Positions 1 through 34,367 of a DNA stretch of 34,367 nucleotides are shown here, in pieces. The stretch's first letter is position 1; every line of letters begins with the position of its first letter. Source of the DNA: a virus. The notes beneath the pieces are model-generated. The model saw only the letters and a list, made by a program, of their open reading frames with translations. It was not told where the DNA came from and did not search any database. The DNA lies in the IMG/VR virus record IMGVR_UViG_3300027728_000045, positions 1 to 34,367 of that record. One strand, 5' to 3'. Position numbers and translations under genes: made by a program.

Positions 1-40
1 CCGCGCCGGGCTGGCGATGCATGACGGGCGCCGGGCTCAC
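1..40 (-). CDS. Start of a leftward gene (partial)
   Basis: A GTG at 40-38 on the reverse strand overlaps the TGA of the preceding leftward gene in a GTGA arrangement, the coupling used throughout this window. The frame stays open for 13 codons (VSPAPVMHRQPGA) to the window edge. Too little is present to name a product. An ATG six codons in is an alternative start. The call rests only on the overlap and the open frame. Confidence 0.35.
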   Translation of the reverse strand, partial: MSPAPVMHRQPGA

Positions 41-360
41 GATGCGAACTCCGGATGCGCCTCGAGGGCGATGCGGAGCGCAGCGACGAGCGGCGGCACC
101 GGCATGGCGGCGGGCTGGATGCGGGGCGAGCCCGGCCGGTGGACCGGGGAAATGGCGCGGTAGGCCAGGGTGGTAGCCTCGCCGATGTGGCGGGTGATTT
201 CGGCGCGCTCAAAGCCCTGGGCGGCGAGGACGGCGGTATAGTCGCAGCCGTGTATGGCGCCGGAATTGACCAGGGCGCAGGCCATGGCCTCGGCCGGGCT
301 GTCGGGATGAGCGGGAACGAAGCGCAGTTCGCGCAGCGGGCGGAGTGTCGTGCCGGACAT
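37..360 (-). CDS. Hypothetical protein, first gene of the leftward unit
   Basis: This gene encodes 107 residues starting MSGTTLRPLRELRF. The start at 360 is preceded on the reverse strand by a GGGGG ribosome-binding stretch. The frame is open further upstream, but that extension would run through the operator and promoter, so the inner ATG is preferred. The middle (DYTAVLAAQGFERAEITRHIGEA split over two helices) could be a small helical DNA-binding fold; no family was recognised. It is the first gene read from the leftward promoter at 389-417 and is coupled to another leftward gene. A leftward gene next to a phage operator region is often a repressor or lysogeny gene, but nothing in this sequence proves that. 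Confidence 0.6.
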   Translation of the reverse strand: MSGTTLRPLRELRFVPAHPDSPAEAMACALVNSGAIHGCDYTAVLAAQGFERAEITRHIGEATTLAYRAISPVHRPGSPRIQPAAMPVPPLVAALRIALEAHPEFAS

Positions 361-388
361 TGGAACCCCCAGTGGTGAAGCTGGGAGC

Positions 389-417
389 AATGTAATGGGC
401 AAATGCCCATCGGTCAA
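389..417 (-). promoter_or_regulatory. Leftward sigma70-like promoter
   Basis: On the reverse strand a -35 box TTGACC (417-412) and a -10 box TACATT (394-389) are separated by exactly 17 bp. The palindrome at 395-410 fills that spacer, so a protein bound there would block polymerase. The promoter lies about 30 bp upstream of the leftward start at 360. Inferred from sequence only. Confidence 0.6.
395..410. promoter_or_regulatory. Operator palindrome O1
   Basis: ATGGGCA-AA-TGCCCAT is a perfect inverted repeat with 7-bp arms and a 2-bp centre. It lies between the -35 and -10 boxes of the leftward promoter. A near-identical site follows at 432-447, with 37 bp between equivalent positions. This is the expected form of a dimeric HTH repressor site. 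Confidence 0.7.
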
Positions 418-424
418 TGGGGCA

Positions 425-453
425 TTGACAATTGGGCAACTGCCCATCAGGTT
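425..453 (+). promoter_or_regulatory. Rightward early promoter
   Basis: A perfect -35 hexamer TTGACA (425-430) is followed by a 17-bp spacer holding the second palindrome (432-447). A poor -10 match, CAGGTT, lies at 448-453. The mirror-image arrangement with the leftward promoter supports the call despite the weak -10. Transcription from here would begin close to the ATG at 461, so the first message may be leaderless or nearly so. Confidence 0.5.
432..447. promoter_or_regulatory. Operator palindrome O2
   Basis: TTGGGCA-AC-TGCCCAT matches the site at 395-410 in 14 of 16 positions. It forms an inverted repeat with 6-bp arms around a 2-bp centre and sits in the spacer of the rightward promoter. 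Between the two operators, TCAAT and ATTGA form a further short inverted repeat around GGGGC. Confidence 0.65.
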
Positions 454-460
454 GTGCGGC

Positions 461-703
461 ATGGAAAGCACCGCGGCATTGCTGCAAAGAGTCGAGGCCT
501 ATTGCACCGAGCACGGCATTGCCGAAAGCACGCTGGGCCGGCTCGCCGTCAATGACGGCAAGCTGGTGTCGAGGCTGCGGGCCGGCAAGGACGTGACGGT
601 GTCGGTGTTCGAGCGGCTCAGCACCTACATGGAGACGCCGCCACCGATTCAGGGCCGCTCGGGTCCGCGCGCCGAGGCAGAAGCGCCGGAGGCCGCAGAA
701 TGA
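461..703 (+). CDS. Small HTH-like regulatory protein
   Basis: This gene encodes 80 residues starting MESTAALLQRVEAYC. Residues about 15-55 (HGIAESTLGRLAVNDGKL, then VSRLRAGKDVTVSVFERL) read like the helix-turn-helix of small alphaproteobacterial regulators; the last 20 residues are acidic and Pro/Ala-rich. It is the first gene after the divergent operators and has almost no leader: the ATG is 8 bases from the putative -10, with only a weak CAGG in front. Position and fold make it a candidate switch protein (Cro- or repressor-like). An upstream ATG at 350 in the same frame would lie across both promoters and is rejected. Confidence 0.65.
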   Translation: MESTAALLQRVEAYCTEHGIAESTLGRLAVNDGKLVSRLRAGKDVTVSVFERLSTYMETPPPIQGRSGPRAEAEAPEAAE

Positions 704-894
704 TGCGGAACCCGGAGCAGGTGGCGCAGCTGGGGCACGATGCGGTGCGGCATGCGCTGCGGCCCGATGTGGGCTGGCGGCCGGCGCCGCTGCCGACCTA
801 TCGCTGGAGTTTTGTCGACTGGGCCGTGGTCCTCGGCTATCCGGCGGCGATCGTCGCGGGGGTATTGTTTCACATTCTCGGGGGGGCGCTGTGA
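700..894 (+). CDS. Small single-span membrane protein
   Basis: This gene encodes 64 residues. The start ATG at 700 overlaps the previous stop (ATGA), with GGAGG at about 689; a second ATG follows at 703. Residues about 1-35 are polar. Residues about 37-63 (VDWAVVLGYPAAIVAGVLFHI) form one hydrophobic segment ending near the C-terminus, so it is probably a tail-anchored inner-membrane protein. The function is unknown. A G7 run at 880-886 lies near the 3' end. Its place in the early operon makes a holin role unlikely. Confidence 0.6.
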   Translation: MMRNPEQVAQLGHDAVRHALRPDVGWRPAPLPTYRWSFVDWAVVLGYPAAIVAGVLFHILGGAL

Positions 895-1067
895 CCTCCC
901 AACGTTCCTCCCGGTTCGACCATTCCTCCCCGCCCGGATTTGCCGCCGGGCCGCGTCGAACCCACTCGGGGCGGGTGACGATTGCGGCTTCGGCCGTGGC
1001 GTCATCCGCCCTGTCTTTGCTTGCAGCCATCGTCGCCCCCGTTGCCATGGCGGGGACACTGGCATGA
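891..1067 (+). CDS. Small hydrophobic protein, GTG start
   Basis: This frame encodes 58 residues from a GTG that overlaps the upstream TGA (GTGA). Its own TGA overlaps the next ATG at 1064 (ATGA), so it exactly fills the space between two coupled genes. The N-terminal 28 residues are polar (VTSQRSSRFDHSSPPGF); the rest (VTIAASAVASSALSLLAAIV and on) is one hydrophobic stretch ending AMAGTLA, either a membrane span or a signal-like segment. No homologue was recognised. The call rests on the tight overlaps and the hydrophobic composition. Confidence 0.5.
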   Translation: MTSQRSSRFDHSSPPGFAAGPRRTHSGRVTIAASAVASSALSLLAAIVAPVAMAGTLA

Positions 1068-1588
1068 CCAAGCCCGACAAATCATCGCGTCAGGAGCCCG
1101 CCGCTGACTCCCCGGCGCGGCTGGCGCGCGAGCTGCCGGCGCGGGACTATCGCGGGCTGCGGCTGGCGAGCACGGATCTGATCGAAGCGCTCGACAACCA
1201 GCGGCGCGCCGCCCGGCACACGCGGGTGGGGCAGGGGCACCTGTCGCGCTACGTGTCGGACAATCCCGACTGCGCCGAGACGTTCATGCCGATCGACGTG
1301 GTGGCCGACCTCGAGGCGAACGCGTCGGAACCCTTCGTCACCCGGCGGCTGGCCGAGATCGCCGGCTATGAGCTGGTGCGGGTCGAAGCCGAGCACATGC
1401 CGAGCTCGGACGAGGCGGCGCTGCTGGCGGGGGCCCGGGCTTCGACCGAGGCGCTGGCGGAAGCCTGGAAGGCGCTGGCCGACGGCGAGAAGACGCCGGC
1501 CGAGCGGCGCCTGGTGCATGCCAAGCTGCGCGAAGCGGTGCGGGCGCTGCAATGGGTGGACCGGCTCTGGCAGGAGCAGGTGCCATGA
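1064..1588 (+). CDS. CII-like phage regulatory protein (Phage_CP76-like)
   Basis: This gene encodes 174 residues starting MTKPDKSSRQEPAAD. Residues about 40-110 carry the signature of the Phage_CP76 (P2-type CII) family: a helical segment with QGHLSRYVSDN, then FMPIDVVADLEANASEPFV, and LAEIAGYELV. Those proteins bind DNA to steer lysis or lysogeny. The C-terminal third is a charged helical region (ALLAGARASTEALAEAWKAL) probably used for oligomerisation. The start overlaps the upstream stop, and its TGA overlaps the next ATG. Family assignment is by eye from the spacing of these motifs and is moderately secure. Confidence 0.6.
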   Translation: MTKPDKSSRQEPAADSPARLARELPARDYRGLRLASTDLIEALDNQRRAARHTRVGQGHLSRYVSDNPDCAETFMPIDVVADLEANASEPFVTRRLAEIAGYELVRVEAEHMPSSDEAALLAGARASTEALAEAWKALADGEKTPAERRLVHAKLREAVRALQWVDRLWQEQVP

Positions 1589-1929
1589 CGGCCGTCCGCG
1601 CTACCGACAGCCGCGACGTGCGCGCCACCATCGCGCTGGCGCCGGGGGCTGCATATTTCCTCCATGTCGAATTCGGTGCGGCGACGCAGAGCTTTGATCG
1701 CGAGGCCGCCGCGGCGCTGCTCAAGGCGCTGCGCGTGCTCGACGGCGCCGGCCTCGCCGATGCGGAAGCCCTGGCGCTGACGCTGATCCGCGCCTTCCGC
1801 CCCGACTTCCTGCCGCAGGACCTGCCGGTGCTGCGCGGCTGGCTGGCGCAGTTCGAGGACGAACTGGCGGCCGAGGACAAGCGCGAAAACCCGCGCTTCT
1901 GGACCAACAAGAAACGGCTGGCGGCGTGA
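1585..1929 (+). CDS. Hypothetical protein
   Basis: This gene encodes 114 residues starting MTAVRATDSRDVRATIALAP, with its ATG overlapping the previous stop. The N-terminal 35 residues look like a beta hairpin (AAYFLHVEFGAATQSFDREA); the rest is helical, ending in a basic tail (RFWTNKKRLAA). No family was recognised. A GTG/ATG pair at its stop (1926-1931) could couple to the next gene, but the GGAGA-led ATG at 2013 fits better. Likely an accessory of the regulatory operon. Confidence 0.55.
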   Translation: MTAVRATDSRDVRATIALAPGAAYFLHVEFGAATQSFDREAAAALLKALRVLDGAGLADAEALALTLIRAFRPDFLPQDLPVLRGWLAQFEDELAAEDKRENPRFWTNKKRLAA

Positions 1930-2012
1930 TGGACGTCTGTCATTCCCGCAGCAGCCAGTGTTCCGCGCGAACGGCCCGGCGCGAATTCCCTCGGGCCGAT
2001 GGAGACATCACC

Positions 2013-2372
2013 ATGTTGACCAAGGCAACCGGCACAGCCAAGGCCGGGATTTACGAAACCTGCGGAGAAGCGGGCGGCGGCCAGGAAGCCCGCTGCGAAA
2101 AGGCGGTCACCGCCAGGCCCGGTACCGGCATTGCGCTGGGCATGACCGCGACGGACGTGATTACGGGCTTCAAGGGCGTGGTGACGGGCGTCTGCTACTA
2201 CCTTTCGGGCTGCAACCAGGCGTTGCTGATGCCCAAGGTCGGCAAGGATGGGGGGTACGGCGAGGGCCATTGGTTCGACTTCCAGCGGCTGGTGGTCGAC
2301 CCCAAGGTTCCAGCGATCGTGCTGTTCAACGACGAAACGCCCGGCTTCGACCAGCCGGCGCCGAAACGCTGA
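2013..2372 (+). CDS. Hypothetical phage protein with SH3-like C-terminal half
   Basis: This gene encodes 119 residues starting MLTKATGTAKAGIYETC. The start is chosen for GGAGA at about 2000-2004; a longer product from the GTG/ATG at 1926-1929 would read through the spacer. Residues about 52-105 (ATDVITGFKGVVTGVCYYL, SGCNQALLMPKV, HWFDFQRLVV) match a small beta-barrel family common in phages, in which D-x-V-T-G-F-x-G is followed by a GCNQ turn and an EGxWFD strand. It ends with a pro-rich ETPGFDQPAPKR tail typical of that family. Function unknown; six of its residues are Cys. Confidence 0.6.
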   Translation: MLTKATGTAKAGIYETCGEAGGGQEARCEKAVTARPGTGIALGMTATDVITGFKGVVTGVCYYLSGCNQALLMPKVGKDGGYGEGHWFDFQRLVVDPKVPAIVLFNDETPGFDQPAPKR

Positions 2373-2386
2373 CGCGGCGCCCGTCG

Positions 2387-4693
2387 ATGATCGAGTTCCA
2401 CCGATACGCCAACCTGTTCCCGATGATCGAGGATGCTCCCTTCGAGGAGTTCTCCGCGGCCATCCGGGAGCGTGGCGTCATCCGGGAAAAGATCGTGATC
2501 TATCCCGACGACGGGGTGGACGCCATTCTCGACGGGCGCAACCGCTACCGCGCCGGCACGCTGGTCGGGCTCATCGATATCGACTGGGATGTGGAAGAGC
2601 TGATCGCGGCGGGCTTTGCCGAGCGCTACGACGAGGCGCGGCACGGCGACCCGCTGGCCTGGGTGATCGACCGGAACCTCCATCACCGGCACCTGACCGA
2701 CCGGCAGCGGGTGATGATCGCAGCCGAGATCTCGACGCTGAAGCCGGGGCGGCCTTCGGAATGGAAGGCTGATTTGAACGTGGCGGCCGGCGCTGAAGGG
2801 GCGCGCCGACTCGCGGGGGCCAACAACCCGGCCAATTGGCCGGATTCGTCACACGTGAAGCCCTCGCCACATCGCGGGCTCAGCCAGGCCGAGAGCGCCA
2901 AGCGGCTGGGCGTGCCGGAGCGGCAGGTGCGGCGCGGCGTGCAGGTGTTCGAGACCGGCGTGCCCGAACTGGTCGAGGCGGCAAAGCGCGGCGACATGGC
3001 CATCAGCGCCGCCGAACAGATCGCCCGGCTGCCTGCAGACGAGCAACGGCGGCTGGTCGAGGCCGGCGCGGTGTCGGGCGCGCGCTCGATCATGGCAAGC
3101 CGTGCCGAGCCCTCGGACAGCCTCGATTTCTTTCCGACCCCGCCCTGGGCTACCCGCGCCCTGGTGGAGGACGTGCTGCCGGCACTCGGTGTCGACCTTG
3201 CCCGCCACAGCGTCTGGGAGCCTGCCTGCGGCGAAGGCCACATGACCGGCGTGCTCTGGGAATATGGCGGACTGGTCTGCGGTACCGACATTTTCGACTA
3301 TGGCGCCGAGGGGCGCTCGGTGCCGGCGTGGCTGCGCCCGCTCAATTTCCTCCTCGACGAGCCGCTCAGCGGCTACGACTGGCTGGTCAGCAATCCGCCG
3401 TTCGAGCCGGCGCTCGACTTTGTGCTGCGCGCCATCGCCACGGCCGGTACCGGCGTCGCCATGTTCGTGCGCAGCCAGTGGGCGGTGGAGGGCGTGGAGC
3501 GCTACGAGCGGCTGTTCCGCGACAATCCGCCGACGCTCTGCGCCTATTTCTCGGAGCGGGTGAACCTTTGCAAGGGTCGCTGGGATCCGGAGGGTTCGAC
3601 CGCCACGGCCTATTGCTGGCTGATCTGGATCAAGGGCGCGGCGCCGCGGCCGCCAATGTGGATCCCGCCCGGCCGCCGCATCGCGCGGACAAAGCCCGAC
3701 GATGTGCAGCGCTTCACTGCGCACCCGGTACTGCGCCCCGCCGACGACGAGCAGGCACTCGGCGAGGCGCTGCTGCAACTGCACACGAATACCCCGAAGT
3801 CGATTCCGTCCGACCCGGCGGAAGCATCGGAGGCCGGCACTTCCCTCCCGGCTGCCGATGCAGGGGAGGGTGCCGCCTCACCCTCCCCGAGCACTTTCCC
3901 TGCCGCCGCCGAAGGCTCCGGTGCCACCGGGGGTACTGATGTAGGCGGCGGCGGGGAGGTCCGGTTGCCTCCCGACAGCCTCGGGCATGGCATGCGCGTC
4001 GGCGGCATGCGCAACAAGGTCGATGCGACGCTCATGGTGAAGCAGCGTGACCGACACCTCTTCGCATTCAGCGTCAGCGTTGACGCTGGTTCGGTGAGCT
4101 ATCGGCACAGCGCGGAGCGCGACAGTCATGCTGCGGCGATGGTGGCCGCATTCGAGGCCCTTGACGAGGAGTTCTGCCGGCGGATGAGCGCCCCGGCCCT
4201 TGTCGCCCCATTGCGCGCCGGCCGCCGCTGGCTCGAATCCAAGGCCGATGCCTGGGGCCTGACATTTTCACTGCGAGATACGCCAGAGGGTACCGACGAA
4301 AGCGATGAGTCATCCCCGGAGGCAGGTCGGCAGGCCGAAGCTTCCCTTGCCGGGACAGGGACCGGGACGCCTGCCGATCGCGATCAACCCGCCTCAGAGG
4401 GGGAGGGTGCTGACGTTGCGCTCTCCCCCGCCCTCAGCAACGACCAGATCAACGCCATCATTTCCGCCGGCTATGCGGCAGAGCCGCAGGTCGGGGTGGC
4501 GGAGCTGGCGCGGCGCACAGGCCTCAGCCGCAATGCGGTGAAGAAGCGGGCGGCGCGGCTCGATCTCTCCAGTGCCGAGAACCAGCGGGCGGCCGTCGCC
4601 GAGTCCAACCGCCGGCGCGGGAAGACTCCTGGTGCGCGGTCGTCTGGCGAAGAGGCTCGCGACTCGCGAGGGGGCGCCAATGCCCGTGGCTAA
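2387..4693 (+). CDS. ParB-like / SAM methyltransferase / HTH fusion protein
   Basis: This gene encodes 768 residues. Residues 1-75 resemble the ParB/Srx fold (AAIRERGVIREKIVIYPDD, DGRNRYRA). Residues about 165-225 hold an HTH (LSQAESAKRLGVPERQVRRG). Residues about 245-430 are a class I methyltransferase, with motif I WEPACGEGHM near 278 and motif IV SNPPF at 335-339, typical of phage adenine methyltransferases. A Ser/Pro/Ala linker follows, then a small beta domain (about 545-600), then a second HTH (NDQINAIISAGYAAEPQ to KKRAARL, about 685-725). A type B palindromic element lies in the loop before the first HTH (2782-2820). A type A element encodes the C-terminus ARSSGEEARDSRGG. The linkers also contain G/C palindromes (3863-3888). 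The start is weakly supported, with no clear SD. Confidence 0.8.
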   Translation: MIEFHRYANLFPMIEDAPFEEFSAAIRERGVIREKIVIYPDDGVDAILDGRNRYRAGTLVGLIDIDWDVEELIAAGFAERYDEARHGDPLAWVIDRNLHHRHLTDRQRVMIAAEISTLKPGRPSEWKADLNVAAGAEGARRLAGANNPANWPDSSHVKPSPHRGLSQAESAKRLGVPERQVRRGVQVFETGVPELVEAAKRGDMAISAAEQIARLPADEQRRLVEAGAVSGARSIMASRAEPSDSLDFFPTPPWATRALVEDVLPALGVDLARHSVWEPACGEGHMTGVLWEYGGLVCGTDIFDYGAEGRSVPAWLRPLNFLLDEPLSGYDWLVSNPPFEPALDFVLRAIATAGTGVAMFVRSQWAVEGVERYERLFRDNPPTLCAYFSERVNLCKGRWDPEGSTATAYCWLIWIKGAAPRPPMWIPPGRRIARTKPDDVQRFTAHPVLRPADDEQALGEALLQLHTNTPKSIPSDPAEASEAGTSLPAADAGEGAASPSPSTFPAAAEGSGATGGTDVGGGGEVRLPPDSLGHGMRVGGMRNKVDATLMVKQRDRHLFAFSVSVDAGSVSYRHSAERDSHAAAMVAAFEALDEEFCRRMSAPALVAPLRAGRRWLESKADAWGLTFSLRDTPEGTDESDESSPEAGRQAEASLAGTGTGTPADRDQPASEGEGADVALSPALSNDQINAIISAGYAAEPQVGVAELARRTGLSRNAVKKRAARLDLSSAENQRAAVAESNRRRGKTPGARSSGEEARDSRGGANARG
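2782..2820 (+). repeat. Palindromic element, type B, in frame inside the ParB-methyltransferase gene
   Basis: GGCGGCCGGCGC and GCGCGCCGACTCGC flank the apical TGAAGGG. It is translated as AAGAEGARRLAG between the ParB-like part (ending near LKPGRPSEWKADLN) and the HTH (LSQAESAKRLG), a stretch that is short in related proteins. It contains a GACTC (GANTC) site. Confidence 0.8.
3863..3888. repeat. Perfect inverted repeat in an interdomain linker
   Basis: GGGGAGGGTG (3863-3872) and CACCCTCCCC (3879-3888) are perfect 10-bp arms around CCGCCT, coding in frame for part of the linker AGEGAASPSPST. A looser G/C inverted repeat (GGGGGAG at 4399-4405, CTCCCCC at 4423-4429) lies in the second linker of the same gene. 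These differ from the type A and B elements. Confidence 0.7.
4634..4674 (+). repeat. Palindromic element, type A, encoding a C-terminus
   Basis: GCGCGGTCGTCTGGCGAAG is followed by AGGCTCGCGACTCGCGAG. It is read as ARSSGEEARDSRGG at the end of the methyltransferase fusion, and its 3' edge touches the ATG at 4680 of the next gene. It contains GACTC. Confidence 0.8.
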
Positions 4694-5870
4694 GCCCGTC
4701 GCCGGCTATCCGAGCAAGACCGCCTGCATTCTCGGCGAGCACGCCAAGGGTGCCAGCGTTGCCGATATCGCGCGGCTGGCGGCGACGTCTCCGGCAACGG
4801 TGCGCCAGGTCATTGCCACCGAGGCGGCGCGGCTGGCCCGCGAGGGGCTCGGCGAGGCCGGGATATGGACGCCCGAAAAGGTCGAGTCGATCCGGCGGAT
4901 TTTTGCGCAGACCGTGGAAATGCTTGCCGAGGCCAAGCAGCTGCCGGCGGACGAAGTGCTGGCGCTGCTGGTCAGCGGCACGGTGCCGCCGATGGGTCTG
5001 GGGCAGCGGCTGGGGCAGCTGCGCGGTGACGGCGCCGGGAACCGCGCCGAGACCGGCACCGCCCTGGTCGTGCTGCCGGCGCCGGACGGGGGGGGCGTGG
5101 AGCAGTCCAGGGGCGCCGCCGGCGGGCTGACTACCACCGGTACGATCAGCTGGCGGCAGATTGCCGACCTGCCCGAGGGCACGTCTCACTGCGGAGATTC
5201 TGACATGAGCACTCCCGTTATCGACTGGACCGACGCCCGCGTCCAAGAGCTGAAGCGGCTGCATGCCGAAGGGCACAGCGCCAGCACGATCGCGGGGATT
5301 CTCGGCGGTGGCTGCACCCGCAATGCCGTCATCGGCAAGACTCACCGGCTGAAGCTGACGCCGGTCAAGCTGAAGCGCAGTCCTGCCGCCGTCCAGCCCC
5401 GCCGCGCCGCGGCCGACAAGAGCGGCTCGGTGACCGACAAGGCGAACCGGGCCCGGCAGGCGGCGCTGCGGCCGAAATCGCCCGTGGAGGGTATGGCGCG
5501 CGACCTGCGGTGGGGCAGGGGCGTGTCTGGTCTGGCGGCCGGCGCTGAAGGGGCGCTGCGGGTTGGTGAAGGTCCCGACATGGCGATGGACGACGCTTTG
5601 CCGCTGCCCAAGTTCGAGGAAGCCTTCGTGCCGCTCGACCGGCGGCTGCGGCTGGTGCAGCTGACCGAGCACACCTGCAAGTGGCCGATCGGCGACCCGT
5701 TGTCGCCGGACTTCTACTTCTGCGGTGGGGAGAGTCTCGAGGGCAAGCCCTATTGCGAGTTCCACACCAAGCGCTCCTATGCGGTCATCCCTGCCGTCCG
5801 CAAGGCTGCGGCGGGTGGCTTCAACGGCATGCGCCGGCTGACCCATGCGGCTGGCGGGGTGCCGTCGTGA
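4680..5870 (+). CDS. GcrA-family cell-cycle regulator with extra N-terminal HTH domain
   Basis: The frame codes for 396 residues without a stop. Residues about 8-60 contain an HTH (AKGASVADIARLAATSPATV). Residues 61-120 are helical and a Gly-rich linker follows with a G8 run (5088-5095). From residue 176 the protein is clearly GcrA: WTDARVQELKRLHAEGHSAS, then GGGCTRNAVIGKTHRLKL, and a C-terminal CKWPIGDP with CGGESLEGKPYCEFH. GcrA binds sigma70 RNA polymerase and activates promoters with methylated GANTC. An internal ATG at 5205 (GGAGA at 5192-5196) would give a free, normal-sized GcrA of about 220 residues, so both a fusion and a separate product are possible. A degenerate type B element (5534-5565) is in frame in the GcrA linker. 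ATG 4680 overlaps the previous gene. Confidence 0.8.
   Translation: MPVAKPVAGYPSKTACILGEHAKGASVADIARLAATSPATVRQVIATEAARLAREGLGEAGIWTPEKVESIRRIFAQTVEMLAEAKQLPADEVLALLVSGTVPPMGLGQRLGQLRGDGAGNRAETGTALVVLPAPDGGGVEQSRGAAGGLTTTGTISWRQIADLPEGTSHCGDSDMSTPVIDWTDARVQELKRLHAEGHSASTIAGILGGGCTRNAVIGKTHRLKLTPVKLKRSPAAVQPRRAAADKSGSVTDKANRARQAALRPKSPVEGMARDLRWGRGVSGLAAGAEGALRVGEGPDMAMDDALPLPKFEEAFVPLDRRLRLVQLTEHTCKWPIGDPLSPDFYFCGGESLEGKPYCEFHTKRSYAVIPAVRKAAAGGFNGMRRLTHAAGGVPS
5205..5870 (+). other. Possible internal start giving stand-alone GcrA
   Basis: ATG 5205 is in the same frame as the fusion, with GGAGA nine bases upstream. The product from here (MSTPVIDWTDARVQELKRL) starts exactly where normal GcrA proteins start. 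The 175 codons upstream look coding, so this is listed as an alternative or additional start, not as a separate gene. Confidence 0.5.
5534..5565 (+). repeat. Palindromic element, type B, degenerate, in the GcrA gene
   Basis: GGCGGCCGGCGCTGAAGGG is identical to the left half of the copy at 2782. The right half (GCGCTGCGGGTTGG) has decayed and lost the GACTC. It is translated in the same frame as the other type B copies (AAGAEGALRVGE), in the linker between the GcrA HTH and its C-terminal domain. Confidence 0.7.
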
Positions 5871-6097
5871 CCCGGGTGCTGGTTCCCGAGGATACGCCCG
5901 AGGGCGTGTCGATGTTCTTTTACATCTGCCCCGGCTGCGAGGCGGTGCATGTGGTGCTGGTGGACGAAAACGACGTGGCCATCGCCATCGGCGCGCTGAG
6001 CCCGGAGAGTTTTGACCGGGCCGTGGCGCAGGTGCAGAGCGAGCGCGCCGCCAAGCTGCTGGCGCCGGACTTCCCGGCCGTGCAGGGGAGCGCGTGA
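5867..6097 (+). CDS. Hypothetical protein, GTG start
   Basis: This gene encodes 76 residues from a GTG overlapping the upstream TGA (GTGA). Sequence: VTRVLVPEDTPEGVSMFF, then YICPGCEAVHVVLVDEND. A CPxC pair near residue 21 followed by a His suggests half of a zinc-binding site, but the second half is missing. The rest is a beta-then-helix fold. No family was recognised. Its stop overlaps the next start pair (GTGATG, 6094-6099). Confidence 0.55.
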   Translation: MTRVLVPEDTPEGVSMFFYICPGCEAVHVVLVDENDVAIAIGALSPESFDRAVAQVQSERAAKLLAPDFPAVQGSA

Positions 6098-7254
6098 TGC
6101 TCAACTCGAAGATCGAGTGGACGGACGACACCTGGCAGATCGTGACCGGTTGCGACATCGTCTCGCCCGGTTGCACCAATTGCTATGCCATGCGGCTGGC
6201 GGGCGGGCGGCTGCGCAACCATCCCTCGCGGGTGGGGCTGACGCAGGCTTCGAAGGCGGGCCCGGTGTGGACGGGCGAGGTGCGGTTCAACGCGCAATGG
6301 CTGAGCCAGCCGCTGCAGCACCGGCGCGGCCGGATGATCTTTGTGGCGGCGCATGGCGACCTGTTTCACGACAAGGTCGAGACGGCCTGGCTCGACCAGA
6401 TCTTTGCGGTGATGGCGCTTTGCCCGCAGCACGTGTTCCAGGTGCTGACCAAGCGGCCCGAGCGGGCGCTGGCCTATCTCGGCGATCCGCCGACGGTGGC
6501 GCGCGTCTACGACATCGTCATGGACATGGCGGTGCTGGACGAGGTGCCGGTGCTGCTGACCGTGCCGGGCGTGGTGCCGACCACCGTGCCCAAGGGGTGG
6601 CAGGTCGTGTCGCTGGGCGCCTGGCCGCTGGCCAATGTGTGGCTGGGCACCTCGGTGGAGGACCAGACGCGTGCCGACGAGCGCATCCCGCAGCTGCTGG
6701 CGACGCCGGCGGCGGTACGCTGGATTTCGGCGGAGCCGCTGCTGGGGCCGGTGGACCTCAACAGGATCCATGAGCACTTCGAAACGATGGGCGGCGGAAG
6801 CCTCGACACCTGGGAAAGCGCCATCAATGGCAAGCGGTTCGATCCGTGGTCAGATGGCGATATCGACGGCATGCCTAAGCTCGACTGGGTCGTCGTCGGC
6901 GGCGAAAGCGGGTCGGGTGCGCGACCGATGCATCCGGACTGGGCCAACGCGCTGCGCGCCCAGTGCGCCAGTGCCTGTGTACCGTTCTTTTTCAAGCAGT
7001 GGGGCAGCTGGGCGCCGACTGGCTTCCGGTCGACGGAAGCCTCGGGTGACACGCGGGTGGCGTGGCCGGACGGCAGTGTCGGGCCGGGCGAGGCCGCGGC
7101 GCGCGGCGGACCAGGCGAGCATCTCGCGCATCTCTCCAGGGCACTCGCCGGACGCCTGCTCGATGGCGTGACCCATGACGGCATGCCGCCGTTCCCCGCT
7201 GCATTCCTCGCATCGCAACCGGGGGCCGTGGCTCCCAGAGAAAGGGGGCCGTGA
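6097..7254 (+). CDS. Phage Gp37/Gp68 family protein (DUF5131)
   Basis: This gene encodes 385 residues. The opening SKIEWTDDTWQIVTGC, the C-x6-C-x2-C cluster (Cys19, 26, 29: GCDIVSPGCTNCYA), the FVAAHGDLFHDKV segment, VFQVLTKRPERAL, NVWLGTSVEDQ, and WVVVGGESGSGARPMHPDWA are the hallmarks of the phage Gp37/Gp68 (DUF5131) family. These are TIM-barrel proteins thought to be related to radical SAM enzymes, with unknown substrate. Two insertions (about 145-175 and 225-255) make it longer than the usual 250-300 residues. The start is ATG 6097 with AGGGGAG at 6083; GTG 6094 is an alternative. Confidence 0.85.
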   Translation: MLNSKIEWTDDTWQIVTGCDIVSPGCTNCYAMRLAGGRLRNHPSRVGLTQASKAGPVWTGEVRFNAQWLSQPLQHRRGRMIFVAAHGDLFHDKVETAWLDQIFAVMALCPQHVFQVLTKRPERALAYLGDPPTVARVYDIVMDMAVLDEVPVLLTVPGVVPTTVPKGWQVVSLGAWPLANVWLGTSVEDQTRADERIPQLLATPAAVRWISAEPLLGPVDLNRIHEHFETMGGGSLDTWESAINGKRFDPWSDGDIDGMPKLDWVVVGGESGSGARPMHPDWANALRAQCASACVPFFFKQWGSWAPTGFRSTEASGDTRVAWPDGSVGPGEAAARGGPGEHLAHLSRALAGRLLDGVTHDGMPPFPAAFLASQPGAVAPRERGP

Positions 7255-7613
7255 TGGCCGAGAAGACGATTGCCGGGCTCGAGGCGGAACTGCGCGCCCT
7301 GGAAAAGCAGCATGCCGCTGAACGCGCCGAAGCCGCCGAGCGGCTCAACGCGGAGCGCCGAGCGTCGATGCGCCATGCGGGCGAGACCGCGCGGCTGCGT
7401 GACGAGCTGATGGTCGCGACTCTCCGGGCCGAGCGGCTGGAGGGCTATCTCGACCGCATCGCCGAAGACGAAAGGCCGCCGCAGCGCTCGCGGCCCTCGT
7501 CGGGGACCGCGCTGCGGGCGATGACCTATTCGCATGCGGCCGGCCGTGACGCCGATACGGCGGTGACCGAGGCCTGGTGGAACCGCGGCATGGCCGCGGT
7601 GGGGGGGCATTGA
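7254..7613 (+). CDS. Coiled-coil protein of unknown function
   Basis: This gene encodes 119 residues starting MAEKTIAGLEAELRALEKQ. Residues 4-70 are a continuous heptad-like helix rich in Glu, Ala, Leu and Arg, probably a coiled coil. The C-terminal 35 residues (GTALRAMTYSHAAGRDADT, then WWNRGMA) are more specific but match nothing recognised. The ATG lies in a GTGATG pair directly on the previous stop. A G7 run (7601-7607) precedes the stop. Confidence 0.55.
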   Translation: MAEKTIAGLEAELRALEKQHAAERAEAAERLNAERRASMRHAGETARLRDELMVATLRAERLEGYLDRIAEDERPPQRSRPSSGTALRAMTYSHAAGRDADTAVTEAWWNRGMAAVGGH

Positions 7614-7614
7614 G

Positions 7615-7974
7615 ATGGCCCAGCAGACCATTCTGTCGCTGTTTCGCCGCATGGACCGGGGCCAGCTGGCCGCCGACCTGCAGACGGGGGTCAACACCAT
7701 CGTCGAGCACATCGAAACCAACCATGGCGACGGCAGCGGCGAGATCACGCTCAAACTTAAGATCAAGTGCGATGCGCCGGGCAGCTACGAGATCACGCCC
7801 GAGCTCACAGTCAAGATCCCCAAGCCCAAGCGCAGCAAGACGCGGGCCTTCTTCAACGAAGACACCGGCACGCTCGACGACCGCGACCCGCGCCAGCCCG
7901 ACTTTGGCGTCGTGGTGGCGGCCGACCGCAGCAACGGCCTGACGCACCTGCACCAGGCTGAAGGCGACGACTGA
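7615..7974 (+). CDS. Hypothetical phage protein, partner of the DUF2303 gene
   Basis: This gene encodes 119 residues starting MAQQTILSLFRRMDRG. The middle is a two-stranded pattern (GSGEITLKLKIKCDAPGSY, ITPELTVKIPKPKR), followed by KTRAFFNEDTGTLDDRDPRQ. The same strand pattern and FFxEDGTL motif occur in small proteins beside DUF2303 genes in Rhizobiales phages, and a DUF2303 gene follows here. Function unknown. The ATG follows the previous stop by one base. Confidence 0.6.
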   Translation: MAQQTILSLFRRMDRGQLAADLQTGVNTIVEHIETNHGDGSGEITLKLKIKCDAPGSYEITPELTVKIPKPKRSKTRAFFNEDTGTLDDRDPRQPDFGVVVAADRSNGLTHLHQAEGDD

Positions 7975-7983
7975 TTTTTAGGT

Positions 7984-8017
7984 GGGCGGTCAGCGCTGAA
8001 GGGGCGCGCTGACTGGC
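7984..8017 (+). repeat. Palindromic element, type B, intergenic copy 1 of a tandem pair
   Basis: GTCAGCGC pairs perfectly with GCGCTGAC across TGAAGGG. Compared with the copy at 9023 (GTCGGCGC and GCGCCGAC), both partners of one base pair have changed, so the stem is conserved while the sequence is not. It lacks the GANTC site. Confidence 0.85.
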
Positions 8018-8024
8018 AAAAAAT

Positions 8025-8080
8025 GGGCGGTCGGGGCTGAAGGGGCGCCCTGACTCGCCGGGGAGCCCCGACTGCCCCGC
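8025..8080 (+). repeat. Palindromic element, type B, full-length copy 2 of the tandem pair
   Basis: GTCGGGGC pairs with GCCCTGAC (one G-T wobble) across TGAAGGG. GACTCGCC follows, then a second small hairpin GGGG-A-GCCCC and GACTGCC. With 9023 and 10724 this defines the long two-hairpin form. It lies between the stop at 7974 and the start at 8107. Confidence 0.85.
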
Positions 8081-8106
8081 ATGACAACTCAGGCCTGGAG
8101 GCCCAG

Positions 8107-9015
8107 ATGACCCGATACAACGAGAAAAGTCACCCGTCGGACGACAAGCATCCGGAGGTTCGCGGCGACATCGAGGTGGCAATCGAGGAGGTGGTGCGGC
8201 GCACCGTGTCGTCGATCTACGACCTGGCTGATGGCGGCAAGCGCGTTTTCATCCCAGAGGGGATGACGGCGCACGATCTCCCCGCCATCAACCCGGTGCT
8301 GCCCGATTTCGTGACCCAGACCGAAGTGCTGGTGATGCCGGACTCGTTCAAGGCCTATGTCAGCGCGTTCAAGAGTTCGACCGCCATCGTGCGGGCCTTT
8401 GCCGCCATCGAGGAGGATCGCGAGAAGCGTATCGCGGCCCGGCCGCCGCACTTCGTCGCCGTGCTCGACTATCACGGCCGGGCCCGCGAGGGCGAACGCG
8501 ACGCCGCGGTGGCCGGGCGCTGCCAGCACGTGGTGCAGCTCAACCTGCCCTGGAGCCCGGAATACGAGAAGTGGCGGCCGGTGCTGATGGGCGGCTTCCT
8601 GCCGCAAAAGCAGTTCGTCGAGTTCTGCGAGAACCTCGTGCAGACGATCGCGCTGCCGGCGTTCGGCGATCTCTATGACGCGCTGAACGCGGTCGAGATC
8701 GACCGGGTGACCAAGTTCAAGTCGGCGCGCAACGATCGCAACGGCAACATCCAGTTCGCGCTCGACGAGCAGGACGGCGAGACCATTCGCGAGGGCCGCT
8801 ACACGCTGCCCGACCGGGTGCAGCTGGTGGTCTCGATCTTCCAGGGTGGGCTGGCGCAGCAGCTCGATACCAAGCTCCGCTACTGGCTGGACGGGGGCAA
8901 GCTGTTCCTCGGCCTGCACGTGCCGGCCATGGATGCCATCGAGCGCGAGGCCTTCATGGGGGTGGGCGAGGACATCGCCAGCGCGACCGGCACGCCGGTG
9001 TTTTACGCGGCGTAG
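8107..9015 (+). CDS. DUF2303 family protein
   Basis: This gene encodes 302 residues starting MTRYNEKSHPSDDKHPEVRG. The family features are PHFVAVLDYHG, LPWSPEYEKW, MGGFLPQKQFVEFCENL, VTKFKSARNDRNGNIQFAL and LPDRVQLVVSIFQGGLAQQL. DUF2303 (YfdQ-like) proteins are common in the early regions of temperate phages and have no established function. The length is normal for the family. AGGCCCAG precedes the ATG. The upstream gap is filled by two palindromic elements. Confidence 0.85.
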   Translation: MTRYNEKSHPSDDKHPEVRGDIEVAIEEVVRRTVSSIYDLADGGKRVFIPEGMTAHDLPAINPVLPDFVTQTEVLVMPDSFKAYVSAFKSSTAIVRAFAAIEEDREKRIAARPPHFVAVLDYHGRAREGERDAAVAGRCQHVVQLNLPWSPEYEKWRPVLMGGFLPQKQFVEFCENLVQTIALPAFGDLYDALNAVEIDRVTKFKSARNDRNGNIQFALDEQDGETIREGRYTLPDRVQLVVSIFQGGLAQQLDTKLRYWLDGGKLFLGLHVPAMDAIEREAFMGVGEDIASATGTPVFYAA

Positions 9016-9022
9016 TTGGAGT

Positions 9023-9073
9023 GGGCGGTCGGCGCTGAAGAGGCGCGCCGACTCGCCGGGACTCCCGACTGCC
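9023..9073 (+). repeat. Palindromic element, type B, full length, intergenic
   Basis: GTCGGCGC and GCGCCGAC form a perfect 8-bp stem around an apical TGAAGAGGC. The outer GGCG and CGCC extend it past a single unpaired T. The second hairpin GGGA-C-TCCC and GACTGCC follow. It lies between stop 9015 and start 9128 and contains GACTC. This is the best reference copy of the long form. Confidence 0.9.
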
Positions 9074-9083
9074 ACAACCCAAC

Positions 9084-9104
9084 CCGCGCGCTCAAGGCGC
9101 GCGG
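9084..9104. terminator. GC-rich hairpin before the gene at 9128
   Basis: CCGCGCGC (9084-9091) and GCGCGCGG (9097-9104) are perfect 8-bp arms around TCAAG. GTTCCTG follows rather than a run of T, so it is a weak terminator candidate. It may act as an mRNA processing or attenuation structure 23 bases before the next ATG. Confidence 0.45.
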
Positions 9105-9127
9105 TTCCTGCCTGATGGGGGCTGCCG

Positions 9128-9511
9128 ATGGAAGAAACAGTACGCAAATGGTGCCCGGCCGAGTGGCTGGATCAGCTTGCGCCCAAGTGGCGCGTGGCCG
9201 ACATGCTGCCGGGGCAGGAGATCGAATTCGTCTGGCACGAGCCGCGTGGCGCGGCCGTGCTCGTCGTCCGCGCCGACCGCAGCTGGTCGTGCCCGGTGGT
9301 CTTTGATGCCGACACCACGCATTTCTGGCTGCCCTACGATCCCGGGTCGCTTGCCGGGAGCATCAGTGAACTGGTCAACGGCGACGGCTTGTGCGCGCCG
9401 CTGCCGCCGGGCGAGCACGAGATCGAAGGCTATGTGTGGTCAGAGCCGGTCAGGTTCCGGGTCGAGGTCGCCGAGTCGGGCGCCGCGCGCTTCGTCGAGG
9501 TGCGGTCGTGA
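9128..9511 (+). CDS. Hypothetical protein
   Basis: This gene encodes 127 residues starting MEETVRKWCPAEWLDQLAP. It looks like an all-beta protein: WRVADMLPGQEIEFVW, AAVLVVRADRSWSCPVV, and a C-terminal EIEGYVWSEPVRFRVEVAE. No family was recognised. ATG 9128 is the likely start, with GGGGGCTG some ten bases before it. The stop overlaps a GTG at 9508. Confidence 0.55.
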   Translation: MEETVRKWCPAEWLDQLAPKWRVADMLPGQEIEFVWHEPRGAAVLVVRADRSWSCPVVFDADTTHFWLPYDPGSLAGSISELVNGDGLCAPLPPGEHEIEGYVWSEPVRFRVEVAESGAARFVEVRS

Positions 9512-9828
9512 ACGGGCGGTTTGCCGAATATGCCACCAGTGGCGCCTTTGCGGTGACGCTGACGCGGTCACAGATCCAGTCGCTCGGCTTCGTGCTGGGG
9601 ACGGGCGGGGCGATGTACAGCCACGGCACCTCGCTCGAACGCAAGGGGCTGGTCGAGCCGCCGGGCAAGCTGGTGGGCACGCGCATCGCCATCCATGCCG
9701 GGGCGCGGAAGATCGTCCAGACCGAAGTCAAGGCGCTGCTGGCGCGGCTGGCCTCGCACCTCTTCAGCACGCGCGGGGTCGAGGCACGCTTCCCAGGCCC
9801 GCGCCGCCGTGGAATTCGGCATGCCTGA
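9508..9828 (+). CDS. ASCH-domain-like protein, N-terminal part of a broken gene
   Basis: This frame encodes 106 residues from a GTG overlapping the upstream TGA. FAVTLTRSQIQSLGFVLG, YSHGTSLERKGLVEPPGKL and GTRIAIHAGARK match the ASCH-like small beta-barrel proteins of phages, where the IHA motif is conserved; ASCH domains bind RNA or modified nucleotides. The frame ends early in a low-complexity Arg/Pro tail (PGPRRRGIRHA). The expected C-terminal ASCH strands appear downstream in another frame (9829-10004), so the protein is probably truncated. ASCH assignment moderate. Confidence 0.5.
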   Translation: MNGRFAEYATSGAFAVTLTRSQIQSLGFVLGTGGAMYSHGTSLERKGLVEPPGKLVGTRIAIHAGARKIVQTEVKALLARLASHLFSTRGVEARFPGPRRRGIRHA

Positions 9829-10004
9829 GGAAAGAGAGGGCGGCCATCACCGGCGGCCTCGGTTCTGGGGCGCGCGCAGCGCCGAACGACAGCGACCGCG
9901 ACCAGCACGCCAATTTTGCCTGGCCGCTGACCGATATCGCGCTGGTGATGCCGCCCGAGCCGTTCCGCGGCAAGCAGGGCTTTGGCGAGTGGGGCGGGCG
10001 ATGA
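9829..10004 (+). pseudogene. C-terminal remnant of the ASCH-like gene, out of frame
   Basis: In the third frame the sequence reads RAAITGGLGSGARAAPND and then SDRDQHANFAWPLTDIAL, ending MPPEPFRGKQGFGEWGGR. The pattern FAW-L-DI, then P-P-x-x-x-R-G-x-Q-G-F-x-x-W, is the usual C-terminus of phage ASCH proteins. An intermediate piece (ARAAVEFGMPEE, about 9797-9832) is in yet another frame, so two frame changes separate this remnant from the gene starting at 9508. Either the gene is dead or the assembly has errors here. Confidence 0.5.
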
Positions 10005-10201
10005 GGCGGGCGGTGCGCGTCAGCTTCAGGCCCGGCGGGCCGCGGGCGGTTGCGCCTTATTGGCCGCATGTCCGCCCGCAGCTGGTCTCCTGGCAGCGGG
10101 CCTATCGGCTGGGCTGGATCTCGCTCGAAGAGTGGCGCGCGTCGTTCTCGCGCCGTCTCGCTGCCGCGCGCAAGGCGTTTGTCGCGGGGGGCGGGCGATG
10201 A
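10001..10201 (+). CDS. Small basic hypothetical protein
   Basis: This gene encodes 66 residues starting MRRAVRVSFRPGGPRAVA. The ATG overlaps the stop of the ASCH remnant (ATGA), which suggests that the remnant's frame was once translated. It is rich in Arg and Trp (YWPHVRPQLVSWQRAYR, GWISLEEWRASFSRRLAAA) and mostly helical. No family was recognised. The stop overlaps the next ATG. Confidence 0.5.
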   Translation: MRRAVRVSFRPGGPRAVAPYWPHVRPQLVSWQRAYRLGWISLEEWRASFSRRLAAARKAFVAGGGR

Positions 10202-10431
10202 GCAGCAGCAGCAGGAAGCCAAAGCTTTCGATGTGGACGATCTACGATCATCCTTCCGACTTTCCGGAAGTCTATGTGGCGCGGCTCTGGGAAGGCGACC
10301 GGGCGACGGACGAACACATCGTCCGCGCTGAGCTGACGGACCTGCGCATCGAAGTGCAGCGGCGCGGCGCCACCGGCAGGCTGCCGCGGTCGCTGGCCGA
10401 CGATCCCGTGATCCTCGAGGTGTGGCTGTGA
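10198..10431 (+). CDS. Small hypothetical protein
   Basis: This gene encodes 77 residues starting MSSSSRKPKLSMWTIYDHP. It reads as strands TIYDHPSDFPEVYVARLWEG, then a helix (HIVRAELTDLRIEVQRR) and a short C-terminus LADDPVILEVWL. The pattern fits a family of small early phage proteins of unknown function. Both ends overlap neighbouring genes (ATGA at the start, GTGA at the stop). Confidence 0.6.
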   Translation: MSSSSRKPKLSMWTIYDHPSDFPEVYVARLWEGDRATDEHIVRAELTDLRIEVQRRGATGRLPRSLADDPVILEVWL

Positions 10432-10712
10432 GCAACTCTGCGCGGTCGTCTGGCGAACGGGCTCGTGACTCGCGTGGCCGCATCGCCATCCAGCTCTGGC
10501 TGCACCGGGAGCAGGGCGACGCCTGGCTGGTGTCGGCCAATGGCGTCGGCGCCGGGGTCTATGTGCCCAAGGCGGCGCTCGACTGGCCCGGTGACATGCG
10601 CCCGGCCGCCATGGGCGCCAGCGGCCCGTGGGATGCGCTGATCGATGCCGGCATCGCCGAAACCAAGGGGCTGGTCAGCCGCCCCGACCCCAACCAGACG
10701 GAGATGTTTTGA
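10428..10712 (+). CDS. Hypothetical protein with element-derived N-terminus
   Basis: This gene encodes 94 residues from the GTG at 10428 that overlaps the previous stop; a GTG at 10422 is also possible. The first 17 residues (VSNSARSSGERARDSRG) come from a type A palindromic element. The conserved-looking part begins at about residue 18 (IAIQLWLHREQGDAWLVS), with a KAALDWPGDM segment and a DPNQTEMF tail. Small proteins ending in a D/EMF-type tail next to methyltransferases are usual in these phages; function unknown. Confidence 0.55.
   Translation: MSNSARSSGERARDSRGRIAIQLWLHREQGDAWLVSANGVGAGVYVPKAALDWPGDMRPAAMGASGPWDALIDAGIAETKGLVSRPDPNQTEMF
10440..10477 (+). repeat. Palindromic element, type A, at a protein N-terminus
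   Basis: GCGCGGTCGTCTGGCGAAC is followed by GGGCTCGTGACTCGCG. It begins four codons after the GTG start at 10428 and is read as ARSSGERARDSRG, the same frame as the copies at 4634 and 10724. It contains GACTC. Confidence 0.8.
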
Positions 10713-12637
10713 TGAACCACTTTGCGCGGTCGTCTCGCGATGGGGCTCGCGACTCGCGGGATTCCCGACTCCAGCAGGGCTGGGACCTCGACGATCGCAT
10801 GACGGTCGTGTTGTTCGCCGGCATGGGCGGGGGCTGTGACGGGCTGGAGGATGCGGGGTTCCACGTCCACCTTGCCGTCAACCATGACCCGCTGGCCATC
10901 GCCGTGCACGAGGCGCGGCACCCGCACACCACGCATCTGCGCTGCGACGTGTTCGAGGTCGATCCGCGGAAGGCGACGCGGGGCCGGGGCGTGCGCAATC
11001 TCCATGCCTCGCCCGACTGCACGCATTTCTCGGTGGCCAAGGGCTCCAAGCCGGTCAGCCGGCGGCGCCGGTCGCTGGCATGGGTGGTGCCGCGCTGGAT
11101 GGGCACGGTGCGTCCCGACGTGGTAACGCTGGAAAACGTCCGCGAGATCGCCACCTGGGGGCCGCTGATCTGCAAGCGCGATCCGGCCACCGGCCGCTGT
11201 CTCAAACTCGACAAGACCGTCGCCGCCAAGGGCGAGCGCGTGCCGATCGAGCAGCAATGGCTGATCCCAGATCCGCGCCACAAGGGCCGCATCTGGCGCG
11301 CATGGCTCAAGCACGTGCGCGGCCTGGGCTACAATTTCGAGTTCCGCACCCTCTGCTGCGCCGACTATGGCGTGCCGACGATCCGCACCCGCTTCTTCGG
11401 CGTCGGCCGCGCCGATGGCGGCCCGATCGTCTGGCCGGAGCGGACCCATGCCCCGCGGTCGAAGTGCAAGGCACTGGGGCTCAAGCCCTGGGTGGGCGCC
11501 GACACGATCATCGACTGGTCGCGGCCGACCACCTCGATCTTCGAGCGGAAGAAGCCGCTGGCCGATGCGACGCTGCGGCGGATCGCGGCGGGCATCGTCC
11601 GCTACGTGCTCGAGGCGAGCGACCCGTTCATTGTGCCGATCACCCATCACGGCGCGGGTGCCCGGGTCCACGACATCGCGGAGCCCTTGAGGACGCTGAC
11701 CACGGCCCATCGCGGGGAGATGGCGGTGATCGCCCCGGTGACCGTTGGTGCGGGCGGGCGCGCGGCGCAGACCGATCCCCGCTCGGTGGCCGAACCGCTC
11801 AGCACCTCCTCGACCAAGGAGGATCGTATCCTCGTCGAGCCAGTGGCAGCGCATCTCGAAAAGTTCAGCGAGAACTCGGTTGGCCTCGACCCGCGTGATC
11901 CACTCACCACGGTGATGGCTGGCGGACAGGGACACGCTGTCGTTGCTGCGCACCTGACCAAGTTCCGCAACGGCGCGGTGGGCGCCGAGGCGACCGGGCC
12001 GCTGCCGGCCTACACCGCCAACAGCTTCCACAAGCGGCCGGGCGGATCGGCGCCGATCGGCGTCGTCGCCGCGACGATGGTCGGGCTGGCCCATGGTCAC
12101 AGCGGCAGCCGGCGGGAATATGACCTCCGCGAGCCGACGCTGACCAAGCATGCCGGCGGCAAAAACGAGGCGCTCGTCGCCGCCACGCTGGTGCAGACCG
12201 GCTATGGCGAACGCGATCTGCGCCATCCGCTGCCGACGCAGACGTCGGGCGCCGGCCACGAGATGCTGATCCTGCCGTTCCTCCAGACCTATTACGGGTC
12301 GGGGGTGAACGCCCATGACGCGCGCGACCCGCTGCATACCGTCACCGTCGGCGATCGCCACGGCCTCGTTGCCGTCGAGGTCAACGGGCAGACCATGATC
12401 ATCACCGATATCCGCATGCGCATGCTGCACTGGTCGGAGGGCGCACGGGCGCACGGGTTCGACCCGGCCAGCCTCGAGCATGATATCGAGGTGACGGATG
12501 CCAAAGGCAGGGTGAAGCGGCGCAAGCCAAACGCCACCGAATGCACGCACCTGATCGGCAATTCCGTACCGCCCTGGATGGTCACCATCCTTGCCGAGCG
12601 GAACAGCCGCCGCGAACTGCTGGTGGCGGCCGAATGA
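10712..12637 (+). CDS. C5-cytosine DNA methyltransferase
   Basis: This gene encodes 641 residues. Motif I is FAGMGGGCDGLEDAGF (35-50). The catalytic loop is SPDCTHFSVAKG with Cys103, motif VI is ENV at 141-143, and the C-terminal motifs include GNSVPPWMV. It transfers a methyl group from SAM to C5 of cytosine, probably to protect phage DNA. The SPDC(T/K)HFS form of motif IV and repeated blocks such as DPLTTVMAGGQGHAVVA and EPLRTLTTAHRG belong to a long phage subgroup (over 600 residues). The first 20 or so residues (ARSSRDGARDSRDSR) are encoded by a palindromic element, so the ancestral start may be Met30 (10799). The ATG overlaps the previous stop. Confidence 0.9.
   Translation: MNHFARSSRDGARDSRDSRLQQGWDLDDRMTVVLFAGMGGGCDGLEDAGFHVHLAVNHDPLAIAVHEARHPHTTHLRCDVFEVDPRKATRGRGVRNLHASPDCTHFSVAKGSKPVSRRRRSLAWVVPRWMGTVRPDVVTLENVREIATWGPLICKRDPATGRCLKLDKTVAAKGERVPIEQQWLIPDPRHKGRIWRAWLKHVRGLGYNFEFRTLCCADYGVPTIRTRFFGVGRADGGPIVWPERTHAPRSKCKALGLKPWVGADTIIDWSRPTTSIFERKKPLADATLRRIAAGIVRYVLEASDPFIVPITHHGAGARVHDIAEPLRTLTTAHRGEMAVIAPVTVGAGGRAAQTDPRSVAEPLSTSSTKEDRILVEPVAAHLEKFSENSVGLDPRDPLTTVMAGGQGHAVVAAHLTKFRNGAVGAEATGPLPAYTANSFHKRPGGSAPIGVVAATMVGLAHGHSGSRREYDLREPTLTKHAGGKNEALVAATLVQTGYGERDLRHPLPTQTSGAGHEMLILPFLQTYYGSGVNAHDARDPLHTVTVGDRHGLVAVEVNGQTMIITDIRMRMLHWSEGARAHGFDPASLEHDIEVTDAKGRVKRRKPNATECTHLIGNSVPPWMVTILAERNSRRELLVAAE
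10724..10772 (+). repeat. Palindromic element, type A, long form, at the methyltransferase N-terminus
   Basis: GCGCGGTCGTCTCGCGATG is followed by GGGCTCGCGACTCGCGGG, then the second small hairpin GGGA-T-TCCC and GACTCC. It starts four codons after ATG 10712 and is read as ARSSRDGARDSRDSRL. It contains GACTC, GATTC and GACTC again. Confidence 0.85.
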
Positions 12638-13497
12638 ACGACCTTGCCCCTTTCGCCGCAAGCCACCCCCTGGGCATTCGCGACCTTGTCGATAGCTGCG
12701 CCATGGTCGGCGAGTCCAGGACCGGCAGCAAGCGGTTCTGGACCAATCGCGAGCAGGCGGTGCTGCGCGAGCAGTTCCCCACCGGCGGCATCAATGCTTG
12801 CCTGCCGCTGCTGCCAGGGCGCACGGCCGGCTCGATCTACCAGCAGGCGCAGCGGCTCGAGCTGCGCGTCCTCAATGCCGCGGGGACGGTCACCGAACGG
12901 CGGGTCTATAAGACCACGCCGCAGATCGACGCCGCGATCCAGCACGCCTTTTCGGGGCGGGTGACGATCGGCGCCATCAAGCGCCTGTCGCAGACGCTGT
13001 GGCGGCCCCGCACCTGGGTGAGCAAGAGAGCCCTCGCGCTGGGCTGCGCCGTGCCGCGGTTCAAGGAAGCGCCGTGGAGCGAGGCCGAGCTCGACATCCT
13101 GCGCGCGAACGCCGACCGCCACCCCGACACGACGCGCCGGGCCCTGAAGCGGGCCGGGTATCGGCGCACGGCGACGGCGGTGGTGCTCAAGCTCAAGGGC
13201 CTGCGCATCGTTGCCGGGGCGGGCGACAGCGAGACCTATACGAGCGTTGCCCTGGCCGAAGCCTTCGGCGTCACCCGCGGTGTTGTCGGCGGCTGGATTG
13301 AAAAGGAGTGGCTGGCCGGCGCCCGGCAGCGCGCCAAGGCGCCCGGCACCCTGGGGAAAGAGCCGCACGACAAGGCGCTCTGGGCGTTTACCCGGAAGGA
13401 AGTGCGCGCGTTCGTCATCGACAATGTCGGGGTGATCGATTTCCGCAAGGTCGACAAGTTCTGGCTGGTCAACCTGCTGACGGAGATCGGCGGATGA
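12634..13497 (+). CDS. DNA-binding protein with SANT-like repeats and a winged-helix end
   Basis: This gene encodes 287 residues starting MNDLAPFAASHPLGIRD. Residues about 34-75 (KRFWTNREQAVLREQF, LPLLPGRTAGSIYQQAQRL) and about 145-195 (APWSEAELDILRANADRHP, RRTATAVVLKLKGLRI) are two Myb/SANT-like units, with an initial Trp and a final R-T-x-x-(A/S)-(V/I) helix. The C-terminal 90 residues resemble a winged HTH (YTSVALAEAFGVTRGVVGGW). This gives three DNA-contacting modules; the target is unknown. It lies between two methyltransferase genes, with 4-bp overlaps at both ends. Confidence 0.65.
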   Translation: MNDLAPFAASHPLGIRDLVDSCAMVGESRTGSKRFWTNREQAVLREQFPTGGINACLPLLPGRTAGSIYQQAQRLELRVLNAAGTVTERRVYKTTPQIDAAIQHAFSGRVTIGAIKRLSQTLWRPRTWVSKRALALGCAVPRFKEAPWSEAELDILRANADRHPDTTRRALKRAGYRRTATAVVLKLKGLRIVAGAGDSETYTSVALAEAFGVTRGVVGGWIEKEWLAGARQRAKAPGTLGKEPHDKALWAFTRKEVRAFVIDNVGVIDFRKVDKFWLVNLLTEIGG

Positions 13498-14288
13498 CAA
13501 ATCTGTTTGCCGGCATGGGGTCGCATCAGTCGGCGCGGTCGGAGACCGACACCTGGTTCTCGCCGCCGGCCCTCGTGGAGGCGCTGGGCGGGGCGGAGAG
13601 CTTCGATCTCGATCCCTGCAGCCATGTGAAGCGGCCGTGGGACACGGCACTGGCGCACTACACGCAGGAGGACAATGGCCTGCTGCTGCCCTGGTGGGGG
13701 CGCATCTGGCTCAACCCGCCTTACTCGATCGCGCTGATCACCCGGTTCCTCTCCCGCATGGCCGAACACGATCGGGGCGTGGCGCTGATCTTTGCGCGGA
13801 CCGAGACCGACCCGTTCCACCGCTATGTCTGGGGCGCGGCCTCGGGCCTGCTGTTCCTGCGCGGGCGGCTGACTTTTCACCGCGCCGACGGGGTGCGGGC
13901 GGCGGCCAATGGCGGGGCGCCGTCGGTGCTGATCGCCTATGGCGACGATGACCGCGACATCCTCGCTGCGGCGCCGATCGACGGGGCCTTCGTGCCGCTG
14001 CGGGTTCCCCGCAGCTGGCTGGTGTCGGTCGTCTCGCAGAACGGCTCGCGACTCGACGGGGTGCTGACTGGGGCCGCTGAACTGGTCGGCACATGGGGCG
14101 AGGCGCTCGCCGCCTATATGGCAGGCCAGCCGGGCCCGGTACCGCTGGGCGAGCTCTATCGCGCCTTTGTCGATCATCCCAAGGCGCGGGCCAACCAGCA
14201 CTGGCGGGAAAAGCTGCGCCAGCAGCTGCAGCGTGGCGCCTATGAGCGGGTGGAAAAGGGTCTGTGGCAGCGGAGGGCAGCGGCATGA
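13494..14288 (+). CDS. Phage N6-adenine DNA methyltransferase (PF05869 type)
   Basis: This gene encodes 264 residues. The family signature is present: ETDTWFSPPALVEALG, SFDLDPCSH (LDPCS at 39-43), WWGRIWLNPPYS (catalytic NPPY at 74-77), then ALIFARTETDPFHRYVW and LFLRGRLTFHRADG. This DNA N6-adenine methyltransferase family is common in phages. After about residue 175 the protein extends beyond the family's core; a type A element lies in that extension (14025-14067, read as SVVSQNGSRLDG), followed by a helical domain (LYRAFVDHPKARANQHWRE). Overlaps both neighbours by four bases. Confidence 0.88.
   Translation: MTNLFAGMGSHQSARSETDTWFSPPALVEALGGAESFDLDPCSHVKRPWDTALAHYTQEDNGLLLPWWGRIWLNPPYSIALITRFLSRMAEHDRGVALIFARTETDPFHRYVWGAASGLLFLRGRLTFHRADGVRAAANGGAPSVLIAYGDDDRDILAAAPIDGAFVPLRVPRSWLVSVVSQNGSRLDGVLTGAAELVGTWGEALAAYMAGQPGPVPLGELYRAFVDHPKARANQHWREKLRQQLQRGAYERVEKGLWQRRAAA
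14025..14067 (+). repeat. Palindromic element, type A variant, inside the adenine methyltransferase
   Basis: TCGGTCGTCTCGCAGAACG is followed by GCTCGCGACTCGACGGGG. It is read in a different frame from the ARSS copies, giving VVSQNGSRLDG, as at 14899. It sits between the catalytic domain and the C-terminal helices. It contains GACTC. Confidence 0.7.
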
Positions 14289-14878
14289 CGGGCGATCTCT
14301 TTGGCAGTGCCGCAACGGAGGTGCCGGCGCGCGCGGCCATGGTCCGGACAGCCGTGTTCAGCGGCGAGGGTGACTGCTGGCGCGACGAGCTGCGGCGGGT
14401 GTGGGACGAGCGCCGGCCGACGCTGGTGGTCTGCATGCTCAACCCCAGCCATGCCAGCCACCTGGTCGACGACCTGACGGTGCTGGCGCTGATCCATTTC
14501 GCCACGCTCTGGGGTTATGGCGGGCTGCTGATCGTCAATCTCTACAGCTGGCGGTCGCCCTCGCCCAAGGCGATGATGGCGGTCGATCACCGGGTCGGGC
14601 CGGGCAACGGCGCGGCGCTCGAAGCCGCCATGGCCTATGCCGCGGCGCACGGTGGGCGGATGCTGGCTGCCTGGGGCACCGACGGCAATTTCGAGGGCAG
14701 GGCCGACTGGCTCGTGTCGCGCGCCACCCGCGTCCACCATCTCGAACTGATCTGCCTCGGGCGGACCCGCGATGGGTCGCCGAAGCATCCGATGGCGCGC
14801 GGCAAGCATCCGATGGCGCGCGGCAAGCACCGGATTCCGCGCGACCAGCAACCGATCGTCTGGAGGCCAGCGGCATGA
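14285..14878 (+). CDS. DUF1643 family protein
   Basis: This gene encodes 197 residues. RTAVFSGEGDCWRDELRRVW, LVVCMLNPSHASHLVDDLTV, GYGGLLIVNLYSWRSPSP and AAWGTDG are the features of DUF1643, a family found in phages and plasmids with no proven function. The C-terminus carries three tandem 7-residue units (KHPMARG, KHPMARG, KHRIPRD). The first two come from an exact 21-bp duplication at 14783-14824. The ATG overlaps the methyltransferase stop; the stop overlaps the dnaB start. Confidence 0.85.
   Translation: MTGDLFGSAATEVPARAAMVRTAVFSGEGDCWRDELRRVWDERRPTLVVCMLNPSHASHLVDDLTVLALIHFATLWGYGGLLIVNLYSWRSPSPKAMMAVDHRVGPGNGAALEAAMAYAAAHGGRMLAAWGTDGNFEGRADWLVSRATRVHHLELICLGRTRDGSPKHPMARGKHPMARGKHRIPRDQQPIVWRPAA
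14783..14845 (+). repeat. Three tandem 21-bp units in the DUF1643 gene
   Basis: Units at 14783-14803 and 14804-14824 are identical; the third (14825-14845) has diverged. Each codes for seven residues (K-H-x-x-x-R-x), so changes in copy number keep the frame. Confidence 0.85.
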
Positions 14879-16422
14879 GCATGGCCAGCTACTTCGAGGG
14901 CGGTCGCTCGCAGAACGGCTCGCAACTCGCCGGGGGCACGCTCGTCGAGTTCAAGTCCGCCGATGGCAAGGTGCTGATGGCGCCGCAGAATGTGGAGGCC
15001 GAGCAGGCGCTGCTGGGGGCGATCTTTCTCAATAACGACGCCTTCTATCGCGTCGCCGACATTGTCGGGCCCGAGGATTTTCACGAGCCGGTGCATCGCG
15101 AGATCTATGACGTGGTGGCCAAGCTGATCCGGGCGGGGCGCGGGGCGACACCCCTCACGGTCAAGACGCACCTGCCGGCGGCGCTGACGCCGGACCTGAC
15201 CATGGCGCAGTACCTGGCGCGGCTCGCGGCGGCGGCGGTGACGGTGCTCAATGCGCCCGACTATGCGCAGGAGGTGGCGGCGCTGTCGGTGCGGCGGCGG
15301 CTGATCGGGCTGCACCAGGGCGGCATTCACGAGGCTTTCCATGCCGAACCGGGGCAGCCGGTGGCGGCATTGGTCGAGCGGGTGGAGCGCGACCTTTATG
15401 CCCTGGCCGAGAACGGTGGGGCGGCCGGCGGCTTTGCGCCGTTCAACGTGGCGCTGACCGAAGCCATCCGCATGGCGGCAGCGGCCTATGAGCGCGACGG
15501 GGGGCTCTCGGGGCTCGCCACCGGGCTCGCCGATCTCGACCGGCTGATGGGCGGGCTGCAGAAATCGGACCTGATCATCATTGCCGGGCGGCCGGCGATG
15601 GGCAAGACGGCGCTCGGCACCGGCATTGCCTGGCACGTCGCCAATGCCTGGCGCGGCCATGTCGCGCCGGACGGGGCGCGGGTGACCGACGAAGGCGGCG
15701 TGGTCGGGTTCTTTTCGCTCGAAATGAGCGCCGAGCAGCTGGCGACCCGCATCCTCGCCGAGCAGGCCGAGATCGCCTCGTCCGACATTCGCCGCGGCAA
15801 CATCCACGAGAGCCAGTTTTCGCGGCTGGTCGATGTGTCGAGCCGGCTCAGCGCCATGCCGCTGCATATCGACGATTCGGGCGGGCTGGCGCTGGCGCAG
15901 CTGAGCCAGCGGGCGCGGCGGCTGAAGCGGCAGAAGGGGCTCGATCTTCTCGTCGTCGACTATCTGCAGCTGCTCAGCGGCGACGGGCGCCGGCAGGACA
16001 ACCGGACCAACGAGATCACCGCCATCACCACGGGGCTCAAGGCGCTGGCCAAGGAACTGGAAGTGCCGATCATTGCGCTGAGCCAGCTCAGCCGGCAGGT
16101 GGAGAGCCGCGAGGACAAGCGGCCGCAGCTCTCGGACCTGCGCGAGTCGGGCTCGATCGAGCAGGATGCCGACGTGGTGCTGTTCGTCTATCGCGAGGAA
16201 TATTACCTCGGCATGAAGGAGCCCCAGGAGGGCAGCGAGGAGCACCTCAAATGGCAGGCGGCGATGGAGGCGGCGACCGGCCGCGCCGACGTCATCATCG
16301 GCAAGCAGCGCCACGGCCCGACCGGCACGGTGCAGCTGAGCTTTGAGAGCCGGTTCACGCGGTTTGGCAATCTGGCGCGGACGGAATATCGGCCGGCTGG
16401 CGGGCATGGGGGAGCGCTGTGA
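14875..16422 (+). CDS. dnaB: Replicative DNA helicase DnaB
   Basis: This gene encodes 515 residues. The N-terminal DnaB domain begins at PQNVEAEQALLGAIF (37-51). The RecA-like ATPase has Walker A GRPAMGKTALG (about 239-249), FFSLEMSAEQL, Walker B LLVVDYLQLLSG (about 359-370), the ALSQLSRQVESR segment, LRESGSIEQDAD and the final GTVQLSFESRFTRF. It unwinds DNA at the phage fork as a hexamer. The first 36 residues are extra, and residues 9-21 (GGRSQNGSQLAGG) come from a type A palindromic element. Together with the initiator-like gene at 17896 it forms the replication module. Confidence 0.95.
   Translation: MSMASYFEGGRSQNGSQLAGGTLVEFKSADGKVLMAPQNVEAEQALLGAIFLNNDAFYRVADIVGPEDFHEPVHREIYDVVAKLIRAGRGATPLTVKTHLPAALTPDLTMAQYLARLAAAAVTVLNAPDYAQEVAALSVRRRLIGLHQGGIHEAFHAEPGQPVAALVERVERDLYALAENGGAAGGFAPFNVALTEAIRMAAAAYERDGGLSGLATGLADLDRLMGGLQKSDLIIIAGRPAMGKTALGTGIAWHVANAWRGHVAPDGARVTDEGGVVGFFSLEMSAEQLATRILAEQAEIASSDIRRGNIHESQFSRLVDVSSRLSAMPLHIDDSGGLALAQLSQRARRLKRQKGLDLLVVDYLQLLSGDGRRQDNRTNEITAITTGLKALAKELEVPIIALSQLSRQVESREDKRPQLSDLRESGSIEQDADVVLFVYREEYYLGMKEPQEGSEEHLKWQAAMEAATGRADVIIGKQRHGPTGTVQLSFESRFTRFGNLARTEYRPAGGHGGAL
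14899..14937 (+). repeat. Palindromic element, type A variant, at the DnaB N-terminus
   Basis: GGCGGTCGCTCGCAGAACG is followed by GCTCGCAACTCGCCGGGGG. It is read as GGRSQNGSQLAGG before the conserved DnaB start. Together with the copy at 14025 it forms a subtype with CTCGCAGAACGGCTCGC at the apex. The GANTC is lost (AACTC). Confidence 0.8.
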
Positions 16423-16697
16423 GGAACATCGGCCAGCGGATCGAATGGAAGACCCGCATGCTCGAATGGCTGCTGCCGCGGCTTGCCGGCGAAGCCGGGG
16501 ACAGGGAGCAGTTCCTGGCGCTCTGGGACGCGGCGATCGATCAGGTCTATCTGGAAGGGCAGGAGGACAGCGCCGAGCTGGTCCGGATGCTGGCGGACGG
16601 GCATGGCGGGCGAGAACTGGCGGTGGCGGCCAAAGCGACTGCTGAGCTCGTCGCGCGCAACCGGGCGGACGTGGTGGCGAGGGCTGGGCATGGCTGA
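16419..16697 (+). CDS. Small helical hypothetical protein
   Basis: This gene encodes 92 residues from a GTG overlapping the dnaB stop (GTGA). It is mostly helical: RIEWKTRMLEWLLPRLAG, REQFLALWDAAIDQVYLEG, and a C-terminal ELAVAAKATAELVARNRADV. No family was recognised. The next gene's ATG lies inside its end, so the two are translationally coupled. Confidence 0.55.
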   Translation: MRNIGQRIEWKTRMLEWLLPRLAGEAGDREQFLALWDAAIDQVYLEGQEDSAELVRMLADGHGGRELAVAAKATAELVARNRADVVARAGHG

Positions 16698-17580
16698 GCA
16701 GACTCCTACCCGTCCCGTGCTCCGCTGGCATGGCGGCAAGTGGCTGCTGGCGCCATGGATCATTGCGCATTTTCCGCCGCACCGGGTCTATGTCGAGCCG
16801 TTCGGCGGCGCCGCATCGGTGCTGCTGCGCAAGCCGCGCGCCTATGCCGAGATCTACAACGATCTCGACGATGACGTGGTGACGCTGTTCCGCGTGCTGC
16901 AGGACCCGCGGGGGGGGGGCGAGCTCATGCGGCGGCTTGAGCTTACGCCGTTCGCGCGGGCCGAATTCGAGATCGGTTGGGATGAGACCGACGATCTGGT
17001 CGAGCGGTCGCGCCGGCTGATCATCCGGGCGTTCATGGGGTTTGGGTCCAATGCCCATTCCTCGCTGGGCCGTGGCCACAAGACCACCGGCTTCCGGGCG
17101 AACTCATCGCGCTCGGGCACAACGCCGGCGGAGGATTGGGCCAACTATCCCGACGCCCTGGCGGGTATCGTCGAACGCTTCCGCGGCGTTGTTGTCGAGC
17201 ATCGCCATGCCCAGCGGGTGATGGCGGCGCATGATGGGCCGGAGACATTGCACTATGTCGATCCACCCTACATGCAGGACACCCGGTCGCCGGCCAACAA
17301 ATATGACGGCAAGTACCGGATGTACCGGCACGAGCTGAACGACGCCGACCACGCGGCGCTGCTGTCGTTTCTCGGCACGCTCAACGGCATGGTGGTGCTC
17401 TCGGGCTATCCGCACCCGCTGTACGATGAAAGCCTGCCGGGCTGGACCCGGGTGGAGCGCGAGGCGCTCGCCGATGGGGCACGACCCCGCATCGAAGTTC
17501 TCTGGATCAACCCGGCCTGCGCCGGCGCCCTCGCGGCGCAGCGCGACCGGGGCACGCTGTTCGAGGTGGCCCATGGCTGA
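16690..17580 (+). CDS. D12-class N6-adenine DNA methyltransferase (Dam-like)
   Basis: This gene encodes 296 residues. The D12/Dam pattern is complete: RPVLRWHGGKWLLAPWI, VEPFGGAASVLL (motif I, about 36-46), YNDLDDDVVTLFRVL, LTPFARAEFE, YVDPPYMQDTRS (catalytic DPPY at 191-194) and MVVLSGYPHPLYDE. It methylates adenine N6, often in GATC; the actual target cannot be read from sequence. A run of ten G (16910-16919) codes for the G-G-G of PRGGGELM; most relatives have no glycine run here. Slippage in that run would shift the frame well before the catalytic motif, so the gene may be phase-variable. Both ends overlap neighbours. Confidence 0.92.
   Translation: MAEQTPTRPVLRWHGGKWLLAPWIIAHFPPHRVYVEPFGGAASVLLRKPRAYAEIYNDLDDDVVTLFRVLQDPRGGGELMRRLELTPFARAEFEIGWDETDDLVERSRRLIIRAFMGFGSNAHSSLGRGHKTTGFRANSSRSGTTPAEDWANYPDALAGIVERFRGVVVEHRHAQRVMAAHDGPETLHYVDPPYMQDTRSPANKYDGKYRMYRHELNDADHAALLSFLGTLNGMVVLSGYPHPLYDESLPGWTRVEREALADGARPRIEVLWINPACAGALAAQRDRGTLFEVAHG
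16910..16919 (+). repeat. G10 homopolymer in the Dam-like gene
   Basis: Ten consecutive G lie in codons 74-77 of the methyltransferase. This is the longest homopolymer noticed in the window and is of the length at which slipped-strand changes are frequent in other bacteria. Other runs are G8 at 5088-5095 and G7 at 880-886 and 7601-7607. Confidence 0.85.
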
Positions 17581-17896
17581 ATTCTCTCCCGACTATGATT
17601 CCGGCTTCACCGCCGGGTCGCTGGCTGCCGCCAATGGCATCGTGCAACTGCTGGCCCGCGACGGCCACGACGCGGCGATGCAGCGGGTGCTGGCGGCGTG
17701 GGCCGAGCTGACGCAAGAGCCTGCCGCGCCAGTGCCCGGCCCGACCGACCTCGGGGCGCCCAAGCTGAACCCGGCGCAGGCGCAGCAGCAGGGGTTCACG
17801 GGTGACCCGTGCGGCCAGTGTGGCTCGATGCGGATGGTGCGCACCGGCAAGTGCGCCACCTGCCAGGACTGCTTTCAGACGACGGGGTGCAGCTGA
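17573..17896 (+). CDS. Stand-alone zinc-ribbon protein resembling the C-terminus of class II ribonucleotide reductase
   Basis: This gene encodes 107 residues. Residues 1-48 are helical (SGFTAGSLAAANGIVQLLA). A linker follows, and then residues 78-107 carry Cys80, Cys83, Cys94, Cys97, Cys100 and Cys106 in GDPCGQCGSMRMVRTGK and CATCQDCFQTTGCS. This is almost the C-terminal zinc ribbon of vitamin B12-dependent ribonucleotide reductase NrdJ, including the last TTGCS, but without any reductase. It might interact with a host reductase or thioredoxin, or the ribbon may simply be reused for DNA binding. The ATG overlaps the methyltransferase stop. Confidence 0.7.
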   Translation: MAEFSPDYDSGFTAGSLAAANGIVQLLARDGHDAAMQRVLAAWAELTQEPAAPVPGPTDLGAPKLNPAQAQQQGFTGDPCGQCGSMRMVRTGKCATCQDCFQTTGCS

Positions 17897-18759
17897 TGAG
17901 ACCGACCCAAGCGAGTCGCGAGCCCCTTCGCGAGACGGCCTCCATGCCCAGGCAGCCCGATATCGGTTGCATCATCGCGGATCTCGTGCGATCGGGCACA
18001 GCACCCGATCTCGTCGGCCGGGTGGCGGCCGGGTTCGTGGCGCTGGCCGGTGCTGCGGCAGCGGCGCAACAGGGCACCGCGGCACTGCAGGAGCTGCGGA
18101 GCAAGGGGGCCGAGCGCACGGCCCGCTGGCGGGCGCGGAAACGGTTTGAACTGGCGGCCGGCGCTGAAGAGGCGCGCCGACTCGCGGGTAGTGGCGGCGA
18201 CGGCCGCCCACTCGACACTGTGACGTCACCGGCGAAGGTCCGTGACGGCGGTGACGTCGTGGTGACGCTCAGAGATCACGTGAGGAAACGGGCGGAACTG
18301 CCTGCGATACCTGAAATTGTGGAAGCGTCGGGCAGCACCCCAGCGAGGTACGAGCCCCCTGGCAAGCAGCCGCCACCTGGTCACGTGACGTCACGCGGTG
18401 ACGGGGTGACGCAAAAAGAAGTTCCCCCACACCCCCTAAAGAAAAACACTACCCCCCAAACCCCCCGTCTCCGGCGGCAGCGTCACGCCGTGACGGCCGA
18501 GGCGGTGCGGCATGGGGCGACGATCCGCGTCAAGGTCACCTCGGACACGCCCCTGTTCCGGGAATGCGTGGTGCTCTATCGGGCCGGGCATGGCGGCAAG
18601 GAGCCGCCGGACCGGGGACACTGGCACTTCGATCCCGAACTCGTTGCGGAAGCCGAGCGTCGGTTGCAGGTGGCGGTGGTCGCTCTGCCGATCGGCGACC
18701 GGGGACGCCAAGAGGCTGGGGAAGAAGGCAAACCGGCGAGTCGCGAGGGGAAGGGCTAA
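17896..18759 (+). CDS. Probable replication initiator or organizer, carrying iterons
   Basis: This gene encodes 287 residues starting MRPTQASREPLRETAS; Met17 (17944) is an alternative start. The conserved-looking core is IIADLVRSGTAPDLVGRVAA and a basic helix SKGAERTARWRARKR, a pattern seen in Rhizobiales phage replication proteins. The middle is disordered and Pro/Lys-rich (KEVPPHPLKKNTTPQTP). The C-terminal domain (about 195-275) reads KVTSDTPLFRECVVLYRAG. The gene contains many GTGACG repeats (18220-18495), as lambda O contains its origin. Element-derived pieces encode ASREPLRETA (N-terminus), AAGAEEARRLAG (middle), probably YEPPGKQPPP, and PASREG (C-terminus). Function inferred from position and iterons. 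Confidence 0.6.
   Translation: MRPTQASREPLRETASMPRQPDIGCIIADLVRSGTAPDLVGRVAAGFVALAGAAAAAQQGTAALQELRSKGAERTARWRARKRFELAAGAEEARRLAGSGGDGRPLDTVTSPAKVRDGGDVVVTLRDHVRKRAELPAIPEIVEASGSTPARYEPPGKQPPPGHVTSRGDGVTQKEVPPHPLKKNTTPQTPRLRRQRHAVTAEAVRHGATIRVKVTSDTPLFRECVVLYRAGHGGKEPPDRGHWHFDPELVAEAERRLQVAVVALPIGDRGRQEAGEEGKPASREGKG
17911..17940 (-). repeat. Palindromic element, type A, reverse orientation, at a protein N-terminus
   Basis: On the reverse strand GGCCGTCTCGCGAAG is followed by GGGCTCGCGACTCGC. It is read on the plus strand as ASREPLRETA right after the start at 17896, showing that the reverse orientation is also tolerated in coding sequence. It contains GAGTC. Confidence 0.8.
18153..18188 (+). 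repeat. Palindromic element, type B, inside the initiator-like gene
   Basis: GGCGGCCGGCGCTGAAGAG is followed by GCGCGCCGACTCGCGGG, nearly identical to the copy at 2782. It is read as AAGAEEARRLAG directly after the basic helix RTARWRARKRFEL. It contains GACTC. Confidence 0.85.
18220..18495. other. Candidate replication origin: GTGACG iterons inside the initiator-like gene
   Basis: GTGACG occurs on the plus strand at 18220, 18242, 18251, 18262, 18385, 18398, 18406 and 18490, and as CGTCAC at 18224, 18389 and 18481. Two copies are full palindromes, GTGACGTCAC (18220-18229 and 18385-18394). The cluster flanks a strand-asymmetric A- and C-rich stretch (18412-18466) with almost no G, the only such stretch in the region. 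This is the layout of a lambda-type origin embedded in its initiator gene. Function is inferred. Confidence 0.55.
18341..18375 (-). repeat. Palindromic element, type A, degenerate, reverse orientation
   Basis: The plus strand AGCGAGGTACGAGCCCC, then CTGGCAAGCAGCCGCC, aligns with the reverse of type A (GCGAG, CGAGCCCC, GCnAG, CCGCC conserved). It is in frame in the initiator-like gene as RYEPPGKQPPP. The palindrome has decayed. Confidence 0.45.
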
Positions 18760-18793
18760 CGGCGAGTTGCGAGCCCCTATGCGAGACAACCGC
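18734..18793 (-). repeat. Palindromic elements, type A, reverse: partial plus full copy
   Basis: A half copy (CCGGCGAGTCGCGAGGGG, 18734-18750) ends the initiator-like gene. A full copy (18761-18793) fills the gap before the gene at 18811. In the full copy the stem reads GTTG with CAAC (reverse strand) where other copies have GTCG with CGAC, a compensatory change. The half copy keeps GAGTC; the full copy has lost it. Confidence 0.8.
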
Positions 18794-18810
18794 CATTTCG
18801 GAGAAGAAAC

Positions 18811-19632
18811 ATGGATATCGAGCAGCTGGTGACGTGGTCGCTGCGGGACCAGGGCACGGGGTGGGATTCGAGCGGCAAGGACAGCGCGCTGAGCAAACTG
18901 GCGGCGCAGGGGACGATGGTGGACGAAGGCGGCGTGGTGGCGAGCCCCTCGATGGCGCTGCTGACCGACCCGGACGCCATGGTGGTGCGCAACGCCATCG
19001 ACCGGCTGCCGGCGGGGGAGCGGGTGCTGGTGATCCAGTATGGCCGGGCGGGGCTGCGGCCGGAAGGCGCCGACGAGGCGCTGGGCGAGCCCGAGCCGCT
19101 GCGCGACAAGCGCGGCCGGCAGCGCTGGGACTATGCGGTGCCGGGCAACCGGCGCAGCGAGCGGCGGCCGCTCTACGACCTGCTGGGGTTTTCGCAGCGG
19201 CGGGAATCGATCCAGTTCGCCCGGGCGCAGTGGACGCTGTGGCGCGGCGGGCTCGTCGCGCTGGTGCCGCTGGTCAATGCCGGGGTGAACGAGGGCGGGA
19301 TGTGGAGCCGCAAGGCCACCGGGCCGCGCGCGCCGGAATGCCCGTGGGATCTGCCGGCGCCGGTGGTGCACGGCATGGAAGCGGCCGAAGCCTCGAGCGA
19401 ACCGCAGCCCTGGATGCGGCCGGACCGCGATGCGGAAAGGGCGCGGCGGCGGCATGCCGGGCGCTCGATCGAAGAGATGCGCGCGGCGGCGGTGGCCGTG
19501 CCGCTGGCGCTGCCGACGCTCTGGGGCACCGGGCCGCGCGGCGTCGTGGTGGCGACCGCGGGAAGAGGCAGTGTTCGAGGCGGGGCTCGGGATGCTGAGG
19601 GAACGCGGCTGGATGGGGAGGCGGAGCGATGA
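18811..19632 (+). CDS. Hypothetical protein of the replication region
   Basis: This gene encodes 273 residues starting MDIEQLVTWSLRDQGTGW, with GGAGAAGAA before the ATG. Recognisable blocks are LPAGERVLVIQYGRAGLRP, KRGRQRWDYAVPGNRRSER, ESIQFARAQWTLWRGGLVAL and ATGPRAPECPW, as in conserved hypothetical proteins preceding the packaging genes in Rhizobiales prophages. It may be an antitermination or late-control protein by position (Q-like), but no motif proves it. The last 24 residues turn Gly/Arg-rich. Dropping one G near 19561 would instead give a helix EEAVFEAGLGMLRERGW, so the 3' end may be frameshifted. Confidence 0.6.
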   Translation: MDIEQLVTWSLRDQGTGWDSSGKDSALSKLAAQGTMVDEGGVVASPSMALLTDPDAMVVRNAIDRLPAGERVLVIQYGRAGLRPEGADEALGEPEPLRDKRGRQRWDYAVPGNRRSERRPLYDLLGFSQRRESIQFARAQWTLWRGGLVALVPLVNAGVNEGGMWSRKATGPRAPECPWDLPAPVVHGMEAAEASSEPQPWMRPDRDAERARRRHAGRSIEEMRAAAVAVPLALPTLWGTGPRGVVVATAGRGSVRGGARDAEGTRLDGEAER

Positions 19633-19925
19633 GCGTGATTGTCATCTTCGGTGTCATCGCCTGGGTCGTTCCGGCGTTCATCCTCAACGCTCTCGTCGTC
19701 AGATGGGGAGCGACACGGCTGAGCCTGGCCTTCGGCAACAGGCCCCGGCCGCTGGACGGCGTCGATTTCGTCCTAGTGTCGATCGTCTCCCTCAGCTGTG
19801 GCCCGCTTGGGCCGGTGCTGGGCTACTTCTTCACGGACTGGTGGTGCTCGGGGTTCGAGGAGAAGGATGGCTCGGCTGATTCGTCCGCCATGGGGCGCAA
19901 ACCGGCAGAAGACCGGGAAAGTTGA
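19629..19925 (+). CDS. Small membrane protein
   Basis: This gene encodes 98 residues starting MSVIVIFGVIAWVVPAFILN. Two hydrophobic segments are visible: residues 2-24 and about 45-68 (FVLVSIVSLSCGPLGPVLGY). A hydrophilic tail follows. The ATG overlaps the previous stop (ATGA). No family was recognised. A holin-like or lysogeny-related membrane role is possible, but there is no adjacent endolysin gene. If the upstream gene is frameshifted, this gene's start codon is unaffected. Confidence 0.55.
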   Translation: MSVIVIFGVIAWVVPAFILNALVVRWGATRLSLAFGNRPRPLDGVDFVLVSIVSLSCGPLGPVLGYFFTDWWCSGFEEKDGSADSSAMGRKPAEDRES

Positions 19926-19951
19926 CGTGCACCAGAAATTTGCGGTACATG
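19922..19951 (+). promoter_or_regulatory. Candidate promoter of the secreted-protein gene
   Basis: TTGACG (19922-19927) and TACATG (19946-19951) are separated by 18 bp at the start of a 124-base non-coding gap, a rare break in an otherwise coupled operon. The -35 is good and the -10 moderate. The transcript would have about 90 bases of leader before the ATG at 20050. Confidence 0.4.
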
Positions 19952-20049
19952 AGAGGCATCCCAATAGGGACTTCAACGCGCTGCGGCACCCGCCCGGCGC
20001 GTTTCGCTTTTCCGGGTGCTCGCCACCCTCCCAACCGAAAGGCTCTGCC

Positions 20050-20337
20050 ATGTCGCACCTGAAGCGTCACTTTGTGCTCGCCCTCGCCTGCCTGTTCCTG
20101 CCGCTGGCCTTTGCCGGGGCGGCCCTCGCGGCCGGGCCTGCCGTCTTCGCCTGGTCCACTCCGCTGGTGGGTGTGGATGCCGGTGTGTCGCTCGACATGG
20201 ACCGGGTGGCCCATGCGCTGGTCATTAGGGACCGGGGCCAGGTGCAGGTGATGAGCTTTGTGGGGCGTGGCGTCGGGCACGATCTCTACGTCAATGGCGG
20301 CTACCGGACCGGCGTCCCCGCCGGACAGCCGGGCTAG
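20050..20337 (+). CDS. Small secreted or periplasmic protein (moron-like)
   Basis: This gene encodes 95 residues with a textbook signal peptide: MSHLKRHFVLALACLFLPLA, then FAGAALA with a cleavage site before AGPAVF. The mature part of about 67 residues is mostly beta (VFAWSTPLVGVDAGVSLDMD, ALVIRDRGQVQVMSFVGRG, HDLYVNGGY). No family was recognised. It has its own candidate promoter upstream and a strong hairpin downstream, and lies between the early and packaging modules. That is the structure of a moron gene expressed from the prophage. A role at the host envelope is an inference. Confidence 0.6.
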   Translation: MSHLKRHFVLALACLFLPLAFAGAALAAGPAVFAWSTPLVGVDAGVSLDMDRVAHALVIRDRGQVQVMSFVGRGVGHDLYVNGGYRTGVPAGQPG

Positions 20338-20347
20338 GAGCCGTCAG

Positions 20348-20383
20348 GCCGGACGCTCTGCAGCCGCAACCGGGGCGTCCGGC
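20348..20383 (+). terminator. Hairpin between the moron-like gene and the packaging genes
   Basis: GCCGGACGC (20348-20356) and GCGTCCGGC (20375-20383) are perfect 9-bp arms with an 18-base loop, followed by GGTTCTCTC. There is no full T run, so termination would be weak or factor-assisted. It lies 10 bases before the HNH gene. Confidence 0.45.
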
Positions 20384-20393
20384 GGTTCTCTCG

Positions 20394-20735
20394 ATGGGCA
20401 GGCTCAAGGCGCTGCCATCACGGTTGAGGCTGCTGGACACGCGGGCGGTCAAGCCGGTCGTGACGGTCAAGCAGGCCGATGCCGAGCTGCTCACGGCGGC
20501 GCACCGGGCCTTCCGTCAGGTGGTCTGCGAGCGGGCAGGGTGGCGGTGCGAATGGGTCGAGGACGGGGTGCGGTGCACCAGGTCGCGGGCCCGCGGAGAC
20601 CGGATGGTCGCCGATCACGTGGTGGAGCGGGCCGATGGCGGGTCAGCCACCGATCCCGACAACGGGCAGTGCCTCTGCGTCAGGCATAATACAGCCAAGG
20701 GCACGATGGCGCGGGCCGCACGGCTTGGCGCCTGA
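20394..20735 (+). CDS. HNH endonuclease of the packaging module
   Basis: This gene encodes 113 residues starting MGRLKALPSRLRLLDTRAVK. The HNH core is CERAGWRCEWVEDGVRC, then MVADHVVERADGG, then DNGQCLCVRHNTAKG: paired Cys/His zinc ligands, the catalytic DH and a final H-N. HNH proteins next to terminase genes in HK97-like phages (for example HK97 gp74) assist the terminase in cleaving DNA at the packaging site. Gene position directly before terS and terL fits this role. Confidence 0.88.
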   Translation: MGRLKALPSRLRLLDTRAVKPVVTVKQADAELLTAAHRAFRQVVCERAGWRCEWVEDGVRCTRSRARGDRMVADHVVERADGGSATDPDNGQCLCVRHNTAKGTMARAARLGA

Positions 20736-20818
20736 TGACGGGGAGGGAGGGGGGTCTCAATCCCTACCACCCCCCCGGGGCCCCAACCGCATGGGGCTCA
20801 TTCGGAGGTTTTTTTCTT

Positions 20819-21292
20819 GTGAGTGAAAATTTGGACCTGCTCGGCGATCCGATCCCCGATGGGTTCGGGCGGCGCGGGCGACCCCCGCATATCCCCACTC
20901 AGGAAAACCGCTTGAAGGTCAGGATGTTGCTGGCCTTCGACTGGAACGAGGAGCGGATCGGCCGGGCGCTGAGGATCTCGGCGCCGACGCTGCGCAAGCA
21001 TTATTTTCGCGAACTCAAGCTGGCCGACGAGGCGCGGGATGCGCTGGAGGCAAGCCTGATCGCGACCACCATCCGCGAGGCCCATGCGGGCAGCGCGTCG
21101 ATGATGAAGATGGCGATCAAGCTGATCGACAAGCACGATGCGAGTCTGGCCGGCTCGACCTTCGGCGAGCGCAGGGTGAGAGAACCCAAGCGTGGCAAGA
21201 AGGAGCAGGCGCTGGTCGATGCCAAGACGCCGGACGAGTCGACGCCGCTGGGCCAGCTGATGGCGCAGCGCCAGTCGGGGAAACCGAACTAG
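20819..21292 (+). CDS. terS: Terminase small subunit
   Basis: This gene encodes 157 residues from GTG 20819, chosen because GGAGG lies at 20804-20808. A longer reading from 20735 would begin with a Gly/Pro stretch encoded by homopolymer-rich DNA. PHIPTQENRLKVRMLLAFD, NEERIGRALRISAPTLRKHY form an HTH (residues about 30-65) like those of small terminases, which recognise phage DNA. The central helices (ALEASLIATTIREAHAG, MKMAIKLIDKH) would build the oligomer ring. It lies directly before terL. Confidence 0.8.
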   Translation: MSENLDLLGDPIPDGFGRRGRPPHIPTQENRLKVRMLLAFDWNEERIGRALRISAPTLRKHYFRELKLADEARDALEASLIATTIREAHAGSASMMKMAIKLIDKHDASLAGSTFGERRVREPKRGKKEQALVDAKTPDESTPLGQLMAQRQSGKPN

Positions 21293-21296
21293 CCCG

Positions 21297-23195
21297 ATGT
21301 GGGATCTCAGCTGCCCGGACTGGGAGACGCGGATCCGCGAGGGCCGGTCGCTGGTCCCGGACCTGCCGCTGGTCAACGCGGAAGCCGAGATGGCGCTGCG
21401 GATCTTCGACGAGCTGCAGCTGCCCGACCAGGAAGACCTGCCGTTTCTCCGCGATGCGGCCGGGCAGTGGTTCCGCGATATCGTCCGGGCCGCGTTCGGC
21501 TCCTGGAACCCGGAGCTCCGGCTGCGGTTCATCCGCGACATCCTGGCGATGCTGCCCAAGGGATCGTCGAAGACGACCTATTCGGCCGGCTTCTGCCTGA
21601 CCTGCCTGATGATGAACCTGCGGCCGCGCGCCGAGGCGCTGTTCGTGGCACCGTCGCACGCGATCGCCGAGAACGCCTACGACAAGGCGGTCGGCATGAT
21701 CGACCTGTCGCGGGACCTGAAGAAACGCTTCCGGCCGCGCGACCACATCAAGACGATCGAGGACCTCTCGAACGGCTCCGAGCTCAAGATCAAGACGTTC
21801 GACGTCAACATCCTGACCGGGTCGATCCTGATCCTGGCGCTGCTCGACGAAATCCACCTGCTGGGCGCGTTCCCGCAGGCGGCCAAGGTGCTGCGGCAGA
21901 TTCGCGGCGGTCTCGAAAAGACGCCTGAGGGCGTCCTGCTTATGACGACGACGCAGAGCGACAGTCCCCCCAGCGGCGTCTGGAAGGACGAGCTGATCAC
22001 CGCGCGGAAGATCCGCGACGGCGACATGCGGGGCAAGGTCGGGCGGCCGATGCTGCCGGTGCTCTACGAGTTTCCGGACGATATCGCCCGCAACCCGCAC
22101 AAATGGCAAAACCCGGCCAATTGGCCGATGGTGATGCCGAACCTCGGGCGCTCGGTGCAGCTCGATAGCCTGGTGGCCGACTGGGAGACCGAGAAGGCCA
22201 AGGGCGTCCATGCCATCGTCATCTGGGCCAGCCAGCATCTCAATATCGAGATCGGCGTGGGGCAGAAGACGGACGCGTGGAAGGGCGCCAAATTCTGGGA
22301 GGCGGCGGAAGACCCGACGCTGACCTATGCGACGCTGCTTGAGCGCAGCGATGCGGTGGTGATCGGCGCCGATGGCGGTGGCCTCGACGACCTCTTCGGC
22401 GCCGCCGCGGTGGGCCGCGAGAAACTGACCAAGACCTGGCTTGGCTTCGGCACCGCCTGGGCGCACGAGACAGTGCTCGAGGAGCGCAAGTCGATCGCCA
22501 GCCGGCTGCAGGACTTCGACAAGGACGGCGAACTCTTCATCATCGACGAAGAGTTCGTGGACATCTACGCCGAGGTCGAGGACCTGCTGGTCAGCGAAGC
22601 CGAGATCGACGAGCTGCTGCTGCCCAAGGATGTGGCAGGCATCGTGATCATGGTGGCGAAGGCGAAACGCGCCGGCAAGCTGGCCGCGGTCGCGCTCGAC
22701 ATGGAAGGCCCCTATTCGGAACTGATGGACGCGCTGTCGTTCATCGGCGTCACGGCCGAGGCCGGTCTCGTGGTCGGCGTGGGGCAGGGTATCCGGCTGA
22801 TGCACGCGCTCAAGGGCAGCGAGCGCAAGCTGGCCAACAAGACGATGAAGGTCGCGAAGTCGGGGCTGATGCGCTGGTGCGTGGCGAACGTGAAGATCGA
22901 GGCCACGGCGACGGCGATCCGCGCCACCAAGCAGAACGCCGGCGACGCCAAGATCGACCCGGTGATGGCGCTGCTCGATGCGATTTCTGTGATGCAGACA
23001 AACCCTGTCGTTGGACGGTCGGTCTACGACCAACTCGGCGACGGTGACGAGGACGAGGCTGACGATGATCAGCCGATGGAGGAGGTCGATATGTCGGTAT
23101 TGAGAGACCCCAGCCATCCGGACTGGGCCAAGGCCGTGGCGCTGTTCAATGCGGCGCTCGATGCCCGCGGCGGCCGGGACGAAGACTATGCTTGA
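21297..23195 (+). CDS. terL: Terminase large subunit
   Basis: This gene encodes 632 residues. It is the ATP-driven packaging motor plus nuclease of the HK97-like type. A Walker A-like loop LPKGSSKTT lies at 86-94 and Walker B LILALLDEIH at about 178-187. The coupling motif is LLMTTTQSDSPP. Nuclease-domain acidic residues appear at VVIGADGGGLDDL (about 351) and near IVIMVAKAKR and ALLDAI. The C-terminus is acidic (DGDEDEADDDQPMEEVD). The length is slightly above the usual 500-600. The start has only a weak ribosome site and depends on coupling to terS. The portal ATG lies inside its 3' end. Confidence 0.95.
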   Translation: MWDLSCPDWETRIREGRSLVPDLPLVNAEAEMALRIFDELQLPDQEDLPFLRDAAGQWFRDIVRAAFGSWNPELRLRFIRDILAMLPKGSSKTTYSAGFCLTCLMMNLRPRAEALFVAPSHAIAENAYDKAVGMIDLSRDLKKRFRPRDHIKTIEDLSNGSELKIKTFDVNILTGSILILALLDEIHLLGAFPQAAKVLRQIRGGLEKTPEGVLLMTTTQSDSPPSGVWKDELITARKIRDGDMRGKVGRPMLPVLYEFPDDIARNPHKWQNPANWPMVMPNLGRSVQLDSLVADWETEKAKGVHAIVIWASQHLNIEIGVGQKTDAWKGAKFWEAAEDPTLTYATLLERSDAVVIGADGGGLDDLFGAAAVGREKLTKTWLGFGTAWAHETVLEERKSIASRLQDFDKDGELFIIDEEFVDIYAEVEDLLVSEAEIDELLLPKDVAGIVIMVAKAKRAGKLAAVALDMEGPYSELMDALSFIGVTAEAGLVVGVGQGIRLMHALKGSERKLANKTMKVAKSGLMRWCVANVKIEATATAIRATKQNAGDAKIDPVMALLDAISVMQTNPVVGRSVYDQLGDGDEDEADDDQPMEEVDMSVLRDPSHPDWAKAVALFNAALDARGGRDEDYA

Positions 23196-24519
23196 GGCAG
23201 CGCGCTGGGGCGTGGCCGACACGCTGCGGGCGATGGCCGCGCGGCTGACGACCGAACGCCGTGGCGAGACTGCGCCACGCGTCAGCACCAGCAGCCGGAC
23301 CATGGCCGGCGTCGCGGTGACGCCCGACACGGCGGTGACGATCGCGGCGGTGTGGGCGTGCCTGCGCTATCTGTCGCAGACGGTGGGTGTGCTGCCTTGG
23401 CATGCGATGAAGAGCGGCGCCAAGGGCGCTCAAATCCAAGACCGAAACACAGTCGACTGGCTGCTCAGCAAGCGCCCGAATCCGGAGTGGAGTTCGTTCC
23501 AGTTCCGGGAGACGCTCACCCACTGGGCGCTGCGCTGGGGCAATGGCTATGCCGAGATCGAGCGCGACCAGGCCGGACGGCCGTTCGCGCTGTGGCCGCT
23601 GCACCCGGAGCGCTGCGCGCTGTGCCGGGATCCCGAAACCGGCGAGCTCTATGGCGATATCGACGGCGGCAAGGTCGAGATTCCGTATCGCGACCTGTTC
23701 CATATCCGCGGCTTCGGTGAGGGCGTGGTCGGCGTCAACGTCATCAACTATGCCAGCCAGTCGCTCGGTTGGGCGAAGGCTGCTCAGCTCTTTGGTGCGC
23801 AGTTCTTCGGCAATGGTGCGAACCCCTCCGGGGTCGTCATCAACAAGAAGGGGCTATCGCCGGCCGGGCTCAAGCGCCAGAAGGCGGAGTTCGACGAGCT
23901 CTACAAGGGCATCGGCAAGGCCCACACGACCGTCCATGTCGACAATGACGCGGACTACAAGCGCATCGGCCTCAATGCCGAGGAAACCCAGCTCCTCGAA
24001 CTGCACCAGTACCTGGTGGAGGAAGTCTGCCGCTGGTTTGGCGTGCCGCCGCACAAGGTGATGCACCTCCTCCGCGCGACGTTCTCGAACATCGAGCACC
24101 AGGCGATCGAAGTCGTCATCGACAGCGTGTCGCCCTGGGTGAAGCGGTTCGAGGACGAGGCCGACTACAAGCTGTTCGGCGTCAACAACCGGCAGAAGCT
24201 CTACACCAAGATGAACATGCGGGCCCTGATGCGCGGCGATTCCAAGACCCGGGGCGAATACTACAAGCTGATGCGCGAGGTCGGCGCCTACAGCGCCAAT
24301 CGCATCCTCGAGCTCGAGGACGAGAACACGATCGGCAACGCCGGCGACAAGCACACCATGCAGCAGTCGTACACGACGCTGGAAAAGATCGGCACCGAGG
24401 CGCCGAAGCCGGCAGTACCGCCGGCCCCGCCGGCCGCTGACCCGGCCGACGACCTGCCCGACGATGCCGATGCACACGCCATGGTCGACCAGCTGGTCGC
24501 CATGCTGGAGGCGGCGTGA
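23188..24519 (+). CDS. HK97-type portal protein
   Basis: This gene encodes 443 residues starting MLEAARWGVADTLRAMAARL. The family features are TPDTAVTIAAVWACLRYLSQ, LPWHAMKSG, FQFRETLTHWALRWGNGYAEI, LFHIRGFGEGVVGVNVINYA, FFGNGANPSGVV, ETQLLELHQYLVEEVCRWFG, PPHKVMHLLRATFSNIEHQA and MNMRALMRGDSKTRGEYY. The portal is the dodecameric channel through which DNA enters the head. The C-terminus ends in a Pro/Ala-rich linker and a short helix. The ATG overlaps the terL end by eight bases. Confidence 0.95.
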   Translation: MLEAARWGVADTLRAMAARLTTERRGETAPRVSTSSRTMAGVAVTPDTAVTIAAVWACLRYLSQTVGVLPWHAMKSGAKGAQIQDRNTVDWLLSKRPNPEWSSFQFRETLTHWALRWGNGYAEIERDQAGRPFALWPLHPERCALCRDPETGELYGDIDGGKVEIPYRDLFHIRGFGEGVVGVNVINYASQSLGWAKAAQLFGAQFFGNGANPSGVVINKKGLSPAGLKRQKAEFDELYKGIGKAHTTVHVDNDADYKRIGLNAEETQLLELHQYLVEEVCRWFGVPPHKVMHLLRATFSNIEHQAIEVVIDSVSPWVKRFEDEADYKLFGVNNRQKLYTKMNMRALMRGDSKTRGEYYKLMREVGAYSANRILELEDENTIGNAGDKHTMQQSYTTLEKIGTEAPKPAVPPAPPAADPADDLPDDADAHAMVDQLVAMLEAA

Positions 24520-25442
24520 TGGCGCGGAGCAACCCGGTGGTGCTCGCCAAGGCGACGGGCGGCAGCCCGAAGCAGCCGACGGCCTTCGCGCGCCTCGTCG
24601 CCGTGGTCTCCGGCGCGATCGGGCGCATCAAGGATCTGGAGGCGGCGGTTCGCAATGCGCCGGTGCCCAGAGATGGCATGGGCGTCGCAAGAGGTCTCGT
24701 CGATGGCGCCGGCAACCTGGTGCTCGTGCGCACTGATGGCGAGCTGATCAACTGCGGTCCCATCGATCTCTCGGCGATGCAGGCGATGATCGATGCCGCC
24801 GTCGCGAAGCGGCCTCCAGCAGAGCCGGGGACGAGTGTGACGCTCGACGAGGTGAGGCCGCTGATCGCCCAGGGCATTGCCGCCGCGGTTGCCGACCTGC
24901 CGCCGCCGGAGCCGGGCAAGCCAGGCACCAGCGTGACGGTGGAGGATGTGACCCCCCTGTTGTCGCAGATGGTCGATGCTGCGGTGGGCAAGATTCCCCC
25001 GGCCAGGGATGGTGTCGGCATTGCCGACGTGGTGATCACCGCTGAAGGACGCTGGGCAGTGAGCCTTGCAGATGGCCGGCGGCTTGATGCCGGGCCGGTA
25101 CCGGTACCGCAGCCAGGTGCGCCCGGGCGCTCGCTCGATGGCGGGTTGGTCGATGCGGACGGCAACCTGGTGCTGGCGTTCAGCGACGGCTCCACCGTTT
25201 CGGTTGGCCGCGTGACGGCCGAGCCGGGCGTCAGCATTGCTGGCGGGATGCTCGACGAAAACGGCGTGCTGACGCTGACGCTGACCGACACCAGCACGGT
25301 GACCGTGCGCGGCTCCCTGGCGGTGCCCAAGGCCGTGGTCGGGTCGCCGACCGCCGAGGGGGTACCGGAAGCCCTGGCAGGCTTTGCGCTCCGAACCATC
25401 GACCTCAATGGCGAGACCGTCACGGTCCTCTGCCGAAGCTAG
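24519..25442 (+). CDS. Repeat-containing structural protein between portal and protease
   Basis: This gene encodes 307 residues. Residues 1-60 are helical. After that, a unit of about 30 residues recurs: GLVDGAGNLVLVRTDGELI, VVITAEGRWAVSLADGRRLD, GLVDADGNLVLAFSDGSTV, GMLDENGVLTLTLTDTSTV. Each is a beta hairpin following a Gly/Pro spacer, separated by two helical blocks (TSVTLDEVRPLIAQGI and TSVTVEDVTPLLSQMV). Similar hairpins occur in phage fibre and decoration proteins. Its place between portal and protease suggests an extra head or neck component. The ATG overlaps the portal stop; GTG 24516 is an alternative. Confidence 0.65.
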   Translation: MARSNPVVLAKATGGSPKQPTAFARLVAVVSGAIGRIKDLEAAVRNAPVPRDGMGVARGLVDGAGNLVLVRTDGELINCGPIDLSAMQAMIDAAVAKRPPAEPGTSVTLDEVRPLIAQGIAAAVADLPPPEPGKPGTSVTVEDVTPLLSQMVDAAVGKIPPARDGVGIADVVITAEGRWAVSLADGRRLDAGPVPVPQPGAPGRSLDGGLVDADGNLVLAFSDGSTVSVGRVTAEPGVSIAGGMLDENGVLTLTLTDTSTVTVRGSLAVPKAVVGSPTAEGVPEALAGFALRTIDLNGETVTVLCRS

Positions 25443-25452
25443 GAAGTCCGAC

Positions 25453-26139
25453 ATGGCCCCGATCAACAACCGCGCTGGTGCGAAAACGCCGGCGGGCTAC
25501 CGCATGCTCAACCGCGGCAACGACCACGCCGAGATCTACCTCTACGGCATCATCGGCCAGGACTGGTATGGCGATGGCGTCACCGCCAAGCAGTTCGCCG
25601 ACGATCTCAAGGGCCTGGGCAAGGTCAAGGCCATCGACTGCCGCATCAATTCGGAAGGCGGCGACGTGTTCGCGGGCAAGGCGATGTACACGCTGCTCGC
25701 CGAGCACGAGGCGACGGTGAAGGTGCATATCGACGGCCTCGCGGCCTCGGCCGCCAGCTTCATCGCCATGGCCGGCGACGAAATCCGCATCGCCGAGGGC
25801 GCGTTCGTGATGATCCACAACGCCTGGACGTTCGCGGCCGGTGGCGCCGACGACATGCGCCGCACGGCGACGCTGCTTGACACCGTCAACGAGACCATCC
25901 GCGAAGTCTATGTGGCGCGGACCAAGAACACCGCCAAGGCGGTCAAGGACTGGATGGACGATGAGACCTGGTTCGCCGGCAAGGAAGCCGTGAGCGCAGG
26001 CTTTGCCGACAAGCTGGTCGAGAACCTCAAGGTCGCCGCCTGTCTCTCGCATGGCGACCGTTTCAAGAACCTGCCGTCGGCGTTGAAGCCACGGCGACTG
26101 GCCGCGCTGACGCGGCTCGAGGCGCTGCGGCGCCGCTGA
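25453..26139 (+). CDS. ClpP-like head maturation protease
   Basis: This gene encodes 228 residues. It has the ClpP fold features used by HK97-like prohead proteases: EIYLYGIIGQDWYG, IDCRINSEGGDVFAGKAMY, GLAASAASFIAMAGDEI with the likely nucleophile Ser99, and VMIHNAW with His122. TWFAGKEAVSAGFADKLVE closes the fold. It cleaves the capsid delta domain during head maturation. The C-terminal basic stretch (LKPRRLAALTRLEALRRR) is probably disordered. GGAAG precedes the ATG. Confidence 0.92.
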   Translation: MAPINNRAGAKTPAGYRMLNRGNDHAEIYLYGIIGQDWYGDGVTAKQFADDLKGLGKVKAIDCRINSEGGDVFAGKAMYTLLAEHEATVKVHIDGLAASAASFIAMAGDEIRIAEGAFVMIHNAWTFAAGGADDMRRTATLLDTVNETIREVYVARTKNTAKAVKDWMDDETWFAGKEAVSAGFADKLVENLKVAACLSHGDRFKNLPSALKPRRLAALTRLEALRRR

Positions 26140-26210
26140 AGCTTTCCGGCGCAAGCCGGGTAGAGCCCCGAACCCCGCGCCCTGGGCCCGCGCAACCTGG
26201 AGCAATCCCA

Positions 26211-27659
26211 ATGAAACTGCAGTCCACTGCGCGGGCCCTCAGTGGCCTGTCGATCCTTGCAGCCGCATCGCTGGCTTCGACCGCGGCGCTCGAGCACGAG
26301 TTCCCGATCCTGATGGGACCCTCGGTTGCCGACCGGCTGGAAGCCGCCGAGGCCGAATTCTCAGATCTCGAGGCGGAATCGACCGCCATCATCGACTCGG
26401 TCGAAGAGGGCGATGACCTGTCCGACGAACAGGTCGCCGAGATCACTGAGATCGGCAACAAGATGGAAAAGGTCAAGGCGCGCATCGCCGCGCTCAAGCC
26501 GCTGGTGGCGCAGGGGCAGGGTCGGCGCGCTCCGCCCGAGCCGAAGAACGAAAACCGGCAGGACCCGAACAATCGCCGCGTCCCGGCCGAGCCGCGCAAC
26601 CAGCCCGGCACGGGCGGCTTCAAGAACTTCGGCGAGTTCGCGCAGTGCGTCAAAGCCTCGGCCCTCAAGGACGACGGGGCCACACAGCGGCTGCTGAACG
26701 CCACCAGCACCTATAGCAGCGAGGCCATCGGCGCTGATGGTGGGTTTGCCATCCCGCCGGACTTCAAGGCGCGTATTGTAGACAAGGTTCTGGGCGAGGA
26801 AGAGCTGATCAGCCGCTGCGACAAGATGGAGACGGGTTCGAATTCCGTTTCCATTCCCAAGGACGAAACCACTCCGTGGCAGACGACCGGCGGGGTGCAG
26901 GCCTACTGGGAAAGCGAAGGGTCTGCGATGACAGCGTCGAAGGTGGCGCTCGAACCCATGAATGCGCGCCTTCACAAGCTGACGGCTTTGGTGCCGGTTA
27001 CCGAAGAGCTGCTCGATGATGCCCCTCTTCTGGCGGGGCACTTGATGAAGAAGGCGCCGGAGAAGATCAACTACAAGGTCTCGAACGCGATCTTTGACGG
27101 CACAGGTGTCGGCCAGCCGCTCGGCATTCTCCGTTCACCGGCGTTAGTGGTCGTCGGCAAGGAGGGCTCGCAAGCTGCTGACACTCTCTTGTCGATGAAT
27201 GTTTTCAAGATGTGGTCGCGGATGTACGCACCGTGCCGCAAGAACGCCATCTGGATGATCAACCAGGATCTCGAACCGCAGCTCTTGGGAATGACGATTC
27301 CGGTCAAGAACGTCGCCGGCACTGAAAATGTTGGTGGAGGACCGGCCTACATTCCCCCCGGTGGCATCAACGCTTCGCCGTTTGGGTTGCTGCTCGGCAA
27401 GCCGGTCATTCCTCACGAGGTGTGCAAGACTGCCGGCGACGTCGGCGACATCGTCTTTGCCGACTTCTCCAAGTACATGGCGGCCACCAAGGCCGGCGGC
27501 ATCCGCACCGACGTATCGATCCACCTCTATTTCGACCAGGACGTGACGGCCTTCAAGTTCGTGTTCCGCGTCGCTGGCGAGCCGTGGTGGAGCAGCCCGA
27601 TCGCCCGGGCCAACGGCTCGAACACTCTCTCCGCCTTCGTGGCGCTCGAAGCCCGCTAA
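26211..27659 (+). CDS. HK97-type major capsid protein with delta domain
   Basis: This gene encodes 482 residues. Residues 1-28 are unusually hydrophobic (MKLQSTARALSGLSILAAAS). Residues about 40-105 form the coiled-coil delta scaffold (VADRLEAAEAEFSDLEAE, EIGNKMEKVKARIAAL). A Pro/Asn linker follows, and the mature capsid domain starts near residue 135. Capsid motifs include GADGGFAIPPDFKARIVDKV, ALEPMNARLHKLTALVPVTE, INYKVSNAIFDGTGVGQPLGI, WMINQDLEPQLL and GDIVFADFSKYMAA. The shell protein is assembled with the delta part and cut by the upstream protease. The part from about 26820 to 27420 uses more A/T-ending codons (for example TTA near 27143) than the rest. GGAG precedes the start. Confidence 0.95.
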   Translation: MKLQSTARALSGLSILAAASLASTAALEHEFPILMGPSVADRLEAAEAEFSDLEAESTAIIDSVEEGDDLSDEQVAEITEIGNKMEKVKARIAALKPLVAQGQGRRAPPEPKNENRQDPNNRRVPAEPRNQPGTGGFKNFGEFAQCVKASALKDDGATQRLLNATSTYSSEAIGADGGFAIPPDFKARIVDKVLGEEELISRCDKMETGSNSVSIPKDETTPWQTTGGVQAYWESEGSAMTASKVALEPMNARLHKLTALVPVTEELLDDAPLLAGHLMKKAPEKINYKVSNAIFDGTGVGQPLGILRSPALVVVGKEGSQAADTLLSMNVFKMWSRMYAPCRKNAIWMINQDLEPQLLGMTIPVKNVAGTENVGGGPAYIPPGGINASPFGLLLGKPVIPHEVCKTAGDVGDIVFADFSKYMAATKAGGIRTDVSIHLYFDQDVTAFKFVFRVAGEPWWSSPIARANGSNTLSAFVALEAR

Positions 27660-27680
27660 ACCTCCCTCCAGCAGATCAGC

Positions 27681-27702
27681 GACGCGCCCTTGTGGGCGCG
27701 TC
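27681..27702 (+). terminator. Hairpin after the capsid gene
   Basis: GACGCGCCC (27681-27689) and GGGCGCGTC (27694-27702) are perfect 9-bp arms around TTGT, 21 bases after the capsid stop. No T run follows. It could protect the capsid mRNA 3' end or reduce read-through into downstream genes. Confidence 0.5.
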
Positions 27703-27753
27703 GTGTCGTGCCTAACCGCCATTCCCCCGCGAATCCCAGCCAGGAGCTGAAAC

Positions 27754-28266
27754 ATGTTCACCCCCAACGCCTGCTTCGTGGAGCAGGCCCAAGTCGTCAT
27801 GGCCATCGTGCCGGTCGACTCGCAGTCCGGCGCCAATACCGGCGACTATGTGTCGATGAAGAATTACGAGCGGTGCACCGTTCTGGTGATGAAGGCCGCC
27901 GGCGTCGCCGGTGACGATCCGGTCATCACCATGACACAGGCGCAGGATGTCGGCGCCACCGGCGTCAAGGAACTCAACTTCACCCGGATCGACGCCAAGG
28001 TCGGCGCGCAGACCGGTATCGGCCAGTTCACCACGGTGCTGCAGGCGGCCGCCAACACCTATACCGACGCCGCATCGGCCGAGGCGCAGGCGATCTTTGC
28101 CATCGACATCCAGGGAGAGGATCTCGACGTCGACAACGGCTTTGACTGCCTCAAGGTGGCCATCCCCGACACCGGTTCGGCCGGGGCGCAGCTGCTCACC
28201 GCGATCTACATCCTCTGGGCGCCGCGCTACCAGTCGCAGCCGCTGCCTTCGGCGATCGTCGACTAG
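27754..28266 (+). CDS. Virion structural protein, probable head decoration
   Basis: This gene encodes 170 residues starting MFTPNACFVEQAQVVMAIVP, with AGGAG before the ATG. It is an all-beta protein: DYVSMKNYERCTVLVMKAAG, DPVITMTQAQDVGATGVKEL, then AEAQAIFAIDIQGEDLDVD and LLTAIYILWAPRYQSQPLP. It lies directly after the capsid gene behind its own ribosome site and a hairpin, which is usual for a decoration or head-stabilising protein. No family was recognised by name. Confidence 0.6.
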   Translation: MFTPNACFVEQAQVVMAIVPVDSQSGANTGDYVSMKNYERCTVLVMKAAGVAGDDPVITMTQAQDVGATGVKELNFTRIDAKVGAQTGIGQFTTVLQAAANTYTDAASAEAQAIFAIDIQGEDLDVDNGFDCLKVAIPDTGSAGAQLLTAIYILWAPRYQSQPLPSAIVD

Positions 28267-28305
28267 CGGCTCGCGGTCCCCCTCACACACACGCAGGAGA
28301 TCGAG

Positions 28306-29001
28306 ATGCGTTACCTTTTCACGGAACGTGCCTTCTACAAGGCCGGCCCGCAGCCCTTCCCGGTTTACGAGAAGGACACGGTCTATGAGCTGACGGAGGA
28401 CTTTGGCGAGCGCTGGGTCCGCCGCCAGGTCGCGGCCCGGGATCCCGATGGCAAGGCCGAAGCGCATCCCGATCCCCGCCTGGCGCAGGCGGAGGCGGGC
28501 GCTGCGGTGGTCACCCTGACCCGCACCGAGCAGGTCAACTACGAGCGCATGGGAAAGCCCAGCCTACTCGAGCTGGCCGCCAAGCGTCCGGACCTCGCCT
28601 TCACCGACAAGAACACCCGCGAAGAGATCATTGCCGGGCTGCAGAGCCCGGTGCGCACGGCGGAGCAGATCGCTGCCGATGACGCTGCCGCCAAGACCGC
28701 TGCGGACGCCGAAGCTCAGTTGCGCGCACTGCTGGAGACCGCTGAGCCGGTCAAGGGTGCGTCGCGGGGTACCGGCAGGGCGCAGAAGCTCTTCGTGATG
28801 GCCCCGTGGCCCAAGGTGACGGCCGTCGCAGCGGCGGCGCTGGCCGCCAAAGCGCCTGGCGTCGATGTGGCCGAGGACCGGTCGGTGACGTTCACCTTCG
28901 AGAACGGCAAGGCGGTCTATGCGTTCAAGGGGTCTCTGCCCGAGGCCGAGATCTATGAGCTCACCGACGGCGCCAGCTACGAAGCGGCGCCGGCCGAATA
29001 G
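28306..29001 (+). CDS. Head-region structural or connector-associated protein
   Basis: This gene encodes 231 residues starting MRYLFTERAFYKAGPQPFPV, with GGAGA before the ATG. The first 45 residues (YEKDTVYELTEDFGERWVRR) look like the small beta domain found in head-completion regions. The middle is helical and Ala-rich (EQIAADDAAAKTAADAEAQL). The C-terminal 70 residues (KVTAVAAAALAAKAPGVDV, FTFENGKAVYAFKG) may be another small domain. Function unknown; its place between decoration and connector genes suggests a virion part. Confidence 0.55.
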   Translation: MRYLFTERAFYKAGPQPFPVYEKDTVYELTEDFGERWVRRQVAARDPDGKAEAHPDPRLAQAEAGAAVVTLTRTEQVNYERMGKPSLLELAAKRPDLAFTDKNTREEIIAGLQSPVRTAEQIAADDAAAKTAADAEAQLRALLETAEPVKGASRGTGRAQKLFVMAPWPKVTAVAAAALAAKAPGVDVAEDRSVTFTFENGKAVYAFKGSLPEAEIYELTDGASYEAAPAE

Positions 29002-29027
29002 TCTGGCGCGTTTCCAGCGAGGCTGCC

Positions 29028-29663
29028 GTGCAATCCAAGGTCAGCATCACCACGCCCTCGACGTTCACGTCGATGACGACGCTGGAGCGCGTGAAGGCGG
29101 AGCTCGGTATCACCAATTCGGCCAGCGACGCGCTGTTGCTGGCCAAGATCGCCGAGGCCAGTTCCGACCTCGAGGCGCATATCGGCGGACGCCTCTGCCG
29201 CGAGCGGCTGACGCAGCTCTGCTGGGGCGTACCCAACGTCGCCGCGGTGCTGGTTCTGGCCCGCTTCCCGGTGGCCAGCATCGTGTCGCTGGCTGTCGAT
29301 GACGACGATGTCGATCTCGCCGAGCTGCGGCTCGACGAAGAGACCGGTTTGCTAACCCGGCTGACGGCCGACGGCTATCCGTGTTCCTGGCACTGGGCCA
29401 AGTCGGTCTCGATTGTCTTCGACGCCGGCTACCTGATGCCGGGCGAAGCCGGCCGCGACCTGCCGCCGGTTCTCGAGGCGGCGGCGGTCGAGCTGGTCTC
29501 AAGCTACTGGGCTGCCAAGGGCAGGGACCCGCTGGTGCGCGTCGAGGATATCCCCGGCGTCATGCGCACCGAATACTGGGTCGGCGCCGTGGGTGAAGCG
29601 GGATCGCTGCCGCCCAGCGTCGAATCCAAGATCGAGCCGTTCCGAAGGGGCATGTTCGCATGA
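29028..29663 (+). CDS. Head-tail connector protein (gp6-like)
   Basis: This gene encodes 211 residues from GTG 29028; ATG 29073 is an alternative. After residue 15 comes the connector pattern: TTLERVKAELGITNSASDAL, AKIAEASSDLEAHIGGRLC, a beta section (FPVASIVSLAVDDDDVDLAE), and helices RDLPPVLEAAAVELVSSYWA. This four-helix arrangement is that of HK97 gp6/SPP1 gp15 connectors, which form the ring below the portal. The stop overlaps the next start. Confidence 0.72.
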   Translation: MQSKVSITTPSTFTSMTTLERVKAELGITNSASDALLLAKIAEASSDLEAHIGGRLCRERLTQLCWGVPNVAAVLVLARFPVASIVSLAVDDDDVDLAELRLDEETGLLTRLTADGYPCSWHWAKSVSIVFDAGYLMPGEAGRDLPPVLEAAAVELVSSYWAAKGRDPLVRVEDIPGVMRTEYWVGAVGEAGSLPPSVESKIEPFRRGMFA

Positions 29664-30094
29664 GCCGCGTCTACAATCTGGGCCAACTGGCCATCACGGG
29701 CGAGCTGACCGCAGCGGTGATCACTACGGGTGTGACCTCGCAGGGAGGCGCGCAGGCGCTCATCGACCGACTCGACGGCATGAACGCCGTCACCCTCGAG
29801 GCGGACTTCGACTATGGCGGCTCGGGCGGCACGACCTGCATCGTCAGAGTGCAGACGCGGCTGGGGGCGGGTGGCGACTGGATCGACATCGCGCGGCTCG
29901 ATTTTGCCACCACGTCGGCGCGCAAGGCCTGCACGATCAACGGTCTCGCGGCCAAGGCTGTCGCGGCCGTGGCTGCGCTCGGCGCCGAGGGCGTGCTGGA
30001 CGGCATTCTCGGCGACGCGCTGCGCGCCGTGGTCACCAGTACCGGCACCTATGGGGCCAACACCAACCTGGCCGTGCGGGCCGCGGTGCGATGA
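29660..30094 (+). CDS. Structural protein of the connector region
   Basis: This gene encodes 144 residues starting MSRVYNLGQLAITGELTAAV. It is rich in beta strands, Gly and Thr (EADFDYGGSGGTTCIVRVQT, GDWIDIARLDFATTSARK) and lacks charged clusters, fitting a virion protein. No family was recognised. Both ends overlap neighbours by four bases, inside the head-completion cluster. Confidence 0.55.
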   Translation: MSRVYNLGQLAITGELTAAVITTGVTSQGGAQALIDRLDGMNAVTLEADFDYGGSGGTTCIVRVQTRLGAGGDWIDIARLDFATTSARKACTINGLAAKAVAAVAALGAEGVLDGILGDALRAVVTSTGTYGANTNLAVRAAVR

Positions 30095-30450
30095 ATTTCG
30101 ACCAGGTCGACGCAGCCTATCGGCGGGCGCTCGGCCGGTTCGACGCGATCAATATCCGTCGCTATTCGGGGGCGGGACCGCACCGGCCGTTCTTCGACTG
30201 GGACTGCCATGCGCGGATTGTCGACTATGACCCGGCGGCGATCGTTGGATCGGTCAAGCAGGGCGACCAGAGGCTGATCGTGATGGTGAGCGACCTCATC
30301 GCCGTGCAGTTTCCGCTGCCGGTGGTGCAGGGCGACAAGGTGGTGTTTGCCGGCCGGGAACTCAATATCGAGAAGGCCGACGGCAACACGCGCCGGGTGC
30401 AGGGCCGTCTCGTCGCCTATGAGCTGCAGGTGCGCGGGGGTGGGCCCTGA
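30091..30450 (+). CDS. Probable head-tail joining protein
   Basis: This gene encodes 119 residues starting MNFDQVDAAYRRALGRFDAI. A short helix is followed by a beta barrel (WDCHARIVDYDPAAIVGSVK, DQRLIVMVSDLIAVQFPLPV, GDKVVFAGRELNIEKAD). The size, the strand pattern and the position between connector and tail genes fit a head-closure or stopper protein. The pattern of Q-G-D-K, then a strand with a conserved I, is common there. Name assigned mainly from context. Confidence 0.55.
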   Translation: MNFDQVDAAYRRALGRFDAINIRRYSGAGPHRPFFDWDCHARIVDYDPAAIVGSVKQGDQRLIVMVSDLIAVQFPLPVVQGDKVVFAGRELNIEKADGNTRRVQGRLVAYELQVRGGGP

Positions 30451-31118
30451 TGGTCCGGCTGGTGGGTGCGAGCCGCTCGATCGCCGTGGCGGCGCAGGCG
30501 ACGATAGAGCAACTGACGGCAACGCATGCGCGGATTGCGCGTCGCGAGCACGGCAGGATCATGACGGCCAATCCGCGGCCCAATGCCTTCGTGCGGCATG
30601 TCGATGGGCGCGAGGGCGTGCCCGAAGAGTCCGTGCGGCCGTTCGGCATCATCGTCTACGACTACGTGCGCCTGGCGCAGGTGGTCCAGTACGCGTTCGA
30701 GGTGCTGTTCTCGCTCTCGCCGGTGCTCTCGGGCGAGTATCGCGCCAGCCACATGCTGTTCATCGACGGCGCGCCGGCAGCCAACCTGGCGGGCTGGAAG
30801 CCCGGGCAGGAGATCTCGATCACCAACACCGTGCCCTATGCGCGCAAGATCGAGATTCCGGCCATGAGACTGAGGGTGCCGGGAAGTGCCCAGGTCTACC
30901 AGCAGGCGGAGCGACGGCTGAAGCGGCGGTTCGGCAACATCGCCGAGATACGGTTCACGTATCGAGCCGTGATCGAGTCGCGGCAAATCGACCAGATGGC
31001 GCAACCCTCTGCCGGTCAACCCTGGTACTGGGGCGGCGCGGCGGCTCGCGGGGGCGGGGCGACGGCGCACAACAGGTCCAACGTGCGCTTCCCGGCGCTG
31101 ATCATCCGGAGCCGCTGA
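30450..31118 (+). CDS. Neck or minor tail protein (gp10-like position)
   Basis: This gene encodes 222 residues starting MVRLVGASRSIAVAAQATIE. An N-terminal helix (EQLTATHARIARREHGRIM) is followed by a beta domain (ESVRPFGIIVYDYVRLAQVV, EYRASHMLFIDG, ISITNTVPYARKIEIPAM) and a C-terminal basic helix (VYQQAERRLKRRFGNI). The Y-R-x-S-H and N-x-x-P-Y-A motifs are shared with neck proteins of siphophages that sit between stopper and tail terminator. Function by position. Confidence 0.6.
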   Translation: MVRLVGASRSIAVAAQATIEQLTATHARIARREHGRIMTANPRPNAFVRHVDGREGVPEESVRPFGIIVYDYVRLAQVVQYAFEVLFSLSPVLSGEYRASHMLFIDGAPAANLAGWKPGQEISITNTVPYARKIEIPAMRLRVPGSAQVYQQAERRLKRRFGNIAEIRFTYRAVIESRQIDQMAQPSAGQPWYWGGAAARGGGATAHNRSNVRFPALIIRSR

Positions 31119-31119
31119 G

Positions 31120-31572
31120 ATGGCGAGCTATGCCGGGGCAAAGGCGGCGGTCAGGACCTATTTTGCGGGTCTCTGGACGACGACACCGGTGCTGTTCAAG
31201 AACGGCAGCACGGATAGGCCGAAGGGCGAGGACGGGCAACCGCTGCCCTGGCTGTTCTTCGAGATCGTCGGCAGCGGCAGCCGCATCTACGCTGCCGGCA
31301 AACCCGGCAACAGCGTCTGGTACTACGACAGGCTGATCCAGCTGCACGTCTTCGTCCCCAAGGGCGAGGGCGAAGACCGGGCAACCGAACTGGCGGACAC
31401 CGCCGGCGAGCTGTTTCGGGCCAAGGTGCTCTACGACGATGTGACGCCGGGCTGCTACGTGCGGACCTGGGCGCCCAGCACCGACGAAGACGATGACGGC
31501 GCGGCCGACGAAGAGGGTGTCTACTTCCGGCGCACCTGCCGCATCCCCTTCGAGTACTGGCACCGGGCCTGA
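31120..31572 (+). CDS. Tail terminator-like protein
   Basis: This gene encodes 150 residues starting MASYAGAKAAVRTYFAGLW. The alpha/beta layout is a helix, then LPWLFFEIVGSGSRIYAAG, WYYDRLIQLHVFVPKGEG, the helix ATELADTAGELFRAKV, an acidic loop (DEDDDGAADEEG) and a closing strand YFRRTCRIPFEYW. This is the pattern of siphophage tail terminators (lambda gpU-like), which cap the tail tube. It precedes the tail tube gene, as expected. Confidence 0.65.
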   Translation: MASYAGAKAAVRTYFAGLWTTTPVLFKNGSTDRPKGEDGQPLPWLFFEIVGSGSRIYAAGKPGNSVWYYDRLIQLHVFVPKGEGEDRATELADTAGELFRAKVLYDDVTPGCYVRTWAPSTDEDDDGAADEEGVYFRRTCRIPFEYWHRA

Positions 31573-31578
31573 GTTTCG

Positions 31579-31664
31579 TTTCGCGGTCGCCTCGCATAGG
31601 AGCTCGCGACTCGCTGGGATCTCTGTTTCGCGGTCGTATCGCATAGCGGCTCGCACCTAGCGGG
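31579..31664 (+). repeat. Tandem pair of type A palindromic elements before the tail tube gene
   Basis: The first copy is at 31579-31623 (TCGCGGTCGCCTCGCATAG then AGCTCGCGACTCGCTGGG). The second, more degenerate, copy is at 31626-31664 (TCGCGGTCGTATCGCATAG then CGGCTCGCACCTAGCGGG). Both share the lead-in TTTCGCGGTCG. They fill the gap between stop 31572 and the tail tube gene. These are the only copies seen in the late region. The first contains GACTC. Confidence 0.8.
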
Positions 31665-31703
31665 CGCCCTTCAACACACTTTTCTCATCGAGGAGCTGCT
31701 CAC

Positions 31704-32942
31704 ATGGTGTTCCAGAGCAATTCGAACCGCTATTCCGCCTACAAGGTGCAGTCGGCTCTCGGCTCGCAGGCCAGCGGCGCGGCTGCCAAGATCTTCCGCT
31801 CGACCGGTACCGGCGGCAGCGGTGCGCTCACCAAGGCGGTCACAGCCAGCGGTGAGGTGCGGCGCGACGGCATGCGCTCGCGTGGCCGCCACGGCTCGCA
31901 AGGGGCCACCGGCAGCGAAGGCGGGCAGCTGGCCATCGGCGCCTATGACGACGTGATCGAAGCGATCATGCGCGGCACCTGGGGCAGTGCCAATCTCGCC
32001 ATCACCGAGGCTGACATGACCAGCATCACGGTGACCGAACACGCCATCGTTGCGGCGGCCGGGTCGTGGATCACTGAAGGGCTGCGCGTCGGCCAGGTCA
32101 TCCGCCTGACCGAAGTTGCCGACGCCGCCAACATGAACCGCAACCTGCTGGTTACCGCACTCACGGCTCTCGAAATCACCGTGGCCGAGACGCTCACCCC
32201 GAACGCGTCGCCGGATACCGACTTCACCGTGACCCGGCCAGGTTGCGTGCTGATCAATCCCGCGGCCGGTGCGCTGCAGAAGCGCTATTTCACCTGGGAA
32301 GATCACGAGGTCGATATCGATGCGTCGGAAGTGTTCACCGACTGCGTGTTCCAGTCTGGCAAGTTCACGATGCAGCCCGATGGCATCCTGCTGTTCGATG
32401 CCAACTGGACGGGCACGGGCCGGTTCGAGAGCGTCGAGGACAGCGCCTCGCCGCATTTTACCTCGCCGGCGGAAAACTCGGCCGTGCCTCTGGCGGTGAT
32501 CGAAGCCGCGGTGCGCCTCGGCGACGAAGACGTCGCCGACTGCAGCGCTTTCGACCTGACCTTCGACATCGGCGCCAATGCGCCAAAGACCTTCGGCGTA
32601 CCCGGCACCCGCTATTCGCCCGACGTGTTCACCGGGCTGATGGGCATCACGATGAACATCACCATGCTGCGGCAGGACCATGAGCAGGTGGCCCGGCACC
32701 TTAGCGAGGAGGTGCTATCGCTGCATGTGCTGGCGGCCGAGCCGGATGCGGCGCCCGAGGACTTCTTCTCCATCCATGTGCCCAACTTTACGCTGGGTGG
32801 GGTGCAGAAGTCGGCCAAGAGCATGGAAGCCGGCGGCATGACGCAGACGCTCTCCATCCCGCTCGAGCTGGTGGGAAAGGACGAGCGCGGCGGCGCCTAT
32901 GACCCGACCATGATCTCGTTCCAGCGGTCGAACGCTTCGTAG
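31704..32942 (+). CDS. Major tail tube protein
   Basis: This gene encodes 412 residues starting MVFQSNSNRYSAYKVQSALG, with GAGGAG before the ATG. Residues about 38-75 (TKAVTASGEVRRDGMRSRGR, HGSQGATGSEGGQLAIGAYD) match the conserved start of the Phage_tail_tube_2 type proteins. These also show QVIRLTEV and FTVTRPGCVLINPAAG and two similar halves of the beta sandwich. It polymerises to form the tube around the tape measure. It is bracketed by palindromic elements upstream and a strong terminator downstream, marking a high-expression unit. Confidence 0.85.
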   Translation: MVFQSNSNRYSAYKVQSALGSQASGAAAKIFRSTGTGGSGALTKAVTASGEVRRDGMRSRGRHGSQGATGSEGGQLAIGAYDDVIEAIMRGTWGSANLAITEADMTSITVTEHAIVAAAGSWITEGLRVGQVIRLTEVADAANMNRNLLVTALTALEITVAETLTPNASPDTDFTVTRPGCVLINPAAGALQKRYFTWEDHEVDIDASEVFTDCVFQSGKFTMQPDGILLFDANWTGTGRFESVEDSASPHFTSPAENSAVPLAVIEAAVRLGDEDVADCSAFDLTFDIGANAPKTFGVPGTRYSPDVFTGLMGITMNITMLRQDHEQVARHLSEEVLSLHVLAAEPDAAPEDFFSIHVPNFTLGGVQKSAKSMEAGGMTQTLSIPLELVGKDERGGAYDPTMISFQRSNAS

Positions 32943-32981
32943 CGGAACCCTCAAGATCGCGGCCGGCACGCCGCGACATGC

Positions 32982-33040
32982 AAAGGCCGGGGCGCTTTGC
33001 CCTTGCCCTGAGGGCTGGGGGTGCCGCCCCGGCCCTTTCT
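32982..33040 (+). terminator. Rho-independent terminator after the tail tube gene
   Basis: AAAGGCCGGGGCG (32982-32994) pairs with CGCCCCGGCCCTTT (33025-33038) with one bulged C, and TTTCTCATTT follows. The long GC stem beginning with A and followed by T-rich sequence is the best terminator in the window. It separates the abundant tube protein from the tail chaperones. Confidence 0.75.
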
Positions 33041-33059
33041 CATTTGCAGAGGACAGACC

Positions 33060-33554
33060 ATGACCACAAAGCCATCGACTGACGTCGTGGACATCGACGC
33101 CTTCCTGCCGGACGAACTGTTCGAGCTGGCGATCCTGAAGCCAGGCACCACCGAGCCGACCGGTTGGGTGCTGCAGCTGGCGCCACCCGGCCATGACAAG
33201 GCTGTTGCCTATTCCACCTCATCGAGCAAGGCGCGGCTCAAGAAGGAAGCGCTGGAGCACGCGCAGCAGGTCAACGGACGCAAGGTCAAGCCGGACGAGC
33301 GCTCGGTGGATGAGCAGAAGCTCGACAACGTCAATTGGGTGGCGAGCCGCCTGCTGGGGTGGTCGACGGTCAAGAGTGCCCTGTTCGGGCCCGATCCGAT
33401 CCCGTTCAGCGACGACAACGTCCGCATGGTGTTCATGCACCCGAAAATGGGTTGGGCCTATGCCCAGGTGGTCGATCACCTGACCGAAGAGGGAAATTTT
33501 ACCAAGCGCTCTGCGTCGATCTCATCGACCACGCCGAGCGCGCCTTCGTCCTAG
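33060..33554 (+). CDS. Tail assembly chaperone, short form (gpG-like)
   Basis: This gene encodes 164 residues starting MTTKPSTDVVDIDAFLPDEL, with AGAGGA before the ATG. A small beta unit (FELAILKPGTTEPTGWVLQL) is followed by helices (KARLKKEALEHAQQVNGRK) and SRLLGWSTVKSALFG, typical of short tail chaperones that coat the tape measure. The product ends with a low-complexity Ser/Thr tail (KRSASISSTTPSAPSS), which is the read-through of the frame left by ribosomes that do not slip at 33491-33500. Confidence 0.85.
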   Translation: MTTKPSTDVVDIDAFLPDELFELAILKPGTTEPTGWVLQLAPPGHDKAVAYSTSSSKARLKKEALEHAQQVNGRKVKPDERSVDEQKLDNVNWVASRLLGWSTVKSALFGPDPIPFSDDNVRMVFMHPKMGWAYAQVVDHLTEEGNFTKRSASISSTTPSAPSS

Positions 33555-33916
33555 GAACTCCGACCGAGGATGGTACGCCCTATGGCGACGTCCTCAAGGG
33601 CCTGGTGAAGCGGGCCCGAAAGCCCGAACGCCGGGCGCGTTACGAGGCGCTTCTGGAGTGCCCCCCGCGTCCGCCCGAACTCGACTATCTCTGGCGGCTG
33701 TTCTTCCGGCTCCGGCGCCGGAAGGGCAGCGCCGGCATGGGGCTCTCGCCCTGGGAGTGGCCGGACCTGATGGCCTTTCTCTCGCTCAACCGCATCGACC
33801 TCGCGCCCTGGGAGATCGGCGTGCTCGAGGATCTGGACGACGCCTTCCTCAGTGCCCGCCACGCGACGCCCGAGGACGAGCTGGAACAAACCCCGCAGTT
33901 GGAAACCGATGGCTGA
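33060..33916 (+). CDS. Tail assembly chaperone, frameshifted long form (gpGT-like)
   Basis: A -1 shift at the slippery site 33491-33500 joins the first 145 or so residues of the short chaperone to a second frame ending at 33916: FYQALCVDLIDHAERAFVLG, then RARYEALLECPPRPPELDYL and MGLSPWEWPDLMAFLSLNRI. The second frame has no proper start of its own and continues the structure, as in lambda G-GT. The fusion of about 285 residues recruits the tail tube protein to the tape measure. The tape measure ATG lies inside its 3' end. Confidence 0.8.
33491..33500 (+). promoter_or_regulatory. Programmed -1 frameshift site
   Basis: GGGAAATTTT contains two overlapping canonical slippery heptamers in the correct phase, G-GGA-AAT and A-AAT-TTT. 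Slippage at either places the ribosome in the frame that continues to 33916. The zero frame codes for LTEEGNFTKR here. Confidence 0.85.
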
Positions 33917-34367
33917 CGAAACGCAGATCACAGAGCTGATCGTCGATGCCCGGGGTGCGACCGCGGGGTCGGCCGAGTATGTGCGCGCCATGGCGGCCGC
34001 CCAGCGGGCCGTGGACCAGCTCTACGATCGCGACCAGCGTCTGGCCGAGGCGCAGCGGCGCGGGGTAGGGGTTATGCAGGCTTCAGCCGGTGGCATTGCC
34101 CGCACGGCGGCCGCCTGGGACCGGCTGCGCTCTTCAATCGACCCCGTGGCGGCGGCCGAGATCCGGGCGCAGCGCGAGATCGAACGGGCGGTGGTCAGCG
34201 CCGACAATGCCGTCAAGCGGGGTCTCGCCACCGAAGTGCAGGCCGCTGCCGTAATCGAGAGGTTGCGGCAGCAGCAGGTCATCGACCTGCAGCGGGTACG
34301 TGATGCGCAACAGCAGGTGACGGATTCGCGCGTTGCCGACACGCATGTTCGCAACGACAACGCTGCT
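33909..34367 (+). CDS. Tail tape measure protein, N-terminal part (runs off the window)
   Basis: The first 153 codons are present, starting MADETQITELIVDARGATAG. The sequence is a long uninterrupted Ala/Gln/Arg-rich helix (EYVRAMAAAQRAVDQLYDRD, AAEIRAQREIERAVVSADNA, QQQVIDLQRVRDAQQQVTD) with the usual N-terminal pattern of siphophage tape measures. It sets tail length and helps DNA ejection. The ATG overlaps the chaperone stop. The 3' end is outside the window. Confidence 0.85.
   Translation, partial: MADETQITELIVDARGATAGSAEYVRAMAAAQRAVDQLYDRDQRLAEAQRRGVGVMQASAGGIARTAAAWDRLRSSIDPVAAAEIRAQREIERAVVSADNAVKRGLATEVQAAAVIERLRQQQVIDLQRVRDAQQQVTDSRVADTHVRNDNAA

Follow-up and report, generated by a model that had tools for sequence, protein, structure and literature searches.

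Bacterial chromosomes are known to contain short palindromic repeats, but how these move and how they pass from one genome to another are poorly understood. Hairpin-bearing repeats dispersed between phage genes are represented by the PeSL (mobile early-promoter stem-loops) of T4-type phages. In alphaproteobacteria, the Rickettsia palindromic elements (RPE) carry no gene and occur both between genes and, in frame, inside them (PMC10969869, PMC2229807), while the Caulobacter CcrM-associated intergenic repeats (CIR) are two-armed elements of about 110 bp that are strictly intergenic and have a stop in every reading frame (PMC2229807). The hairpins of mobile REPINs commonly show compensatory changes (PMC3116915), and such changes therefore need no function at each locus.

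The window analyzed here, the whole 34,367-nucleotide stretch (positions 1-34367) of virus record IMGVR_UViG_3300027728_000045, contains a family of palindromic repeats with 14 clear copies (covariance model of the eight shared base pairs, E<1e-5) and one doubtful member, at 5534 (Table 1). The copy at 14899 was left out of the training of the model, yet was recovered by it. A common frame, SGCG-GTCG-N17-CGAC-T-CGCS, underlies types A and B, and its T is bulged and invariant in 14 copies; as judged from folds whose register was read by eye, the inner 4-bp stem of type B is perfect, and type A displays a conserved TC/TC internal loop followed by GC/GC and a six-base loop. The core measures 34 nt, or about 40-50 nt with its tail, and the pattern GCGGTCG-N16..18-CGACTCGC, with 0 or 1 substitution, retrieves nine copies versus 0.05 per first-order Markov shuffle. 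Copies are found on both strands, in tandem pairs, and within as well as between genes: seven are intergenic (7985, 8026, 9024, 31582, 31629 and, on the minus strand and opposite to gene direction, 17910 and 18761), and seven lie inside ORFs. The members of the 7985/8026 and 31582/31629 pairs are direct, not inverted, repeats.

Table 1. Repeat copies and selected phage genes in the window
Feature	Position	Strand	Score
Type B, in frame in ParB-like/methyltransferase ORF (AAGAEGARRLAG)	2782..2815	+	
Type A, codes C-terminal tail of ParB-like/methyltransferase ORF (ARSSGEEARDSR)	4635..4668	+	
Doubtful degenerate type B in GcrA-like ORF	5534..5567	+	16.4 bits, E 0.18
Type B, intergenic, first of tandem pair, stem GTCAGCGC/GCGCTGAC	7985..8018	+	34.1 bits
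Type B, intergenic, second of tandem pair, stem GTCGGGGC/GCCCTGAC (one G-T), tail CGGGGAGCCCCGACTGCC	8026..8059	+	37.7 bits
Type B, intergenic, stem GTCGGCGC/GCGCCGAC, tail CGGGACTCCCGACTGCC	9024..9057	+	40.9 bits
Type A near N-terminus of small ORF (ARSSGERARDSR)	10441..10474	+	
Type A, in frame, N-terminus of C5 methyltransferase (ARSSRDGARDSRDSR)	10725..10758	+	
Type A, in frame in Dam-like methyltransferase (SVVSQNGSRLDG)	14024..14057	+	
Type A, 33-nt form, in frame near DnaB N-terminus (RSQNGSQLAGG)	14899..14931	+	
Type A just upstream of ATG at 17944	17910..17943	-	44.0 bits
Type B, in frame in ORF 17944-18759 (AAGAEEARRLAG)	18153..18186	+	
Type A, intergenic, GTTG/CAAC variant	18761..18794	-	49.3 bits
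Type A, intergenic, tandem pair, also in G479, G480, G481	31582..31615	+	44.0 bits
Type A, intergenic, degenerate, second of tandem pair	31629..31662	+	37.1 bits
ParB-like/methyltransferase fusion ORF	1958-4693		
GcrA-like protein gene	5202-5870		
C5 methyltransferase gene	10712-12637		
Dam-like methyltransferase gene	13491-14288		
D12-class methyltransferase gene	16672-17580		

The original prediction had drawn attention to three neighboring hairpins (7985-8018, 8026-8059, with one G-T pair, and 9024-9057), and these are indeed present, intergenic, located between co-directional genes and able to form up to 12 bp around the bulged T; the GTTG/CAAC variant at 18761-18794 on the minus strand was likewise confirmed. 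Half of the family sits in coding sequence, which the prediction missed. A second, covarying mini-hairpin had also been proposed; its feasible form, CGGG-(ACT, ATT or GAGC)-CCCG, has the same stem in all three copies, and the suggested covariation was abandoned because this stem is invariant and the alternative GGGA-C-TCCC would need a one-base loop.

The broader claim, that compensatory changes preserve pairing, was evaluated on an alignment of 14 copies (13 from the phage and one from Devosia), in which 4 of the 8 shared pairs show changes in both partners (C-G/G-C, G-C/U-A, C-G/U-A and G-C/A-U). The observed covariation measures were reached by 0 to 9 of 500 shuffles, and slid partners gave almost none. 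Adding the inner pairs increased the score, mostly through the split between types A and B, which is a single event, and within type B alone two pairs change on both sides, a result matched by 45 of 500 shuffles. Pairing is thus kept in aggregate as compared to shuffles, but no single pair is significant across all copies once phylogeny is included: the tree-based null yielded 0 pairs at E<0.05, the best value being about 0.23-0.27 over the structure pairs, and pair 10-24 attained E 0.018 in the five type B copies only, in a manner that depends on one sequence. This null (Fitch events re-scattered over a FastTree tree, APC-corrected G-test, 200 simulations) is an author-written approximation of R-scape that has little power on 14-19 short sequences, and the outcome of the covariation test with all copies and phylogeny, which the prediction itself had called for, was not significant, with this low power. 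Furthermore, the view that structure, and not sequence, is selected does not hold, since sequence is conserved alongside structure, both in the GGTCG...CGACTCGC motif and in the TC/TC internal loop of type A.

Pairing that is kept beyond chance in aggregate indicates that the hairpin matters to the repeat family. The step from there to a hairpin selected as RNA or cruciform does not follow for any one locus, because the copies are paralogous members of a dispersed repeat family that is also present in Devosiaceae chromosomes, and pairing does not imply a site-specific function; covariation among paralogous hairpins does not count, on its own, as evidence for an RNA function. Functional RNA hairpins in phage transcripts, which would process, stabilize or attenuate messages and be selected site by site, could account for the aggregate pairing and for the placement of the three named copies between co-directional genes. 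This explanation is nevertheless decidedly unlikely, as half of the copies reside in ORFs, two are on the minus strand against gene direction, no pair is significant with phylogeny, neither a T-tract nor a terminator-like site is found at the hairpins, and no known RNA family was found at the elements. Intrinsic terminators were discarded on the basis of the missing T-tract, and a known RNA family was discarded as well, the only Rfam match being located away from the elements. This match, to the DUF3800-VIII RNA (3894-3960, 54.7 bits, E 1e-7), lies inside the predicted ParB-like/methyltransferase ORF.

Paired changes could also have a purely mutational origin, in which template switching between arms (quasipalindrome correction) copies changes across with no selection on structure. 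Such a process would yield near-perfect arms, as at 7985 and 9024, it fits the weak phylogeny-aware statistics, and it is compatible with a mobile repeat; the T bulge that is invariant in 14 copies and the TC/TC internal loop of type A should, however, also have been corrected away, and coding type B copies retain a C-A mismatch at pair 6-28, making such a mutational origin rather unlikely. Conservation of pairing may stem from a requirement for the hairpin in spread, or from template-switch correction of the arms; the paired base changes most likely reflect the way in which the repeat is maintained or propagated, and not a local RNA switch.

The copies within genes are located in the ParB-like/methyltransferase ORF (2782, 4635), a small ORF (10441), the C5 (10725) and Dam (14024) methyltransferases, DnaB (14899) and ORF 17944-18759 (18153), and all seven are in frame and stop-free, type B encoding the peptide AAGAE(G/E)ARRLAG and type A either ARSS..ARDSR or SQNGS(R/Q)L. 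In Dam, 16-17 residues at the element are missing from the proteins of Agrobacterium phage Atu_ph08 and Erythrobacter phages R6L and ZS04 (51-56% identical). In the C5 methyltransferase, 13-14 residues (RSSRDGARDSRDS), situated between MN and the conserved LD(D/N)RMTVVLFAG, are missing from Atu_ph08 and Rhizobium phage PPF1 (54-59% identical). As judged by alignment with these homologues, the extra residues coincide with the element at both of these clean sites, where the extra segment measures 39-51 nt. DnaB, whose N-terminal tail is approximately 15 residues longer than that of Devosiaceae DnaB, and ParB, with approximately 27 extra residues at the 2782 copy as compared to a Bradyrhizobium phage protein, in a region that varies among homologues, are less clean cases. 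In the GcrA-like ORF no clear insertion was seen at the doubtful 5534 copy, and tblastn found no homologue for ORF 17944-18759 (copy 18153) or for the small ORF at 10430 (copy 10441).

Empty counterpart sites were seen only in proteins that are 51-59% identical. Four records (G001, G479, G480 and G481) overlap the window at >=99.7% identity, and no filled/empty pair for any copy was found among them. The sole 50-nt difference, extra sequence in G481 (4699-4748) at 20029/20030 of the window, was dismissed as a strain polymorphism of a repeat copy, as it is another sequence; it ends in a terminator-like GCGGCCAATTGGCCGCTTTT-type sequence (CCGGCCAATTGGCCGCTTTT), and G479 starts at the same point. 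A second palindrome in the window, CCGGCCAATTGGCCGG at ~2826-2845, directly follows the 2782 repeat and resembles that of the 50-nt difference. Leftward of window position 16679, G481 (1-1347) is unrelated, which marks a mosaic junction between strains. G001 carries, past the left end of the window (L038, 14810-17467), HK97-type capsid-like genes on the opposite strand, and this part reflects either a mosaic phage or a chimeric assembly. The 8.3-kb rightward extension of the window in G479 has no further repeat copy; 6915-8066 past the window end, it contains a 579-nt tandem duplication with two identical copies. In two related phages (L039, L040) orthologous genes are present and repeat matches are at chance level only, and querying viral contigs with the DUF2303, DnaB and ParB proteins retrieved only the same phage or distant methyltransferases.

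The phage terminase shares ~50% identity with its counterparts in two Bradyrhizobium phages, and the phage DnaB shares 65-69% with the DnaB encoded on Devosiaceae chromosomes; on account of these identities, the host is probably a member of the Devosiaceae, a Devosia-like soil bacterium. At least four DNA methyltransferase genes are present within 34 kb of this phage, which also encodes a GcrA-like protein. The repeats could be envisaged as landmarks whose CcrM sites (GANTC) are read by the phage GcrA, which would couple phage gene control to the host cell cycle. GANTC sites are underrepresented in the window (58 versus 139 expected under a first-order model), and 13 of the 58 lie in, or <=14 nt after, repeats. 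Such a role is nonetheless most improbable, given that the copies at 7985, 14899, 18761 and 31629 lack GANTC, as do the chromosomal copies in genomes G005, G008 and G419, and that many copies sit inside genes.

Chromosomal relatives of the repeat were found in Devosiaceae. A search of 397 genomes of the order with strict type A and type B patterns produced one genuine type A match and no type B, leaving the latter with no secure chromosomal counterpart by this search, and a pattern scan of genome contigs gave one real match, in Devosia, and one that is probably due to chance. The type A match is an exact copy ~20 nt after lepA in Devosia genome G002. The wider host family came up only with the covariance model, which identified 33-nt forms in G005 and, beside rimP, in G008, together with clustered weaker matches in a Devosiaceae genome, G419. 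A pattern built from these matches detected 54 copies in G419 versus 0 with a reversed control, and <=2 matches in any other of 122 genomes; among the G419 copies inspected, most fall between genes as judged by a simple ORF criterion, and several form direct tandems. In G419 (L093, L096, L097, L100) the repeat sits in longer tandem units of 44 and 66 nt with the lead TTCTTTAAT, in which the stem opposite GCTCGCA takes one of two forms, TGCTCGC or TGCGAGC. The phage dnaB copy at 14899 and the G008 copy are the same in 27 of 27 arm bases, and only the six-base loop differs. G419 is the richest chromosome seen for the repeat, with 0.023 copies per kb versus about 0.41 per kb in the phage, a ratio of ~17 that is rough because the search criteria differ.

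Related dispersed copies are therefore present in the phage and in chromosomes, the phage copies within genes are read in frame, and homologues exist that do not carry the corresponding residues. We infer from these observations that the repeat is mobile, that it passed from host to phage, and that its hairpin is what is recognized; the hairpins are quite probably copies of a mobile palindrome of the REP/RPE-like kind, non-autonomous and belonging to the host lineage (Devosiaceae), that has spread into and within the phage. The covariance-model family, the Devosiaceae copies, the extra residues at Dam and C5, the occurrence on both strands and in tandem pairs, and the chance-level matches in the orthologous genes of L039 and L040 all argue for a mobile palindrome, whereas the lack of a phage strain with an empty site among those seen, linker lengths that vary in proteins anyway, clearly in ParB, the single copy-rich host genome, of a different subtype, and the missing secure chromosomal counterpart of type B argue against it. 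Having no gene of its own, the repeat can only be mobilized in trans, and the most plausible agent is an enzyme that would recognize a folded single strand. Only foldable copies would then spread, so that pairing would be kept and compensatory changes could build up between the A and B subfamilies; new copies would survive where harm is small, that is, in intergenic spaces, at protein termini and in linkers, the latter two being places where the element's open frames are read through. A Y1 (RAYT) transposase, also counted on the unfavorable side, was found in 0 of 12 genomes or records, several of them incomplete, versus 5 of 14 control genomes, and mobilization by RAYT was rejected on this basis. 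A more extensive proposal is only tentative: a gene-less palindrome of 34-50 nt would be mobile in both bacterium and phage with no Y1 transposase, would be far denser in the phage, would insert in frame into the replication and methyltransferase genes of the phage, using them as landing sites, and would be carried between hosts by phages.

The abundance of a host-type repeat in a phage, with half of the copies lying within genes, points to a carrier, and such a phage would be a small system for testing insertion, the need for the hairpin and the consequences for proteins. The density of the repeat in a phage and its placement inside phage genes are unusual, and the literature searched contained no report of such repeats in a phage.

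With regard to known systems, the PeSL share hairpin-bearing repeats dispersed between phage genes, but no promoter-like site was found in 7900-11000, copies here also lie inside genes, and the repeat is common to host chromosomes. Like CIR, it is an alphaproteobacterial palindromic repeat rich in GANTC; GANTC is present in most phage copies, but absent from those of G005, G008 and G419, and membership was rejected as the phage repeat is short and intragenic, being neither a two-armed element of ~110 bp nor strictly intergenic. The similarity to REP and REPIN elements lies in short bulged hairpins in many dispersed, often tandem copies, which in G419 are mostly intergenic. In contrast to REPs, 7 of the 14 phage copies are not extragenic, the two tandem pairs are direct whereas a REPIN unit consists of two inverted REPs, and the RAYT that accompanies such elements was not found in the 12 genomes or records. 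Like RPE, the phage repeat is dispersed between genes and, in frame, within genes, and is gene-less; insertion in frame into protein-coding genes, the criterion for RPE, was found at Dam and C5 and, less cleanly, at DnaB and ParB. RPE differ in that they measure about 100-150 bp and belong to a Rickettsia sequence family, to which no sequence relation is known, while the repeat described here is in a phage, with a 34-nt core and an extra segment of 39-51 nt. On the whole, the repeat works most like RPE, in its in-frame insertions, and like REP, in its short bulged hairpins.
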